This document shows positions 1 to 64,000 of a DNA stretch of 64,000 nucleotides, piece after piece. Source of the stretch: Ktedonobacter racemifer DSM 44963 (GTDB lineage Bacteria; Chloroflexota; Ktedonobacteria; Ktedonobacterales; Ktedonobacteraceae); the NCBI RefSeq assembly GCF_000178855.1, contig NZ_ADVG01000001.1:3571481-3635480 (forward strand), in the 5' to 3' direction. The notes under the pieces are model-generated. The model saw only the letters and a program-made list of their open reading frames with translations, was not told the origin of the DNA and ran no database searches. A program made the position numbers and the translations under genes. Positions within the stretch are counted from its first letter, which is position 1. The number at the start of each line of letters is the position of its first letter.

Positions 1-621
1 ATTGAACGCCTGCTGGCGCCTTTTCGCGAGCGAGATCTGCCGATGGCGTGGCTAACCTTTCCCTCGACGACGCCAGACAATCTGGGGAAACACCTGCTCA
101 AGCACGGACTGGCACTGGATGAACGCCTGCCAGGTATGGCCGTTGACCTACGGAACCTCCCTCTCGATGAGGCTCCGCCAGTGGGGATCACGATCAAAGT
201 AGTGGAAAATGCCGCTGAGATGGAGCAATGGATATATACCCTCTCGGAGGGAAGCAGTTTCCCGCCCTTTGTCACAACCCTCTTGCTCGATATATTACAG
301 CGCCAGGGCTATCGCCAATCGGAGCACTATCGCCCCTACAGTGCGTTACGCAAGGGGCGCGTGGTTGGCACCTCACTGCTTAGCCCTGGCGGGGGCCTGG
401 CTGGAATCTATAACGTCTGCACTCTGCCCGAGGAACGGGGACGCGGTATCGGACGAGCTGTGACGCTGGCCGCCCTGCGCAGCGCCTACGCCAGGGGCTA
501 CCACTACGCCACCCTGCAATCATCAAAGATGGGGCTTCCCATCTACCGCCGCCTCGGCTTTGAAGAGCTCTGCACCTTTGAGTTCTACTTTCTCCCCGCA
601 AGCACCTGGCAAGCAGGATAA
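1..621 (+). CDS. GNAT family N-acetyltransferase, 5' end outside window
   Basis: The frame is open from base 1, so the gene most likely starts upstream; the first in-window ATG is at 43. The C-terminal half carries a GNAT acetyl-CoA site: a strand GIYNVCTLPE followed by the pyrophosphate loop ERGRGIGRAV, then a conserved tail with YRRLGFEE. GNAT enzymes transfer an acetyl group from acetyl-CoA to an amine; the substrate cannot be told. The low-similarity N-terminal half suggests a second, degenerate GNAT-like lobe. It converges with the methyltransferase gene that ends 8 bases downstream. Confidence 0.85.
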   Translation: MERLLAPFRERDLPMAWLTFPSTTPDNLGKHLLKHGLALDERLPGMAVDLRNLPLDEAPPVGITIKVVENAAEMEQWIYTLSEGSSFPPFVTTLLLDILQRQGYRQSEHYRPYSALRKGRVVGTSLLSPGGGLAGIYNVCTLPEERGRGIGRAVTLAALRSAYARGYHYATLQSSKMGLPIYRRLGFEELCTFEFYFLPASTWQAG

Positions 622-628
622 CACTGTT

Positions 629-1453
629 TTATTGACGCAGGCGTAAGCGCACTGCCAGTACAGGGGGGAACTCGTGGAAATCTGGCCAGTGCACTCTGGC
701 CTTTGGTTCCTCGATTCCGCCAAAGGCTGGCTCCTCGATACCATCCATGGTAAAGCCCACACGGAAGGCACTTCCGAGAAGTTTGTGCAGCGGACGATGA
801 AAATAGTACTGAGGGAGAGGTTGGCCGACGATGCCCGTGCCCTTCTCAGGCTCCATATACAAATACTTTGTTTTCTTCAGGAAGCGCTCCGTGATGATCT
901 CGCCACTCTCATCCCTGGTCTCAACTCCCATCGTTACATGTGATGAATTGAAACAGGGATGCATAATCGTAAAGACGAAGCGCCCTCCAGGCTTAAGCAC
1001 CTGCGCCAGGCCGCGCATCAAGGGATCAATCTCCGCCATGTCCATGATGCCCATATTGCAAACCGCGGCATCAAAACGCTGCTCACCCAGGGCGACAATC
1101 TCTTCTTCATGCGTGGCATCCACCTGCACAAACTGGACCTGGTCCTCGAACTCGGCGACGCGCTCCCGCGCAAGCTCTAGAAAAACCGAGCTGAAGTCTG
1201 TGGCGACCACTCTGGCTCCCAGGCGTGCCATCTGTTTGACAAAAAGACCACCCCCGCAGGCAAGCTCCAATACCTCCTCTCCAGCTTGTAAAGCTAGCAA
1301 TCGTTCAGCAGATGGGGCAACCAGTAAGCGATGAAAACTATTCCCTTCAGCGCCCATATAGCTCGCCCAGAAAGGTGCGTTAGCGTCCCAAATCATGCGC
1401 ACCTCTTCGTTAAGCATCTCCAGCGTCAGATCCGTCGAATCCCTGCCCATCAT
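629..1453 (-). CDS. Class I SAM-dependent methyltransferase
   Basis: The protein (about 274 residues) has the class I motif I LELACGGGLFVKQMA, an acidic residue ending strand 2 (VVATDFSS), and the post-motif region VLKPGGRFVFTIMHPC typical of the methyltransferase 11 group. The start at 1453 is preferred to an upstream ATG at 1501 because a strong ribosome site AAGGAGG lies at 1460-1466 just before a double ATG. The methyl acceptor is not identifiable. It is transcribed alone, toward the acetyltransferase gene. Confidence 0.85.
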   Translation of the reverse strand: MMGRDSTDLTLEMLNEEVRMIWDANAPFWASYMGAEGNSFHRLLVAPSAERLLALQAGEEVLELACGGGLFVKQMARLGARVVATDFSSVFLELARERVAEFEDQVQFVQVDATHEEEIVALGEQRFDAAVCNMGIMDMAEIDPLMRGLAQVLKPGGRFVFTIMHPCFNSSHVTMGVETRDESGEIITERFLKKTKYLYMEPEKGTGIVGQPLPQYYFHRPLHKLLGSAFRVGFTMDGIEEPAFGGIEEPKARVHWPDFHEFPPVLAVRLRLRQ

Positions 1454-1670
1454 GGTAGGCCTCCTTTCAGGCACAAAGCCAGCAGATTGATAAGATAGCA
1501 TTTATAGTACGCACAGCCATAGGCTCAAGGCTACACAAAGTTCCCCGTAATGATACGATTACTACATATCCAGCATCTCTGTAAAAGAAGCTTGTAGACA
1601 ACGTGTGAATCTAAGAACAATCTGATTCAATCAGGAACCTTTCTATTTTCTTACAGACAGAGGCATCACC

Positions 1671-3374
1671 GTGCAAACGACACAACCACCAACCCAACCC
1701 GAGCAGACGCCACCGCCAGAAGCACAGGCGCGCCAGGAGCTTTTTGCCAATGGCTTCTTAGCGGGACTTGCCGCAGGTATTCTTGCCACCGGCATCATGC
1801 TCCTGCTCAATATCGAATTTCATGGCGTCTCGCTGCCCGAAGAGATGGGCAGTTGGATCACCCAACTTATGCCTGCGCCCCTCTTCGCCTTTCTGCACCA
1901 GTTGATTGGCGACGACGCCAAACACGTTCTCGTCGCCATCGTTGTGGTAGGGCAGTGCGCAGTCTTCGGTCTCGCAGGCGGTCTCTTTAACCAGGCAAGC
2001 GTGCATTCCAGTATCGCGCATCCACGCCCGGATGGCAAGAATACAACCATGAGATGGAGCGCTGGACTCCTCCTGGCGCTTCTGCTCTGGCTGTTCAGCG
2101 GTTTACTTCTGCTTCCCCTCTTTGGCAGCGGTCTCTTTGGTACTAACACAACCAGCGGCCTTAGTGGCAGCATGTGGAGTATGGGCGTGGTTGGCCTGGT
2201 CTATGGCCTGCTCTACGTCCTGCTCCGCAATCTGTTTAGCGTACGTGAGCAGGTGGCACGCGAGACGCTGGGCGCGCAGGCGGCTCGCGAACGCTCTCGT
2301 CAGACGCGCCGCGATGTCCTGCGTAGCGGCGGCCTGGTACTGGGCGTAGGCGTCATGGGTTACCTGGCGTGGCGCTTTATCTCCAATGGACTTGGAAGCG
2401 CGGGCACGAATGTTGCGCAAATTACACAGAACTTCAAGCGTAAAATCGTGCCACCACCTACACCTAACTATGGTACGCTTCAGCCCGCGCAGAATCTCTC
2501 GCCAGAGCTTACCAGTAACGACCAGTTCTATACCGTCTCCAAAAACCTGGTCTCCGATCCCACAGTCGACGCCAGAGGCTGGCATATGGAGGTCAAGGGA
2601 CAGGTACGCACACCCTACACACTCAACTATGACGAGATCCTCCAGGTTCCAACCAAACAGCAATATGAGTCGCTCATGTGCATCAGCAACGAAGTTGGCG
2701 GCCCCTATATGGGAAACGCCCTCTGGGAAGGCTTCCCGCTCTCCACGCTGCTGGAGCGTGCAAGAGTTAAAGAGGGCGCGACCAAGGTCGTCCTGCACGC
2801 GGCAGATGATTATAGTGATAGCATTCACCTGAGCAAGGCCCTGGAGCCAACAACCCTCGTCGCCGTGCGCATGAATGGGCAAACCCTTCCGCAGCAGCAT
2901 GGCTTCCCAGCTCGCCTCCTGGTTCCTGGCATCTATGGCATGAAACACGTGAAGTGGATCACAGGCATTGAGATCGTCAACTACGACTTTCAAGGTTACT
3001 GGCAGAACCGCGGCTGGGACGATGCCGCCCCAGTGCGCATGACTGCGCGTATCGATACGCCGCTGACCGGGGCGACCATCACAGCCGGGCAGACCAACTA
3101 CATTGCCGGCGTCGCCTTCTCGGGAAATAAAGGCATCAGCCAGGTCGATGTGAGCCTGGATGGCGGTGCAAACTGGCAGCGAGCAACCCTGAAGAAACCA
3201 TTCTCGCAGATCACCTGGGTCTTGTGGGAGCTTTCCTGGGCCCCCAAAGCGGGACAGTACTCGGTCGTAGCGCGAGCAATCGACCTGGAGGGCAACGTCC
3301 AGGACCCAGCCATTGCCTCGCCCGCACCCGCAGGTTCATCGGGCTATCACGCCATTTCCATTACAGTTCGTTAA
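1671..3374 (+). CDS. Membrane-anchored molybdopterin oxidoreductase, sulfite-oxidase fold
   Basis: GTG start, 567 residues. The first about 240 residues are a membrane region with hydrophobic segments near 28-47, 86-105, 131-153 and 170-186, followed by a twin-arginine-like RQTRRDVLRSGG (210-221) before another hydrophobic stretch. The rest is an oxidoreductase molybdopterin-binding domain with the candidate Mo-ligand Cys337 in MCISNEVGG, then a C-terminal Mo-cofactor dimerisation-type immunoglobulin domain (VSLDGGANWQ, WELSWAPKAGQYSV). The family oxidises sulfite or reduces small S/N-oxides outside the membrane; the substrate is unknown. The N-terminal membrane module resembles those of other Chloroflexota SUOX-like proteins. 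Confidence 0.88.
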   Translation: MQTTQPPTQPEQTPPPEAQARQELFANGFLAGLAAGILATGIMLLLNIEFHGVSLPEEMGSWITQLMPAPLFAFLHQLIGDDAKHVLVAIVVVGQCAVFGLAGGLFNQASVHSSIAHPRPDGKNTTMRWSAGLLLALLLWLFSGLLLLPLFGSGLFGTNTTSGLSGSMWSMGVVGLVYGLLYVLLRNLFSVREQVARETLGAQAARERSRQTRRDVLRSGGLVLGVGVMGYLAWRFISNGLGSAGTNVAQITQNFKRKIVPPPTPNYGTLQPAQNLSPELTSNDQFYTVSKNLVSDPTVDARGWHMEVKGQVRTPYTLNYDEILQVPTKQQYESLMCISNEVGGPYMGNALWEGFPLSTLLERARVKEGATKVVLHAADDYSDSIHLSKALEPTTLVAVRMNGQTLPQQHGFPARLLVPGIYGMKHVKWITGIEIVNYDFQGYWQNRGWDDAAPVRMTARIDTPLTGATITAGQTNYIAGVAFSGNKGISQVDVSLDGGANWQRATLKKPFSQITWVLWELSWAPKAGQYSVVARAIDLEGNVQDPAIASPAPAGSSGYHAISITVR

Positions 3375-3781
3375 TGCAGGCGAAAGGTGTATGAAGATGC
3401 ATTACATTAAATTAATTGCAACTTTTTCGCCTGCCATTCGTTGTTTAAGATGTAGGGAAAAAATAGGCAACCATCAATATCTTGCCTTGCCTTTGTCTTA
3501 TTCTTTGGCATCTGAGTGCTACGCACCGTGACAGTAGGTCAGAGGACAACGACATGTGGGACGCCTGCACTACATATAAAAGACAAAATCGAGCAACCAG
3601 TACAAAGAAAAGATGGTGGAGGGTATGAAGGTATGTAGAAAAGGGGAGATAATATATGAAATGCCGCATATCTACATGTACAAATTCTCAGACAAAGGAT
3701 GAAAACTACTTTCTGCGGAAGGTATTATAACAAGGAGGATGTAACACGGTAGTCAAACAGACGATATTGACTAATTTTTGA
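3375..3781. other. Intergenic stretch without a convincing gene
   Basis: About 400 bases. A strong ribosome-site-like AAGGAGG at 3733-3739 has no ATG, GTG or TTG at the right distance. A 24-codon ORF starts at about 3657 after GGGGAG. Nothing else supported. Confidence 0.5.
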
Positions 3782-3934
3782 AACCAGCAAGACGATACAC
3801 AGAGGCGGATCTTCACCGGTCCTGTTCCCACCCAAGTACCAGAGACATACTATGTCGCTATGTATCGTTTGCACCGTGAGGGAAAGGATAGTGTGGATTT
3901 ATGGTACGACAGTGTGCATGGTGCCTGCGCTTGA
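3782..3934 (+). pseudogene. Coding-like fragment upstream of the zinc-ribbon gene
   Basis: This frame reads a protein-like stretch of 50 codons (RRIFTGPVPTQVPETYYVA, then MYRLHREGKDSVDLWYDS) without a usable start and closes at 3932-3934, overlapping the first codons of the next gene. In the same frame an in-frame TGA at 3779-3781 separates it from the orphan ribosome site at 3733. It is probably a decayed gene or the frameshifted 5' part of the following one. Function unknown. Confidence 0.4.
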
Positions 3935-4281
3935 TTGATAGCGCGGGCGAGCGGGTCTCCCTTTTGCCGCTGCCAAAACTGTATAAGGCAAGCCATGGGA
4001 TGTGCGGTGTTTGTGGCACGCTGTTAATGGAACAGGCAATGCAAACGCCAGGAACAGAGACATCACGAGAAACACGCAAGCCGGTCGCTTCCTCACAGGT
4101 CCGCGAGGCCGCTGTAAGCTTCCTCCCTTCCGCGACAAGTGAGCCGCAGGAGGCTGAGCACCAGCCAGCCGAATTGACCACGACCGCTACGGTGACGCAA
4201 CTTGTCTTAGAGCTGCAACAGCGCGAACACGAAACCCCGAAGCCACGGCTTCGCACACGCAACGAGTTACATATACGCTAA
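3901..4281 (+). CDS. Small zinc-ribbon-like protein
   Basis: 126 residues. Two cysteine pairs, CAWC near residue 5 and CGVC near residue 38, are spaced like a zinc ribbon; the rest is a polar tail likely to be disordered. A GGGAAAGGA ribosome site sits about 11 bases upstream. It ends just before a strong hairpin shared with the convergent anti-sigma gene. Function unknown; several other small Cys-pair proteins occur in this window (40934, 55156). Confidence 0.6.
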   Translation: MVRQCAWCLRLIDSAGERVSLLPLPKLYKASHGMCGVCGTLLMEQAMQTPGTETSRETRKPVASSQVREAAVSFLPSATSEPQEAEHQPAELTTTATVTQLVLELQQREHETPKPRLRTRNELHIR

Positions 4282-4290
4282 CCATCCTAT

Positions 4291-4355
4291 AAGCAGTACA
4301 AAGAAGAGGTGGAGACCTGCCTGCCGTAGGTCTCCACCTCTTCTTTGTACTGCTT
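4291..4355. terminator. Bidirectional intrinsic terminator
   Basis: Perfect 28-bp inverted repeat (4291-4318 with 4328-4355) and a 9-base loop, between the converging genes ending at 4281 and 4357. Such a long perfect stem fits a terminator working on both strands. Confidence 0.85.
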
Positions 4356-4356
4356 T

Positions 4357-5940
4357 CTAATCCTGCAAAGGATAGAAGTCACGTTTGCCATCATGTAAGA
4401 CCCAGAGGCCCTCAACCCATTTATTCCCCTTCACCTGGCCCATGGAGAAGAAGTAGAGCCTGCCATCCCACGCGATGGAGTAACCTGGACCCCAGACTCC
4501 CTGCCCATCAGGAGCCTTTTCCCCCCAATGCCACTTGATCTTCCCTGTGCTAGCATCCAGGGCATAGAAGTAAGAACCAAATGCTTTACTGGTAGCTTCC
4601 AGAGGATTCATTGTCTCTACAAAAAGCGTTTTCTGGCTGAAAGCCATGGGCAAGACACCACTATAGTTCTGCCTCCAGAGTACCTCCGTGCCCTGAAGAG
4701 CGACGAACTGGTTTGCTGTAGAATAGTATACTACTCCGTCTGCACCCAATAATCCATTTGCCTCCCCAGAGGTCGCCAACGCAGGTACGTCCACCTGCCT
4801 ACCATCAACTGCATCCAGCACATCAAGATGCAAACCAGCAATCGTATACAGGTACTTCCCAGAGATTACTACGTTCGAAAAACCTTTAGTAAGTAGCTGT
4901 GCATTATGCCACAGCTGCTTCCCATTGCTGGCATCAAAGGCATAGAGGCCATCGAAGAAACCATATACCTTCCCATTAGCAACCGCACTCAAATCATGAG
5001 TACAGGCAGGATCAACTATGCCGTTCGAAGGTCGCGGTTTGCAGGGTTTCGCCACGTGCCAGAGCAATTTCCCATCATAGATACTTACGGCGTAAAAGCC
5101 ACTGTCTGTGCTAAAGTAGACCGTGTTTCCGTAGGCAATGGGGGAGTCGGGAACATTACCGCTCGAAGTATCCTTGAGCGCGTATTTCCAGAGGACTTTA
5201 CCTGTCTTCGCGCTCAGCGCATACAGATTGCCATCCTCACCTGGCGCAAAGAGTGTATTCTTATATGGAACCAGTTCGTTTATCGCCAGTTTGGTCTTGA
5301 ACGTGGTTTTCCAATAGGTCGAGCCGTTCTGCGGGTTTACCGCGTAGATGCTTGCCTTCTTCACCTGACCGGGAATCTCTGGACTGGTAGTATAGAGCAC
5401 TTTGGCGTTTAAAGGCACTTGCGAACCCGTCACACTGCTATCGGGACCAGAATGGTCCGAGAAGAGGAACAAGGCTCCTCCAGCCAGGACCGCCACCACC
5501 AGAACCGCGACAAGCGAGCTGATGATACGTACGGGACGGCTTACATGTCGCTCGGGCCTGGGCGGGAGCGCTGGCCTGGAACCGACTTTGCGTGCACGCT
5601 TCGCGAGCTGTTCATCCAGGTCAATCACTTCAAGATCACCGGTTATGCCTTTGGTCTGCATGTCGTCCTTGAGCATTCTTGTTCCTCTCTGCTGTTTGTA
5701 CACAGCTTCCGCCAGTTCCCTGGGAAGTTGAGGCAGGGGAGCGACTGGCGGTAAACTACGAAGAGCGGCATCCATGGCCCGGTAGTCTGCCTGAGCCTGA
5801 GCACAGGCGGAGCACTCCAGAAGGTGGGCTCTTAACGCCTCCCGCTCACGCGGCAGAAGATCATTCCTATGCAAGCTGGCCAGTTGCGCTTGCCACTGAA
5901 CACAGGGCGTGGAAACAGGCCGCCTCTGCTGCTTCCTCAT
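4357..5940 (-). CDS. Zinc-finger anti-sigma factor fused to a PQQ-like beta-propeller
   Basis: 527 residues. The N-terminal 60 residues hold an anti-sigma zinc-finger (HLLECSACAQA, the H-x3-C-x2-C type). A transmembrane helix lies near 138-162 (IISSLVAVLVVAVLAGGALF). The extracytoplasmic part has repeated blades such as LYALSAKTGKVLWKY, LYAFDASNGKQLWHN and FYALDASTGKIKWHW, typical of PQQ/pyrrolo-quinoline-like propellers. It overlaps the upstream sigma gene by the 4 bases ATGA, so the two are translationally coupled. The likely role is to hold the sigma factor until the outer propeller senses a signal; the signal is unknown. Confidence 0.9.
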   Translation of the reverse strand: MRKQQRRPVSTPCVQWQAQLASLHRNDLLPREREALRAHLLECSACAQAQADYRAMDAALRSLPPVAPLPQLPRELAEAVYKQQRGTRMLKDDMQTKGITGDLEVIDLDEQLAKRARKVGSRPALPPRPERHVSRPVRIISSLVAVLVVAVLAGGALFLFSDHSGPDSSVTGSQVPLNAKVLYTTSPEIPGQVKKASIYAVNPQNGSTYWKTTFKTKLAINELVPYKNTLFAPGEDGNLYALSAKTGKVLWKYALKDTSSGNVPDSPIAYGNTVYFSTDSGFYAVSIYDGKLLWHVAKPCKPRPSNGIVDPACTHDLSAVANGKVYGFFDGLYAFDASNGKQLWHNAQLLTKGFSNVVISGKYLYTIAGLHLDVLDAVDGRQVDVPALATSGEANGLLGADGVVYYSTANQFVALQGTEVLWRQNYSGVLPMAFSQKTLFVETMNPLEATSKAFGSYFYALDASTGKIKWHWGEKAPDGQGVWGPGYSIAWDGRLYFFSMGQVKGNKWVEGLWVLHDGKRDFYPLQD

Positions 5941-6530
5941 TCCGTTACTCCTTTCGTAGGCTGATAGAACCGACGAAACTGCTCGCGAGCGCGTGAGACA
6001 TTTGAGCCTACACTCTTCTCGCTGATATGCAGCATGCGCGCGATCTCGCGTTGCGAAAAGCCTTCAATAACCTGGAGCAGCAAACATGCTCGATATTGTG
6101 GCGATAGCTGACGCAAGGCATGCTGAATCGTATCTACTTCGCTCACCCATTCCTCCGGTCCCTCGATGCTTGGACTTTCGTTCTCGCTTACCTGGATCCA
6201 GGGTAGCCAGCGTACATGCCGTGTATGACGCAGGTGTGAGTAGGCTACGTTGGTCGCAATGCGATAGAGCCAGGCACGAAACTGTATCTCGCCCTGTAGG
6301 CTCGATAAGCCCTTCCAGGCCTTCAGGAAGGTATCCTGGGCCAGGTCACGCCCCAGCTCATCATTTCCCACCAGGCGGGCTAGATAGGTACAAATGGGCG
6401 CGTTAAAGGCTTCAAAGAGGCGGGCAAACGCGGTAGCATCTCCCCCACGAGCCTGCGCCACTAACTGTTCAAGAGAGATCTCTTCTCCTAAGCAGTCTGG
6501 AGGTCCTTCGCCAAAGACCTGGTAAATCAA
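5937..6530 (-). CDS. ECF-type RNA polymerase sigma factor
   Basis: 197 residues with region 2 (ELGRDLAQDTFLKAWKGL, FRAWLYRIATNVAYSHLR) and region 4 (LSPQYRACLLLQVIEGFSQREIA, an HTH). It directs transcription of a regulon that cannot be read here. The stop overlaps the start of the zinc-finger anti-sigma gene, the standard arrangement of sigma/anti-sigma pairs. Confidence 0.93.
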   Translation of the reverse strand: MIYQVFGEGPPDCLGEEISLEQLVAQARGGDATAFARLFEAFNAPICTYLARLVGNDELGRDLAQDTFLKAWKGLSSLQGEIQFRAWLYRIATNVAYSHLRHTRHVRWLPWIQVSENESPSIEGPEEWVSEVDTIQHALRQLSPQYRACLLLQVIEGFSQREIARMLHISEKSVGSNVSRAREQFRRFYQPTKGVTE

Positions 6531-6735
6531 TAGTTATCCTCGCCTTCATGTATCTTCTCGTTCTCTTCCCTGTAACGCAGGTGAGTGCGCTTTTCCTGCG
6601 TGCCACCTGGATACTTCCTATTATTCCCGGATAATTGACTTGCTTACTTCCTATTTTGCCTATTGTCTTTTCCGGGCGGTCGGCATACTCTTCTCCATAG
6701 AAGTGATTCGATGAGTTTACCTAAGGAGAGATAGC

Positions 6736-7167
6736 ATGCGCGAACGCGCCTATGACGACGAGCTACAGCCGCCTGTACGCGCGGAATATCACGCCACAGT
6801 ACACGACCTTCCCCACGATGAACGACCGCGGGAACGCCTGCAGAAGCAGGGTGCAGATTCACTGTCGAACGCGGACCTGCTGGCGATCATCCTGCGCACC
6901 GGAACCCAGCGCGACAATGTCATGGAGATGGCTGGGAAACTGCTAGCCAAGTACGGGGGCCTGGGAGGATTGATGAGCGCCAGCTTTCACCAATTAAGTG
7001 AAGAGTATGGGCTTGGGCTGGCGAAAGCCGCACAACTTAAGGCTGCGCTTGAGCTTGGCAAGCGCCTCAGCATGCTTCAGCATGACCAAAAATATCAGAT
7101 TCGCTCGGCGGATGACGTGGCTAACCTGGTGCGTATGGAACTTATGTTTTTAGAACATGAGGAAATG
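6736..7167 (+). pseudogene. radC: radC, N-terminal half (split gene)
   Basis: 144 codons matching the N-terminal helix-hairpin-helix part of RadC (RPRERLQKQGADSLSNADLL, TGTQRDNVMEMA) up to FLEHEEM. The frame then runs on into unrelated DNA until 7932. The missing JAB/MPN metalloprotease-like half lies at 36201-36503 on the same strand. Joined through the shared GAAATG the two halves give one uninterrupted 243-residue RadC (usual length about 225-230). RadC family proteins are linked to DNA repair and to mobile elements, with an unclear biochemical role. Confidence 0.9.
7162..7167. other. Left junction of the 29-kb insert in radC (GAAATG)
   Basis: The six bases GAAATG are shared with 36198-36203. 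Left of them is radC N-half, right of them foreign sequence. They mark the crossover or target duplication at the left end. Confidence 0.75.
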
Positions 7168-7222
7168 GAAGATAGATGGCTCTCCATCGAAATTGGTGCA
7201 GGATGGGCTTATCTCGCCACAC
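7168..7222 (-). pseudogene. 5' fragment of a small gene split by the same event (gene X)
   Basis: On the minus strand a frame with a possible GTG start at 7222-7220 reads MWRDKPILHQFRWRAIYLPF and then hits the radC junction. Its natural continuation, [13 protein letters not shown] to ELAELLGIAV, is at 36118-36197. Joining the insert ends rebuilds a continuous 46-residue (or longer) protein. Function unknown. The fragment lies directly downstream of the HEAT gene on the same strand. Confidence 0.5.
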
Positions 7223-7254
7223 AACCAACAGCAAGTAGCAAGAGGTTGTGCTCT

Positions 7255-8094
7255 CTATGCAGGTTGGCAGCGAGTGATGGCTTCTTCCAATTCCTTGTAG
7301 CGCCAGTTCTCCTTGTCGCCCTCCCATTCCTCTCGCAGCCGGAGCAGGACCGGATACAGGCAAGGATCGCCGATCTCAGCGGCCGCTTCTATCAGCAGGC
7401 TTCCAAACCAACCCGCCTCCAGATCGTTAAGCAGCAGTTCAACCATCCCTCGATCGTGACGACGGGCCAGTCCAACCATGGCTTCGCCGCGAGTATCACT
7501 CTCCTCATCAGTAAGACGGGCGAACAGGGCCGCGCGAATGGCGGGAGTGTCCGAATTGAGCTGCGATCCCAGGCCAAACGTCGCCCAATCACGTACATCA
7601 GCATCAGGGTCTGTGGAGAGTTCAATCAAGGCCTGGATTGCCAACTCTTCCTCATGGCCCGAGACACCATGGACGACTGCATAGCGCACACGCGCATCCG
7701 GGTGGTTCTTCAACGTGACCAGTGGCTCAATCGCTCGTGGGTCCTGGCGGTGACCCAGCGCTATCGCAACGGCATGCAGAACGCGCGGGTCTTGCTCGTG
7801 CTCTACCATTGCCAGCAGGACCGCCATCGTCTCTTCATGAAAGGCGCGGCCTGGTTGACCAAAGCGCACCCCCAGTTGGCCGAGAATATCGGCTCCGACG
7901 CGACGCGCCAACGCATCCTCCATTTGACATAGCCTGCAAGCACGATCGAAGACATCGCGGTCGCCACGTCCCTGCAACTCCGCAATAGCTCGCCACGCGA
8001 CATCCTCGTCCACTTCGGTCAGAGCAACGTGCAGCAACTCCTCAGTCGTGTGCGTGCCGGCATCTCCCTCCTGATGCAGCATATGTTCGCTCAT
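7255..8094 (-). CDS. HEAT-repeat protein
   Basis: 279 residues from the ATG at 8094, chosen because AGGAGG lies 4 bases upstream; the frame is open further upstream without a ribosome site. Repeated helix pairs with HEAT/PBS-lyase-like signatures (ARRVGADILGQLG, VLHAVAIALGHRQDPRAIEP, VRDWATFGLGSQL) run along most of the protein. Such alpha-solenoids are protein-binding scaffolds. It is the first gene inside the segment that interrupts radC. Confidence 0.82.
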   Translation of the reverse strand: MSEHMLHQEGDAGTHTTEELLHVALTEVDEDVAWRAIAELQGRGDRDVFDRACRLCQMEDALARRVGADILGQLGVRFGQPGRAFHEETMAVLLAMVEHEQDPRVLHAVAIALGHRQDPRAIEPLVTLKNHPDARVRYAVVHGVSGHEEELAIQALIELSTDPDADVRDWATFGLGSQLNSDTPAIRAALFARLTDEESDTRGEAMVGLARRHDRGMVELLLNDLEAGWFGSLLIEAAAEIGDPCLYPVLLRLREEWEGDKENWRYKELEEAITRCQPA

Positions 8095-8370
8095 CCTTCC
8101 TCCTGAAGAAGAACTGTCCACCTGGTGAGGTGAGCTCTTGTTCTCTCGCTTCCACAAGAGAGACAGAAAAAATCCATCATGGCTCTCATCCTCCTCCACA
8201 TCTGCAATCCCATCGCCCCAGACCACCCACGTCGGGATGGGGCATCTGCTCATCGAAAGCATGCTCCCCCTCATCCTCGAGGTTGTGCTCGCCCCCTCTT
8301 CGCCCCTCGTCGCCGCGCAGGCGCCCAGACCATCCACGACCCAGGCATCCTCGCCTCGCGCCTCCTTCGC

Positions 8371-8613
8371 TTACCGTGTGCTCCGCTCCACGGGACCCAA
8401 CACCACCACTTGCCGATCGTAAATCTCCACGCCCTTCTCCAACGCAATCTCGCGCGACTGGCTGTGAATCTGGCCCAGCACCCGCTGCTGCTTGCCTGTA
8501 CTCGAAAAGGGCACCCACTCCCTCCCTTGCACAGCCAGCGCCGCCAACTCCTCCCTCTCCCACGGCAACATCGAAAATACCTTCACCCCCGCTGCCGTCT
8601 TCGTCAACCGCAT
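8371..8613 (-). CDS. Hypothetical small protein
   Basis: The reading MRLTKTAAGVKVFSMLPWER ... GQIHSQSREIALEKGVEIYD (about 80 residues) looks protein-like; longer starts at 8670 and 8718 are possible. The surrounding region 8100-8790 is strongly strand-biased (C-rich on the plus strand) with many overlapping open frames, so coding status is uncertain. No domain recognised. Confidence 0.35.
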   Translation of the reverse strand: MRLTKTAAGVKVFSMLPWEREELAALAVQGREWVPFSSTGKQQRVLGQIHSQSREIALEKGVEIYDRQVVVLGPVERSTR

Positions 8614-8791
8614 GATGCTCGCATACCTTCCTTCTCTCGCTACCCAAATTACGCCTCTATTGTACCTCATCTCGTCCCTCTCCTCATCCCCTCCTCCCTC
8701 CCACGCCTGCACACCCACTCACGCAACTCCTTCCCCCTGCTGCCACCTGACGCACAGCACTCACCTGCCCTCTTACCCAGACACACCACAC

Positions 8792-9775
8792 GGTTCTGTC
8801 AGAATTCGGAAGAAGGCTTGTCGTGGTGATTGTTTGCGAGGTATGCTCAAAAGAACAACGACTCATCTGAGACGGAGTGCTTCATGAACTGCCCACATTG
8901 TGCCTCAGCCACCACCAAAGAGCAAACCCCGAAAACCACGCTCGGCTATCGCAGGTTCCGTTGCTCAGCTTGCAAGCATTTCTTCAACGAGCGTACAGGA
9001 ACACCTTTCAATTTCCTGGAATATCCCACCGATGTGGTTCTTCTGGTTGTCCTGTGGCGGCTCCGATACAAGTTGAGCCTGCGGGATCTCGCTGAAATGT
9101 TTCTGGAACGGGGCATCGTGTTCACGCATGAAACGGTTCGAGACTGGGAAGCGCGATTTTCCCCACTCATAGCGAACCAGTTGCGGATGAAACGACGAGG
9201 GCAAGCGGGAACATCCTGGTATGTGGGCGAAACCTCCCTCAAGGTCCACGGAAAGTGGTGCTATCTGTATCGCGCGATTGATCACGATGGCCATCTCGTT
9301 GATTCCATGTTGAGTGAGAAACGGAATATGGAGGCCGCGCCGCGGTTTTTCAAGCAGGCAGTTGCTGTGGTTGGGCATACGCCAGAGTCTGTTACGACAG
9401 ATGGGCACGGTTCCTATCCACGAGCTCTCCGCGAGACAATGGGCAATCATGTCCAGCAGAGGACCAACAAGTATCTCAACAATCGTCTGGAGCAAGACCA
9501 CCGAGGTATCAAACAGCGGTACTCTCCCATGCGAGGATTTGGCGTATTTGAGGCGACGGCACGTTTTTGTTGTGCTTTTGACGAGCTACGGAATGATCTC
9601 CATCCGCGCCCCATCATGGGAGAATCGCTCTCACTCTCCGAACGACGACGCGTTTTCCTCGATCGGCTTGTGGCCTTGCAAGCACTCCTACAAGCAGCTT
9701 CATAGAAAGAGATAAGTTGTAATCAGTTGTCATGGATCTTTTATGAGCTTCTGTGCGCTCAGTTCTGACAGAACT
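8792..9775 (+). mobile_element. IS6-family insertion sequence
   Basis: Terminal inverted repeats: GGTTCTGTCAGAA at 8792-8804 and its partner AGTTCTGTCAGAA (reverse strand) at 9763-9775, the GGTTCTG start typical of IS6/IS240 elements. It encloses one transposase gene. No clear target duplication was seen. Confidence 0.8.
8884..9705 (+). CDS. IS6-family transposase, first catalytic Asp replaced
   Basis: About 273 residues from ATG 8884. A zinc-finger-like N-terminus (CPHC, CSAC) is followed by the DDE domain. The second Asp (TTDGHGSYPRAL) and the Glu (NNRLEQDHRGIKQR) are present. At the first site the usual WxVDETYxKV reads WYVGETSLKV, so the catalytic Asp is Gly (codon GGC). The enzyme is probably inactive unless it is helped in trans. 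Confidence 0.88.
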   Translation: MNCPHCASATTKEQTPKTTLGYRRFRCSACKHFFNERTGTPFNFLEYPTDVVLLVVLWRLRYKLSLRDLAEMFLERGIVFTHETVRDWEARFSPLIANQLRMKRRGQAGTSWYVGETSLKVHGKWCYLYRAIDHDGHLVDSMLSEKRNMEAAPRFFKQAVAVVGHTPESVTTDGHGSYPRALRETMGNHVQQRTNKYLNNRLEQDHRGIKQRYSPMRGFGVFEATARFCCAFDELRNDLHPRPIMGESLSLSERRRVFLDRLVALQALLQAAS

Positions 9776-10019
9776 GACATGGGAACGATCTACTGTCAAT
9801 TGATGGGGAAGGAAAAGGGAGATCTGCTCTCGTGAGGCGGAAGTGGTCGTCGATCGTTCGGGGGCACTCGTGTCCAGAGCGTGTGAACCGCTCATCGGTG
9901 TTGATCTTTTCAGGAAGAAGGGATCACGAGTGCTGGACAGAAGCTGCTCAAACGAGGCAGAGCAAGAGGAGGCACAAGAACAAGGGACTGAACCTCCTCC
10001 AATCCCTCAAGAAGTGGTC
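9776..10019 (+). other. Region between IS6 and the GH15 gene, possible gene remnant
   Basis: A frame open from about 9804 reads EAEVVVDRSGALVSRACEP and a Glu-rich tail ending at 10046, with a GTG at 9843 as the only plausible start. It may be the 3' remnant of a gene cut by the IS. No family recognised. Confidence 0.25.
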
Positions 10020-10084
10020 AAAGAGAAGACATCAGCAGAAGTGTGATCGTTTTCAGGTTGCACTTCTGCTGATGCCTTCTCTTT
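10020..10084. terminator. Hairpin downstream of the GH15 gene
   Basis: 24-bp stem with one mismatch (10020-10043 with 10061-10084) and a 17-base loop. It lies 30 bases beyond the stop of the minus-strand GH15 gene and is probably its terminator. Confidence 0.65.
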
Positions 10085-10115
10085 CCTCCTTGCTTAAATG
10101 GCGAGTAGGCCCCTT

Positions 10116-11921
10116 TTATCTCGCCTGTGAGATAGCCCAGGCCGCATTCACGAGACCGATGTGACTGAACGCCTGCGGGAAATTGCCCAGTAACTCGCCA
10201 CTCGCTGAATCAACCTCTTCGGCAAGCAACCCGATGTCATTTGCACAGGCCGCCGCTCGCTCGAAGGTCGCGCTGGCTCGCTCGACCTCCCCAGCCAGCG
10301 CGAGCGCGTGGGCTAGCCAGAAGGTACAAAGCAGGAAGGTCCCTTCCTCACCAGCGAGTCCATCAGACACCCGATAGCGGTAGACCAGGCCATGCGCATC
10401 GGTGAGCCGTTCAGCGATCGCGTCGATGGTGGCCCGCATTCGTGGGTCGATAGCGGGCAAGAATCCCACAATCGGCATCATGAGCGCGGAGGCATCCAGG
10501 TCATCAGAGCCAAATGCCTGTGTAAACGCTCCAGCCTTCTCGCTCCACCCATGCGTGAGGATGGCGTCGCGGATCTGCTTGCGTGTCGCTGTCCACGCAT
10601 CGATGTGGTCAGACGCTCTCAAGAGATCGACGAGCGCGATGGCACAGTCGAGTGCCACCCAACACATGAGCTTTGAATAGAGAAAGTCCCTCGCTCTTCC
10701 ACGCATCTCCCAGATACCCTGGTCGGGCTCCTGCCAATGTGCAGCCGCGGCGTCAGCAGCCTTAATCAGGAAATGGCGCGTGGTTTCGTCGGGTGTCCCT
10801 ATCTCATCGCGGAGGCGGCGAACCGCGCTGAGGAGCTCACCATAGACGTCGAGTTGGTGCTGCTGCCAGGCGCCGTTGCCGATGCGCACAGGTTGGCTGG
10901 CACGCCACCCAGCAAGGTGGCTGAGCGTGCGCTCACTCAGGTCGTGTTCTCCGCCGACTCCGAACATGATCTGAAGTCCTGCCTCCTGTTGGGTTGGCGC
11001 GGCCACCGCGTTAGCCATCCAGTTGAAGAATTGGTATGCCTCATAAGGGCAAGCAGCCACCCAGAGTGCCTCCAACGTCAAACAAGCATCGCGGACCCAG
11101 GTGTAGCGGTAGTCCCAGTTGCGCTCACCTCCGATGGACTCGGGCAGCGAGGTGGTCGGCGCAGCAACGATTGCTCCCGTGGGACGGAACATGAACGCCT
11201 GTAAGACACGGCCACTCTGATGCACAAGCTCCCGCCACGGTCCTTTGTACTTCTGGTGCAGGTCTGACCAGGTGCGCCATCCCCTAAGCGTATCGTGAAG
11301 GTACGCGGCAATTGTCGCCTGTGAACACACCTGTGGACCTGCCTCCCAGCTCGTTCGGTACTGGAGTGCAAAGCGTGCTTGCTTCCCAGCTTTGAGCGTG
11401 AAGCGAGTACGTGCCAGCGAATTTTCAATGTGGAACTGCACTGGTGAAGAGAGCACCAGGACATCTGCGCCGCCACGGGCAACAATGCCTCCTCGAATGG
11501 GCCTGAGCAGGGGGGAGATAAGGCCATATTCAAACCGGGGAACGTATTCAAGCTCCATGTCCACGGTACCGCTCACGCATGAAACCGAGCGGAGGAGGAT
11601 GCTGGGCGAGTTGGCGCCCAGGTTGTGCCCACGCTCATTACGCCCGATTGCCATGGCGTCGACCAGGACTGCTCGTCCCGTTGGTGTAGAGAATGTTGTT
11701 TCAATCGCCATCGTCCTATCCAGGTAGCGGCGACTCACCTCGGAGGGATCAGTCGCGGAGATTGACCAGTGCCCCGCTTGCTCGCCCAGCAGCCGGGCAA
11801 AGACCGATGGCCCATCGAACCGAGGAAAGCACAGCCAATCGACGGAGCCCATGCGGCTGACCAGCGCAGATGAGCGGCAGTCTGACAGCAAGCCATAGTC
11901 AGCAATTGGCAACGTACTCAT
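10116..11921 (-). CDS. Glycoside hydrolase family 15 (trehalase/glucoamylase-like)
   Basis: 601 residues, the usual length for the bacterial GH15 group. N-terminal domain: IADYGLLSDCRSSALVSRMG with WLCFPRFDGPSVFARLL. Catalytic (alpha/alpha)6 barrel: GERNWDYRYTWVRDA, a likely general-acid region GIWEMRG, EEGTFLLCTFWLA and the C-terminal SASGELLGNFPQAFSH. It hydrolyses alpha-glucosidic bonds, probably of trehalose or maltodextrins, in the cytoplasm (no signal peptide). Transcribed alone; the region upstream to 12180 holds nothing else recognised. Confidence 0.92.
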   Translation of the reverse strand: MSTLPIADYGLLSDCRSSALVSRMGSVDWLCFPRFDGPSVFARLLGEQAGHWSISATDPSEVSRRYLDRTMAIETTFSTPTGRAVLVDAMAIGRNERGHNLGANSPSILLRSVSCVSGTVDMELEYVPRFEYGLISPLLRPIRGGIVARGGADVLVLSSPVQFHIENSLARTRFTLKAGKQARFALQYRTSWEAGPQVCSQATIAAYLHDTLRGWRTWSDLHQKYKGPWRELVHQSGRVLQAFMFRPTGAIVAAPTTSLPESIGGERNWDYRYTWVRDACLTLEALWVAACPYEAYQFFNWMANAVAAPTQQEAGLQIMFGVGGEHDLSERTLSHLAGWRASQPVRIGNGAWQQHQLDVYGELLSAVRRLRDEIGTPDETTRHFLIKAADAAAAHWQEPDQGIWEMRGRARDFLYSKLMCWVALDCAIALVDLLRASDHIDAWTATRKQIRDAILTHGWSEKAGAFTQAFGSDDLDASALMMPIVGFLPAIDPRMRATIDAIAERLTDAHGLVYRYRVSDGLAGEEGTFLLCTFWLAHALALAGEVERASATFERAAACANDIGLLAEEVDSASGELLGNFPQAFSHIGLVNAAWAISQAR

Positions 11922-12180
11922 GATCTGCCTCCTCGAACCTTTTTACGCTGTGATATGGTCAATGTGTTGAAAAAAGCAAGTGCGCATTGCATCCGGACAG
12001 CATGAACAGAACAAAATGAACAGAGAAATATCCGCATCTCTATCTCATACTACACCCTTGTCGCTGCATCTGAGCGAGCCCACGTAGGAGGAACATGCGT
12101 CAGTGAGGACTGTACATCCACTAAGACGATAGTAGTGAGTGCTCGCGTTGCCTATCTAGCCCGGCAACAAGACTAACGTT

Positions 12181-12372
12181 CTCTAGTTATTGTTCCGTTT
12201 TGACCACTTCCCCTACCACATCATTTGCAAAGTTCGCAATAGTAACAAGGAGAAGCAGGAGAGAGGCGGCACCACCCTCCCGTTTTGTTTTTACACGGCG
12301 ATACCGAGCAGTTCGGCTAGCTCGGTCGTCGCTCGCATTAAGTATTGAGTAACTTCGGGCTGCATCAGACGA
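12181..12372 (-). repeat. Interspersed repeat, copy A (3' end of gene X plus terminator)
   Basis: About 190 bp shared with 27411-27605 and 36004-36200, all in the same orientation. On the minus strand it begins with the C-terminal codons of a protein ([23 protein letters not shown], stop at 12291-12293), followed by a GC-rich hairpin region. The three copies differ mostly at synonymous sites in the coding part. All end abruptly at CAGACGA; here the next bases are TATGCACAT, resembling the radC sequence next to copy C. Confidence 0.7.
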
Positions 12373-12603
12373 TATGCACATCCCTGTTGCGTCGAGATAA
12401 TTGAAGCCGCTCAGCCTTGTATCGAATCCCATAATATAAGGACGCTCTGGGAGTACTCTCATCAACGCAACAATCGATGTGGTCGCATACAACTGCTTGA
12501 GGACATCGATCTCTTGAGACGTCCCGTTGCGGGAGAGACGGCTTTGCCTTCTTGTAATAATCTCTGTGATCCCCCATTGCTTATCACGCCATAAAATCAT
12601 CAT
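12373..12603 (-). other. Uncharacterised stretch right of copy A
   Basis: A minus-strand frame from 12603 (MMILWRDKQWG, then VLPERPYIMGFDTRLSG) is protein-like and its WRDK resembles the WRDK of the gene X 5' fragment at 7222. It runs out of frame with copy A. It may be another variant 5' part of gene X, frameshifted. Low certainty. Confidence 0.25.
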
Positions 12604-12670
12604 TCTCTAGACGTGAGGAGAGGGTCTCCAGATACACCTTCTCTGTCAACATTCTGAAGCCCTCTCTCGG

Positions 12671-13006
12671 TTAGGCCGCCTGCACCAGGGACTGCAAACT
12701 CACCAATCGCTGGCGAACCCTCTCGCGTTGCTGTGACAGGAAAACAGATTCCTTTATAGCCGCTATAGCCGCACAAATCCGGAAAAACTGACGCACTTCA
12801 TCAAAGGCCCGACAGAAGCGAGCCGCCGATGTGAAGCTTCCTATGCCTTTCGCTCCTGTAGCACTCAGGAGTAAAGAGGATAAAAAACGACTCTGGCAGT
12901 TTTCTCTATCCTCCTTACTCAGCGGGTCACACAGCGAGCTGAGACGAAAGCAAGATGAGAACTGGAGGGCACTGTTTTTGCAGTGTTGGCTCTCCGCAGC
13001 ACACAT
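12671..13006 (-). pseudogene. Truncated ORF after sigma factor fused to an IS6 transposase C-terminus
   Basis: The frame starts at 13006 with TAATG overlap to the sigma gene stop, where an anti-sigma gene would be expected, and its first 50 residues (HCKNSALQFSSCFRLSSLCD) have no transposase similarity. From about 12850 it becomes the C-terminus of an IS6 transposase (SAARFCRAFDEVRQFF, VRQRLVSLQSLVQAA), matching the tail of the element at 8792. An IS6 copy has therefore replaced most of the downstream partner gene and has itself been truncated. Confidence 0.65.
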
Positions 13007-13632
13007 TATGAAGAGGTGAGGGCAGCTCGCAACAAGGGGCGGGCACGTTGAAAGTAGGTCTTGGCCGTATTCTCTGGCATCCCCAGGATACGCCCAATTT
13101 CGCGAAAGGTCAGTTCCTCCTGATAGCGCAAAAGCACAATCGAGCGGAAACGCGGGGACAAAGCCAGAATGGCGCGTAGAAGGGCTGTGCGCATCTCTTT
13201 ACGCTCAAGTTCCTCATCTGGCAGGGGATGAGTGTCAGCAATCGTATAGGGCCACGCATTCTCATCATCTTCTAACGGTACATCAAGTTCGCAGAAAAGT
13301 AATGGGCGCCGCTTACGCAATTCGTCGGTGCAGCGATTGGCTGCGACCTGGAAGAGCCAGGACTTCAAAGGGGCTTGCGAGGTCTGGTTCGCCCAGTTGG
13401 CCCGTAACTTCGGCACATACATATAGAGCTGCATGAAGACGCTCTGGACAATATCGCGCGTCTGCTCGTAATCACTGATATGCGTATAGACAAACTTACA
13501 CAAGAGGGCCGAATAGCGTTGCATCAATATTTCAAAGGCAGCCTGGTCGCCCTTCCCAACATGTTCCAACAATATATCATCTGCAAGTGATACAAGTGCA
13601 GCAGAGGCATATGCGTATGTTGTTTTCGCCAT
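13006..13632 (-). CDS. ECF-type sigma factor
   Basis: 208 residues. Region 2: EQTRDIVQSVFMQLYMYV and LKSWLFQVAANRCTDELRKR. Region 4: LSPRFRSIVLLRYQEELTF with the HTH IGRILGMPENTAKTYFQRAR. The start is supported by the complete region 1.2/2.1 (LADDILLEHVGKGDQAAFE). Its expected anti-sigma partner downstream is destroyed, so the factor may be constitutively free. Confidence 0.92.
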   Translation of the reverse strand: MAKTTYAYASAALVSLADDILLEHVGKGDQAAFEILMQRYSALLCKFVYTHISDYEQTRDIVQSVFMQLYMYVPKLRANWANQTSQAPLKSWLFQVAANRCTDELRKRRPLLFCELDVPLEDDENAWPYTIADTHPLPDEELERKEMRTALLRAILALSPRFRSIVLLRYQEELTFREIGRILGMPENTAKTYFQRARPLLRAALTSS

Positions 13633-13836
13633 ACGTTTTCCTGAATATACTCGGCAGGCAGAATTCTCAAAGGCACCCTGCTCTACCTCCTTACACTACC
13701 TGACAAATCTCAAGAATCTTTTCAGTTCTTCAAAAATTTTGTGAATGACACCGTTTTCTTTCCTCAAGGTCACGCTGGCTCCCGTGCGAGAGAGCGCAAA
13801 GAGAAGCGCCACGGTTCACCTTACCTCCGATAGTAG

Positions 13837-14439
13837 TCATCGCTTCACTCCCTCCTTCGCTCCCGCCATTGAACGCTGGAGTTCCCCGACGAGAGCCAGA
13901 TGGTCTTGCTGCTGACGGAGCTCTGCTTGCAGCGCCAGGATCCGTCGTTGCAGACTCTGCTCAATAGCTTGTAAGCTGAGCACGGTTCTACAGGCATCGC
14001 AGGTGATGATGACTCCTCCCAGGAGCGTGACAAATATCTGCTCTTGTGGGTCGTAGCTCACTTCGTGCCCGCACCTACAGGGAAGGATAACACACCTGGA
14101 GAGCTGTTCTGCTTGCAATGTTTCTCGTTGCTTGGCTTCTCGCCGCGCAAGCGCAGTCTCAAGAAGACCCATCATTGCCCCAGATGCTTCAAGGGTTTCA
14201 ACGGAGACGAGTTGGTCAAATAATCCTTGTTTACGGTACCGTCCTGTCCCAATCAGATCTTCTCGGTAGTTGGCCTCAATGGTGAAAAGCGTGCCGTCAG
14301 GGAAAGGGGTCATCGCCTGTAAGCATCTCTCGGCTGAGGTCGTTACGATTCCTCTCTGACCTTCAGGGTAGATGTTGAGTGTGTAGCTTCTGTGCTTCTC
14401 TTGAAATGTCATTGGACGTAAGCTAAGCACCATCTTCAT
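13837..14439 (-). CDS. Unknown protein with zinc ribbon and C-terminal coiled coil
   Basis: 200 residues. A mixed N-terminal domain (residues 1-75) is followed by helix (ETALARREAKQRETLQAEQ), a Cys cluster CRCGHEV ... CDAC (about 122-152) able to bind zinc, and a C-terminal heptad-like helix rich in Leu/Gln (LQRRILALQAELRQQQDHL). Ribosome site AGGAAGAG lies upstream of the ATG. No family recognised; the layout suggests an oligomeric regulatory or nucleic-acid-binding protein, which is inference. Confidence 0.7.
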   Translation of the reverse strand: MKMVLSLRPMTFQEKHRSYTLNIYPEGQRGIVTTSAERCLQAMTPFPDGTLFTIEANYREDLIGTGRYRKQGLFDQLVSVETLEASGAMMGLLETALARREAKQRETLQAEQLSRCVILPCRCGHEVSYDPQEQIFVTLLGGVIITCDACRTVLSLQAIEQSLQRRILALQAELRQQQDHLALVGELQRSMAGAKEGVKR

Positions 14440-14552
14440 TCATTCTCTTCCTGCTTCCCTTGTGCATCACATGTCATCAATTCCAGGCTCCCTCTTCGTC
14501 AACAGTATTCTTGATCATATCCCGCTTCTCAAGTGAAAGAAAAGGAAAACGT

Positions 14553-14583
14553 CCCCTTGCCAGTTTCATTGCCAACAAGGGGG
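14553..14583 (-). terminator. Intrinsic terminator of the 14615 gene
   Basis: CCCCTTG (14553-14559) pairs with CAAGGGG (14576-14582); read on the minus strand the stem is followed by a T-rich run (GTTTTCCTTTT). Confidence 0.6.
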
Positions 14584-14614
14584 CGCATAAACGACAGAAT
14601 AGAGAGAGCAGGGA

Positions 14615-15277
14615 TTAATGATGTGGTGTTGGTGTCACTGTTGGTTTGCCTGTGGTCCCGCTACTCCCATGATCGGTTCCGTTATTGCTTCCGTTGCCAC
14701 TATTGCTGCTCCCAGGGGTCCCTTGCGGTGTCGGCGTATTCGCTTTCACACAGGCGGAAATGGGATCATTCGCGCACGTTTTTAGCGCCGCTGCGATGTA
14801 TGTACTGAGGGTCTCGTCGCTGAGTTTCGCGTTCGCGGTGTTTTTATCTTGCCCAGCCAGGGATTGTGCATAAGTGAGCAGATCCTCAATTTCGCCATAT
14901 CCAAGCGCATGCGTGAGCCCTTTGTAGGTCCCCGTATGCAGCGAACAGATTAGTTGAATGGTGGCACTCTTGCTATCTGTGCTCAGGGAAAACTTCTTGG
15001 CCAGATTCTGGGCTTCCGGAAGTCCTGGACAGTCATTTTTATGATCGCCTGACTGGTTGTTCGTTGTACTTGTCTCGCTCTTACCGTTCTGACCCTTGCC
15101 AGATTGTGCAGCGTGCGTCGGGGTCTGGGCTGGAACAGTAATGGATTTCGCGATATTCTGTCCCATTGGGGTTGCTGCGAAAGCGGCGGTACCGCCACCA
15201 ACAACCACCGCGCCCAGCAGGGCGGTGACAACAAGTTTGCCTTTGAGAGCTGCTACAATGGTGCTACCAATACTCAT
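14615..15277 (-). CDS. Secreted or membrane-anchored protein with Gly/Asn/Ser tail
   Basis: 220 residues. Residues 15-35 form a signal or anchor helix (LVVTALLGAVVVGGGTAAFA). The middle domain has three cysteines (DCPGLPEAQ, IQLICSLHTG, KTCANDPISACV). The C-terminal 40 residues are Gly/Ser/Asn-rich and end GKPTVTPTPHH, almost the same end as the protein at 17494-18648 (GKPSVTPTPHH). An IS1-like element has inserted 12 bases before the ATG, and the sequence now upstream has no ribosome site; the likely original site (AAAGGAAAG on the minus strand) is on the far side of the IS at about 16386-16394. Expression may be lost. Confidence 0.75.
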   Translation of the reverse strand: MSIGSTIVAALKGKLVVTALLGAVVVGGGTAAFAATPMGQNIAKSITVPAQTPTHAAQSGKGQNGKSETSTTNNQSGDHKNDCPGLPEAQNLAKKFSLSTDSKSATIQLICSLHTGTYKGLTHALGYGEIEDLLTYAQSLAGQDKNTANAKLSDETLSTYIAAALKTCANDPISACVKANTPTPQGTPGSSNSGNGSNNGTDHGSSGTTGKPTVTPTPHH

Positions 15278-15299
15278 AGGTCATACTTTGGTAGTGACT

Positions 15300-15977
15300 C
15301 TATTGAGAAGTGGTATGTAAGGGAGTCGTCAAGAACGCGAGGAAGGACCAGGGATGATCGGCGAGGCCCAAAGCCATGGCAGGAGTGCGTCGCTGATATC
15401 GTTGTGGAGTCCCCTCCCTTGGGAGGCGTAACGCCCGATGAGGACGTATCCAGTTGTGTTCAAAGAGGTGCAGGTGGAGCAAGGCATCGAAGGTGACATC
15501 ACGTTTGGCAAAGGCATGGGTCTTGCGTGTGAGGGCATTGAGCCGATCGCGGAGAGCACCGTTGGCCCGCTCAACATGGACGGTTCCGGGTTGGATGATG
15601 ACCTCGCCCAAGGCGGCACGGATCTCAACGGAGAGCAGTTTTCCATGCTCATCACGGTGCTTGATGGTCTGCGTCAAGCACACATCTGGAGGGACGACCA
15701 GTGGGGGACGACCGCGCTGCCCTGAGCGGACCGGCTGACGATAGGCTCGAGTGAGGATGGCGGCATAGCCCCGCCAGCCATCGCTGCACCAGTTCAATGG
15801 ACGACCCTGGGTACGCGCTACGGTGAGGGTGACCGCTCGCTCGACGAGATCGTCGCCGATGCGTCCAGTGGCACAGGCGGCAATGAAGCGGCTGGGGCGA
15901 TCTTGCACGAGGCAACCCCAGCGTTCACCGGCATCAACTTCGTCGGGGGCTCCGTTTTTTTGTGCACGAAGGACCAA
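15300..15977 (-). CDS. IS1-like transposase, downstream frame (InsB-like)
   Basis: Entered by -1 frameshift at the A7-C run (near 15950). It carries the second catalytic Asp (WCSDGWRGYAAIL) and the Glu region (VHVERANGALRDRLNAL, RKTHAFAKRD) of the IS1 DDE domain. The fusion product is the active transposase in the family. Confidence 0.88.
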   Translation of the reverse strand: MVLRAQKNGAPDEVDAGERWGCLVQDRPSRFIAACATGRIGDDLVERAVTLTVARTQGRPLNWCSDGWRGYAAILTRAYRQPVRSGQRGRPPLVVPPDVCLTQTIKHRDEHGKLLSVEIRAALGEVIIQPGTVHVERANGALRDRLNALTRKTHAFAKRDVTFDALLHLHLFEHNWIRPHRALRLPREGTPQRYQRRTPAMALGLADHPWSFLAFLTTPLHTTSQ

Positions 15978-16330
15978 AACTCATCGATTTCAACCGTCGA
16001 GAGGCGCAAGTCCTGCGTGAGAATGGCCGTCAAGGCTTCCGCATGCTCGCTTGCCCGCCGCAACCATTCGCCAATCGTCTCGTACTTGTGGCCCGTGATC
16101 TCTTCTGCCGCCCGCAGACTTCCCCGACGCATCACGACCAGAAGCGCCTGGGTCACCTCGGCTACTGGCGTATGGAGGCGATACATCGGCGTGCCTTCCG
16201 TTTCACCAAAGAAGCGGCCACATCCACGGCACTGGTAGCGCCGTCGTCCTTTGCTGCTACCATTGCGAATGACGTGGGGCTGTTCACATGCAGGGTTGGG
16301 ACATGCTGGCAGGGATGGTATGGGTGTCAT
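15818..16330 (-). CDS. IS1-like transposase, upstream frame (InsA-like)
   Basis: Zinc-binding N-terminus (CPNPAC, CRGCGRFF), then an HTH (GSLRAAEEITGHKYETIGEW) and the start of the catalytic domain with the first Asp in VEIDEFWSFVHKK. A run of seven A residues followed by C, right after this motif, lets a -1 slip enter the 15300-15977 frame. The tail of this frame beyond the slip site is probably rarely used. Confidence 0.88.
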   Translation of the reverse strand: MTPIPSLPACPNPACEQPHVIRNGSSKGRRRYQCRGCGRFFGETEGTPMYRLHTPVAEVTQALLVVMRRGSLRAAEEITGHKYETIGEWLRRASEHAEALTAILTQDLRLSTVEIDEFWSFVHKKTEPPTKLMPVNAGVASCKIAPAASLPPVPLDASATISSSERSPSP

Positions 16331-16388
16331 GGTTCGTCCTCCTGACCTCTATTTTACCACTTCTCTCAAGAGTCACTACCCATACTTT

Positions 16389-16771
16389 CCTTTGTCTCAA
16401 AAAATATGTTCAATCAGTTGTCGATGGGGAAAATAAGCGACATTCCCGGAGAGGCATTCCCCTCCACCTCTCGTAAAATGCGCTCATTGAGACACGTGCT
16501 GAGAAAGAAACGGCCTTTTCTGGTGTCTGTGAGAGATACCACATTCACGTGCATTGTTCGGTTATACAGTGGCCTTTTTGTTGTTTTGGTTACGGCCTCC
16601 AGCCGAAATAGTTCTTTTGGGGAAACATTTGGACACAAGCCTGTGCAGATCCTAGACGAGTTCTGCCTGCTCGGAAGGGAGTTGCAGACATTTCTCCTCC
16701 TCCCATAACCGCGAAGGACCAAAATACAACTAGAGGAGCGTAAGGAAGCAGCATTATTTAGAAGGGAAGAG
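16389..16771. other. Intergenic region with a shared leader-like segment
   Basis: No convincing gene. 16502-16620 resembles 32883-32990: both contain GGCCTTTTCTGGT, a later GTGGCCTTTTTG-type block, GGTTACGGCCTC/GGTTACGGTCTC and GAATAGTCCTTTT-like ends. Here the segment precedes a sigma factor gene by about 150-210 bases. Confidence 0.4.
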
Positions 16772-17497
16772 ATGTGTATGGTATCCTGGCCATGGTCATC
16801 GGACGTGATGACTTCAGAGCATGAGGAGCAGAACATGGTATTTGATCGTCTCCTCAGTTCTGCCAGGCAAGGGGAAGGGGAGGCGATTGGAGCGCTGTAT
16901 CGTCACTTTCTCCCAGGAATATTTGGGTATATCGCCGCCCGTGTCCCTGACCGGTTTGTGGCGGAGGACCTGACGTCCGAGGTCTTTCTAAAAATGGTTG
17001 AAGGGATTCACCAGGTCAAGGCCAAAGAAGAAGCTGGTGTTGCGGCCTGGCTTCTGGGTATCGCTCGCAATACCGTCGCGGGCTATTATCGTGGGCAGGA
17101 AAAACAGCCCCTGCTTCTGTCATTGACACCAATGCACGGAATGAGCGAACAGCATACCTATGATGGCCATGCCTATGCCTTGCCAACGCACCATCCCGAA
17201 GATGATCCTGTTCATGTCTTTGAGACACGCGATGAATGGCAGCATGTCGTGCAAGCCATGGAGAAGCTGACCGAGGAACAACGACAGGTGCTCATTGGCC
17301 GCTTGATTCTGGGATATGATGTCGCGACGGTCGCTAAAATGATTGGGAAAAAGGCCAATGCCGTGAAAGCACTGCAATTTCGTGCATTACAGAGCTTGCA
17401 GCGCTTCCTTCATCCACCCACACCAGATAAGAAGCAAACGGAAGGAGCCAAAGCGTCCCGGCGTCGCAAGGTGTCCAAACAGGAGAAACGATCATGA
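16772..17497 (+). CDS. ECF-type sigma factor
   Basis: 241 residues from ATG 16772 (AAGGGAAGAG just upstream); ATG 16835 with GAGGAG at 16823-16828 is an equally good start and gives a canonical N-terminus (MVFDRLLSSARQGEGEAIGA). Region 2: FVAEDLTSEVFLKMVEG and AAWLLGIARNTVAGYYR. Region 4: LTEEQRQVLIGRLILGYDVA, KMIGKKANAVKALQFRAL. The basic C-terminal tail is unusual. Its stop overlaps the next start by ATGA, coupling it to the membrane protein at 17494. Confidence 0.9.
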   Translation: MCMVSWPWSSDVMTSEHEEQNMVFDRLLSSARQGEGEAIGALYRHFLPGIFGYIAARVPDRFVAEDLTSEVFLKMVEGIHQVKAKEEAGVAAWLLGIARNTVAGYYRGQEKQPLLLSLTPMHGMSEQHTYDGHAYALPTHHPEDDPVHVFETRDEWQHVVQAMEKLTEEQRQVLIGRLILGYDVATVAKMIGKKANAVKALQFRALQSLQRFLHPPTPDKKQTEGAKASRRRKVSKQEKRS

Positions 17498-18648
17498 AAA
17501 CACAAGCAGACTATTTCAATCAACGCCTGGAGCAACAATGGGCAAGAGGGCGCCGTTTCGAGAAAGCTGAACAGATAACTCCTCCTGGCTCTGGCAATAA
17601 AAAGGATGAGATCGAAGAACTGATCACTGTGGCACGGTATGTGCGCACCCACCCGGCGCTCCAGGCCGATCCTGAGTTCGCGCAACGCTTAGAAATGCGC
17701 GTTCGTGCGCACGCCTCTGCCATCCAGCACAAGCGGACTGCGGCTCCCTGGTGGCGGCTACACGCTCTACGACCATGGAGTATGCAACTGGCGCTCGCTG
17801 CTGTTGTGCTGTTTTGTCTCGTATTAGGTACAGGGGTTGCGATGGCGGCCCAGGGAGCAACGCCCAATACTCCGCTCTATGCCGTGAAAAGCTGGGTGCA
17901 ACAGATGCAGATAACCTTCACGGCTTCCCCAAAAGACCAGGCCGAACTTCGTCTGCAAATCGCACGCGATCACCTTTCCAGCCTGAAGACAGTGGTGACC
18001 ACCTTGCAGGAAGATGCCTATACCCGTGAACTGACGACCCTGGAGCAGCAGCTTACCACGACCTCTCAATCCATTCACGCCGTTCCAGCTGGCAAAGACC
18101 ATGACCGTCTTTCCCAGGAATTCGCCGCGCTGCAAAGAGATACTCGCCAGACCCTACACACGCTGTTGCCCTCCCTGAAGATGTCGGAGCAAGTGGCAAC
18201 CACGGCAGCACTGCAACAGTTGGGCGAGCAAGTCACGCATCTGCAAGCTGTGACGATCATTGTTTCTTTGCCTCCTCATGCCCAGGTAACGCTTCTCCTG
18301 ACTGGAGAACACTTTCAACCAGGAGCGCAGCTCTGGCTCAACAATCAACGCATAAGCGTCATAGGAACGTTGCAACATGGGACCTATGTGTTTTTCGTCG
18401 ATTGGAACAGCAGGCAACCCATCAAGACGGTGAGCTTACTCAATCCAGATGCGACCGTGGTTCAGACAACGGCGATTACGGTCTCTACTGCGTCAAGCAG
18501 TGGCCAAAACGGAAATACAAATGGACAGGGAACAGGGAAAAATGGTTCTGACACGACTGGCAATGGAGACAATACGCATCCTCATGGCCCAGGCGACACG
18601 AATACTGGCGGGGGAAAGCCCAGTGTGACACCAACTCCTCATCACTAA
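17494..18648 (+). CDS. Membrane protein with DUF5667-like domain, probable anti-sigma partner
   Basis: 384 residues. The cytoplasmic N-terminus (about 100 residues) precedes a transmembrane helix (MQLALAAVVLFCLVLGTGVA) and the segment TPNTPLYAVKSWVQQMQITF, which resembles DUF5667. A long helical region and a beta-rich domain (QVTLLLTGEHFQPGAQLWLN) follow, and a Gly/Asn/Thr-rich tail ending GKPSVTPTPHH. Coupling to the sigma gene suggests it regulates that factor from the membrane; no zinc-finger motif is seen. Confidence 0.75.
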   Translation: MKTQADYFNQRLEQQWARGRRFEKAEQITPPGSGNKKDEIEELITVARYVRTHPALQADPEFAQRLEMRVRAHASAIQHKRTAAPWWRLHALRPWSMQLALAAVVLFCLVLGTGVAMAAQGATPNTPLYAVKSWVQQMQITFTASPKDQAELRLQIARDHLSSLKTVVTTLQEDAYTRELTTLEQQLTTTSQSIHAVPAGKDHDRLSQEFAALQRDTRQTLHTLLPSLKMSEQVATTAALQQLGEQVTHLQAVTIIVSLPPHAQVTLLLTGEHFQPGAQLWLNNQRISVIGTLQHGTYVFFVDWNSRQPIKTVSLLNPDATVVQTTAITVSTASSSGQNGNTNGQGTGKNGSDTTGNGDNTHPHGPGDTNTGGGKPSVTPTPHH

Positions 18649-18785
18649 GTGCACTCAAGCAACTTTTTTGGCATTGAAGGCCTTTGATAAGCAGACTTCA
18701 TTTCCCAAAACATTGCTTGACTGTACTTAGTGCAGGTTCAACAAAGCTCTTGTGTAAGGGGGAAGAAATCTGTTAGGATGAGGGT

Positions 18786-19898
18786 ATGAATGCCCCCATG
18801 TATGTCAGAGCTTTACGTTCGGAGGAACAAGCAGGAATAGAAGCTGGATTGCGCTCATCAGATGCCTTTACCCTGCGCCGGAGCCAGATTCTGCTCGCCT
18901 CCAGTCGGAAGCAATGTCCCAGAGAAATCGCCCGTAATCTCAGCTGTGCGACACAAACGGTACGCAATGCGATCCATGCGTTTGAGCGGAAAGGCTTAGC
19001 ATATCTCGAGCAGGAATCGAGTCGACCGAAAACGATCCGAGCCCAGTTCGACCAGGCTAAGTGCGAAGCGCTGCGAGCCCTGTTACACCAAAGCCCCCGG
19101 ACGTTTGGCAAAGTGACCAGTTGTTGGACTCTTGAGTTGGCCGCAGAGGTCAGTTTTGAGCAAGGGTTAACGGAGAGCCAGGTAAGTATCGAAACGATCC
19201 GACTCGCGCTCAAACGACTTGGAGTTGGCTGGCAGCGCGCGAAACAGTGGATCACGAGTCCTGATCCTGACTATTTCAGAAAAAAACGACGTGACGCCCT
19301 CATTCATCTGGCACAGCGCTACGGATGGGAAATTAGCTACCAAGATGAGGTGAGGTGGAGTCGGGTCAGCCAACCCAACTTGCATAGCTGGAGTGAACAG
19401 GGCGAGCCGCTCCGTTTACAGGAACTCGCCATGGACAAGAACGATCCTGACCCCAAAGCGCTGGCTTGCTATGGGATGCTCTCTGTCACCAGTGGTCACA
19501 TGCATCTCCGTTTTGTGTCAGGCCGTCCGGTTAGCCAGGTGACCACTGATTTCCTGGAGTGGGTGTGTGAGCAGGTCCAGGCACAGGGCAAAGGCGTCCT
19601 GGTGCTGATTTGGGATAACGCCTCCTGGCACGTGAGCCGGCACGTCAAAACCTGGCTGCGTGAACACAATCAAACCGTGCTGCAAGAAGCTCGCATGGGC
19701 AAGCATGGCGTCCGTATCATTCCGTGCTGGCTCCCCACGAAGAGTCCCTGGCTCAACAAGATTGAGCCGAAGTGGGTCCACGGCAAGCGAGCTATTGTCG
19801 AACCTGCTCGGCTTTTAACCGCAGACGAACTCCGTCAGCACGTGTGTGACTATTTTGGGTGTGAACAGGCTGAACTGCTGACGCAAAAGGTTTCGTGA
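18786..19898 (+). CDS. IS630-family transposase
   Basis: 370 residues. N-terminal HTH (CPREIARNLSCATQTVRNAI), then a DDE/D domain with Asp in ISYQDEVRWS, Asp in LIWDNASWH and Glu in SPWLNKIEPKW. Full length and uninterrupted, so probably active. Confidence 0.92.
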   Translation: MNAPMYVRALRSEEQAGIEAGLRSSDAFTLRRSQILLASSRKQCPREIARNLSCATQTVRNAIHAFERKGLAYLEQESSRPKTIRAQFDQAKCEALRALLHQSPRTFGKVTSCWTLELAAEVSFEQGLTESQVSIETIRLALKRLGVGWQRAKQWITSPDPDYFRKKRRDALIHLAQRYGWEISYQDEVRWSRVSQPNLHSWSEQGEPLRLQELAMDKNDPDPKALACYGMLSVTSGHMHLRFVSGRPVSQVTTDFLEWVCEQVQAQGKGVLVLIWDNASWHVSRHVKTWLREHNQTVLQEARMGKHGVRIIPCWLPTKSPWLNKIEPKWVHGKRAIVEPARLLTADELRQHVCDYFGCEQAELLTQKVS

Positions 19899-20093
19899 GC
19901 ATGGGCGAGAGAACAAGCGACCGCAAGAGTCTTGAGGAAAAGAGGAAGATAGGTCATGTGCCCCATGAATGGTTTCCCCTTTTGAGGTATATTCTGGTCA
20001 GGAGAGGATCGAGACAAAGATAACAAAGAGGAATGCAGCCACATATTTTCCCAGGAAGGTCTCGGAACCTCTGATGCAGGAAGGCAGAAAGGT

Positions 20094-21380
20094 ATGGCAT
20101 CATTTTCTCTCTCTTGTTCCTCCTGTGGGGCTGAAAATGCTCCAGACCGAGAACACTGCCATCAGTGTGGACACCTGCTTGAGGGGAGCAGTCCCGTGGT
20201 GAGCACTCCACAACCATTCAAGCCGCCTCCCAAGCGATCACGCAGGGCCATTCTTTGGAGCGGTCTGCTGAGTGCTGTTGGGGCGGTGCTCCTTTCAACA
20301 GGAGGGTACCTGACCTATCGCAAGCTCACTGATCCCCATCTTCTCACCTATGCAGACAAGGATGAGGTTCTGGATGTGGCCTGGTCGTTCGACGGCACAC
20401 GGGTCTCCTCCGTTTCTGGAGATGGGAACACTGTGCAGATTTGGCGTGCCACCACCGGAGAAAAGCTGGTGACCTGTTCGCCAAAGCAGCCTGTCTCCGG
20501 TGGACCTCCCTATCTGCCAACCTATTGGTTTGACGCTGGTGGTCAGCGGATCGCGTGGTCGGAAGATGACAAGCATGTTCTGGCTCTGGTGGGGCCGTCG
20601 GAGAGACCAATGGTGCAGGTGTGGAAGGCGGAGGACGGCCAGCTGGTGCAAAGCTTCCCAGTGACCCCATCGCTCGCTTTGGGAAAAAATCAGGGTGGGG
20701 GCATTCCACTCGTGAACGCCTGGGCACTCCATGCCCGCTATCTGGCCGTGGCACGACTTTTTTTGGAAACGAAGGCCCCCTATGGACGGAAATCCTTTGT
20801 AGACATCTGGGATATTACTGCTGGGAACAGAGTCTTGACCATCGATACTACCCGCCCAGAAACCTCTCGGAGCTATCAGGTGAGCACGATGGTTTGGGCG
20901 CCTGCCGGAGAGAAATTGGCCATGGGCTACCTGTCAGAGGGAAAGTGGTTCGTTGAGATCTGGGATCGCTTGACAGGGAGGCGCACGCCTGTTCTCGCAG
21001 GAGCAGCCATGCGTGGGACGGTGGCTTGGTCACCGCCGGGAACACTGTTGGCGGTGGCAACACCACAGGGCATGGTGATCTATGAGGCGCAAACAGGCCA
21101 TCAAGTCACCGCGTACTCTCTCATCAAGACTCAGTATGCGCTTGCCTGGTCGCCGGATGGAAAACGAATCGCGATGACTTCCTATTCAGGAGGCCATTAT
21201 TGGGTTCCCACAGACGGGACTCTGACGGTTTTTGATGCCTCTCGTGGTTCCCTTCTGACTCAATATGATCAGGGGCAATGGGATATCGCCATCTTAGGCA
21301 TGGGCCGCATGGCTTGGTCACCAAATGGGCAATTCCTTGTAGTCGTCAATGGAGGCATCAATCTCTGGAAAATCGCATAG
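20094..21380 (+). CDS. Zinc-ribbon membrane protein with WD40-like propeller
   Basis: 428 residues. N-terminal zinc ribbon (CSSCGAENAPDREHCHQCG, 8-26), proline-rich link, transmembrane helix (about 50-75, ILWSGLLSAVGAVLLSTGGY), then repeated blades such as VLDVAWSFDGTRV, VQIWRATTGEKL and LAWSPDGKRIAMTS. Ribosome site AGGAAGG lies 9 bases upstream. Likely an extracytoplasmic sensor or scaffold. It lies inside the IS630 inverted repeats, so it is a candidate transposon cargo gene. Confidence 0.8.
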   Translation: MASFSLSCSSCGAENAPDREHCHQCGHLLEGSSPVVSTPQPFKPPPKRSRRAILWSGLLSAVGAVLLSTGGYLTYRKLTDPHLLTYADKDEVLDVAWSFDGTRVSSVSGDGNTVQIWRATTGEKLVTCSPKQPVSGGPPYLPTYWFDAGGQRIAWSEDDKHVLALVGPSERPMVQVWKAEDGQLVQSFPVTPSLALGKNQGGGIPLVNAWALHARYLAVARLFLETKAPYGRKSFVDIWDITAGNRVLTIDTTRPETSRSYQVSTMVWAPAGEKLAMGYLSEGKWFVEIWDRLTGRRTPVLAGAAMRGTVAWSPPGTLLAVATPQGMVIYEAQTGHQVTAYSLIKTQYALAWSPDGKRIAMTSYSGGHYWVPTDGTLTVFDASRGSLLTQYDQGQWDIAILGMGRMAWSPNGQFLVVVNGGINLWKIA

Positions 21381-21574
21381 CAATCCGTTTGGCCGCTACG
21401 CTTCAGATCTGTCAGCCCCCCGCTTTGACACAGCTTCCTCATACCTTGTTGGCATCTTTCACAGGAGGTCTTCTGAACCTGCACTAGGGGGATGAATTGA
21501 CGCCATCCAGTGGATCACAGATCACAGAGAGGATACATGAACGGTTGAGAGAAAGGACACATCAGGAAGAAGAT

Positions 21575-21973
21575 ATGGAGAATGTAATGGTACCGCAGAG
21601 AAAGCCGACGTCAACGAGATTCTTGCTCATTGTGGGAGAGAACGAAGCAACCTGGAAGGTACTCCAAAAAGCGATCAAGCAAGAAGCGAGGTATCTCACG
21701 CTCGTTGCAAAGACGAGTGAAGAGGCCATTCATTTTGCTCGCAACATCCAGCCATCGCTTGTTCTCATCCAGTATCATCTTCCTGACTTGAATGGGATGG
21801 AGGTGTATCATCGCCTTAAAGCGATAGCGCCAGAAAGGACCCTACCTGCTATCGTGATCATGAAAGAGGGCGAACAGGTGAGTCATGAACCCTTTCCAGA
21901 ACTGCATATGCTTGAAGAACCGTACTCTTTGGACATCCTTCTCCAACTCTTGAAGTATCTCTCAATGGGATAA
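21575..21973 (+). CDS. Degenerate response-regulator receiver protein
   Basis: About 132 residues from ATG 21575 (AGGAAGA upstream); the frame is also open from a TTG at 21497. Receiver fold: FLLIVGENEATWKVLQKAI, LVLIQYHLPDLNGMEVYHRL, IVIMKEG, LEEPYSLDILLQLL. The phospho-acceptor Asp position reads Gln (LVLIQYHLPD), so it probably does not accept phosphate. There is no output domain. Confidence 0.75.
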   Translation: MENVMVPQRKPTSTRFLLIVGENEATWKVLQKAIKQEARYLTLVAKTSEEAIHFARNIQPSLVLIQYHLPDLNGMEVYHRLKAIAPERTLPAIVIMKEGEQVSHEPFPELHMLEEPYSLDILLQLLKYLSMG

Positions 21974-22046
21974 AACGGTTTTTTGCTTCTGAAGACGTGC
22001 ATTTGGAAGCGCTCAGCAAGCATACGCAGGTTTGTTCTCAAACCGA

Positions 22047-22088
22047 AGCGGGGAAGAACTACATATCAGTAGTTCTCCCCCGCTTTGC
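22047..22088 (+). terminator. Terminator after the receiver gene
   Basis: Stem 22047-22062 with 22069-22084 (16 bp, one mismatch), 6-base loop, followed by TTTG. Confidence 0.65.
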
Positions 22089-22093
22089 ATTGT

Positions 22094-22705
22094 CCCAGCC
22101 GCTTCATTGCCGCCTGTGCCACTGGACGCATCGGCGACAATCTCGTCGAGCGAGCGGTCACCCTCACGGTAGCGCGTACACAGGGCCGTCTCTTGAACTG
22201 GTGCAGCGATGGCTGGCGGGGCTATGCCGCGATCCTCACTCGAGCCTCTCGTCGGCCGATACGCTCCGGGCAGCGCGGTCATCCCTCACTGGTCGTCCCT
22301 CCAGATGTGCGCTTGACGCAAACCATCAAGCATCGTGATGAGCATGGGAAACTGCTCTCCGTCGAGATCCGTGCCGCCTTGGGCGAGGTGATCACACAAC
22401 CGGGAACCATCCATGTTGAGCGGGCCAACGGTGCTCTCCGCGATCGGCTCAATGCCCTCACACGCAAGACGCATCGCATGCCTTTGCCAAACGTGATGTT
22501 CCCTTCGATGCCTTGCTCCATCTGCACCTCTTTGAACACAACTGGATACGTCCTCATCGGGCGTTACGCCTCCCAAGGGAGGGGACTCTACAACGATATC
22601 AGCTCCGCACTCCTGCCATGGCTTTGGGCCTCGCCGATCATCCCTGGTCCTTCCTCGCGTTCTTGACGACTCCCTTACATACCACTTCTCAATAGAGTCA
22701 CTACC
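22094..22705 (+). mobile_element. IS1-like remnant, 5'-truncated and frameshifted
   Basis: Close copy of the second half of the 15290-16380 element: it starts at the equivalent of RPSRFIAACATGRIGD and ends with the terminal repeat (AGAGTCACTACC at about 22694-22705). The zinc-finger/HTH frame is missing, and a 1-base insertion near 22480 (KTHRMPLPN instead of KTHAFAKRD) shifts the frame. Inactive. Confidence 0.88.
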
Positions 22706-22759
22706 TACCATTAAGAAGACTACCAAATAGAAGGTCAACATGATTATCCAAAAGTCGAG

Positions 22760-23878
22760 CTAAGAGTGAGGTTCCGCCTTTCCTGAAAACCATTGATTCC
22801 CACCCAAAGACCATACCGAAATATTCTTAATACCAAGGCCTTCAATAAGACTTCGTTTGGTATTTAATGTTTGCGAGTCAGCATAGTCATAGAAGACACC
22901 TGCATGAGTAAACATCATTTCTGCTGACGAATTATCTCGTTTCGCGGTAGTGTATCCAAGATACATTTGTGATTGTGCACGGGTGTCAATGGTAATGCTA
23001 TCTCCTCCCAGGCGTCCATGATACCCATAAGAAGGAATACCAATAACAATTTTATTGATATCCTTTATCTCTCCTATAACCTCCCTGGTTACATCTTTTT
23101 CTCGCGCAAGTGGTGCTACTGGCGTTCCACTACCAAAATCATATTGCCAATCATATTCCATCACAACAAGGTAATCGACAGGAAGTGTATTAAAATCCTC
23201 ATACCGCCACTGATATTGAGACGATTCATCAGCCGTAACCGCAGGCCCATCAATCATCAGTTTATATCCATTTTGATGTAGAGTACCTCCAAGTTGCATC
23301 AGAAAATTTTTGTACCCATAGTATTGCTGCGGTGTCCAGCGTGAAAATCCTTCAAAATCAATTTCAACACCGGTAAATTTTACCGTATCTAAAAAGGTTT
23401 TTAATGTCGTCACTGCCTGGACTATTTTTGCTTGACTCGTCACAAGTGCATCCATACCCGCTATCTTCCCCGAAACAGTCACGTATTGGTGTGTAGAGTG
23501 CTTTTTTACTTCTGATGCATTATCAGGAGAATATGTATTACATCCAGCATTCTCCGTAGTAAGTTGAGTAAGCGTTCCTGACGAATTAAGGTTATAGTAT
23601 TCCGGCTTCAATGTATCTATCACCCTTCCATCCTTATACTCATTCGCAGCATTACATGCAGGAGGTCCAGGATAGATCCATGCCATAACATGGGATTTCC
23701 AGGTCACAGGGGGAGGCGTAGGTTTTGGAGCAAACGAGGTAACGCTCTGTCGGCTATTCTGTACATAGTGGATCATAATCCATACTATGGGCACGGAAAT
23801 AAGAAGAATGCAGAGAGTAATAAGTGTTAACTTTTTCACGATATCCCTCTTCCGGCGAGATTTCAAGATGTACACCAC
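22760..23878 (-). CDS. Membrane-anchored GH18-family glycosidase
   Basis: 372 residues. N-terminal signal anchor (LTLITLCILLISVPIVWIMI, about 16-35), then a TIM-barrel of the GH18 type with the active-site strand FTGVEIDFEGFS (the Glu of DxE is the expected acid), MEYDWQYDFGSGTPVAPL and a C-terminal NISVWSLGGN. The family cleaves chitin, peptidoglycan or N-acetylglucosamine polymers. It is the last gene of a minus-strand group with a PgaC-like glycosyltransferase, so a role in trimming an exopolysaccharide is plausible. Confidence 0.85.
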   Translation of the reverse strand: MVYILKSRRKRDIVKKLTLITLCILLISVPIVWIMIHYVQNSRQSVTSFAPKPTPPPVTWKSHVMAWIYPGPPACNAANEYKDGRVIDTLKPEYYNLNSSGTLTQLTTENAGCNTYSPDNASEVKKHSTHQYVTVSGKIAGMDALVTSQAKIVQAVTTLKTFLDTVKFTGVEIDFEGFSRWTPQQYYGYKNFLMQLGGTLHQNGYKLMIDGPAVTADESSQYQWRYEDFNTLPVDYLVVMEYDWQYDFGSGTPVAPLAREKDVTREVIGEIKDINKIVIGIPSYGYHGRLGGDSITIDTRAQSQMYLGYTTAKRDNSSAEMMFTHAGVFYDYADSQTLNTKRSLIEGLGIKNISVWSLGGNQWFSGKAEPHS

Positions 23879-23926
23879 AATGTACTCTCATTTCAACCCG
23901 TATTACAAACCAATGACCTGTTAGGT

Positions 23927-25297
23927 TCACTTATCAATGGCTCCCATGCGCTGCCATTTCTGCCACTTGAGTTCGCGCTTGCGTATCAGCCCCCATACCG
24001 ATTGCAGTAGCGCACTAAACTCGACGAAAGTGGTCACATAGAAAAGGAGCCAACCAATCGGAGACAGTAACAGATAAGAGAACTTGCGTGTGCGCTTATC
24101 ATCAAAGAGCTGAATGAAGAACATCACCGAGACCACCAGCACCCCGCTCAGGAAGGCGGAAAAGTCCCCGGACACAATCGAAAAGAGGAAGAGCACCAGG
24201 ATGAAGAAGGGCTCAAAGCCCAACTGGAGTTCCCCAAAGAGGGCAAGTGGTAATATCACCCAGGTGAGCAGTTTATTATGCTCGGGCTTGCAACTGAAAA
24301 ATAATGAACGATGGTCGCGGAATGTCTCAAATCTACCACGTTTCCAGCGGAGGCGCTGCTTCATCAACCCCCGTATGGTACTCGCACCCTCCGTGTAGAT
24401 AATGGCATCAGGCGCATAGACAATTTTCCAGCCAGCCTTCTGGATTCGCACGGACAGTTCAATATCCTCGGTAATATTATGAACGCTATAGCCTCCCAGT
24501 CGCTCGAATACCTCACGGCGAAAGGCTCCTGCAGCTCCACCGATGATATAGATGGTGTTCATGATGGAATCGGCCTTCTTGAAATAGAAGGAGAAGAGAT
24601 ACTCAAGGTGTTGGATTGCCCCAACTAGTGTCCTGGTATTGCCAATTTTGACGTTACCTACGGCAGCCATTACCTTCGGATCACGGAAACAAGTTACAAA
24701 GTTAGCAATAGCTTCACGGTGTACCAGGCAGTCAGCATCGATAGAAACAATGATCTGTCCATGCGAGAGGCGAATCCCTGTGTTGAGTGCTCTCCCCTTT
24801 CCGCCATTGGATTGATAATGATACACCAGACGGGGCATGTCTCTTCTCCCCGATACCTGCCGTTCATACTTATATATAAATTTTCGCATCATGGCGTCTG
24901 AACCATCTGTCGAGCCATCATTGACAACTACGATCTCCAGGTTCCGGTATGTGCCTTCCAGCAGTGTTTTTACTGTGCTCAGCAATCCGACCTCCTCGTT
25001 CCAGGCTGGAATGATCACTGAAACGAGAGGGCTGTACGGCCCATAGAGCGGTTGACGTTGCCGTGTGCGTGTCTGGAAAATCTCATACCAGGGGCTCAGG
25101 AACATATAGGCAGTGTACTTGGTAAGGAGTACACTGGCAAAACAAATGATGATGCCCCGAGCGATGTTCACCTGTGGCGACTCCACGGGGCGAGGATGGA
25201 GAAATACTATCGCGATGAAGATCGAGAAGGTACCTACGTAGAAAAGACTGTAGACGATGAGCTTAACCAGAAAGATTCTGCCTGTCTTTGCCGTCAT
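23927..25297 (-). CDS. Membrane glycosyltransferase family 2 (PgaC/hyaluronan-synthase-like)
   Basis: 456 residues. Two N-terminal hydrophobic segments, then a GT2 domain: VSVIIPAWNEE, VVNDGSTDGS, SIDADCLVHR (DxD), ITEDIELSVR and QRLRWKRGRF (QxxRW), then three or four C-terminal transmembrane helices. This motif set is typical of processive synthases such as poly-beta-1,6-GlcNAc synthase. The start overlaps the upstream gene by ATGA. Product unknown. Confidence 0.92.
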   Translation of the reverse strand: MTAKTGRIFLVKLIVYSLFYVGTFSIFIAIVFLHPRPVESPQVNIARGIIICFASVLLTKYTAYMFLSPWYEIFQTRTRQRQPLYGPYSPLVSVIIPAWNEEVGLLSTVKTLLEGTYRNLEIVVVNDGSTDGSDAMMRKFIYKYERQVSGRRDMPRLVYHYQSNGGKGRALNTGIRLSHGQIIVSIDADCLVHREAIANFVTCFRDPKVMAAVGNVKIGNTRTLVGAIQHLEYLFSFYFKKADSIMNTIYIIGGAAGAFRREVFERLGGYSVHNITEDIELSVRIQKAGWKIVYAPDAIIYTEGASTIRGLMKQRLRWKRGRFETFRDHRSLFFSCKPEHNKLLTWVILPLALFGELQLGFEPFFILVLFLFSIVSGDFSAFLSGVLVVSVMFFIQLFDDKRTRKFSYLLLSPIGWLLFYVTTFVEFSALLQSVWGLIRKRELKWQKWQRMGAIDK

Positions 25298-26310
25298 ACC
25301 CTGTACTCCTTTTCGGGAAAGTTCTGAGCTGGATAACCAGGCTTGGAGACAAGGCAGAGAGCTTTGAGATACCCAGTTGTATCACTGATGTCCTTGAGCA
25401 CAGGGTGGCGTCCCGTATCCACATCATGAGATGTCGATATAGTAGAAGCATGTCCCGCTTCCATACACTGCGTCGTTGATTTAAGCTGATAGTAAGAGCG
25501 CAATTCCCGACTGACCAGATTTGATAATACGATGAGGAGGATAGCCCAGGTCACCACAAGGTAGGTAGGGAAGCGCAATAACCAGAAGGAAGCTATGCCT
25601 CCCACAAATAGTCCAGTTCCTCCCATGAGAATCACCTTCATCGTAACATGTATCTTTGTTTTACGCAGTGATTCTGATCCCACCAGCGGCTCAGTCTGTG
25701 GAAGTGCAGATTGCCAGGATCGGTTTGACTCTCTCAAGAACTGAGCGGATTGCCTCGGTGCTTCCGGAGAAGAATGAGGAACTAGTATGCCAATATATGG
25801 ATCAGTTGAAAGATGTATCGTTAAAACACTGCTTTTATGTGTAATCGGATCGCCAGCAGAATAGGTGTTACGTGCATCAATAGAAGGGAGAGCCTGAACT
25901 CTGGGAAGAGGCATCGTCGTAACAGAATCTTGCAATGCAGTATTGGAGAGATGCATCCCGAATGGAGGATGATATCCACTTTGCTCGCTCCACTTTTCTA
26001 GCTGCGGTACAAGGGGTTGCAACGGATCAGTCACGTGATAGAGTGATGCACTATTGGAAGGAGATGCACCAAATGCTGCATAAGGTCGGCTTTGCTCTCG
26101 CAATGTGCCAGACTGAAACTTCAAGGGTGCTTTGAACTGTGATGTTCCTTTAGAGGGAGTGCTTCCTTGTATGGAGAAACGTTGGCCTTGTTCTCGCAAT
26201 GCGCCAGACTGAAGCTTCAAGGGTGCTTTGAACTGTGATATTCCTTTAGAGGGATATGCCTTATCGGAACTTTGTTGACTCGGAAATTCTTTGTCAGAAG
26301 GGACGCTCAT
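25294..26310 (-). CDS. Two-helix membrane protein with repetitive N-terminal tail
   Basis: 338 residues. The N-terminus has a near-duplicate block (ISQFKAPLKLQSGALREQ and TSQFKAPLKFQSGTLREQ), then a low-complexity region, and two adjacent transmembrane helices near 225-265 (VILMGGTGLFVGGIASFWLL, YLVVTWAILLIVLSNLV). Translationally coupled to the GT2 gene that follows; probably an accessory of the synthase. No family recognised. Confidence 0.65.
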   Translation of the reverse strand: MSVPSDKEFPSQQSSDKAYPSKGISQFKAPLKLQSGALREQGQRFSIQGSTPSKGTSQFKAPLKFQSGTLREQSRPYAAFGASPSNSASLYHVTDPLQPLVPQLEKWSEQSGYHPPFGMHLSNTALQDSVTTMPLPRVQALPSIDARNTYSAGDPITHKSSVLTIHLSTDPYIGILVPHSSPEAPRQSAQFLRESNRSWQSALPQTEPLVGSESLRKTKIHVTMKVILMGGTGLFVGGIASFWLLRFPTYLVVTWAILLIVLSNLVSRELRSYYQLKSTTQCMEAGHASTISTSHDVDTGRHPVLKDISDTTGYLKALCLVSKPGYPAQNFPEKEYRV

Positions 26311-27410
26311 TCCTTACTTCCTTAAAACGACAAAACGACCAGATTCAGGTCCTGTTGGCAGGCAATTCTCAAACCCAGAACCGCCCATATGAGAATTCTC
26401 TCAATGAACGCAGGTTAGTATTAGCTTATTCTGTACCTGTCCAAGATGAGATCTCTACCCCATCAGTTGGAATTCGGCCCGTTGTGGTTACGGGGCACAC
26501 GTATATTCCAGCAAAATTAGTACTTCTAGATAGATTGGCGAAGAGCGCTTCTCACTCTATTCGCCCTCTTTTTCTCTCGCCGAAGTAGCCAGACAGCAAC
26601 CTTCCACTTAATCGCCAGAGCCTCACCGTCAAGACGTACAATCCCGGTTGTCCCGATCGGTATACGCCAGACCTGAGGTTAACCCGCTTTGGTGGAGTTG
26701 AAGAACGAGGAAGGAGGACAACGAGCGGGACTCTTGTTCTCTCTTCTCTTTTCTGCAAAGGATCTACTTTCTTCAGAAAGGTCTCCCTTTGGCGTCGCAA
26801 AGGGGACCTTTCTGAAGAAAGTAGACTTTTTGAGATGATAGTGAGTCTTTCAGCAGAGGGCAGACCTTTCATGCGTGCAGAAATGGTAGACTCTTTGGCA
26901 GAAGGCAGACCTTTCACAGACGCAGAGATATAGGCTTTTTGAGGGAATGGTAGACCCTTCTAGAAGATACAGATGATCAGCGGGTTCCTAATTATTGAGT
27001 TAGAGTGGCAAAAAAGGGCTCACCCGCCATTCCTAATGAAAATGGAGAGTCAATTTTCATTCCCTCCTCCGACGCGCAACGTCATGGCCCTTTTGATGAT
27101 GAGGGGAATATCTGAGCGGCAAAGCATGTTAAAACATGCCGCGTGAGCCTCACTGTGGCTGACCTCTGCTTCGTTGAACGCAGCGTTTAGGGGTTCGTTT
27201 GTCCCGTCGCTCATGGCTTTCCAATCTCATCATTAAAATTGCGGATGAGCCAAATGCTTGACAGACTCGTATTTACGTCAGCCTCTCTGTGTTCCAGAAT
27301 CTAGTTACACAGTAACGGCTATGCCCTTTTTCTCCAACAACCCATGGATGTCACTGAGTATATCCTCTAAATCACGAGGTTCGACAAGCTCAACTTTATC
27401 AAGGCGAACT
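26311..27410. other. Long non-coding stretch with degenerate repeats
   Basis: 1.1 kb. Contains a large hairpin (26763-26825), short degenerate repeats around 26840-26960 (GAGGGCAGACCTTTCA, GAAGGCAGACCTTTCA) and, on the minus strand at 27310-27412, a coding-like stretch (VRLDKVELVEPRDLEDILSD, ending LLEKKGIAVTV) without a start codon, probably a gene tail. No intact gene seen. Confidence 0.45.
26763..26825. repeat. Large inverted repeat
   Basis: Arms 26763-26791 and 26798-26825, 28 paired bases with one bulged base and a 6-base loop. No gene ends nearby, so it may be a mobile-element relic or regulatory RNA rather than a terminator. Confidence 0.6.
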
Positions 27411-27605
27411 TTCTCTAGTTATTGTTCAGATTTGACCACTTCCCACTACCACATAATTTGCAAAGTTCGCGATAGTGCCAAGAGGCAGCAGGAGGGAGGC
27501 GGCACCTCCCTCCCGCTTTGATTTACACGGCGATCCCAAGCAGCTCGGCAAGTTCGACCGTTGCTCGCATTAAGTATTGAGTAACTTCGGGCTGCATCAG
27601 ACGAA
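27411..27605 (-). repeat. Interspersed repeat, copy B
   Basis: Second copy of the 190-bp repeat. The minus strand reads the same C-terminal protein end ([13 protein letters not shown] ... ELAELLGIAV, stop at 27523-27525) followed by a clean hairpin (GGAGGGAGG/CCTCCCTCC, 27491-27513). Upstream of the shared part this copy has its own sequence (FFLKKRWF in frame). Confidence 0.7.
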
Positions 27606-27692
27606 ACCATCTCTTTTTCAAGAAAAATGTGCTCGTTTCTTCAATTACATAGTCGTCTACAACACATCAAATCACCCTTCTTCTCGGACACG

Positions 27693-29183
27693 CTACGCTG
27701 GAGCAAATTTGAGCAATACTGCGCCATTCGCTGGAACCACAAAGGTTATCTTCCCATTTCGCAACTGCGGTTTCCCAACAACCGTATCCATATGGGTCGC
27801 ATCAAATTGCCACATCGTTCCTGCTCCACTCATCCGCAGCTGTGCCAGATTGGCACTCACAGTGTACTGATTTGTTCCACTCATATTCGACACTAACAGG
27901 TAGAGATTTTGATTTTTGTCCTTTGTCGTGATGGATTGCAAGTTTGAGGTACTGGTTGTGCTCTGATAGGTAGGGCGACATCCCTGCAACGCACGAATTC
28001 CCATACGCACCGCATAGTAGGTGGGACGCCGCTGCCCGGTAGAACTGATCAGACCGGTAAAATTGGTCGCGTAATCATAGAGGGAAAAGACCTGACTGCC
28101 ATAGATATAGTCTTTTCCCGGACGCGACCCATGTATAAGATTGGTCAACATACCAACGCTAAAAGGAATTGACGTGTATTGCCTGCCAAAACTTCCCCAC
28201 GCAGTCAGCCAGATCGGATAGTTGCTATGGTTGGTTTGGTCGAGCCATGTGTGAACCTGCTCGGTGTAGGGCGTAATATCGTTGTCATACACATGGACAG
28301 ATAGACTATCGAAGGAATCTGGAATCTGTTGGAGCGCATCGCGCGGCCACAACTTTCCTCTTGGAACCGCGGAGATGGCGGGAGCATAGACATGGTACTG
28401 ACGTCCAGGCAAATAGGTACGATACACATAATCAATCGCATCGTGTGTATACTTGACGAAGGTCAGGTACTGCCCTTCTGTGCCATGCCAGCCCTGCTGA
28501 AAGACGTTCGGCTCATTATGCACTTCAAAGTCATTGATGTCATAGTGGTTGCGTACATTAAGCCAATAAACCAGAGCAAAGACATGTTCCCACCATTCAT
28601 TCCAGTCCGCTTGCGTCCGTGGAGGATTGGGGGCCCAGGATGGATGATAGTGGTCATCCTGGTCACGCAGGGTAATCACAGTACGTATATTCGCCTTTTG
28701 CAAGGTGCTGAACAGGGTTCGCGCGTTCCCTTGCCAGCTTGGCGTACCTCCAACCCACCAGTAATCAGATCCCTTTGGTGGGTTGGTCATGATCTTATCC
28801 CATGCCGCCCAGTTAATCACTGCTGGGTTCTCTTTGATCTGTTGAATGGTCGGACTCCCATACACGCCATCGTCATCCTGTGGTTCCCAGCGCGACATTC
28901 CACCGAAGAGGCGATACGTATTGAGGTCCAGGTCACGTATATCCGCAATGTTAAATTGGCTGCTCCCCTCAACGGCACCGATATAACAAGTACTTTGCCC
29001 CCACTGCGTTCCCTGCACATCGAGCGTTGCAAGCGTTGCAGGCGTTGTGGCAGTTGGTACAACCGTTGGTGTCGCCGATTTTTGGGTAGGCGGAAAGAAG
29101 TCCTGGACGTACGGATACAGAGTGATCGCCGCTAGTACCACTAACACCGCAATCGATACTCGAAAAATCGTTGTCGCTTTCAT
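27693..29183 (-). CDS. Secreted GH-A clan glycosidase-like protein (GH39-like)
   Basis: About 496 residues from ATG 29183, chosen because the upstream gene ends at 29203. Signal anchor (IFRVSIAVLVVLAAITLY), Thr-rich link, then a TIM barrel with the acid/base motif DFEVHNEPN. The strand where the nucleophile is expected reads YPIWLTAWGSFG; clan members usually have Thr-Glu here, so the Glu appears to be Ala (codon GCG). It may be a binding protein or use another residue. It follows GT2 and small membrane-protein genes, pointing to polysaccharide processing. Confidence 0.75.
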   Translation of the reverse strand: MKATTIFRVSIAVLVVLAAITLYPYVQDFFPPTQKSATPTVVPTATTPATLATLDVQGTQWGQSTCYIGAVEGSSQFNIADIRDLDLNTYRLFGGMSRWEPQDDDGVYGSPTIQQIKENPAVINWAAWDKIMTNPPKGSDYWWVGGTPSWQGNARTLFSTLQKANIRTVITLRDQDDHYHPSWAPNPPRTQADWNEWWEHVFALVYWLNVRNHYDINDFEVHNEPNVFQQGWHGTEGQYLTFVKYTHDAIDYVYRTYLPGRQYHVYAPAISAVPRGKLWPRDALQQIPDSFDSLSVHVYDNDITPYTEQVHTWLDQTNHSNYPIWLTAWGSFGRQYTSIPFSVGMLTNLIHGSRPGKDYIYGSQVFSLYDYATNFTGLISSTGQRRPTYYAVRMGIRALQGCRPTYQSTTSTSNLQSITTKDKNQNLYLLVSNMSGTNQYTVSANLAQLRMSGAGTMWQFDATHMDTVVGKPQLRNGKITFVVPANGAVLLKFAPA

Positions 29184-29202
29184 ACACTCTCTATCTACAA
29201 GG

Positions 29203-29526
29203 CTAATGGGCCAGTAAGGCAGCGAAGATGGGGCCGCAAGATACACCCAATGTCCCGATAAATCCACCCACGAGCCCGCACAAGAGCAAGAGTGGTTTGA
29301 TACGTGACCTTAACATCTCCCCCAAAGAAATGCCTTCTTTGTGCATATCCAGCATATCTTTGAGCAACGCGGTACTATAGACGGCCAGGATTGTTGCCGC
29401 GCCCTGAAGGGCAAACAACAGGTATCCCTGAGTGCTACTCGTTTTCGTCACCAACAAATAGAACCAGCACGCACCGAGCGATATACGGATAGTGAGGCTT
29501 GAGAGGAAAAGGCCTGGCTGCACCAC
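29203..29526 (-). CDS. Small three-helix membrane protein
   Basis: 107 residues, hydrophobic segments near 8-27, 32-52 and 78-105 (LLLLCGLVGGFIGTLGVSCG). It overlaps the C-terminus of the upstream glycosyltransferase by 92 bases if the ATG at 29526 is used; an internal start is possible. No family recognised. Confidence 0.5.
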   Translation of the reverse strand: MVQPGLFLSSLTIRISLGACWFYLLVTKTSSTQGYLLFALQGAATILAVYSTALLKDMLDMHKEGISLGEMLRSRIKPLLLLCGLVGGFIGTLGVSCGPIFAALLAH

Positions 29527-30700
29527 GCTGCAATCCCTTGACTGTAATCATGTAAGGTTTCTGCACGTTGAAGATGACCTGGATGAAGGCACTCAAGACG
29601 ACAGGCCAGCGTGCAATATGCAGAATCACCCCACGCCAACTCAGCTCAAGTTTCTCAGGCAAGTGCCAACTATGACTCCATGCCCAGATCATGAAGGCTG
29701 TCACTGTTACTGGCAGACTGTGAAGCAAAAATTCCCAGTAGCTTACCCTGGCAATCGGCGTATTTAAGAACAGTGAGGTCACCGGCAGGATGAAGAGCAA
29801 GAACATCGTCAGTGACCACAGCACATACCAGGTCTGCACAAAGAGAAATTGGAGTGCCTGGCGTGGCGTATAATGCTTCATCGCTTTCGGTGTAAAGTTC
29901 AATAAGACTTGAATCATCGAAAATGCCCAGGCGAACTGCTGAGCAAGGTAGGTATCGAAGTTCTCTGGCCCATCTCCAACGGCAATGACCTCTGGAAGAA
30001 AGACCCCTTGATGTCCCTGGGCCGCTAAAAATACCGTGTCCAGGTGATCTTCGGCACGCGTTGGTTGGAAGCCGCCAATAGCGCGGATCGCTGCCATATC
30101 ATACGTACAATGACTCCCAATGATAAACGGCGTCTGGCAAAAGCCATAGAAGCCCATCTGGAGTGGCCCCTGCAAGACAAATTCTTGCTCAGCCGAGCCT
30201 CGTGAGGTCCAGGTGTCAACGTTCCCATAGACGCTAGGGGCCTGGACCCATTTGACTTTCGGATCCAGGAAATAGCCTAACACTTTGTGTAAATACTCTG
30301 GAACAGGCTTATGGTCAATGTCCAGTTGGGTAAAATGAGAATAGGCATCTCCGTAGGCATCAATCCAGCTATTCACATTCCCAGCCTTGGTTTTTGCTTT
30401 GAACGGAGGAACTGGTTGATTCCAGTACTTGACTTTCTCTTCACCCCAACGCTCCACATCATGCCGCGAAAAGTAATGGACCCCCAGCGATTGAGCCATC
30501 TGTTGGATGGTGGGCGAGTGTTCTTTATCCACCAGAATCCACGAATCGTGTGGATAGCGAATACGAGTCATCGCAAGCAGTTGTTGCCTGACAATCTCCA
30601 CATCTTCTGATCCAGGCACCGTCAAGCTCATCACGGCGACCTTCTTCACGACCTGTGTTTTCCTAGCAATATCGGGATCCATCGATTTTGGTTGGCGCAT
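29435..30700 (-). CDS. Family 2 glycosyltransferase, catalytic part of a broken gene
   Basis: 421 residues. GT2 features: AVMSLTVPGSEDVEIVRQQL, the Asp pair in QLDIDHKPVP, AEDHLDTVFLAAQ and QQFAWAFSM in place of QxxRW, then four to five C-terminal transmembrane helices. The expected N-terminal membrane helices are in the 30646-31155 frame; one T seems missing from a T run near 30720, which separates the frames. ATG 30700 could still restart translation. Confidence 0.8.
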   Translation of the reverse strand: MRQPKSMDPDIARKTQVVKKVAVMSLTVPGSEDVEIVRQQLLAMTRIRYPHDSWILVDKEHSPTIQQMAQSLGVHYFSRHDVERWGEEKVKYWNQPVPPFKAKTKAGNVNSWIDAYGDAYSHFTQLDIDHKPVPEYLHKVLGYFLDPKVKWVQAPSVYGNVDTWTSRGSAEQEFVLQGPLQMGFYGFCQTPFIIGSHCTYDMAAIRAIGGFQPTRAEDHLDTVFLAAQGHQGVFLPEVIAVGDGPENFDTYLAQQFAWAFSMIQVLLNFTPKAMKHYTPRQALQFLFVQTWYVLWSLTMFLLFILPVTSLFLNTPIARVSYWEFLLHSLPVTVTAFMIWAWSHSWHLPEKLELSWRGVILHIARWPVVLSAFIQVIFNVQKPYMITVKGLQRGAARPFPLKPHYPYIARCVLVLFVGDENE

Positions 30701-31155
30701 ATTGCCCAGGTAAAAGGTGTAAAAGGAAGGGAGATCTGTACTAGCACCGTTCCTTCATACAACAGTGATAGACACATTAAACCATACAAGACGGGATTGC
30801 CAATATGACTTCCTTGCAGCCACCATATCCAAAAGTAGAGATTCGCCCCGATCCAGAGAGCTACTAGCAATGTATAGGATCGTTCCTGCTGCTTGTTCAT
30901 GACCTTCAGGTGCTCAACGTGAAAGGGCCATTGGGACCAGACTGCCTGTACCTTCTGGCTAATCGCCTGCATCTTGACGGTAACTGCCTGCATTTTCTGG
31001 CTCATGGACAGGCCAGGAAATGCAGGCATCTGCTCTTCTTGAGAAAGTGATGAAAGAGGACGAAACGCTTTCAACGAGGTATGTGATCTGGTATCCTTTG
31101 AGCTCGCCGGTAGTGATAAACGAGCGAGAAAAGGAGACGCTGGCTTCACCGGCAT
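30646..31155 (-). pseudogene. N-terminal membrane part of the broken glycosyltransferase gene
   Basis: 169 residues with two transmembrane helices (TLLVALWIGANLYFWIWWL, LYGLMCLSLLYEGTVLVQI). In frame with 31177-31503 but separated by one TAA. After ISLPF the natural continuation (FYLGNMRQPK) is in the frame of 29435-30700, so a single-base deletion is likely. Confidence 0.6.
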
Positions 31156-31176
31156 CTTGATGGTGGGAAGGTCGGC

Positions 31177-31503
31177 TTACTCCCTATCGTCACGCTCCGG
31201 TTCTCTTGGCAAAGGTAATGGGGTTACCGGCATCTTGATGGTGGGAAGGTCGGCTTGCTCCTTATCATCATAAGAGACGAAATCTGGAGACAAAGGTAAT
31301 GGGGTTACTGGCATCTTGATGGTGGGAAGATGCGCTTGTTCCCGATCTCCGTTAATTGACGCGAAAGCAGGAGTTGTATACAAGGGATGCATGCCTCGCG
31401 CATCCTCAAAAGATTGATATTGTGAGGGAACCTCAGGGAGAGAAACCCTTCCACTCTCAGCAAAATCTGGTCGTGGATGCCACTTGTACTGTTTCGTATC
31501 CAA
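31177..31503 (-). pseudogene. Proline-rich N-terminal part of the broken glycosyltransferase gene
   Basis: 108 residues ending in a tandem repeat (EQAHLPTIKMPVTPLPL, EQADLPTIKMPVTPLPL). The third copy begins at the stop: GAG-CAA-GCC in the second copy is GAG-TAA-GCC in the third, so a C-to-T change made the stop. Reading through gives one frame with 30646-31155. Confidence 0.6.
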
Positions 31504-31716
31504 GGATTTTCTCCGTTATTCCTTCCCAAACAACCCGAGATGATAGGTGTTAACCTGTATATCACACCTGGGAAATAACAATAAAAAAATGGCAGACATA
31601 TAGATTTTCTTAGATATAGAAGCCTTGCAAAAAGAAATGACATATATTCATTGAAGTTTATTGACCTCCGTAGAGAAAACTAAAGAAAAAAGCCACGTGA
31701 TCCGAGAGAAGGAGGT

Positions 31717-32181
31717 ATGAGCAAGAAATCGATACCTCCGAAAAATTGGCGTGAAGAGAGACGAATGCAGGCTTGGAAACTGCATAAAAAAGGCTGGAAG
31801 CAGAAAGACATTGCCGAGGCACTTGGAGTAACAGAGGGTGCAGTCAGCCAGTGGTTTAAGAAGGCCAGAGAGCAGGGAGTAGAAGCTCTCAAACACAAGT
31901 CACCTCCAGGAGCAATACCCAAATGGAGCAAGGAGCAGCAAGCCCAATTCCCGGCATTATTAGAACTGGGAGCCGAAGCATTCGGTTTTCGTGGCCAGGT
32001 CTGGACAACGGCGCGAGTAGCCCAGATGATCCAACAACAGTTCGGGGTCAAGTATCACCCAGCCCATTGTAGCCTACTGCTACGTAATCTCAAGTATAGC
32101 CAACAAAAACCCATCAAGAAGGCCACGCAACGCGATGAAGATGCGATTCGCACGTGGAAAGAGTTGCATTTTGATGAATGA
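31717..32181 (+). CDS. IS630 transposase, HTH part
   Basis: 154 residues: HTH (WKQKDIAEALGVTEGAVSQW) and a second winged-helix region (FRGQVWTTARVAQMIQQQFG). It ends GATGAATGA, overlapping the second frame next to an eight-A run, so -1 slippage or coupled restart could join the parts. Confidence 0.88.
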   Translation: MSKKSIPPKNWREERRMQAWKLHKKGWKQKDIAEALGVTEGAVSQWFKKAREQGVEALKHKSPPGAIPKWSKEQQAQFPALLELGAEAFGFRGQVWTTARVAQMIQQQFGVKYHPAHCSLLLRNLKYSQQKPIKKATQRDEDAIRTWKELHFDE

Positions 32182-32729
32182 AAAAAAAGGTCAAAACTGA
32201 AGGATGGACAATGGTTTTCGTCGATGAGTCAGCTTTTTACCTGCTACCAATGGTAGTACGCACCTATTCCCCGCGTGGACAGACCCCTATTTTGCAAGTC
32301 CCGTTGTCCTATGACCATCTTTCGGCTATCGGTGGCATCACTCCGGAGGGCAGGATCTTCATGCAAATACAAGACCATTCGTACAAGGGGCCGGATGTCG
32401 TGCGCTTCTTACAGTTACTCTTGCGTGAGATACCGGGAAAGATCCTCGTCATCTGGGACGGAGCTTCCATTCATCGCTGTAAGGCCATTAAAAATTTCAC
32501 GTCGAGAGATGATGCCCAACGCATTCATCTGGAACGCTTGCCTGCTTATGCGCCTGAATTAAATCCACAAGAAGGCGTGTGGAATCTTCTCAAGCGTGTC
32601 GAACTGAAAAATGTTTGCGGTCTTAACCTGCAAGATCTCCGCCTGCAATTGCTTCGTGCCAAAGAACGGCTCAGACATCGAAAATCTACTCTTTCCCAAT
32701 GTTATGCCCACGCTGGCTACCGACTTTAG
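32178..32729 (+). CDS. IS630 transposase, DDE part
   Basis: 183 residues with Asp in MVFVDESAFYL, Asp in LVIWDGASIHR and Glu in AYAPELNPQEGVWN, the IS630 triad. The start overlaps the first frame by ATGA. Confidence 0.88.
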   Translation: MKKKVKTEGWTMVFVDESAFYLLPMVVRTYSPRGQTPILQVPLSYDHLSAIGGITPEGRIFMQIQDHSYKGPDVVRFLQLLLREIPGKILVIWDGASIHRCKAIKNFTSRDDAQRIHLERLPAYAPELNPQEGVWNLLKRVELKNVCGLNLQDLRLQLLRAKERLRHRKSTLSQCYAHAGYRL

Positions 32730-32750
32730 TTTTCTCTACGGAGGTCAATA

Positions 32751-33196
32751 TTATCTATACTATCCTACCCTACCGCCAGGAAAGAATCTATAAAATAGGA
32801 GGATAGAGCTGAAGTCAGTATGAAACTGCTTTCTGGCATCACATGCACTCGCTCTGACCCTGTGCTTCTCAAGAACATATGCGAAAAAGACAAGGCCTTT
32901 TCTGGTATCTGGTTGACCCGCCATGCTCAATTGTAATGTGGTCTTTTTTTTGTTTTTGGTTACGGTCTCTCTTCAGAATAGTCCTTTTTGAAGATTGTAT
33001 GCATGTTTTGCACTTAGATACACGATTTTTGCGCATCCGCTCCAAATATAGGGCAAATGACATTTCTGCTTTCGGATGATTTGCTTCTATACTTTCTCAA
33101 GAACCGCCGTTTCGTTTCCGAACAGAGAAACGGCTCGTTTTCTCAGGCTCTTTGATCCGAAATCGGGTTACTCATCTCACAGAAAAAAGGGTTGCT
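32751..33196. other. Leader-like intergenic region upstream of 33197
   Basis: 32883-32990 is the second copy of the segment at 16502-16620. A hairpin (33106-33113 with 33127-33134, GCCGTTTC) lies closer to the gene. No gene seen. Confidence 0.4.
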
Positions 33197-33721
33197 ATGA
33201 AGAGATTTTTCTCCCCTCCTTTGCGTCTTGGCGCATTCCTCCACGTGCTGGGATGTACCCTGCTCGTCGTGGGCGCGTTCTTTTTCCCAGCATATATCAC
33301 AGGTACATGGGACGGGTACAGGTACCATTACCATTCCTATTCTGTATGGAGCGAAACGAACAGTTACAGTTCTAATCAATTCATGAGCCTGCCGCTGGTG
33401 GCAATCTGTCTTGTAGTGCTATTCGATGCGGTGCTCGTTGCCCTCCCCTTGCTGTCTGCGTGCTTTGTTCTCGGTACGAGTACCGTCAGATTGTTCCGAG
33501 AGAGTTCGGCCAGGATCGCTACTTGGAGACGTAGAACTGCTCGGATGGGGCTTATTGGCACGGTCGTTGGGCTGATTATGCTTTGTCTGCAAGGGGCCGT
33601 GACAGAGACTCTTGGAGCAATAAATGCCCACCAGTCACTTGGAGTAGGCTTCGGCCTTGTGCTCCTTGGGTTTTGTATCATGATTGTGGGTGCTTCTAAT
33701 ATCATTGGGAGTGGAGACTGA
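33197..33721 (+). CDS. Four-helix membrane protein of unknown function
   Basis: 174 residues from ATG 33197 (AAAAAAGGG upstream). Helices near 10-30 (LHVLGCTLLVVGAFFFPAY), 65-90, 118-140 and 147-170; the loop after helix 1 is Tyr/Ser-rich (YRYHYHSYSVWS). No family recognised. A leader-like segment shared with the sigma gene at 16772 lies upstream. Confidence 0.65.
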   Translation: MKRFFSPPLRLGAFLHVLGCTLLVVGAFFFPAYITGTWDGYRYHYHSYSVWSETNSYSSNQFMSLPLVAICLVVLFDAVLVALPLLSACFVLGTSTVRLFRESSARIATWRRRTARMGLIGTVVGLIMLCLQGAVTETLGAINAHQSLGVGFGLVLLGFCIMIVGASNIIGSGD

Positions 33722-34191
33722 AGGGAACCAGGCAGCACAAGCGCAAAACTCATGTACCGAAAGCGCAAAACGGGATGCGCAACGAGATGCACTTTCGGCT
33801 AAAGGAGCTCGGCTACGAGGGGAAGTTAGAGCCAACTTCCCCAGCAGCTTAGCTTGAACAAAGAAACAAAGTCGAGCTCAAAGCCAGCCGACAACATGGC
33901 GTACCAGTCGGCTCCAGGGATTTTTATGCTCTGCGTACCCTCTCTCAGAGGTTTCCTTTTTCAAGGGAGTATCAAACCTGTGTATGAACCAACATATGCT
34001 TCACAAAGGTGTTTCACATCGATTTTGAAGCATATGTTGGCAGTTCAGAAGGACTTTTCCTGAAAAAGCTAGAGCTTTCACGCAAAGCGCGGGCGAGCCA
34101 TGTAATTCCCAAATTTACAGCTATAGAAAGAGCTTGTTATGGGAGCACGAGCGTGAAAATTTCTGGCACGGCCATTTAACAGCAACGTTGC
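33722..34191. other. Intergenic region
   Basis: About 470 bases. A coding-like tail (MRNEMHFRLKELGYEGKLE, ending near 33852) without a proper start, and the hairpin at 33989-34040. No gene supported. Confidence 0.4.
33989..34040. terminator. Inverted repeat, possible terminator
   Basis: Perfect 15-bp arms (33989-34003 and 34026-34040) with a 22-base loop. Confidence 0.4.
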
Positions 34192-35292
34192 CTAGCCCTC
34201 ATACTGAAGATCCCCGAAGAGACCATGCGCTTCACCATCAATACCAGCAGTGAAGAAGAGTTCGTTGGTTGCCCCTGCGGCGGCTCCATTACCGAACTGC
34301 AAGGCCCACAGACCACTGATCTGTATGGGAGCGCCTTTGGCACCCTTAAGCACACCACGTTCTTCTCCAGTCAGCGGATTAAAGGCATGAATGAGGCCGT
34401 CGCCGAAGTTACCCACTAACAGGTCATTGCTGAATTTGCCAAAGTTCGCAGGTGCCTGAGCCAGGCCCCAGGGAGAGTTGAGGTCATGGCGTGAAGCGAT
34501 ACGACGAAGCAGATGCCCGGAAGTATTGAAGAGATCGACAAACCCATGACCTTGGCCTGCCACATCGTCATGTTTAGCAGCATCCTGCAACGCGAATGTG
34601 ACATAGAGATTGCCCCCAATATTCTGGATACCGAAAGGTGCATAACCCTTTGGAAGTGTGGAATCAGTGAAGGAACTTACATAGTTAAAATTTGAGTCGA
34701 ACACTTCAACAGCTCCAGAACGGAAATTGGTGGCAAAGAGAAAGGTTCCAGCAGCATTGCTACCAAGAGCCAACCCTTTGTAGACTGCGCCTGCGCCAAC
34801 TTTTGAGCGATCCACCTCCAAAATGGCATTAGTCGGGTCGACAGTGGGACTCCAGCTAGATATGGTGCCATCCTCAGTGGAAAAAATGAAGCGACTTGGC
34901 GCAGTTATACCATTCTCTGAAACATTGAAACCGCTACTGCTGAAGACAGTGCCGGTAGGTGCTGCCGTGCTCCCGGCAGGGCTTCCAGCAGGAACCGGGA
35001 TGGTGACCGTTAGCGGGATCTTCACGCCCTGACCATTGTAAAGCGTCGAGAGACCAGTACCATTGTCTGAAATCCACCAGGGAGAGGTGGAACTAGCCAC
35101 CAGACCCCAAGGGTTGACCAGTTGCCCATCGGTAGATTGAGCACCAGGAAGATCGGAAATCAGATTTGTTTGCTGATAGAAACCGTCCGCATGGGCAAAT
35201 GCGGCACCTGGAAGCGCCAGCAGTACAAGCGTAATCAGAACGGCTACAGAAGTAGGTATTCGTAGTTTCTGAGGAATAAGCCTGATAGACAT
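34192..35292 (-). CDS. Secreted TIGR03118-type beta-propeller protein
   Basis: 366 residues. Signal peptide (VAVLITLVLLALPGAAFAHA, cleavage near 33). The body matches the TIGR03118 pattern: TNLISDLPGAQ, LVNPWGLVASSTSPWWISDN, LYVTFALQDAAKHDDVAGQG, GHGFVDLFNTSG, LNSPWGLAQAP, LFFTAGIDGEAHGLFGDL. Function is unknown for the family; exported, probably a six-bladed fold. Stands alone. Confidence 0.88.
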   Translation of the reverse strand: MSIRLIPQKLRIPTSVAVLITLVLLALPGAAFAHADGFYQQTNLISDLPGAQSTDGQLVNPWGLVASSTSPWWISDNGTGLSTLYNGQGVKIPLTVTIPVPAGSPAGSTAAPTGTVFSSSGFNVSENGITAPSRFIFSTEDGTISSWSPTVDPTNAILEVDRSKVGAGAVYKGLALGSNAAGTFLFATNFRSGAVEVFDSNFNYVSSFTDSTLPKGYAPFGIQNIGGNLYVTFALQDAAKHDDVAGQGHGFVDLFNTSGHLLRRIASRHDLNSPWGLAQAPANFGKFSNDLLVGNFGDGLIHAFNPLTGEERGVLKGAKGAPIQISGLWALQFGNGAAAGATNELFFTAGIDGEAHGLFGDLQYEG

Positions 35293-36003
35293 AAATGTAT
35301 CTCCTTGTAATTAAAACATTTTCAAAAGCCCATACATACGCAGGAAGGTTACAAGAAGAAAGCCTATCGGGGTGTAAATTCGCAATACATCTAGAATGAT
35401 GACCTGGCGCGTATGATGGGGACATCTGAAGCACTCTAAGCAAAAACTGTGCCACACTTATCTACTTTGCGGCTAGAGGGAGTCTTCCTTCACGCAGGGC
35501 CTACTATAGAGAAGAGTATGTCTTCGTAAGCTCATAAAATGTGTCCTCCAGAAAACACAGATCTTTAAGCGTTGAATACAGGGACTGTCGATACATAGAA
35601 GCAATTCACTTCACCTTAAATGAATACATTAGCTCCCTGAATTACACCTGAAAGGGGGAGTGATAATATGGGCAGGGGTGGCCAGATTGACAGAAGTGCT
35701 CTATGATATAAACAGAAATTTTCAGCAACAAAGGGAGAAGGCTAGAGCCGTGTGTGGCACGACGCTACTAAAGTACGCGTCTACATAATCAAGCGAGGTC
35801 GAGGTCGCATCAAGCGAGGTCGCGCGAATCTGTACCTCAGATCCATCGGCGAGCGGTAGCGTTACGCCCTGGCTCTAGCTCAAAGCGGTAGTAATACCGC
35901 CGTTTTTCTTCACGTACCCAGGGACCCATGATGCACCTGGTACGTCTGCTTTCTTTGTAAGCTCTCGATCACCTGATCTAGAAGCATACCTTCATCAAGA
36001 CGA
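35293..36003. other. Intergenic region without a recognised gene
   Basis: About 700 bases. A short direct repeat CATCAAGCGAGGTCG occurs around 35795-35825. On the minus strand at 35905-36005 a coding-like run (EKVRLDEGMLLDQVIESLQR) follows copy C, matching in its first residues (EKVRLD) the run after copy B. Confidence 0.4.
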
Positions 36004-36200
36004 ACTTTCTCTCGTTATTGTTCCGATTTGACCACTTCCCACGACCACAAATTTGCAACATTCGCGATAGTGCCAAGGAACAGCAGGAGAGAGGGGCCAC
36101 CTCCCTCTTGCTTTGTTTTATACGGCGATCCCGAGCAGTTCGGCCAGTTCCGCCGTCGCTCGCATTAAGTATTGAGTAACTTCGGGCTGTATCAGACGAA
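36004..36200 (-). repeat. Interspersed repeat, copy C, at the right end of the radC insert
   Basis: Third copy. The minus strand reads [13 protein letters not shown] ... ELAELLGIAV (stop at 36118-36120). It runs directly into GAAATG and the radC C-half, so this copy is the 3' part of gene X whose 5' part is at 7168-7222. Confidence 0.75.
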
Positions 36201-36203
36201 ATG
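36198..36203. other. Right junction of the 29-kb insert in radC (GAAATG)
   Basis: Shared with 7162-7167. Left is copy C, right is radC codon 145 onward. Confidence 0.75.
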
Positions 36204-36503
36204 CACATACTGGTTCTCGACACGAAGAACCGCGTGGTAGAACACGCCAAGCGCTACAAGGGTACAGTCAATAGCTCTGTACTGCGCTCCTCAGAGGTCT
36301 TTCGGCCCGCGGTGGTGCGCAATTGCCCTCACATTATCGTTTGCCACAACCATCCAAGCGGCGATCCGACTCCCAGTCCCGAGGACATCGACATCACTCG
36401 CCAGCTTGTTGAGGCGGGGCGTTTGCTTGAAATCGAGCTACTCGATCACGTCGTCATCGGCAACCCGCGCTATGTGAGCCTTAAAGAGCAGATGCGCTGG
36501 TAA
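36201..36503 (+). pseudogene. radC: radC, C-terminal half (split gene)
   Basis: 100 codons with the JAB/MPN domain: the metal-binding motif [20 protein letters not shown] followed by [17 protein letters not shown]. It begins exactly where the N-half at 7167 stops (FLEHEEM joined to HILVLDTKN). No ribosome site precedes the ATG, so it is unlikely to be expressed. Confidence 0.9.
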
Positions 36504-36525
36504 AATATCAGATCTAGAGAAACCC

Positions 36526-36573
36526 CATATCACGAAAAGAGCTTACCTTGCGGTGAGCTCTTTTCGTGGTATG
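36526..36573. terminator. Terminator between radC C-half and the VOC gene
   Basis: 21-bp stem with two G-U type positions (36526-36546 with 36553-36573), between converging genes. Confidence 0.75.
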
Positions 36574-36588
36574 AGGCGTCCAGAGATG

Positions 36589-37005
36589 TTACGCTTTTTG
36601 ACCTGCGATGTTCACGAGCCATGGCACGCCAAACTTGTCGATAAGCGAGCCAAATGTATCGCCCCATGGGGCATGCTCAAGACGCATGGTGATGTTGCCG
36701 CCGGCCGAAAGCTTCTCGAAATAGGTTCTTAGCTCCGTCTCATTATCACCGCTGAGCGACATGGTATAGTTTGTCCCAGGATGATATTCCATGTGGTCGG
36801 GGGTATCGGAAGCCATAAAAGTTATGCCATTATCAGCTTCCAGCACAGCATGCATGATTTTGTTGTCTTCGCCTGGACCTTGAGATGCATGATACTCTTT
36901 GAAAGTACTCATCGTCAGGTTGCCACCAAAGACAGTTTTGTAAAATTCCATGGCTTCGCGGGCGTTGTCTTTAAAGCTAAGGTATGGGTTAAGCTTAGTC
37001 TGCAT
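36589..37005 (-). CDS. VOC/glyoxalase-superfamily protein (PhnB/YjdN-like)
   Basis: 138 residues: NPYLSFKDNAREAMEFYKTVFGG, MHAVLEADNGITFMASDTP and WGDTFGSLIDKFGVPWLVNI, the standard PhnB-type pattern. Members are small metal-dependent or non-enzymatic dimers with no settled substrate. Stands alone, with AGGAGG-like sequence upstream of the ATG. Confidence 0.9.
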   Translation of the reverse strand: MQTKLNPYLSFKDNAREAMEFYKTVFGGNLTMSTFKEYHASQGPGEDNKIMHAVLEADNGITFMASDTPDHMEYHPGTNYTMSLSGDNETELRTYFEKLSAGGNITMRLEHAPWGDTFGSLIDKFGVPWLVNIAGQKA

Positions 37006-37188
37006 GGTCCCTCCTGATATAGTGCTTACATTACAAAGCTACTCTTCCGTATATGGAAATTTTGTTCTATACACGATGGCTTAAGCATAACACGAATTTA
37101 TACACACGTCAAGGAATTTTGCATAATTCAGGGCCATTGCTCGCCGATATTATCTCGAGATTTCCTGGTAGCCCCGAACGCAAACAAG

Positions 37189-37221
37189 AGAGGGAGGTCC
37201 GGCGTTGCCGGACCTCCCTCT
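37189..37221. terminator. Terminator of lon
   Basis: Perfect 15-bp GC-rich stem with a GTT loop, 22 bases past the lon stop. Confidence 0.8.
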
Positions 37222-37242
37222 AACTGGAGACTGACTGTCTAT

Positions 37243-40092
37243 TTATTCGTGAGCGTGGGCGACAACCTTCTCGCCCTTGTCGTTCTTGCGCTTACGTGTA
37301 CGCGACGTGCCGTTTGCTTCGTGTTTATGATCGGCCCTGGCCTCCTCTGGCTCGAGCGCGATCTGCAACACTTCGTTGATATCACTGACGAAGTGGAACT
37401 CCATTTCTTCGTGCAGCTCTTTAGGCAGGTCCTCCATAAGGTCGCTCTCGTTCTTCTTGGGCAGAAGCACGACGCGAATGCCTGAGCGGTAGGCCGCCAG
37501 AACCTTCTCTTTGACGCCGCCAATCGGTAGCACTTTGCCACGCAAGGTAATCTCGCCCGTCATGGCAACATCGGAGCGAACCTTGCGCCCACTCGCCAGC
37601 GAGACCAGGACCGTCGTCATGGTAACGCCAGCCGAGGGGCCGTCCTTGGGGATCGCGCCCGCGGGAACATGGATATGCACATTCTGGTTCTCGAAGACGT
37701 GGTTTGGCAGACCCAACGCCTGGGCGTTAGAGCGCACATAGCTCAAGGCAGCGGTCGCGGACTCCTTCATGACGTCGCCAAGCTGGCCAGTAAGAATCAA
37801 GCGCTCCTCCTTGCCAGGCATAGTCGCGGCCTCGATGAAGATGATCTCGCCACCGACAGCGGTCCACACCAGGCCGGTCGCGATGCCGGGACGATCTAGG
37901 CGCTCGGCGGCCTCTTCAAAGAAGCGCCTGCGACCCAGGTAGTCGGTCAACTGGTTAGACTCGATATGAATGGGACCCTCTTTCCCCTCAGAGATCTGCT
38001 TGGCGACCTTGCGGCAGAGCGCCCCTATCTCGCGCTCCAGGTTACGCACGCCCGCCTCGCGGGTATAGTTGCGAACAACCAGGCGCAGGACATCGTCATC
38101 GAGCGTCAGCTCCTCCGGCTTGAGGCCGTTGGCTTCCAGTTGCTTGGGCAGCAGGTAGTTACGCGCGATATGCACCTTCTGATCCTCGGTATAGCCGGAG
38201 AGTTCCAGAATCTCCATGCGATCACGCAGGGGGGCCGGAATAGGCTCCAGAGAGTTCGCCGTGGCGATAAACATTACCTTGGAGAGATCAAAGGGCAGGT
38301 CCAGGTAGTTGTCGCGGAAGTTGTAGTTCTGCTCTGGATCAAGCACTTCCAGCAACGCCGAGGAGGGGTCTCCACGCCAGTCAGCGCCCACTTTATCGAC
38401 CTCGTCGAGCATGATCACCGGGTCGTTGGAATCGACGCGGCGCAGGGTCTGGATGATACGGCCAGGCATCGCGCCGATATAGGTACGGCGGTGACCACGA
38501 ACCTCCGCCTCGTCACGAATACCACCCAGGGAGATGCGCGCGAACTTACGACCGAGCGAGCGGGCGATTGAGTGGCCCAGCGATGTCTTACCGACTCCAG
38601 GAGGGCCAACGAAGCAGAGGATTGGCTCACGGTTAATGACCCGCTTCTGCTCCTGCGTTGAGAGCGGCTGGGTGCGGCGTTTCTCACCCGTCTCCTCAAG
38701 CTCGATATTGCTCTCAGCCTCCCCCTGCTCGCGCTCGCGCTGCTCCTCTTCCTGCTGGCGCTCTTCCTTCAGATGGCGTACCGCCAGGTATTCCAGGATG
38801 CGCTCTTTGATCTTTTGCAGGTCATAGTGATCCTCATCCAGAACCTGGCGCGCATGCGAGACATCGATCTTCTCGCCCGTGCTCCGCCCCCACGGCAGAC
38901 TGACGAGCAGCTCCAGGTAGGTGCGAATGATGCTATATTCAGGCGAGGCCGAAGGTAGTTTCTCCAGGCGCGAGAGTTCACGATTGGCTTCTTTGAGAGC
39001 CTCCTCGGGCATCTGCGCTTCGTCGATCTTGCGCCGAAGCTCGTTAACGGTGGCCTGCTCCTCGCTCTCCTCGCCCAGCTCGCGCTGGATGGCCTTGAGC
39101 TGCTCGCGCAAGAGATACTCGCGCTGCATCTTGCCCATCTCTTCCTGAGCGCTGGTCTGAATTTTCTTGCCCAGCTCCAGGATCTCAAGCTCATGTGCGA
39201 GGAAAGAGCTTAACTGCACCAGCTTTTCGCGCACAGAGTCCAGCTCAAGTAGCTTCTGGCGAAGCTCCAGCTCCATCTGAACGAAGGTCGCGATTACATA
39301 TACGACCTGGCGCGCCTCTTCGAGATTGAGGGTTGCGGCGGCGACCCCCTCGGGCATGTTCTGCACCAGGGCGACCAGGCGCTGGAAGTAACCGATGACG
39401 TTGCGCTTGAGGGCCTCGGTCTCGTTATCGCTCTCCTGCACATCTGGGCGAGCGGTAACATGTGCCATCAGGTAGGGCTTCTCCTGGGTAAATTCACCGA
39501 TCTCGACGCGTTCTAGTCCCTGCACAGCGATCTGGAGCGTTCCATCAGGCATGCGGAACATACGTCCCACACGCGAGACCGTGCCCATGCGGAAGATCTC
39601 ATCGGGGCCAGCCTGTTCAATCTCGGCCGACTTCTGCGCGACGAGGACGACCAGGCGATCTCCGCGCATCACATCGTCAATCAAACGAATCGAGCGCTCC
39701 TGGCCTACACCCAGTGGCTGTACCGAGTAGGGATAGACCACGACATCCTTTAGCGGCAGTACGGGCAGGATCTCGGGGATGTTGAAGGGTTCTTCCTCCC
39801 CCTCAGCTTTCACACCTTCTTCTATGAATTGGGCCAGGGATGCCTCATCCACTTCCTGCGGCTCTTCGCGTGGCGTCTCGCTCTCCTCCGGGTTTTCCTC
39901 CTCCTCACTTTCGACGCTGGGAGACTTCTCATCCTGAGCAGGATCTTCGGCCTCATCGGCAGGAGATTCCTCATGCTCCTGCGGCTGAGTCACCTCGGCA
40001 GCATCATGCTCATTCTGGCCCGGGATGCTAGCAGATCGAGTTTCATCCTCTTGTGTCTCCTGCTGTGCAAACTCTTGCTCACTATTATGCAT
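37243..40092 (-). CDS. lon: ATP-dependent Lon protease
   Basis: 949 residues. A very acidic N-terminal extension (about 100 residues of Glu/Asp/Gln) precedes the Lon substrate-binding domain ([20 protein letters not shown]). AAA+ domain: Walker [10 protein letters not shown], Walker [10 protein letters not shown]. Protease domain: Ser820 in PKDGPSAG and Lys863 in GVKEK form the catalytic dyad. The C-terminus has an extra basic/His tail. Degrades misfolded and regulatory proteins in the cytoplasm. Hsp20 lies upstream on the same strand, a stress-response grouping. Confidence 0.97.
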
Positions 40093-40239
40093 TTTTATAT
40101 AACTCCAAAACCTTCTCTACGACTTCTCGCAGGGTGACTCACAATGGCTGCGCACCTCTGGAAGAAACATCAATTTCATCTTGCTGGTATGCCCCTATTA
40201 GAAGGGTAGAGAGAATGAGAATACATTGTCACATCTTCA

Positions 40240-40719
40240 TCAGGCGTCTGTATCAGGACGCTGTATAGCTACACGCTCGGCTCCCGCCTGAGGTAGCCTG
40301 GGCAATTCGACCCATAAGAATCCATTCTCGTAGCGCGCGGTGACTGCGTCCCCTTGAATGGGATAGGGAATATACACCTCCAGGCGAAATGGGCCGTAGC
40401 GTACCTGGGCTTCATGATAATAGAGATTTGGCAAGCCGCCATGGATATCCTGGCGCGTTCCACTCACAATCAGAGCATCTTCGTACAGTGTTACCTCTAT
40501 CTCTTCTTCTGTCATGCCTGCCAGCTCGACCTTGACGATCATCGTCTCAGGCGATTCAAGGATGTCAGCGAGCGGACGCCAGGAGGAAGAGCGATGTGAT
40601 ATAGACTGCTGTCCCTGGCGCAAGGCCTCATTAAGGAGACGACGATAATGCTGCTCCAACTGGTGTTGCGCCCCCGCTCCCACCGAGCGATAGGTTACCT
40701 GCCTGTAACGCATGCGCAT
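40240..40719 (-). CDS. Small heat-shock protein Hsp20 / alpha-crystallin
   Basis: 159 residues. Alpha-crystallin domain: PLADILESPETMIVKVELAG, EIEVTLYEDALIVSGTR, ending YENGFLWVELPRLPQ. ATP-independent holdase that binds unfolding proteins. 148 bases upstream of lon on the same strand. Confidence 0.93.
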   Translation of the reverse strand: MRMRYRQVTYRSVGAGAQHQLEQHYRRLLNEALRQGQQSISHRSSSWRPLADILESPETMIVKVELAGMTEEEIEVTLYEDALIVSGTRQDIHGGLPNLYYHEAQVRYGPFRLEVYIPYPIQGDAVTARYENGFLWVELPRLPQAGAERVAIQRPDTDA

Positions 40720-40933
40720 ACTAGTATCCCTCTTTATGAGACGGGGAACCAGACATCATAGGCATCTAGACATGAGTCATAGCCCTGACTGATCTGCTCC
40801 CTGCGACTCTTTCTCCAAATTTGGCGACAAACGGCGATGCGAATGAAGAGCAAAAAGGCAAAAGTCCAAAGCTCACTACGTCTTGTAGCGTCACCTTGCC
40901 TTTTGCCTACAATATTTCTACAAGACGACACGC

Positions 40934-41149
40934 CTATACAATAGGCAGGTCTTTTTCGCCCGTTTCAAGTGCCTGCCAGCAATCGGGGCAAAGGTACTCG
41001 AACTCGGAAAGGGTTTCGTCCAGTACATCGCCTTCAATGATATGGGAGTCCTTTATAGGAGTTGCCTTACCACATCGTGCGCACAGCACAATATCTTCTG
41101 GGACGGCAGTTCGGCGGGTTCCAAGAACGTCTTCCTGCATGGCCGACAC
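40934..41149 (-). CDS. Small zinc-ribbon protein
   Basis: 71 residues with CARCGKATPIKDSHII ... YLCPDCWQAL, a CxxC/CxxC pair. Probably a regulatory or nucleic-acid-binding ribbon; family unknown. An inverted repeat (CGTCTTGTAG near 40880 with CTACAAGACG near 40918) lies beyond the stop. Confidence 0.65.
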   Translation of the reverse strand: MSAMQEDVLGTRRTAVPEDIVLCARCGKATPIKDSHIIEGDVLDETLSEFEYLCPDCWQALETGEKDLPIV

Positions 41150-41184
41150 CTGGCTTTCTTGTACTATTTCAGCGATGACGTGTC

Positions 41185-41445
41185 CTACAAACCTTGGCTA
41201 TTCAGATCGCTTCGCCACAACATCTTTTTACTACCCATAAGAACCAAACAGAAGCTGCGACTATTCCCAACCGGGTCATGCTGACTGATATGCTCATTTA
41301 CGTATCCAGCCACGCGCATATAACCGGTTTCATAGCACACAACGCTTCTCTCTGGAATAAGGCGATCTGACCTATTGATTATGGCACGCACACCCTGAAA
41401 TTGCAAGTACAATTGACTATAGGTAAGCTCAAGTCCCATGCGCAT
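41185..41445 (-). CDS. Hypothetical small protein
   Basis: 86 residues (ELTYSQLYLQFQGVRAIINR, ERSVVCYETGYMRVAGYVNE), protein-like but with no clear ribosome site and no recognised family. Confidence 0.35.
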   Translation of the reverse strand: MRMGLELTYSQLYLQFQGVRAIINRSDRLIPERSVVCYETGYMRVAGYVNEHISQHDPVGNSRSFCLVLMGSKKMLWRSDLNSQGL

Positions 41446-41754
41446 TCAGTACGCCAACTTCAAGCTAACTTTTCGCGCCGCCAATCAATATCAGCGCTTC
41501 CTACTTCTCGTGAGTAGGAGGAGGATGCACGTTCTCAAGAGCGCCTTCGCGCCTGCGGCGCTCAGGGGTAAGGGATGTGGGTGGAAAGCCCTGCAATCAA
41601 TACAGTTAACGGTTGCAAAGGGGCGGGTTGATATGCTACTATGTTTCTATGTTTATCAATATGAGTTACCTTATTTGAGACGCTAATCGCAAATCGTGCG
41701 TGATTGAAGGGTAATCAGTGATCGATTGTCCGCCGTAAATGAAGAGGTAGAGTT
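41446..41754. other. Intergenic region
   Basis: About 310 bases upstream of 41755. No gene supported. Confidence 0.4.
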
Positions 41755-42219
41755 ATGATCACGCAAACAATCCAGAGGTGGTTGCGCAACGTATTCGCAT
41801 GGTGGCCATGGGGACGCTCCAAAGCGATGAGCAACCAACAGGCAACAAACCTGGGGAATGCCTCCATGCTCTCGAATCCCCCCAGGCTCCTCTCCTCAGA
41901 AGGCCCTATGCCTCAAACAGGCATGACCACTGTCGCTATTGAGCATGAGCATCCCTCCATTCTTGATACACCTTTTAGTCAAAAACCAGGCAGTTCCACT
42001 GACCAGACGGCGCTTCCCAAAACGTCATCCTCTAGTAACCAGGCCGCTGAAAATGCCCGAAAAGATGATGCCGGTGCCAATAAGCCCGAGAAACCAGCAT
42101 CCACCTTTGAACAGCAACTCGCCTACCTACGCTACCTCTATCAACATGGGCTCATCAATGAGGGCTTCGCGGACGACGCACTACCCAGGCAATATCGCAA
42201 GAGACGCTTCCACAACTAA
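41755..42219 (+). CDS. Hypothetical protein with disordered middle
   Basis: 154 residues after AGAGGTAGAG. A basic, Trp-rich N-terminus (QRWLRNVFAWWPWGRS), a long Ser/Asn/Pro-rich middle, and an ordered C-terminus (FEQQLAYLRYLYQHGLINEG). It ends 17 bases before the hairpin that serves as att core of element 1. Function unknown. Confidence 0.6.
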   Translation: MITQTIQRWLRNVFAWWPWGRSKAMSNQQATNLGNASMLSNPPRLLSSEGPMPQTGMTTVAIEHEHPSILDTPFSQKPGSSTDQTALPKTSSSSNQAAENARKDDAGANKPEKPASTFEQQLAYLRYLYQHGLINEGFADDALPRQYRKRRFHN

Positions 42220-42231
42220 GGAAAACAAAAA

Positions 42232-42264
42232 GAAAAGACGGGAGGAGAGTCCTCCCGTCTTTTC
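42232..42264 (+). terminator. Terminator of 41755 and attL of element 1
   Basis: 15-bp perfect stem with GAG loop. The part 42237-42263 (27 bases) is repeated exactly at 47857-47883. Before insertion, one such terminator would have served the converging genes 41755-42219 and 47902-48774. Confidence 0.8.
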
Positions 42265-42338
42265 ACCAACAAAGCCGCCTGTTAAAATCACTTCACAAGC
42301 GGCTTGCATTTAGCACTACAAGCTGTAAAACCTGAGCT

Positions 42339-42358
42339 GACACCAATCCAGACACCAA
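42339..42358. repeat. Left arm-type site array of element 1
   Basis: GACACCAA at 42339-42346 and 42351-42358, period 12, directly beside the integrase stop codon. Confidence 0.6.
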
Positions 42359-43484
42359 TTAGCTTTTCTCGTCATCTTCGACATCCGAAGGCTTACTCTT
42401 CTCAAAGAACTCATCTAAAAGTCTTGCAGGTTCCTCTTGCATCGCGAGATCGACATGCGTATAGACGTTCATCGTCAATCGATAATCACTATGGCCGAGT
42501 ATCTCCTGCACAACCCTTCCATGAACCTTCATTGCAGCCATTAGTGTTGAATAACTATGACGAAGATCATGAATTCGAATATGAGGAAGGCCAGCCTTTT
42601 GCAGCAACTCATTGTACATCTTCAAGGTATATCCAGGGTTTAAACGTCCGCCTTTTAGACCAGTGAAGACATACCCCATCTCAATCCAGCGACTACCACA
42701 TTTTTCTCTCGCTTGACGCTGATCCTCTTGATGGTTCAGCAACATCTCCACAATAAAAACAGGGAGCAAAATCTCACGAATGCCATGTTCTGTTTTGGGC
42801 TCATTCTCCACATACCCATGCCCATAGACATAATCAAACGTACGACGAACACGGAGCACACGGTTTTCTAGATCTATCTCATCCCACTTCAGCGCCAGCA
42901 ATTCACCCCGACGCATTCCAGTCGCCATGACCAGCATCAGAAATTTCTCTAAACGCTCACCTTCAGCCGCTCTCAACAATCTCAACAACTGATCCTCGTT
43001 TAGAGCAACCGACTTCTTAGAAACAACTTTTGGAGGCTTCACCCGATCACACACATTCCGAGCAACAAGATCAAGGTTCAAAGCTTCCTCTAAAACCAGA
43101 TGAAGGAGACTATGGAACATATTCACTGACTTTGTAGAAAGCCCATCCTCTAGCTTCTCATTCAGGAAATCATGCACGATTTGAGGAGTAAGCTTCTTCA
43201 GCGTGAGACGACCCAATGCAGGAATGATATGCACTCTCATCAGTTGGTCATACTCCACACGCGAACTCACACGAAGATCTCGTTTATGTTTCAGCCAATC
43301 ACGCATAAAAGATTCGAGCGTTGGGTCTGGTTTCTCAATAGCAACCCCTTGTTCCAGCTCTCGAAGCGCCTGCTTGACCTTCTTTTGAACCTCTGGCCTT
43401 GTCTTTCCATAAAATTGTTTCTTACGCCGTCCTGGGCCAAGAGAGACAGCACCAACCCAACGTCCATCACTACGCTGGAAAATC
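42359..43484 (-). pseudogene. Tyrosine integrase, N-terminus lost at IS junction
   Basis: The catalytic domain is complete: Arg in GMRRGELLALKW, HDLRHSYSTLM, LGHSDYRLTMNVYTHV with the nucleophile Tyr. The N-terminal arm-binding domain begins at FQRSDGRWVGAV; by comparison with the integrase at 61834 about 12-15 residues are missing. The open frame continues into the IS to 43678, giving a chimeric N-terminus. Confidence 0.88.
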
Positions 43485-43533
43485 GGTAGTGACTCCGGAA
43501 GGGGGTGATAGAATAGAGAGGAGGAGGTGAACG

Positions 43534-44034
43534 ATGAACAAGCGAGAAGCAGAGGAGCAGAGCAGTCTGCCAACGTGTCCCAATCCCGCATGCTCAGGGC
43601 CGCGCGTTGTGCGCAATGGCAGCCACCGGGGACGGCAACGGTATCTGTGCCGCACCTGTAAGACGTACTTTGGAGCAACGCAAGGCACGCCGATGTATGG
43701 GTTGAAGACGCCTGCCCCCGAGGTAGCGCAAGCGCTCTTGGTGGTGATGCGGCGCGGCAGCTTGCGGGCTGCCGAGGAGATCACCGGGCACAAATACGAA
43801 ACGATCAGTGTCTGGCTCAAGCGAGCAGCAGAGCATGCCGAGGCCCTGACGCAGGTGATGGCTTGCGATCTGCACGTGAGCCAGGTGGAAATCGATGAGT
43901 TCTGGTCGTTTGTCCAGAAAAAAAGGGGACTGAAGGGGCGTCCGACGAAGGAGCACGCTGGGCTTGCCTCGTCCAAGATCGGGAGAGCCGCTTCGTGGTT
44001 GCCAGTGCCACCGGACCGCTGGGCGAGAACCTGA
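43534..44034 (+). CDS. IS1-like transposase, upstream frame
   Basis: CPNPAC/CRTCKTYF zinc finger, HTH GSLRAAEEITGHKYETISVW, first Asp in VEIDEFWSFVQKK. A seven-A run then G follows (near 43915) for -1 slippage into the 43995-44585 frame. Confidence 0.87.
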   Translation: MNKREAEEQSSLPTCPNPACSGPRVVRNGSHRGRQRYLCRTCKTYFGATQGTPMYGLKTPAPEVAQALLVVMRRGSLRAAEEITGHKYETISVWLKRAAEHAEALTQVMACDLHVSQVEIDEFWSFVQKKRGLKGRPTKEHAGLASSKIGRAASWLPVPPDRWART

Positions 44035-44585
44035 TGACGCGGGCCGTCAGCAGGACGGTCCTGCGAACCCATCGCCGCCCGCTCTGCTGGTTTAGTGATG
44101 GCTGGCATGGCTATGCGGCCATTCTCCATCGTGCCTATCGCCAACCCCAGTCGCGTCAGGGCAAAACCGGACGGCGCAAGTTGGTGGTGCCTGACACCGT
44201 GTCGTTGACGCAAACAGTCAAACACCGTGATGAGCATGGACGCCTCCTGTCAGTAGCAATCCGCATGGCGATGGGAGCAAGCCAGGGACCCGCCGGGACC
44301 GTGCACGTGGAGCGACTTCATGGTGCGTTGCGTGATCGGTTGAATGCGCTGACCCGCAAGACGCATGCTTTTGCCAAACGAGACGCGACCTGGGATGCGC
44401 TGGTCGGCTTGCAGATCTTCGATCACAATTTCCATCGGGCTCATTACGCTCTACGCCTGCCGCTTCAGATTGTCGATGGCGTTCATCGCTATCACCATCG
44501 ATCTCCAGCAATGGCTCTGGGCGTGACTGATCATCTCTGGTCCTTCCAAGACTTGTTGACTACTCGACTCCCTATCACCTCTTAG
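43995..44585 (+). CDS. IS1-like transposase, downstream frame
   Basis: Second Asp in WFSDGWHGYAAIL and Glu in VHVERLHGALRDRLNAL; the -1 frame is open back to the slip site (KKGTEGASDEGARWACLVQD). Confidence 0.87.
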   Translation: MVASATGPLGENLMTRAVSRTVLRTHRRPLCWFSDGWHGYAAILHRAYRQPQSRQGKTGRRKLVVPDTVSLTQTVKHRDEHGRLLSVAIRMAMGASQGPAGTVHVERLHGALRDRLNALTRKTHAFAKRDATWDALVGLQIFDHNFHRAHYALRLPLQIVDGVHRYHHRSPAMALGVTDHLWSFQDLLTTRLPITS

Positions 44586-44599
44586 AGGAGTCACTACCG

Positions 44600-44755
44600 G
44601 AAAAACTAGAGAGCAAGCAAAATGCTTACTTGCTAACCAATCTAAAAAAAGCAAATAGGCAGGTACAACACTTTCTAGATACCCTTGATCAAGTAGAGGA
44701 CCCACCAATACCACACGAAAAAGGAAGAGCATCAAAAGCACAAGAGAGCAAATAA
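44600..44755 (+). pseudogene. C-terminal fragment of a plus-strand gene
   Basis: Directly after the IS, a frame reads EKLESKQNAYLLTNLKKANR, then QVQHFLDTLDQVEDPPIPHE and a stop, followed at once by a terminator. The 5' part is missing; the other side of the IS is the integrase on the opposite strand. Helical; family unknown. Confidence 0.5.
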
Positions 44756-44790
44756 AAGATCCTGGTAGTGTAAAGCTACCAGGATCTTTT
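44754..44790. terminator. Bidirectional terminator
   Basis: Perfect 15-bp stem AAAAGATCCTGGTAG with its complement, 7-base loop, flanked by A and T runs; between the fragment at 44600 and the gene ending at 44803. Confidence 0.85.
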
Positions 44791-44802
44791 ATAACCTATG
44801 TT

Positions 44803-45252
44803 CTAGGCTGATTGTTGCCTAAGTTGTTTTATCTTAGCTATCTCTTCGTCCAGCTCCCACTTGTTGGCGAAGACACGACCTCCACAATAAATCTTTCGTC
44901 GCGAAAACTCTTCTGGCGTCGTTTCCATCTCCCGCTTCCGCACCTTTTCCTTCGCATCAAAAAACCACGGTTCAGATAGCGTATACTGCTCATCGAAGAC
45001 CCAGGCAGGACACTCTTCTCCATATTTACGAGCAAACCACTCAACAGCAGCTACACAAAAGACCGCCCAACGATGAACATACATATTCGTTGTGTCATGT
45101 GGAGGTAACGGGTCAGCTATCAAGACCGCCCTTTGATCGGCATGATACGCATACCAGTTATTCATAAAATTCCCTAACGCCACCCAAGGTTGCATACCAT
45201 CTCGTATCTGCTCAAATGAAAGCTTCATCGTCTGCCAGTGGCTAAGCTTCAT
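44803..45252 (-). CDS. Hypothetical protein, probable partner of the nucleotidyltransferase
   Basis: 149 residues, Trp/Tyr-rich (MNNWYAYHADQRAVLIADP, WAVFCVAAVEWFARKYGEE, CPAWVFDEQYTLSEPWFFD). The C-terminus is helical. I associate this pattern with small proteins next to DUF6036-type nucleotidyltransferases, but this is from memory. It follows the nucleotidyltransferase gene by 86 bases on the same strand; a toxin-antitoxin role is inferred. Confidence 0.5.
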   Translation of the reverse strand: MKLSHWQTMKLSFEQIRDGMQPWVALGNFMNNWYAYHADQRAVLIADPLPPHDTTNMYVHRWAVFCVAAVEWFARKYGEECPAWVFDEQYTLSEPWFFDAKEKVRKREMETTPEEFSRRKIYCGGRVFANKWELDEEIAKIKQLRQQSA

Positions 45253-45338
45253 CTCTATACCTCCACTGTATAGAAAATCCTTCTTTCTACTGGTCTTCAG
45301 TATATCAGACCAATCCCAAGAAAGCCAACATACCGCAG

Positions 45339-45902
45339 CTAAAAGAACTTATCTAGCGTGTCCTCAACACTATGATAATTCTGCATATCCTTTGTAACGT
45401 ATTTATCAAGAAGACGCTGTGCTTTTTGACGACTTGTTACCTTAAGGCGATGCAGCAACGCATGAATATCATCCATATCTTTTCGTCGGCCAGCAATGAT
45501 TTTCAAAGCCAGGATATAATCAGCAGGAGGAATATAGATTTTCAATGGACCAAACTGCTTCCAGAGCTTTCCTTTAGGCACACGACCAACCATCTGCATA
45601 AAATCGCCAATATTGTCACTCAACCACTTCTCACTCAAATCATAATCATAGGCCACAAATCGCACTGCATTCTTGTACACACGATAGCGATCGGGATCGG
45701 CCAGAGCATCAGGATTCATCACTAACACATCCACATCTTCCGTAAAGGGACGGTTATGAATCTGTGTCAGCATAAACCCACCACCAATCATCTCAAGTTC
45801 AACAGGTCTCTTCTTCGAGATACCCAGTTCCTCCAACTGCTTACCCAACTCCGAAAGGTAAAAAAGAATATCATCCTCCTGCACAAACAAGCCTCCCTGC
45901 AT
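45339..45902 (-). CDS. DUF6036/AbiEii-like nucleotidyltransferase
   Basis: 187 residues. Nucleotidyltransferase core IGGGFMLTQIHNRPFTEDVD (GG motif, then TxDxD-type acidic pair) and a helical part ADYILALKIIAGRRKDMDDI, as in AbiEii-type toxins that modify tRNA ends or other targets. It lies in element 1 as likely phage-defence or stability cargo. Confidence 0.72.
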   Translation of the reverse strand: MQGGLFVQEDDILFYLSELGKQLEELGISKKRPVELEMIGGGFMLTQIHNRPFTEDVDVLVMNPDALADPDRYRVYKNAVRFVAYDYDLSEKWLSDNIGDFMQMVGRVPKGKLWKQFGPLKIYIPPADYILALKIIAGRRKDMDDIHALLHRLKVTSRQKAQRLLDKYVTKDMQNYHSVEDTLDKFF

Positions 45903-46198
45903 GCTACTCCATCAAAAACGACATCAGTTGCTACCCAAACTTTGCCTTTTGACGCATACTTTCCAACAGCCACATATGCAGGATATACCATATTTTAATC
46001 TATACGCCTGGTAAGCATTCTAATGATACATGCTCAAAAAAGAAACATTCCCAAAAACGAGGCTTACTTCTGCAGGCTATTGCAAATCCTTCTTTTCAGA
46101 GTTACCAAAATATGATCATGAAACGTGTATGTATGACCAAGGAATAAAGACAAGACAAAAAAGTAAAGCACACTCCTCAAGAGGAGAACAATAAAGAT

Positions 46199-46606
46199 AT
46201 GGGAAAGAAAATATTAGTAGTTAATGACACCCAGTCCATACTTGAGATGTTTCGTGAACTATTAGAGCCTGAAGGCTATGAAGTAGTTCTCTCCTCTTTT
46301 CCTATACAGAATATAAAAGAGGTAGAGCAGATCAAACCAGATCTCATCATTCTCGATATCGTCTTTGGCAACCAAAAAAGCGGATGGCAAATGTTACAGT
46401 TACTCAAGATGTATCCTCCCACTTCAAAAACACCTATTATCGTGTGTAGTGCCGCTATATCTGAAGTTAGAGACCAGGAAGGATATTTAGTCTCACAAGG
46501 CGTGCAAGCACTATACAAACCTTTTGATGTAAGCCTCCTCTTTCACTTGGTAGAACAAGCATTTAAAACGAGTGAAGCAAGCATGCAAAAAAAGAAACAA
46601 TCATAA
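46199..46606 (+). CDS. Single-domain response regulator
   Basis: 135 residues, a complete receiver: KILVVNDTQSILEMF, phospho-acceptor Asp in LIILDIVFG, Ser/Thr position IIVCSAA, Lys in LYKPFD. No output domain and no kinase nearby. GAGGAG-type ribosome site upstream. Confidence 0.88.
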   Translation: MGKKILVVNDTQSILEMFRELLEPEGYEVVLSSFPIQNIKEVEQIKPDLIILDIVFGNQKSGWQMLQLLKMYPPTSKTPIIVCSAAISEVRDQEGYLVSQGVQALYKPFDVSLLFHLVEQAFKTSEASMQKKKQS

Positions 46607-46806
46607 AGGTTTTGGTATTCTCGTTAACGAAGTAGTAAGCCATAGAAATCACGATTCTAAAGCCAACACACCAGTACAGCATTTAGGACAGCGACACTCG
46701 CAAACGTCTAAAAGAAATCACGAGCATCCAGAAACACCAAAGCCAGATTCTAAGCACCAGGAAGACGACAACAAATACCCTCAAATAAACCTACTAGAAT
46801 CTCTCC

Positions 46807-46893
46807 TTCGACACCAAAGCTGACGCCAATTTAGACACCAAAGACGATCAACAACATAAGAAATCATTAGACAAACTTCAACAAACCAAATTG
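46807..46893. repeat. Internal copy of element 1 right-end repeat
   Basis: About 87 bp nearly identical to 47711-47797, containing GACACCAA-type units at 46810, 46822 (GACGCCAA) and 46834, period 12. It may be an older right end. Confidence 0.6.
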
Positions 46894-46982
46894 CTTAGAG
46901 CCGCTTGGATAGCCCTCAAGGCACGTATAAAGCCAACGAAAAATACGTCATGGCGTAGTTCAACTCTCCCCATCTGCACCAC

Positions 46983-47027
46983 AAGAAGGCTAGAAGTAGA
47001 ATAGATAAACCAGCTTCTAGCCTTCTT
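46983..47027. terminator. Hairpin terminator
   Basis: Perfect 14-bp stem (46983-46996 with 47014-47027), 17-base loop, before 47212. Confidence 0.55.
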
Positions 47028-47211
47028 ATACGCATCAATGGCAAGCTGTGCTTGGAGAGGCAATTTCTATAACCAAATCAGGAGCACCAATACTCCATGA
47101 AAAGGAAGCTATAGCCTAAGGCCTGGTGGAGCTTTTCTACCTTGACCATAATAAATAAAGAGGTAGAACACCGCAAACATTGACGTTCTCCAATCCAGAA
47201 GGAGGATAGCG

Positions 47212-47646
47212 ATGACACCAGAACACCACATGAGGCTTGAAACGTTGCGTCTCTCTGTCGAGACAATCAAAACAGCACTAGAAACTGCAGAAGTGCAAGA
47301 GACAGAGGCCAACTACATCGCATTCATAAACATAGTCCGAGAGGAACTCAGGTCACTAAGTCAGTACATCCAATTTACAGAGCGCATCCAAGTTACAGAG
47401 GACATCCAAGCTACAGAGCACATCCAAGCTACAGAGCACATCCAAGCTATAAAGCACATCCAAGTTATAAAGCACATCCAAGCTATAAAGTACATCCAAG
47501 CTATAGAGCACATAAAGTACATCCAAGCTGCTATGAATGCTCAAATAACGGGAAAAACTAGCATTGAGAAACCGAAAAGAGAAGCAGCACCGCCATCGTT
47601 ATTTTGGTCAGCTCTATACAAGGAACACTTCCGGTCGACCTTATAG
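47212..47646 (+). CDS. Tandem hexapeptide-repeat protein
   Basis: 144 residues after a strong AAGGAGG site. The N-terminal 55 residues form a helical region; then about nine copies of a six-residue unit (variants of ATEHIQ, IKHIQ) made by an 18-bp tandem DNA repeat between about 47375 and 47530; then a basic tail. Codon-level identity between units suggests recent expansion. Function unknown; possibly a coiled coil. Confidence 0.6.
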   Translation: MTPEHHMRLETLRLSVETIKTALETAEVQETEANYIAFINIVREELRSLSQYIQFTERIQVTEDIQATEHIQATEHIQAIKHIQVIKHIQAIKYIQAIEHIKYIQAAMNAQITGKTSIEKPKREAAPPSLFWSALYKEHFRSTL

Positions 47647-47710
47647 CTCTGGTCTATGGCTCAGGTTGAAAAAAATCAAGCCCTCATCTAAGCTGAGCCA
47701 AATCCGGCCT

Positions 47711-47797
47711 TCGACACCAAAGCTGACACCAATTTAGACACCAAAGACGATCAACAACAGAAGAAATTATTAGACAAACTTCAATAAACCAAATTCC
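47711..47797. repeat. Right arm-type site array of element 1
   Basis: GACACCAA at 47713, 47725 and 47737, exact 12-bp period, within an 87-bp copy of 46807-46893. Confidence 0.6.
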
Positions 47798-47856
47798 CCT
47801 AGAAAGGCTTATAGAGCCTTTAAAGAGAGATATAGAGCCACCCAAAAATAAGTGTG

Positions 47857-47883
47857 GACGGGAGGAGAGTCCTCCCGTCTTTT
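47857..47883 (-). terminator. attR of element 1 and terminator of 47902-48774
   Basis: Exact 27-base copy of 42237-42263; hairpin GACGGGAGGA/TCCTCCCGTC, 18 bases beyond the stop of the minus-strand gene. Confidence 0.8.
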
Positions 47884-47901
47884 AACTGTGCTTCTGACAG
47901 G

Positions 47902-48774
47902 CTATTCCGCGGGTATATATCCCTCGGCCTGTGCCTGAGCCTCTGACTCAAAGTAGACGATATCCAGGGGTGAGATCGACTCAGATGTGAGTTGCTGAGG
48001 CGTGCCAATAGGATAGTAACGCTTTGAACTTGCCACACCAACCAGTTTTGCAGTCTCCTGGTCGGCTGGCGGTTGCTCTTCGGTTACAATCGGTAGGGCA
48101 GCCTCTGCTAGTTGCGCGTCCTCCTCACGAGGCAGGTTAATGGCGTGAATAGTTCCTCGCGCGGTTTCAACAGTTTTCTCGCGCAGATTTCCATTCTGTT
48201 TGAGCAGGACATGCTCTTCCTCTGTCAATTCAGGCTGTTGCATACGCTTACGTAGGACAAAAATCATGGCAATCGTTGTGGCAACCAGGCCAATACCGAA
48301 GCCGATAAGCGCCCAGAAGCGTCCATCCTGTTCGCTGATCCCCTGGAATACGCGCTGGCCATACTCGTTCAGACCTTTATTGATCTTCCGGCTCTTCTTT
48401 GTCACAGAACGAGCAGCCTTCTCACTCTTCTTTGAGAGTCGCTTCGCGGTCCGATCACTAAAACGAGCCAGTTCATGCGCGGCCTGCTCGCGTCTCTTCG
48501 CGAATTCGTGAGCGGCCTGTTCGCTATATTCACCCAGGTCCTGGCGTAAATGCTCGCCGTACTTCGCCAATTGCTGGCTCTGCTTGCGGCCTCGATGACG
48601 CACAGTGGAGGCCACGCGTTCTCCGCGTGTCCGCAGCTCGTCGGCCAATACTTCCCCCCGCTGTATTATATTCTGCGCGTAGGGCGAGTTCGTCAAATCC
48701 CAGAGAGACTCACTTAACGAAGGTTTCGTTGTGGAGAACTCCTGGACCTCTTGTTCTTGTCTCACCTTTGGCAT
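47902..48774 (-). CDS. Coiled-coil membrane protein with Ada-like C-terminal domain
   Basis: 290 residues. Residues 40-140 are a highly charged helix with repeated HEFAKRREQAAHELARF-type units; a transmembrane helix follows near 152-174 (FWALIGFGIGLVATTIAMIF). The C-terminal 45 residues (VGVASSKRYYPIGTPQQLTS ... VYFESEAQAQAEGYIPAE) resemble the Ada-type metal-binding module but lack its cysteines. The gene is squeezed between element 1 and element 2, and element 2 lies 39 bases before its start. Confidence 0.7.
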   Translation of the reverse strand: MPKVRQEQEVQEFSTTKPSLSESLWDLTNSPYAQNIIQRGEVLADELRTRGERVASTVRHRGRKQSQQLAKYGEHLRQDLGEYSEQAAHEFAKRREQAAHELARFSDRTAKRLSKKSEKAARSVTKKSRKINKGLNEYGQRVFQGISEQDGRFWALIGFGIGLVATTIAMIFVLRKRMQQPELTEEEHVLLKQNGNLREKTVETARGTIHAINLPREEDAQLAEAALPIVTEEQPPADQETAKLVGVASSKRYYPIGTPQQLTSESISPLDIVYFESEAQAQAEGYIPAE

Positions 48775-48812
48775 ATGTATTCTCCTCGCTCAACTTGTAC
48801 AACCTACTACTC

Positions 48813-48829
48813 TGTACACGAACAGTATA
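48813..48829. other. attL core of element 2
   Basis: TGTACACGAACAGTATA, repeated exactly at 63071-63087. It lies in the upstream region of 48774; on the minus strand a TATAAT/TATACT stretch overlaps its end, so the core may be part of that promoter. Confidence 0.75.
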
Positions 48830-48859
48830 TTATAGTCGCTGCATGTTCGTCTTCAGTGC

Positions 48860-49708
48860 TTAAACTTCATCTGTGGACATATCCCTACGCTCGCTATTGT
48901 TCGCTTCTTTGGCTGTCATTTTGGCTGTCAAAGAAGCTTCTTCTATCTTAGAATTCACTGCATACTGAAAACTTTGTACGAGGCGCGATGGGTTCGGGCG
49001 GTTCATATCTAATACGTACGCACTGTCAGAAATGTGCCATAGCGGGGAGAAGAAGAGCTTCTTAGCCATCATTTCGCCATCACCAGAAACAACGCGCCCA
49101 TATATTTTCCCAAGCATCCGCTCTGGTGCTTGTTCGCACCAGAAATTAAACACGCCGTTTACAAGCGCCAAGAAATGGTTTTTCTTATCAGGGCGAACAA
49201 TAACGGAGGCTACATAGAAATCGTATGTACCTGGCTCCTCAAACGTAAGAATATCCTTCTGGGGGTCCAGGTCTATATCGCGTATCTCACCTCGTAGAAG
49301 CTTGAAAATGGTCTCTTCCTTGAGTGGTAGCATATTAAGCGCTCCCCAGAAGTCGCGGCGATCCTCTTTGTTATAAAGCACACGGCATATCTGTGGATTG
49401 CGCTCATACCACTTTCTGACTATAGATGGATTGCCGGTCTCATCGCCGTAGACCGTGTACTCCAAATCATACATGTTGCCTACATCAGAACTTTGAATCC
49501 AGTTTGTTTCCCCTAATTGTTGTGGTGTAGCATCTCTTTTTAGCTTACTGCCTAATCGTGCTATCTCTCTAGCATCATACACACCATGCTTACTGACAGC
49601 CGTTGGATAATGCTTTGCGATTTTGCCCTCTTTAGCAAGGCGATAAAAAGTGGAAGCAGGTATTTTAAGTACTTCTATTGCTTCACTTGCGGTTAAGTAG
49701 TCCGTCAC
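48860..49708 (-). CDS. HTH (MerR/excisionase-type) protein of element 2
   Basis: 282 residues. N-terminal HTH DYLTASEAIEVLKIPASTFY/RLAKEGKI, then a mixed domain of about 200 residues (YDLEYTVYGDETGNPSIVRK, YDFYVASVIVRPDKK) with no recognised family. Near the left end, divergent from the rest of the element, as expected for a repressor or recombination directionality regulator. Its 3' end overlaps the left arm array. Confidence 0.65.
   Translation of the reverse strand: MTDYLTASEAIEVLKIPASTFYRLAKEGKIAKHYPTAVSKHGVYDAREIARLGSKLKRDATPQQLGETNWIQSSDVGNMYDLEYTVYGDETGNPSIVRKWYERNPQICRVLYNKEDRRDFWGALNMLPLKEETIFKLLRGEIRDIDLDPQKDILTFEEPGTYDFYVASVIVRPDKKNHFLALVNGVFNFWCEQAPERMLGKIYGRVVSGDGEMMAKKLFFSPLWHISDSAYVLDMNRPNPSRLVQSFQYAVNSKIEEASLTAKMTAKEANNSERRDMSTDEV
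48911..48931. repeat. Left arm-type site array of element 2
   Basis: TGGCTGTCA at 48911-48919 and 48923-48931, period 12; the same pair with the same spacing is at 62992-63012. Confidence 0.6.
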
Positions 49709-50156
49709 TGTGCTCCCTCCTGTAGGATAATTGGCTTAATCTATCCCAATTATACCACTGATTCTCTCAAAACTCTCAATTTGGTCTTAAAAACCTTGAA
49801 ACTCTCAAAAATCTCACTTATAATCTTTGGTAGAAATGGTAGTTCTCAAAAACATTTAAGACTATCGCGAGATATTCGCAAGCACGTTACCAACTGAATA
49901 GGCTATCTATAGCCACTGTATGCACTATCCAGCGAGCCACACCTGAGTAGCTGCAAAGCGGCAAAAAGGCATTAACGGGGCGGAGGCTGCGCGTACTACC
50001 TGGACGAGTGATTGACTAGGTACAGCAGGAGACCTGGAAAACTGCATATAGCGTCCTTTCAAGGTTTACCCCTGGCTTTCGCCTTCTCAAGCTAGAGGCA
50101 AGCCTTGGAAGTCAAGGTTGGGTCAATCCATTTCAGCCGAGAAGGGAGTCTCTTTT
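49709..50156. promoter_or_regulatory. Divergent control region with ACTCTCAA repeats
   Basis: Between the HTH gene and the rightward genes. Direct repeats of the type ACTCTCAAA occur at about 49762-49800 and 49855, close to the HTH gene start, and could be operators for that protein. No gene seen. Confidence 0.45.
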
Positions 50157-50438
50157 ATGGCAGATAGCACGGCCCCAAACGCGACCAATGCGAAGTACAG
50201 TTTCTCGACCAGCACCATTAGTGCTGAAGACTACAAAGCTGTCCAGGCTGAGCGCGAAGAGTTCGCCAAGAAGCAGCTGGCCGCGAACAACGAGTTCATG
50301 TTTCAGCACTACGCCCGTATTCTGCGCGCCCTGGATATCTCCTGGGAGCGCGTCACCAAGGCCAATGTCATTCTGGAACGCAAGACACGACGCGAAGAGG
50401 CGAAGAAACGACGCGAAACGTTACGCGTTCGTAAGTAG
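50157..50438 (+). CDS. Small basic helical protein
   Basis: 93 residues from ATG 50157 with AAGGGAG upstream. A disordered N-terminus, then a long helix (AEDYKAVQAEREEFAKKQLA) ending in a very basic tail (KTRREEAKKRRETLRVRK). Possibly nucleic-acid binding. No family recognised. Confidence 0.6.
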   Translation: MADSTAPNATNAKYSFSTSTISAEDYKAVQAEREEFAKKQLAANNEFMFQHYARILRALDISWERVTKANVILERKTRREEAKKRRETLRVRK

Positions 50439-50599
50439 TTTTTGTAGCGCATCCTGCGGTGAAAAATCGTGAGCAGGCCCTAAGCAAGCCACGATCTTTT
50501 CATCGCTTTTTACACTCGTTTTTGTCGGCTAGTACCCGGCTACAACACGGCTAGTTTGATTTTGTTGCCAACTTTTTTCACAAACATGGAGGTGGTTTC

Positions 50600-51549
50600 T
50601 TGGCAATTCTCAGTGCCATCAAATCAGGAATAGGGAAGTTCAATCCCTTCGCTAAGCAAGGATCGTACCCCTCGACGAACGTAAGCGGAGGGTCTACCAT
50701 CCAGCGGCAAGACAGCGAAAAAATTGTTGAAGGTGAAGTGGTCATGTCTTACAGTGAGATGGGGCCAGAAGAGATTCAGCGGCGCAACTATGCCATCCTG
50801 GCAGAAGTCACCCACGACGCGCCCGCCCATGATCGTATCCTTGATATCATCAAGGAAATCTGGCGCATTGTGGGGCCGCTGGCGAAGTCTTCTACTACCT
50901 GGCGCACTTCTTACCCATCAGCGAAAAGCAAAACATCTGGAACCAGGTGCTTTTATGGGGCGTCACGCTCCTGATCGAAGTCCCTTTTATGATCGCCACC
51001 TATGATCTCTCTAGCCGCAAAAAGCGTGCAGCGGAGGCGAGAGAGCGCGGACGAGAGACCAAAGAGCATGACACCTTTGGCGCGGTTGTGGCCTGGGTGT
51101 GTATGGCAGTGGTCAACATCACGGGTCAGGTCGCCTTCCTGGCTCTAGTCACGAACGTAGCGCATACGAGCGATGGTGCGAACTGGATTTACTTTTTCAT
51201 CATCGTGCGTGTGCTGGGTGTGCTCCTGGGTGATGCCTACATTGCGTTTTTCCTGCTCCCACCCGAGACCACTATCACCCGTGTGGTTCGCACTATGCGC
51301 GCCCAACAAGAGGGCATGAAGGTGCTGGGTGAAGCAGCGATGGAACGCAAGCGCGAAGAATCCAAGTTGATGCTGGATATGCAGCGCGACCAGAACACTA
51401 TCAACCGCGAAAAGAGCGAAGCCAACTTTATGAACCAGTTTGCGCAGATGAATATGGAGAATGCTCTAGAACAGCAACGGGCATTCTTACGGTCACAACG
51501 CAAGCGGGAACGTGAGGACGGCTATGATCCAAATACGGGGGGTCTCTAA
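50600..51549 (+). pseudogene. Three-helix membrane protein, frameshifted
   Basis: Starts at TTG 50600 with GGAGGTGG upstream. The first frame reads to IVGPLA near 50884; the sensible continuation (EVFYYLAHFLPISEKQNIWN) is in another frame that runs to 51549, so one base seems lost near 50884. The C-terminal part has helices LLWGVTLLIEVPFMIATY, VVAWVCMAVVNITGQVAFLA, IYFFIIVRVLGVLLGDAYIA and a charged helical tail (KREESKLMLDMQRDQNTI). GTG 50947 could express the second part alone. Possibly a mobile-element membrane component. Confidence 0.65.
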
Positions 51550-51552
51550 GCC

Positions 51553-52119
51553 ATGCTAGAGAGACGCTATAGCCACTACAAACAAGAAGATGTGTGGGCC
51601 ACGCTCTACCAGCTTCAAAGCGCCCTCGGGGTCCAGGTGCATGATGGCACCGTCCACGGCAATAGCGTCTCTCTGAGCCGTGGCGGCGTGGTCTATCAAG
51701 CGGTCATCTTAGCGCGGTCCAGTTATTGGTATGCCAACTCCTTGAACTGTGTGGAACGCTGGCAACATCAGATCACCTGCGTTGTGGCAGGGACACATGA
51801 TTCATGCCTGGAGGTGCCTGTCCTGGCTATCGATACTATGCACTGGTACGAGCCAAAGACCATTCGTTTAAAAGGAGACACCCTCCAGCCATTCAAGCTC
51901 GACGCAGCTGGCCGGGCCGCTGATCGCTTTGAGCAATGGCGCAAGACCCAGTACGGCCATAACATCTTGCTTGGCGCGTTGATGTGTGGCCGCCCTGATG
52001 CCTTTGAGCGCCTGCACACCTTACCACCCTCAACGCAGCGGCGTATTCACGCGAAGGTCAAGCGCCTCCACTTACGGCGACCAGGGCGGCCGCTCGCCGT
52101 TCTTGAAGACAAAAAATAA
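51553..52119 (+). CDS. Hypothetical protein of element 2
   Basis: 188 residues, 3 bases after the membrane-protein gene. N-terminal helical RRYSHYKQEDVWATLYQLQS, beta-rich middle (AVILARSSYWYANSLNCVER, HQITCVVAGTHDSCLEVPVL), basic C-terminus. No family recognised. Confidence 0.6.
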   Translation: MLERRYSHYKQEDVWATLYQLQSALGVQVHDGTVHGNSVSLSRGGVVYQAVILARSSYWYANSLNCVERWQHQITCVVAGTHDSCLEVPVLAIDTMHWYEPKTIRLKGDTLQPFKLDAAGRAADRFEQWRKTQYGHNILLGALMCGRPDAFERLHTLPPSTQRRIHAKVKRLHLRRPGRPLAVLEDKK

Positions 52120-52184
52120 AGGCGGCTCTCTGCACTGTAGTTTGGCGACTTCTGTCAGAGGGTCCCGCCTGTGGAAAAACTTTG

Positions 52185-52217
52185 CCCCACATGGACAAGT
52201 ATACCATGTGGGGTTTT
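52185..52217 (+). terminator. Intrinsic terminator
   Basis: Perfect 10-bp stem CCCCACATGG/CCATGTGGGG, 9-base loop, then TTTT; it closes the 50157-52119 gene group. Confidence 0.85.
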
Positions 52218-52236
52218 CTGTGGAAAGGATCTCCAC

Positions 52237-52818
52237 ATGCAGAAAACACTTCTCACGCTCTTGCTTATCCTGGTTGCAGGCGGATGTGTCTACGCCTGGG
52301 CAGGTACACAGCAAAACACCATTCCAACCACCTTTGCAGCATCGCACACCGTTACTGTATCGACCTCGGACACCATCACGAGGTCACCTACCATCTCGGC
52401 GGCGTTCATTGACCGCGTGCTTATGGCGGCGGGTTCACCTGCACAGGGCATCGGGCAAACCATGTATGACCAGGGCGTGGCCTACGGGATTGATCCCGTG
52501 TTCGCACTGGCCTTTTTCCATCACGAAAGCACCTTCGGCCTACGCGGCGTCTCAGTGGTCACGCTGAGCATTGGCAATATCCGCTGTACCGAGGGCTGGC
52601 GATGTGACCCGAGCGGCGGCTATCGGGCCTACTCTTCCTGGCGGGCCAGTGTCGCCGACTGGTACACCCTCATGAAGACGGTCTATATCGCAGACGGCCG
52701 GACCACGGTTGCAACCATCATTCCTAAGTATGCCCCCCAAAGGGACAACAACGACGAAGCGGCCTATATCCAGAGTGTCATGGCTGACGTGATCCGCTGG
52801 CGAGGAGGGCAAATATAG
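52237..52818 (+). CDS. Secreted cell-wall hydrolase (glucosaminidase/lysozyme-like)
   Basis: 193 residues from ATG 52237 (AAAGGAT upstream). Signal sequence with possible lipobox (LLLILVAGGC). The domain YDQGVAYGIDPVFALAFFHH/ESTFG has the Glu of glucosaminidase/transglycosylase folds, followed by IGNIRCTEGWRCDPSGGYRA, YSSWRASVADWYTLM. Probably opens peptidoglycan for transfer or exit of the element; lysozyme-like proteins are common in such elements. 3 bases before the next gene. Confidence 0.8.
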   Translation: MQKTLLTLLLILVAGGCVYAWAGTQQNTIPTTFAASHTVTVSTSDTITRSPTISAAFIDRVLMAAGSPAQGIGQTMYDQGVAYGIDPVFALAFFHHESTFGLRGVSVVTLSIGNIRCTEGWRCDPSGGYRAYSSWRASVADWYTLMKTVYIADGRTTVATIIPKYAPQRDNNDEAAYIQSVMADVIRWRGGQI

Positions 52819-52821
52819 AAT

Positions 52822-53082
52822 ATGGCTCGTACATCACGACGTACCCCCTCTCGTCGCCCTGGTCACAGCAATGCACAGGCCACCATTTCTTATCGCAAGC
52901 CCTTTGACCTCATGACATCTGAGGAGGGGCAACGCTGGCTAGAAGGCTTACGCGACCAGTGGGTGTGGCAAGTTTTTTTGCGCGAAGGATATCCTGGGTC
53001 TACCTCTCATAGTGCCACCCCACAAGAAGGCAACCCTAAGGCTGCCTTCTCATCTTGTCTCTTGACCGAAGCACGACGCTAG
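52822..53082 (+). CDS. Hypothetical small basic protein
   Basis: 86 residues; basic N-terminus (ARTSRRTPSRRPGHSN) then DLMTSEEGQRWLEGLRDQWV. Immediately after the hydrolase gene. Overlaps the convergent anti-sigma gene by 4 bases. Function unknown. Confidence 0.5.
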   Translation: MARTSRRTPSRRPGHSNAQATISYRKPFDLMTSEEGQRWLEGLRDQWVWQVFLREGYPGSTSHSATPQEGNPKAAFSSCLLTEARR

Positions 53083-54113
53083 GACACTTGGAAATTGAAT
53101 GTCCACGTGCTGGGTTTTGCGTCCTTCGGCGTATCTGGGTTCCCTTTAGGGATGATGTCCTTGATGGTGAGAGACCAGTTTTTACTCTTCTCGATCGGGA
53201 TATATCGAGCGTAGATAACTCGTTTAAATTCAGGCATGCCTGACATCTCGTAGTTTGACGCCTCAGAGCTACTCAGTGTGGCTTGAGTGCGGAAACCTCG
53301 CTTGCCCTGATAGCCCCTGATGAAGAACTCGGTGCCAGAGCGAGCGTGGACCATCTTGTCGAGCGTGAGCGTCACCCCATTTGAGGTGGCCTGCAATCCG
53401 TTGAACTGTATCACCTTCCCCGGATGAAATGGGGCGGTGAAGGCAATGGTTGCCCTCTCATGACCAATAGAGATATCGAGCAGCAGGTCAAGTTGCCGTG
53501 GATTGCCAGTAATACTGGTAGCGTCATAGCTCCACGCCTGCGCAGACTCGCTGGTAATGCCACCAATGTATCCAGGCAACGTCTGCCCTTGCTTGGTTCG
53601 TAGCTGTGGTACATCAATCGGAGGCGTATTCTTCGACGTTGAGCGCGTTGAAAAGCCAATAGAGATCTCAACCTGATCCGCATATACCCCTTCAAGGGTC
53701 ACCTCGACACCTCCAATCGTCCGTGATTGGTGCCGCAGAGTATAGTCGCTGTTATGGATGACCTCTGATGGAGGATTTCCAAAACTCATCAAACCTAATA
53801 CCTCACGTACCTGTGGCGAGAGCGCGAAGGTAGAGGCACTGGCAAGGGTCACAACTACGAACAGAAGCGCGATGGCGGTTCCCATACTCAATGAGAAACG
53901 GTGGGCTGGCGCGAAATGGCGTGGAAGCGCGGCTGTGCGCTTCGTCAGCGTCTCTTCTAGGTAGCGAGCCTTCGTCGTTCTCCAGCTCAGCCAGAGTGGG
54001 GGCACTGGGTGCGTATACGCTGTATGCAGGTCGCTGAGCAGTGTGCGAGTCACCTGATCGTGCTCCTGCTCCAGGAGATCAGAATACTCTTGCTCTATAT
54101 CAAATTTCTTCAT
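53079..54113 (-). CDS. Membrane anti-sigma-like protein (DUF4179-type)
   Basis: 344 residues. The cytoplasmic N-terminus (about 72 residues) starts with a helix (FDIEQEYSDLLEQEHDQVTR); a transmembrane helix (LSMGTAIALLFVVVTLASAS) follows, and then a beta-rich extracellular part (IGGVEVTLEGVYADQVEISI). This resembles DUF4179 anti-sigma proteins. It overlaps the upstream sigma gene by 14 bases. Both lie inside element 2, an uncommon location. Confidence 0.75.
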   Translation of the reverse strand: MKKFDIEQEYSDLLEQEHDQVTRTLLSDLHTAYTHPVPPLWLSWRTTKARYLEETLTKRTAALPRHFAPAHRFSLSMGTAIALLFVVVTLASASTFALSPQVREVLGLMSFGNPPSEVIHNSDYTLRHQSRTIGGVEVTLEGVYADQVEISIGFSTRSTSKNTPPIDVPQLRTKQGQTLPGYIGGITSESAQAWSYDATSITGNPRQLDLLLDISIGHERATIAFTAPFHPGKVIQFNGLQATSNGVTLTLDKMVHARSGTEFFIRGYQGKRGFRTQATLSSSEASNYEMSGMPEFKRVIYARYIPIEKSKNWSLTIKDIIPKGNPDTPKDAKPSTWTFNFQVS

Positions 54114-54705
54114 CTTGACGGTAGCCCTCCTTCAGTGTGTGGAGAATACGCGAAAGTTGTTTCTTGACAGCCGCCTGGCTCTTGCCAAGCACAGCAGCGA
54201 TCTCGGATGAACGTAAGCCCGCAGCGAAGCGCAACGCAAGCATCTCGCGCTGCGAGTGTTTTAAACGCACAAGAAGATCTTCAACCCGCTTGAGTCGTTC
54301 CTGAGCCAGAAGCGCTCCCTCAGGGCCCAACTCGTCTTTGGAATGCAGTATTTCCGGCAACAAATCCCAGGAGACCGTGCCACGCTCCTTGCGCTGTTTC
54401 TGGCGGATAGTATAGAGCGCAATACGAAAAAGCCAGGCAATAAAGGGAATGCCACGTAACTGATAGCGCGGCAACGCACGCAACGCGTGCAGAAAGGTCT
54501 GCTGCGTCAAATCCGCTGCATCTTCCTCGCTATGCACGTGCGTTCGCGTGTAGCAATATACCTGATACGCATACCGCTCATAAAGGGGAGCAAAGGCCTC
54601 CGGATTGGCCTTCGCCGCCTCTATCAGCTCAACCTCCCGCTTCTTCTCCTCATCGAGTTCGATGGAAGGTTGGAAAAGCGATGGCAAGACAAGCAATATA
54701 TTCAC
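54100..54705 (-). CDS. ECF-type sigma factor carried by element 2
   Basis: 201 residues. Region 2: SEEDAADLTQQTFLHALRAL, GIPFIAWLFRIALYTIRQKQ; region 4: LKHSQREMLALRFAAGLRSS, EIAAVLGKSQAAVKKQLSR. Paired with the 53079 gene. It may control element genes or host cell-surface genes. Confidence 0.92.
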   Translation of the reverse strand: MNILLVLPSLFQPSIELDEEKKREVELIEAAKANPEAFAPLYERYAYQVYCYTRTHVHSEEDAADLTQQTFLHALRALPRYQLRGIPFIAWLFRIALYTIRQKQRKERGTVSWDLLPEILHSKDELGPEGALLAQERLKRVEDLLVRLKHSQREMLALRFAAGLRSSEIAAVLGKSQAAVKKQLSRILHTLKEGYRQDEEI

Positions 54706-54920
54706 ATTCCAGGTCCTCTAACTTGTTCTATGGTTTTTCTTGACCTTTACAAAGGTCTTTCATCGCGATGTCATAGATATATGTCGTTTTTCGCCAAACG
54801 GGGACATTTTTTGTGGTGAGTAGTCACAAGGTGACTGCTCAGGTCCCTGCTTGTGGCAGACGTCTCAGCACCCAAGTGCTTCGCGAGTTTCTACAGTTTA
54901 AGCGCCTGAGCGCATGGTAG
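54706..54920. other. Upstream region of the sigma gene
   Basis: A coding-like run (CGRRLSTQVLREFLQFKRL) ends near 54920. Otherwise nothing recognised. Confidence 0.35.
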
Positions 54921-55163
54921 CCGATCGTACCATCTCTCTATTGCCTGGACTCCGCTTCACGCAAAAAAACTTGCCACACCCGCGACCAGTTGGCGTGCAA
55001 GCAGCAACGAGAGCGGGCCTATCTCGACCGGAGGGCGGCCCGCGGCACACACACACCTACAGACGAAGCCTATGAAGTTGATCAGGTGTTAGAGGATGAC
55101 CTACTGGCACTTCTCGACCGGCTGATGAGCGAGACCAGGAGGGAGACCGTAAGCCATGAATGA
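54921..55163 (+). pseudogene. 3' part of a Cys-containing small gene
   Basis: Open frame without ATG after a TAG at 54918: CLDSASRKKTCHTRDQLACK, QQRERAYLDRRAARG, then an acidic helix (VDQVLEDDLLALLDRLMSE). The Cys/His spacing resembles small FCS/CGNR-like zinc fingers. Its TGA (55161-55163) overlaps the start of the next gene (55156), as in an operon. The 5' end may be frameshifted from the coding-like run ending at 54920. Confidence 0.5.
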
Positions 55164-55380
55164 ACATCTATGGCAACACTATCAAGGCCTCTTAGAGCAG
55201 GCCCCCATACAAGCGCAACGCCATTGTGTTAGCTGCTGGTACAAAAAAACGTCAGCAGGCCCGTTCCCTGCTGACTGGTCTTCTTCGCTGTGTCCCTCGT
55301 GTGCTCAGCAGATCAAACAGAGTGCCTGCCCTGTGAAGCTATCCACGTCAATTTACCTGCATAATGCAAGGGAGGTCTAG
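55156..55380 (+). CDS. Small zinc-ribbon protein of element 2
   Basis: 74 residues with CVSCW and CPSCAQQ pairs. Overlaps the preceding fragment by 8 bases and leaves only 4 bases to the next start. Function unknown. Confidence 0.65.
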   Translation: MNEHLWQHYQGLLEQAPIQAQRHCVSCWYKKTSAGPFPADWSSSLCPSCAQQIKQSACPVKLSTSIYLHNAREV

Positions 55381-55384
55381 CACT

Positions 55385-55597
55385 ATGATGCTTCTTGTCA
55401 TTCTTGCGCTGGTCGTTGTGGGCATTCTTCTGCTTTGCCAACCGCGACAGCAAGACGAACGGCCGTTACGCGATATTCCTTTGACAGCAACCCCGGAGGA
55501 GTGGGAAGAATTGGAAGAGGATGGAGAGGTCACCATCTTGAATGATCGCGACTCTCGCACACCAACTATTCAGTACAAACGCTATCGAGACGAGTAG
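55385..55597 (+). CDS. Small single-helix membrane protein
   Basis: 70 residues from ATG 55385 with GGGAGGT upstream. N-terminal helix MMLLVILALVVVGILLLCQP, then an acidic region (TPEEWEELEEDGEVTIL). Function unknown. Confidence 0.65.
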   Translation: MMLLVILALVVVGILLLCQPRQQDERPLRDIPLTATPEEWEELEEDGEVTILNDRDSRTPTIQYKRYRDE

Positions 55598-55614
55598 GAA
55601 ACGTTGGTATAACC

Positions 55615-55646
55615 AGCCCTTATAGCACTTGCGATAAGGGCTTTTC
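55615..55646 (+). terminator. Intrinsic terminator
   Basis: 9-bp stem AGCCCTTAT/ATAAGGGCT, 10-base loop, then TTTT, 18 bases after the stop at 55597. Confidence 0.85.
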
Positions 55647-55720
55647 CTTCACAACGGTGTTTCCCCTGATGGTTTACCTGACTACCCGGGATATTAAACG
55701 GCATCTTAATAGCCATTCCC

Positions 55721-56101
55721 CTAATTGTTTACCTGGTTCCCTTCCCTGTTGTGGTTGTTCTGATAGTAGCCCCAGTTATTTCCCTCATTTCCGCTGTTGT
55801 TCTGATTAACTCCCTCATAATAGGGGTTATTACTGTTGTAGTCGTTTGTCTGTATGTTTTGAATGGTCACCTGGTAATTTTTACGATTCGAGAAATTCGA
55901 GGGCGTGTACGCATAGCCATCCTTTGTTGCATTGCGTGTCACTGCTAGGGAAGATGTTGTTTCTTTGGGGCTCATAGCGACTGTTGCCCGCTTTGAAGAG
56001 GCAAACGCAATTGAAGGCATACCTGATAACAACGCCATTGAGATTATCAGGCTTGTAACAATGAGGATCACCCTCTTTTTTTTGAAAGAAGAAACCATCA
56101 C
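55721..56101 (-). CDS. Secreted Asn-rich protein, short paralog
   Basis: 126 residues. Signal peptide (RVILIVTSLIISMALLSGMP), a region like the 57379 protein (TVAMSPKETTSSLAVTRNAT, SNFSNRKNYQV) and an Asn/Gly/Tyr-rich tail (YYEGVNQNNSGNEGNNWGYY). Its upstream region is split by the IS5 element. Function unknown, probably cell-surface. Confidence 0.65.
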   Translation of the reverse strand: MMVSSFKKKRVILIVTSLIISMALLSGMPSIAFASSKRATVAMSPKETTSSLAVTRNATKDGYAYTPSNFSNRKNYQVTIQNIQTNDYNSNNPYYEGVNQNNSGNEGNNWGYYQNNHNREGNQVNN

Positions 56102-56164
56102 ACTCTCCTACCTTTCTGGCGCTGGACAAACATCTTTCCTTTTCGTATTTCTTGAAATACGTAC

Positions 56165-57109
56165 TAAGAGCTTATCCGAAAACTGTGGTTGGTACAATGA
56201 AAAGAAAACCAAGCGAGGTGAAACAAGCATATGGCTCGAACCCATCCATGGAAAGTCAGCGATGAATTGTGGGAACACGTCTGTCCTCTGATTCCTGTTC
56301 GCCTTCCTCACCCCAAGGGAGGACGACCAGCCGCCGATGATCGAGCGATGTTTGAAGCCATCGTCTATATTCTGCGAACGGGCATTCAATGGAATGCCTT
56401 GCCCCGTGAAATGGGTGCCAGTTCTACCGTCTATGACCGGTTCCGTCAATGGGAAGCGGAAGCGCGTCTTCGCTCGCCTGTGGAAAGCAGGTCTGCACCT
56501 CTACGACGAGTTGCAAGGCATTGGCTGGGACTGGCAGAGCCTGGATAGCTCGACGAGCAAAGCCCCTTTTGCCCAAGCCGCGGTCGGACCCGCTCCCACC
56601 GATCGCGGCAAGCAGGGAACCCGCGCGGAGCATTCTCTGTGATCGCCGAGGTCTGCCCTTGGCATTGGTCATTGATGGGGCCAATCGCCATGATATGAAA
56701 CTGGTCGCTGCGACGTTGGAGCATCACGCGATTGCACGCCCTGAACCCACCATTGAGCATCCCCAGCATCTGTGCCTGGATGCTGGCTATGACTATGATG
56801 TCATCTACAGCCTGCTCTATGAGGAGGGGTATGAGCCGCATGTTCGCCTTAATCGCCATAACCATGCGTGGTATTGGCAAGCGCTTTCGCAACAAGGAGA
56901 GACCCAGGAGCCTGCCAACGCTCTGGAAACGACCAAAGTCCCCAGGCGCTGGGTGGTCGAGCGCCTTTTCTCCTGGCTCAATCGCTGGCGTCGAATCATC
57001 ATTCGTTGGGAAAAGCTGGACCGCACCTATGATGCCTTCCTGCGTTTGGCCTGTGCTCTCATGTGTTTCCATCATTGTGAACGTCTCTCAGTTTTCGGAT
57101 AAGTTCTTA
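56165..57109 (+). mobile_element. IS5-family insertion sequence (IS427/IS1031-like)
   Basis: Ends TAAGAGCTTATCCGAAAACTG (left, 56165-56185) and its near-perfect inverse at 57089-57109. Encodes a broken transposase. Inserted in the upstream region of the 55721 gene. Confidence 0.85.
56231..57102 (+). pseudogene. IS5-family transposase in three frames
   Basis: Frame 1: DELWEHVCPLIPVRLPHPKG, GIQWNALPREMGASSTVYDR. The protein continues in a second frame (LYDELQGIGWDWQSLDSST, first Asp) and after about 56630 in a third (SILCDRRGLPLALVIDGANR, second Asp; WVVERLFSWLNRWRRI, Glu). The first shift could be programmed; the second looks like a 1-base insertion, so the enzyme is probably dead. Confidence 0.85.
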
Positions 57110-57378
57110 CTGGGTTCGCCAGGATAACCTCTCACTATGATCAGTGTACCTTCTTCAAAAACTGATCCATTTGCACCTGTAAACGACATGGAGGATTTGC
57201 GCCATAGTCTCAGTGGCTCACCAAAAAAGAGACAGGAAAACGTTCCCGTCTCTTTTTTCAGTTTAGATGCACAGCCGATCGGCTGGCGTGATATCCCGCC
57301 AGGTTGACGTGCGCGACACGTTTTCCCTTACCGTCTTGCCAGTCCTCAAAGCAGGTGCAATACAGGCTCTTCCATGTT
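57110..57378. other. Displaced upstream region of the 55721 gene
   Basis: 57115-57200 resembles 58240-58325 upstream of the paralog (ATAACCTCTC, CCATTTGCACCTGTAAAC versus TCATTTGAACCTGTAAAC), so genes and control regions were duplicated together. Confidence 0.5.
57223..57258. terminator. Hairpin terminator
   Basis: 16-bp stem (one mismatch) AAAAAAGAGACAGGAA with its complement, AACG loop, T6 end. Confidence 0.75.
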
Positions 57379-58161
57379 CTAACGGTGTGTTGTCAGTTCC
57401 AAAAGAGGCACGCCGGGGAGCAAGTTGTACGTGTTATGATTTTCCTGATGCCTCACGGTGTTTCCCTGATAATTCCCTTTGCCTCCCAGACTATGAAGGA
57501 GGTCGGGGAGCAAGTTGTACGTGTTATGATTTTCCTGATAGCCAATCGTGTTCCCTTGATTGTTCACCGTGCTTCCCGCAGCATTAAATTGCTTTCCAAT
57601 AGCGTTTGCCTGATTGTTGACCTGGTTCCCGCTGTTGCTGGCGTTGTCCTGATTGTTGCCCACGTTATAACCCTGGTTCCCGCTGTTGCCCTGGTCAACG
57701 CCCCAGTAGTAGCTGTTATTGTTGTTGCTGCCGTTTCCTCGGCGGATCACTTGTCTGTTGATCTGGGTTCCGATAATACTTTTCTGATTGTTGACCTGGT
57801 CTCCGCTGTTGCTGGCATTGTCCTGATTGTTGCCCGCATTATATCCCCGATTTCCGCTATTGCCCTGGTCAACGCCCCAGTAGTAGCTGTTATTACTGTT
57901 GTTGCTGTTCCCCTCTTTGTATTGATTGTTCACCTGATAATTGAGACGATTTGGGAACTTCGAGAAGGGGTACCCATGGGCACCCTTTATTGCGTTGCGT
58001 GTCTTTGCCAGAGAAGATGGTGCTCCTTTGGGGCTCTTGGCGACTGTTGCCTGCCTGGAAGCAGCGAACGCCGTTGATGAGATACCCCACAAAAGCAACA
58101 GTGAGATTACCAGGCTTGCAACAATGGGGAGCCTCCTCTTTTTTATGAAAAAATAAGACAC
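57379..58161 (-). CDS. Secreted Asn/Gly-rich repeat protein, long paralog
   Basis: 260 residues. Signal peptide (LPIVASLVISLLLLWGISST), a domain shared with the 55721 protein, then two copies of a block with NSYYWGVDQGNSGN and GNNQDNASNSG, and two copies of YQENHNTYNLLP-type units. Highly polar and repetitive, like surface or matrix proteins. No family recognised; a similar DNA repeat underlies the blocks. Confidence 0.65.
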   Translation of the reverse strand: MSYFFIKKRRLPIVASLVISLLLLWGISSTAFAASRQATVAKSPKGAPSSLAKTRNAIKGAHGYPFSKFPNRLNYQVNNQYKEGNSNNSNNSYYWGVDQGNSGNRGYNAGNNQDNASNSGDQVNNQKSIIGTQINRQVIRRGNGSNNNNSYYWGVDQGNSGNQGYNVGNNQDNASNSGNQVNNQANAIGKQFNAAGSTVNNQGNTIGYQENHNTYNLLPDLLHSLGGKGNYQGNTVRHQENHNTYNLLPGVPLLELTTHR

Positions 58162-58491
58162 TATCTACTCCTACCTTGCACCACTCAAAAAGCATTCCTT
58201 TTCTTTCCGAAGATGCACGTATGTACCAGATTAGTCGGGCAAATAACCTCTCGTACCAGTATAACGTCCTCAAAAACAGATTCATTTGAACCTGTAAACA
58301 AAGTGGAGAGGAAAGTACACCATGTTCCCAGTTACGTGCCAAATGAGACTGAGAAAAACGTTCCTGTTTTCCTAAAGAACTTGGGGGCGCGATCTAGTAA
58401 CACGCGCCGTTCTTTTTATCCATCCTTCTAGCACCTGCTAGAAGGACTTTGTCATTTGTAGAGAAAGAAAAGTCTGAGGAGGATATAACAC
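58162..58491. other. Control region between the Asn-rich gene and the ATPase gene
   Basis: Contains the duplicated upstream segment of the Asn-rich genes and a terminator (58374-58416); a second short hairpin CCTTCTAGCA/TGCTAGAAGG is at 58424-58446. Confidence 0.45.
58374..58416. terminator. Hairpin terminator
   Basis: AAAGAAC...GGCGCG with CGCGCC...GTTCTTT, followed by TTAT. Confidence 0.6.
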
Positions 58492-60072
58492 TTGGATGAA
58501 GAACTTGTTGCGGCATTTGCAAAGATGCTTCAAGCGGATGGGTTGCCAGGGGTGCTGGTCTCGAACCGCCCCTGGCGTGAACTGTCAGCGGATGCCATAG
58601 CTCACCTGGTCAGCACACGGACGCCCATCTATGTGCGACACGGCCAGCTGGTGCGCATCCAACGCAAGGAAGACGACACCCCTTGTATTGAAGCGCTCAC
58701 GGAAACCACCTTAAAGGGTATGCTCGCACGGACCATGAACTTTGTCAAGGTCACGGTCAAAGGCCCCATGCATTGCCCTCCACCTGACGCCATGGTGAAA
58801 GATATTCTGACTCTGGGAAATTGGCTGTTCCCGCCCCTAGATAGCATCATTGAATTTCCTGTCATTCGTTCAGATGGAACGCTCATCACCACCCCCGGCT
58901 ATGATGAGCAGACACGGCTCTACTACGCGCCCGTGCCAACACTGCATATCCCGCCTATCCCTGAGCATCCCACAGATGACGACATTGTGAGCGCCCTGGT
59001 CCTCATTGAAGAGGTGATAGGACAATTCCCCTTTGAGAACGATGCCAGTTATGCCAACACGGTCGCGCTCCTGCTCACGCCTCTTATTCGTCACGCCATT
59101 GATGGACACGTCCCGCTGGCCCTCATCGATGCCACACGACCAGGTACAGGCAAAAGCCTCTTAGCTGAGACCGTGGCCCTGATCGCTACTGGACGTAAGG
59201 CCTCCATGATGACGGCTCCCTATGACGATAACGAGTGGCGCAAGCGGATCGCCTCTACCCTGGCCGAGGGCGCAACCATCATCACCATTGACAACATCAA
59301 GGCCCGTCTTCAGTCAGCGAGCCTGGATTCAGCGCTCACGTCTCACACAGTCAAGGAACGCATCCTGGGTGAGAGTCGCAACGGCGTCTATGCTCAATGC
59401 GCGACCTGGATGGCGACGGGAAACAATATCCAGTTAGGCGGCGACCTGCCGCGGCGGTGCTACTGGATACGCATGGACGCCCGCACGGCCAAGCCCTGGA
59501 CGCGTGGCGGCTTCAAGCATGATCTCGAGACCTGGATACCCACCCACCGGGGCGAGATTATCACGGCCCTGCTCACCCTGGTACGTGCCTGGTACGATGC
59601 CGGAAAGCCTCTCATGAGCGAGCCTATCAAGATGGGCAGCTTCCAGGCCTGGGTCAACACCATTGGCGGCATCCTTGAGCATGGCTCAGTCAATGACTTC
59701 TTAGGCAATGCTCAGGCCCTGCAAGAGCAAGACGAAGACGCCCTCCAGTGGGCGGCCTTTCTCCGTGCCTGGCTTGCGCATTATCACCTGAACCAGATTC
59801 TGGCGTCAGTGCTTGTCAAGGATATCAAGGCAGGCTCGACGCTTGACGAGATAGAGAGCACCCTGGTAGGCCTCTACAATGCCTTGCCAGATGACTTGAC
59901 CGATATCCAGAAAGGCGACTTCAAACGGCGGCTAGGCAAGGCCCTCTCTTACCGGGTTGGCACCCAGTTTGATGAAAGTGGCCTGCACCTGGTCAAAGGG
60001 GAGCCAGATAAACGCAGTGGCGCGGTGTACTGGTCTGTCGCCTTACCCGATTCTGTAGAAGTTGTGCTGTAG
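58492..60072 (+). CDS. AAA+ replication ATPase (helicase-like) of element 2
   Basis: 526 residues, TTG start after GAGGAGG at 58476-58482. An N-terminal domain (1-170) of unknown fold is followed by an ATPase: Walker A RPGTGKS (216-222), Walker B IITIDN (263-268), sensor-like MATGNN (307-312) and an Arg pair DLPRR (319-322). It resembles helicase-like ATPases found beside primases in plasmids and satellites. It precedes the primase gene, so they probably act together at the iterons. Confidence 0.75.
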   Translation: MDEELVAAFAKMLQADGLPGVLVSNRPWRELSADAIAHLVSTRTPIYVRHGQLVRIQRKEDDTPCIEALTETTLKGMLARTMNFVKVTVKGPMHCPPPDAMVKDILTLGNWLFPPLDSIIEFPVIRSDGTLITTPGYDEQTRLYYAPVPTLHIPPIPEHPTDDDIVSALVLIEEVIGQFPFENDASYANTVALLLTPLIRHAIDGHVPLALIDATRPGTGKSLLAETVALIATGRKASMMTAPYDDNEWRKRIASTLAEGATIITIDNIKARLQSASLDSALTSHTVKERILGESRNGVYAQCATWMATGNNIQLGGDLPRRCYWIRMDARTAKPWTRGGFKHDLETWIPTHRGEIITALLTLVRAWYDAGKPLMSEPIKMGSFQAWVNTIGGILEHGSVNDFLGNAQALQEQDEDALQWAAFLRAWLAHYHLNQILASVLVKDIKAGSTLDEIESTLVGLYNALPDDLTDIQKGDFKRRLGKALSYRVGTQFDESGLHLVKGEPDKRSGAVYWSVALPDSVEVVL

Positions 60073-60105
60073 GGAGAGGGTCAGAAGGAACGTGCTCTCG
60101 CACGG

Positions 60106-60170
60106 TTTTTTAGGGAAAGGAAAACGATGTGGGTTGTCACACACAGCCATCGTTTTCTTTCCCTAAAAAG
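60106..60170 (+). terminator. Intrinsic terminator after the ATPase gene
   Basis: 22-bp stem with one bulge (60107-60129 with 60148-60169), flanked by T and A runs. Confidence 0.8.
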
Positions 60171-60178
60171 AGAAATCC

Positions 60179-60339
60179 GCAGGTTTGCAGGTTTCGCAGG
60201 TTTGTATTCCCCAAAAGGATCAAAAAAAGAGGTCTCACTACCCTTTCCTAACGCATGAGAAGCGCGGCGAGAGGGTATTTTTCTGCACTGTACACACGCC
60301 ACACCGACGGGAACCAAACCTGCAAACCTGCAAACCTGC
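60179..60339. repeat. Iteron cluster upstream of the primase gene
   Basis: GCAGGTTT at 60179, 60187 and 60196, and three inverted copies AAACCTGC at 60316, 60324 and 60332. The facing triplets bracket about 110 bases just before the primase start: a candidate replication origin. Confidence 0.65.
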
Positions 60340-60367
60340 AAGCCAGATACAAGGAAATGAGAAGACG

Positions 60368-61321
60368 ATGCTTGCAATCACGAGCTACATGGAGACCTAC
60401 CAGGCCCTGTTCGTGGGCAGGTCAGACGACTACGCTATCCAACTGAGTAGCGGCCGCTACCGACGCGTGGGTAAGCCGCTCACCAAATCAGAAGTCTTTG
60501 ACCACCTGATCGGCCGCCATACGTGCGGCACCTATGTGATGGACACCCAGGGCCGCTGTCGTTTCGCGGTGATCGACGCCGACATGGAAGACGGCCTGGC
60601 CCGACTCTGGCAGATTCAAGACCAACTGGCAACGCAAGGGATTGTCTCCTACGTGGAGCAGTCCCGACGCGGCGGCCACCTCTGGGTGTTCTTCACTTTT
60701 CCAGTGCCAGCCTCCCAGGCTCGCGCCTGGCTCCTGCCTTTCTGCCCCTCCGATATGGAGTTCTATCCCAAGCAGGACGAGGGCAAGGGCTACGGTTCCC
60801 TGATCCGGCTTCCCCTGGGTATCCATCGCAAGAGTAAGCAACGCTATCCCTTCGTTGAGCGCGGCGCGGCCGGACTGGTCACACTGAGCGCACCCGAGGA
60901 ACAGCGCATAGCCTGGCTGGCCTCTATCCAACGCATGGAGGTTCCCCTGGTGAAGAGACCAGCGGCGGCCACGACCATGCACAGACACACTCCAACATCG
61001 TTTTCCCCATCCAACCCAGGCAGAGCCAGCGGCCCATCCCCTATACGCGAATGGAACGCAAGTCAGGACTACTACAAGCTGATTAGTCGCCATGTCACCC
61101 TGAATGAAAAGGGCGTGGGTAAATGTCCCTTTGGAGACCACCACACGGGCGGTGAAGACACCCAGGCCTCATTCAAGGTCTATGAACCTGGCGTCCCTGG
61201 TGGGTACTGCTGGTACTGCTACACCTGGCAGCGCGGCGGCTCGCTCTTTGACTTTCTCAAGTACTACTATCACCTGAGCAATCAGGAGTTATGGGAACGC
61301 ATTCAAGCAGAAGACATCTAA
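60368..61321 (+). CDS. Primase-polymerase with C-terminal CHC2-like zinc finger
   Basis: 317 residues from ATG 60368; the frame is open from 60185 but that part covers the iterons. Archaeo-eukaryotic primase core: metal-binding FAVIDADM (Asp70, Asp72), SRRGGHLWVFF with His104, EFYPK and IRLPLGIHRK (TOTE/Cas4-primase-like pattern). After a Pro/Ser linker comes a zinc finger: C253, H258/H259, C281, C284 (CPFGDHH ... CWYCYTW), as in DnaG CHC2 domains, plus GSLFDFLKYYY. Starts replication of the element, probably at the flanking iterons. Confidence 0.85.
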   Translation: MLAITSYMETYQALFVGRSDDYAIQLSSGRYRRVGKPLTKSEVFDHLIGRHTCGTYVMDTQGRCRFAVIDADMEDGLARLWQIQDQLATQGIVSYVEQSRRGGHLWVFFTFPVPASQARAWLLPFCPSDMEFYPKQDEGKGYGSLIRLPLGIHRKSKQRYPFVERGAAGLVTLSAPEEQRIAWLASIQRMEVPLVKRPAAATTMHRHTPTSFSPSNPGRASGPSPIREWNASQDYYKLISRHVTLNEKGVGKCPFGDHHTGGEDTQASFKVYEPGVPGGYCWYCYTWQRGGSLFDFLKYYYHLSNQELWERIQAEDI

Positions 61322-61325
61322 TCCC

Positions 61326-61461
61326 GCCTCTAGAGCGGTTCGCAGGTTTCAAAAATTTACGAGTCGGCCTCTAGAGCGGTTCGCAGGTTTAGCGCAGGTT
61401 TCATGCAGGCTTTCCCTTCTTGTGAAGCCGCTCTACAAGCGGCTCGCAGGTTTGCAGGTTT
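61326..61461. repeat. Iteron cluster downstream of the primase gene
   Basis: GCAGGTTT at 61342, 61383, 61394, 61446 and 61454 plus a variant GCAGGCTT at 61405. A 24-bp unit containing GCCTCTAGAGCGGTTC plus an iteron is repeated at 61326-61349 and 61367-61390. Confidence 0.65.
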
Positions 61462-61527
61462 CAAACCCACTGATCCGAGGAAGAATTTTTGAGGCAACAT
61501 AGCAAGCCATGAAAAGGACGAGGTGAG

Positions 61528-61773
61528 ATGAAACGGAGAACGCTAACGGCTCAAGATGAGCCACCCCACCCACCAATACAGCTTCAACCCCTGCTCATAG
61601 ATGTTGATACGGTAGCGGTCGTTCTGAGCATGGGACGAACAAAGGTCTACGAACTCATAGCCAGGGAAGAACTCCCTGTCTTGCGATTTGGGAAAGCGGT
61701 ACGGGTCTACCTGCCAGAGCTACAGGCCTGGATCGTGCGACGGATACAAAGCGAACGCGATTTGATAGCGTAA
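61528..61773 (+). CDS. Excisionase-family HTH protein
   Basis: 81 residues. Winged-helix HTH: LLIDVDTVAVVLSMGRTKVY, ELIAREELPVLRFGKAVRV, LPELQAWI. Located 60 bases before the integrase gene on the same strand, the usual xis-int order. GAGGTGAG upstream. Confidence 0.87.
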   Translation: MKRRTLTAQDEPPHPPIQLQPLLIDVDTVAVVLSMGRTKVYELIAREELPVLRFGKAVRVYLPELQAWIVRRIQSERDLIA

Positions 61774-61833
61774 CTTCTAGCGGCTGGCATCTTCAAGGGT
61801 GCCAGCCTCTCTTCTGAGAAAGGGACAAAGACC

Positions 61834-62991
61834 ATGCCGAAACGAAGAGGTCATGGCGAAGGCTCCGTTTATCCTCGCAAAGATGGGCGGTTCGCTGGCT
61901 ATATTCGCCTGGAGGGTGGGAAAAAGAAGTACTTCTATGGCAACACTCGTAAAGAAGTACAGGACAAAGTACGGGCAGCTCTGAATGAGAAAGAGCGGGG
62001 CACACTGGCAACTGGCCCGAACCCGCTTTTGAAAGATTATCTCCCTGAATGGTTAGAGACGGTGTGCAAGCCTCCCTATCGCGCTCCACAGACCTATATA
62101 TCCTACCGTTCAGTTATAAGTAAGCATCTGATACCCGAAATAGGACACCTCAAGATTCGGAACCTCACGGCCCGCCATATCCAAAATTTGTACACGAAAA
62201 AAATAAGAGAGGGTGCAAAACCTGCAACAATTGAGCAGATGCAAAAAGTGCTCTCAGGTTCGCTAAATAGCGCCCTGCAATGGGAAATGGTTTCAACAAA
62301 CGTTGCGAGTAAAATAACTACTCTCAAAGGCGAGCAACGCGAAATATTACCACTGACAGAAGAAGAAGCAAAGGTTTTACTAGAAACTGCTAGGGGACAC
62401 CGATTAGAAGGGATGATTCTGCTAGGTGTAACTCTCGGGTTAAGGCTCGGTGAAATCACTGCTTTGAAGTGGAAAAACATTGATCTTGATGCGCATACAT
62501 TGACAGTCAAGCTTACAGTGAGCCACGTTCCCTCCATGAGCCACGTTGAGAAAGACCCTAAAACACGAGCCAGTAGAAGGAAAATAGACCTTCCTAACGC
62601 TGTCGTTCAAACCTTGCGGCAACATTATGACGAGCAAAAGGCAGAAGCTGAAAAGATGGGGCTCTCATTGAGCGAATGGAACCCCAAAGGACTTGTCTTC
62701 CTCAATAAGCGAAGAGGCTACATGTATGCAGGGCAAACACGTAAGGAGTTCTACGCTATTCTGGCCCAAGCAGGTTTACCAAAGATGCACTTTCACGATC
62801 TCCGGCATAGTGCCGCAACCATTCTTCTCGTAAAAGGGGTGCATCCGAAGATGGTACAGGAGCTTTTAGGGCATTCCTCTATTGTCATGACCATGAACAT
62901 TTACTCCCACGTCATGCCATCAATGAGAAAAGAAGTGGCTGGCATTATGGATACCATTTTTAGTGAGAAAAAAGAGGAGGATAAGCCCTAA
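61834..62991 (+). CDS. Tyrosine integrase of element 2
   Basis: 385 residues, complete. N-terminal arm-binding domain (GSVYPRKDGRFAGYIRLEGG, KKYFYGNTRKEVQDKVR), core-binding domain, and catalytic domain with Arg (LGLRLGEITALKW), HDLRHSAAT, LGHSSIVMTMNIYSHV. The stop codon TAA (62989-62991) touches the first arm-type repeat at 62992. Intact, so the element may still excise. Confidence 0.95.
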   Translation: MPKRRGHGEGSVYPRKDGRFAGYIRLEGGKKKYFYGNTRKEVQDKVRAALNEKERGTLATGPNPLLKDYLPEWLETVCKPPYRAPQTYISYRSVISKHLIPEIGHLKIRNLTARHIQNLYTKKIREGAKPATIEQMQKVLSGSLNSALQWEMVSTNVASKITTLKGEQREILPLTEEEAKVLLETARGHRLEGMILLGVTLGLRLGEITALKWKNIDLDAHTLTVKLTVSHVPSMSHVEKDPKTRASRRKIDLPNAVVQTLRQHYDEQKAEAEKMGLSLSEWNPKGLVFLNKRRGYMYAGQTRKEFYAILAQAGLPKMHFHDLRHSAATILLVKGVHPKMVQELLGHSSIVMTMNIYSHVMPSMRKEVAGIMDTIFSEKKEEDKP

Positions 62992-63012
62992 TGGCTGTCA
63001 ATTTGGCTGTCA
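62992..63012. repeat. Right arm-type site array of element 2
   Basis: TGGCTGTCA at 62992-63000 and 63004-63012, period 12, same as at 48911-48931. Confidence 0.6.
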
Positions 63013-63070
63013 TGAGTGGCTATGCGGGAAGTGAGGGGGCTTGGGAGGCTGAATACTATACTGCTCGACA

Positions 63071-63087
63071 TGTACACGAACAGTATA
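63071..63087. other. attR core of element 2
   Basis: TGTACACGAACAGTATA, copy of 48813-48829. Here it is part of a longer inverted repeat AATACTATACTG ... CAGTATAGTATT (63051-63091). Confidence 0.75.
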
Positions 63088-63233
63088 GTATTTCAGTTGG
63101 AAAGCTCGAAAGTCAAGCAAGGGAGTTGCTTGCAAGATCTAACAATCGCAGACCTGGCGCACCTGGCGTATAACCAGGGAAGGAGAAAACCTTGTTTAGG
63201 GCAAAAATATTGTTTTATGAGGAGAGGGGTGTG

Positions 63234-63704
63234 CTAGTCGTGTTCCGTGGCCTGCTCACTAAGTTGCAGGACCAGGCGACAGAAGTGCAGCATGGCGGTA
63301 GCGGACTCCAGGTAGCTCGCTTCATCATTCGATGTCAACTGGTGCTGCTGGAGGGCACGCCGACGCAGGGCGCGCAACACAACCATAATATCTTCTTTAA
63401 TTGAGCTATCAAGCCCACCGCGCTGCATCAAGAGGACTACCTGGTTGACGATAGCGTCGACCTCCTGACGCATGGAGTTCAGGTCGTTTACCCACGCTTC
63501 TTCAATCTCATCGTCAATGTCCGCATCCTCGCCTGTCGTCTGCTCTAAACGCCAGGAAAGCACGTCGGCAATGTGATCTTGTTTTCTGTTGTCATCAGGT
63601 TGGGGATAGGGCCTGCCTCGTTGCCATAAAGGTGTTTGAGGTTCTTCCTGTTTGACACCCAGTTCGTGCAACAGTATAGCCAGTTCTTCTTCCCAGCCAG
63701 CCAT
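63234..63704 (-). CDS. Hypothetical helical protein
   Basis: 156 residues from ATG 63704, chosen for AAGGAGGTG just upstream; the frame is open to 63848. Mostly helical (WEEELAILLHELGVKQEE, EAWVNDLNSMRQEVDAIVNQ, SATAMLHFCRLVLQLSEQ). Outside element 2. No family recognised. Confidence 0.65.
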   Translation of the reverse strand: MAGWEEELAILLHELGVKQEEPQTPLWQRGRPYPQPDDNRKQDHIADVLSWRLEQTTGEDADIDDEIEEAWVNDLNSMRQEVDAIVNQVVLLMQRGGLDSSIKEDIMVVLRALRRRALQQHQLTSNDEASYLESATAMLHFCRLVLQLSEQATEHD

Positions 63705-64000
63705 AGAGCACCTCCTTGTGAAACAACCGCAAACAGTGATCTGAGCCGGGCCATCAAGGGGACCAGGCGGTGACACCATGCGTACAAACAAAGCATATGC
63801 TACCATGGGGAAGTCACGGGAACAGAAAAGATCGTTGAGGGCAAGCACTGAGGGATGTCTTCGCTATGGCCTTTTCTGTCTCTGTCTACCTTACGCCCTA
63901 ATGCAAAACCATCTGACATGCCCGGATTTCCCTTGTTATGCTCTTCGCGCCAGTATGAGCTGAATGTGGTAAATGGCTACTGAGCTTCGGGTTATTTCCG
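63705..64000. other. Right end of window, nothing recognised
   Basis: About 300 bases upstream of the 63704 gene; no supported gene. Confidence 0.4.

Follow-up and report, generated by a model that had tools for sequence, protein, structure and literature searches.

The 64,000-nucleotide stretch of Ktedonobacter racemifer SOSP1-21 DNA analysed here (the window) carries, between positions 48813 and 63087, a site-specific integrative element that very probably behaves as an integrated plasmid. The host genome comprises 13,661,586 bases in 10 contigs and has been described for strain SOSP1-21T (PMC3236041). The combination that an earlier, sequence-only reading had seen in a Chloroflexota setting, integration together with autonomous replication and without transfer genes, is supported by empty integration sites in sister species and by the homology of the AAA protein, the primase and the iterons to a characterised actinobacterial plasmid replicon.

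The 17-bp direct repeat that had been taken to bound the block, TGTACACGAACAGTATA, is an exact pair and is not scattered, since the 13.66-Mb genome contains only these two exact copies, both at the ends of the element. Two 17-mer matches with two mismatches were rejected as att sites, both representing one duplicated coding gene. Moreover, the empty site that the same reading expected in relatives was found, through a left-flank search in the genus and alignment to the window, in two sister species, SOSP1-85 (G034) and G033, where window position 48833 joins 63071 with a single 21-bp copy; because of this fusion, the moving unit can be set at 14,258 bp. The attB is an imperfect palindrome, AATACTCTGTACACGAACAGTATAGTATT, and the element has inserted upstream of a minus-strand gene on its left (47902-48774), 38 bp from the start codon. 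A tRNA target was rejected for this element, since no tRNA gene lies at the repeat or anywhere in the 64-kb window; the direct repeats of two other elements (L053 and L069) resemble tRNA 3' ends by eye. In the flank, window positions 42266-47690 are also mostly absent at the same locus in both sister species, which points to a further insertion or deletion just left of the element.

Each end of the element also bears one pair of TGGCTGTCA repeats with a 12-bp period, and these four copies are the only ones in the 64 kb. Paired repeats, each with a sequence of its own, are found at both ends in seven of the ten other elements tested (8/11 with the window element included), against 0/493 pairs of internal segments in the controls. 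The TGGCTGTCA pairs are most simply explained as likely integrase arm sites, and the arm sites are independent support for the boundaries of the element. The tyrosine integrase, which would bind the paired arm sites at each end, recombines the 21-bp core with a single site in the chromosome, as the empty sites in relatives show, and together with Xis it should be able to excise the element as a 14-kb circle.

Table 1. Features of the integrative element in window coordinates.
Feature	Position	Strand	Remarks
attL core	48813..48833	+	17-bp direct repeat at 48813-48829; 21 bp with 1 mismatch
HTH + GNAT-fold protein, 282 aa	48860..49708	-	conserved, probable regulator; AlphaFold model (pLDDT 86) matches GNAT acetyltransferases
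Left arm-type sites	48910..48930	+	two TGGCTGTCA, 12 bp apart
Small conserved ORF, 93 aa	50157..50438	+	~60% identity in the two closest elements
Multi-TM + coiled-coil membrane-protein gene	about 50600..51549	+	conserved; frameshifted near 50880 in this copy
Conserved ORF, 188 aa	51553..52119	+	conserved in relatives
Secreted or membrane-anchored lytic transglycosylase / glucosaminidase-like hydrolase	52237..52818	+	weak profile matches: Pfam 0.014, NCBIfam 7e-6
Small conserved gene	52822..52960	+	interrupted by the adjoining insertion; 102 aa in the SOSP1-85 element
Later insertion	52961..54981	.	27-bp terminal inverted repeats, 9-bp target duplication GCGACCAGT, no transposase
DUF4179 protein	53079-54113		inside the 52961-54981 insertion
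ECF sigma	54100-54705		inside the 52961-54981 insertion
Two small conserved ORFs, 74 + 77 aa	55156..55597	+	
Asn/Gly-rich secreted-type repeat protein	55721..56101	-	cargo
IS5-family insertion	56165..57109	+	later addition
Asn/Gly-rich secreted-type repeat protein	57379..58161	-	cargo
AAA+ RepA-like initiator/helicase, 526 aa	58492..60072	+	PHROG 1e-67
Iterons, 3 x GCAGGTTT (+) and 3 x (-)	60179..60344	.	
AEP primase-polymerase, C-terminal zinc finger, 317 aa	60368..61321	+	Pfam AEP-TOTE 8e-25; PDB 7nqf, CRISPR-associated PrimPol, 4e-17
Iterons, 5 x GCAGGTTT	61342..61461	+	
Excisionase (Xis), 81 aa	61528..61773	+	TIGR01764 9e-9
Tyrosine integrase, 385 aa, intact	61834..62991	+	Pfam 3e-29, PHROG 3e-73
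Right arm-type sites	62992..63012	+	two TGGCTGTCA, 12 bp apart
attR core	63071..63091	+	second copy of the direct repeat; 17-bp match at 63071-63087

The components initially recognised in the block, namely Xis, an intact Int, an AEP primase, an AAA+ ATPase, iterons and a cell-wall hydrolase, are all present (Table 1). The view of the 14.3-kb block as one element holds in that it is a bounded unit, but 52961-54981 and 56165-57109 are later insertions, exposed by the SOSP1-85 element, whose alignment to the window spans 48880-63051; without them the element measures ~11.3 kb. The ECF sigma/anti-sigma pair was rejected as cargo of the element proper because it lies inside the first of these insertions, which is bounded by terminal inverted repeats. 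The repeat end of that insertion has 20 copies in the genome at two or fewer mismatches and 0 in a reversed control, some of them as facing pairs ~2 kb apart, and such non-autonomous, transposon-like units are possibly mobile sigma/anti-sigma cassettes. The gene for the membrane protein is broken by a frameshift, whether natural or due to misassembly. With two transposon insertions and this frameshift, the window copy looks partly decayed and may be immobile now. Pfam searches on 13 members of the membrane-protein family gave nothing coherent, and an identity as DUF2637/Spd was rejected (hhalign probability 1%). The lytic transglycosylase is kept in most relatives of the element, and the Asn/Gly-rich repeat proteins, with two copies in the window and three in SOSP1-85, form an array of variable copy number. 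No structured RNAs were found, and a defence function was rejected, the defence profiles matching only a generic HTH (mad1) and PrimPol.

In the replication module, the AAA+ protein matches profiles of phage and plasmid helicase-type proteins (PHROG) and, within the plasmid collection, shows 29% identity over 90% of its length to RepA of the Streptomyces plasmid pWTY27 and 35% identity over 66% of its length to the homologue in pCM32; the AAA domain is detected in Pfam at E=0.04 only, and sequence search found no solved structure for the protein. The primase belongs to the TOTE/CRISPR-PrimPol branch and not to the PF09250 type found in pWTY27, and it could have a role in repair or in the control of DNA uptake instead of replication. 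The octamer GCAGGTTT is present in 11 copies within 502 bp flanking the primase gene (three plus, three minus, then five plus), and in simulated sequence of the same composition (n=500) the maximum for any octamer was 7 copies, with a mean of 2.2. This layout is kept, with small differences, in the other elements that encode this AAA protein (L045, L048, L049 and L065); in the SOSP1-85 element (L047) nine iterons now read GCAGATTT at unchanged positions, a concerted switch that would be expected if one co-evolving protein reads the sites.

In pWTY27, a 300-bp iteron region makes up the basic replication locus together with RepA and the primase-polymerase RepB, and RepA binds its own iterons in vitro (PMC3583192). 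By homology with that system, replication of the excised circle is expected to start at an iteron origin surrounding the primase gene, where the AAA+ RepA-like protein would bind the GCAGGTTT iterons and open the DNA and the AEP enzyme would prime or copy, as RepA and RepB do. Autonomous replication would be confirmed by an extrachromosomal copy, which is missing from most genome assemblies.

The element belongs to a family that, among 301 genomes sampled across the phylum, has primase relatives in Ktedonobacterales only. Such relatives occur in 19 of the 47 Ktedonobacteria genomes and at seven places in K. racemifer, and the family members are bounded by direct repeats of their own. The closest are a second K. 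racemifer copy (L045) and the SOSP1-85 element (L047), which share an integration site that is different from that of the window element and is empty in G033. The AAA-primase-iteron module, Xis, Int, HTH-GNAT protein and hydrolase are common to these two elements and to those of Dictyobacter vulcani and D. arantiisoli; integration site and cargo differ from those of the window element, and many Ktedonobacterales elements have another initiator. The recurring order, drawn from elements with defined ends plus further loci, is a divergent HTH-GNAT gene at the left end, lytic transglycosylase, small proteins, membrane protein, AEP primase, initiator, Xis and Int. Against this fixed core the initiator varies, being an AAA protein with iterons, a pT181-type protein or a RepSA/G2P-like protein; the pT181-type has a predicted RepDE fold (AlphaFold pLDDT 83; Foldseek E 8e-9 to 4cij; Pfam Rep_trans 0.0015).

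The Ktedonobacterales family keeps a constant core of primase, membrane protein, hydrolase, Xis and Int, around which initiator and target site are swapped. Between L045 and L047, Int is 95.6% identical and the flanks 94-96%, while Xis, primase and AAA protein are 86-89% identical, and the L045 primase and AAA protein are closer to those of the window element (90-93%). Since these replication genes and Xis have diverged more than Int and the flanks, with L045 nearer to the window element, replication modules have been exchanged between elements. Moreover, because the core stays the same where initiators, iterons and target sites change, the co-change of Rep and iterons and the exchange of modules are directly testable. 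This coherent family appears to be new and previously unremarked, no description having been found in the open-access literature. Two further observations concern the surroundings of family members. On a Dictyobacter arantiisoli contig (L099 and L065), several element modules lie back to back, with a ResIII helicase, a DNA methylase, a Prim-Pol-AAA protein and a family A DNA polymerase with a TubC docking domain followed by two Xis-Int pairs, and the flank of the SOSP1-85 element (L047:18008-18175) contains a palindromic repeat of ~170 bp that three Ktedonobacter genomes each carry in dozens of copies.

Transfer functions have been sought in the element with Pfam, PHROGs and NCBIfam-type profiles, and these revealed neither an ATPase of the FtsK or T4SS type nor a relaxase nor any phage structural gene, in agreement with the initial impression that relaxase, FtsK-like and capsid genes are absent. 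The nearest PF01580 domain is that of a 1126-aa FtsK 117 kb away, none being inside the element, and there is no FtsK-domain locus near intact element copies in K. racemifer and no P-loop translocase in relatives with defined ends. Near the other primases, the search for translocases returned only ordinary host flank genes and one HerA-like gene, which in G003 (L072) lies ~4 kb away from a distant primase. Away from the elements, K. racemifer has tandem FtsK-domain genes with frames of 828 and 379 aa (G000:C9:2471674 and C9:2472790), and similar pairs exist in about nine relatives. Since no known DNA-transfer motor is encoded, movement between cells must occur in trans, through a helper element, transduction, DNA uptake or hyphal contact, or by an unrecognised mechanism. 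It seems quite unlikely that the membrane protein, the lytic transglycosylase and the HTH-GNAT protein of the core form a motor-less apparatus for transfer or spread, perhaps borrowing the septal FtsK of the mycelial host; if true, this would be a third way of moving double-stranded DNA besides T4SS and TraB.

Mobilisation in trans gives rise to a possible though rather unlikely alternative, an IME-like element whose origin of transfer is recognised by a conjugative helper. Sister elements encode the pT181-type Rep_trans protein, a fold that is common to plasmid initiators and is also found in NicK/MobT relaxases. Nevertheless, the window element lacks a Rep_trans-type protein and has no recognised relaxase or nicking protein, by which integrative mobilizable elements are defined.

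A decayed AICE or ICE, with a recent conjugative ancestor whose transfer gene was lost in this copy, is doubtful. The insertions and the frameshift of the window copy and its AICE-like replication and integration module would fit such a history, as would an uncultivated Ktedonobacteraceae contig (L089) in which an FtsK/HerA-type ATPase and a winged-HTH membrane protein accompany a 945-aa Prim-Pol-AAA protein that is a relative of the window AAA protein, an arrangement which suggests that AICE-like elements may exist in the same host family. However, the translocase is absent from all other members examined although their core genes are intact, so that its loss would have been ancient and shared rather than a decay of this copy. 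Of the earlier description as a stripped AICE-like element, the likeness stands, the order Rep, Prim-Pol, Xis and Int matching that of pCM32, but a single AICE deprived of its transfer gene does not describe the element, because all Ktedonobacteraceae relatives examined lack a Tra ATPase.

The resemblance to phage satellites, also raised at the outset, gained no support, and a satellite induced and packaged by a helper phage is very unlikely. The layout, 14 kb with integrase, primase and hydrolase, is satellite-like, and the AAA protein has phage relatives, but PHROGs and Pfam revealed no packaging, capsid-remodelling, helper-hijacking, phage-regulator or structural gene. Capsid-remodelling, packaging and hijacking genes are absent from some phage satellites as well. 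Viral contigs yielded relatives of neither the primase nor the AAA protein, phage records give weak or domain-level matches only, and the nearest replication relatives whose biology is known belong to plasmids and to integrating, plasmid-like elements. Finally, the idea that the repeats pair by chance around unrelated genes, or that the region was rearranged rather than inserted, has only the transposon-rich genome in its favour and is already refuted by the precise empty sites in two species, the homologous element at another site and the arm sites at both ends.

An integrated plasmid, the preferred reading, can be set beside three known systems. The AICE pCM32 of Saccharopolyspora endophytica (14.6 kb) is of similar size and has Prim-Pol, a homologous Rep, a small HTH/Xis protein and an integrase as neighbours, but it encodes a 735-aa Zot-domain/Tra-type ATPase that the window element and its relatives lack, and the Prim-Pol families and the host phyla differ. 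pWTY27 shares with the window element a homologous RepA, an adjacent primase-polymerase and octamer iterons in inverted arrangement, whereas its iteron is GTGGGAAC and it carries traA/traB and DUF2637, to which the window membrane protein has no detectable homology. Among the defining features of AICEs, the integrase with att direct repeats is present, as is a Rep and/or Prim-Pol module (RepA homologue, AEP primase and iterons, with a primase family other than PF09250); an FtsK/SpoIIIE-type Tra (PF01580) is absent and the host belongs to Chloroflexota, not to Actinomycetales. Thus, the element is not an AICE by definition, because it has no Tra and its host is not an actinobacterium, but in function it corresponds to that half of an AICE which serves integration and replication.

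The third system is the class of the cryptic integrated AEP elements (class iii of Kazlauskas et al. 2018, PMC5862659), which, like the window element, are bounded by direct repeats (att), encode an AEP primase and lack conjugation and phage genes. The window element differs in a primase that matches AEP-TOTE and CRISPR PrimPol and in belonging to a family with a conserved core and interchangeable initiators; the name Ktedonobacter does not occur in the text of that study (PMC5862659). A primase of the PrimPol-PV1 supergroup is a further mark of the class, and the profile that fits the window primase best is AEP-TOTE / CRISPR PrimPol. The element fits these cryptic integrated elements as a new coherent family, and AICE-type replication, with RepA, iterons and a primase, is now placed in mycelial Chloroflexota, which are actinomycete-like in growth habit.
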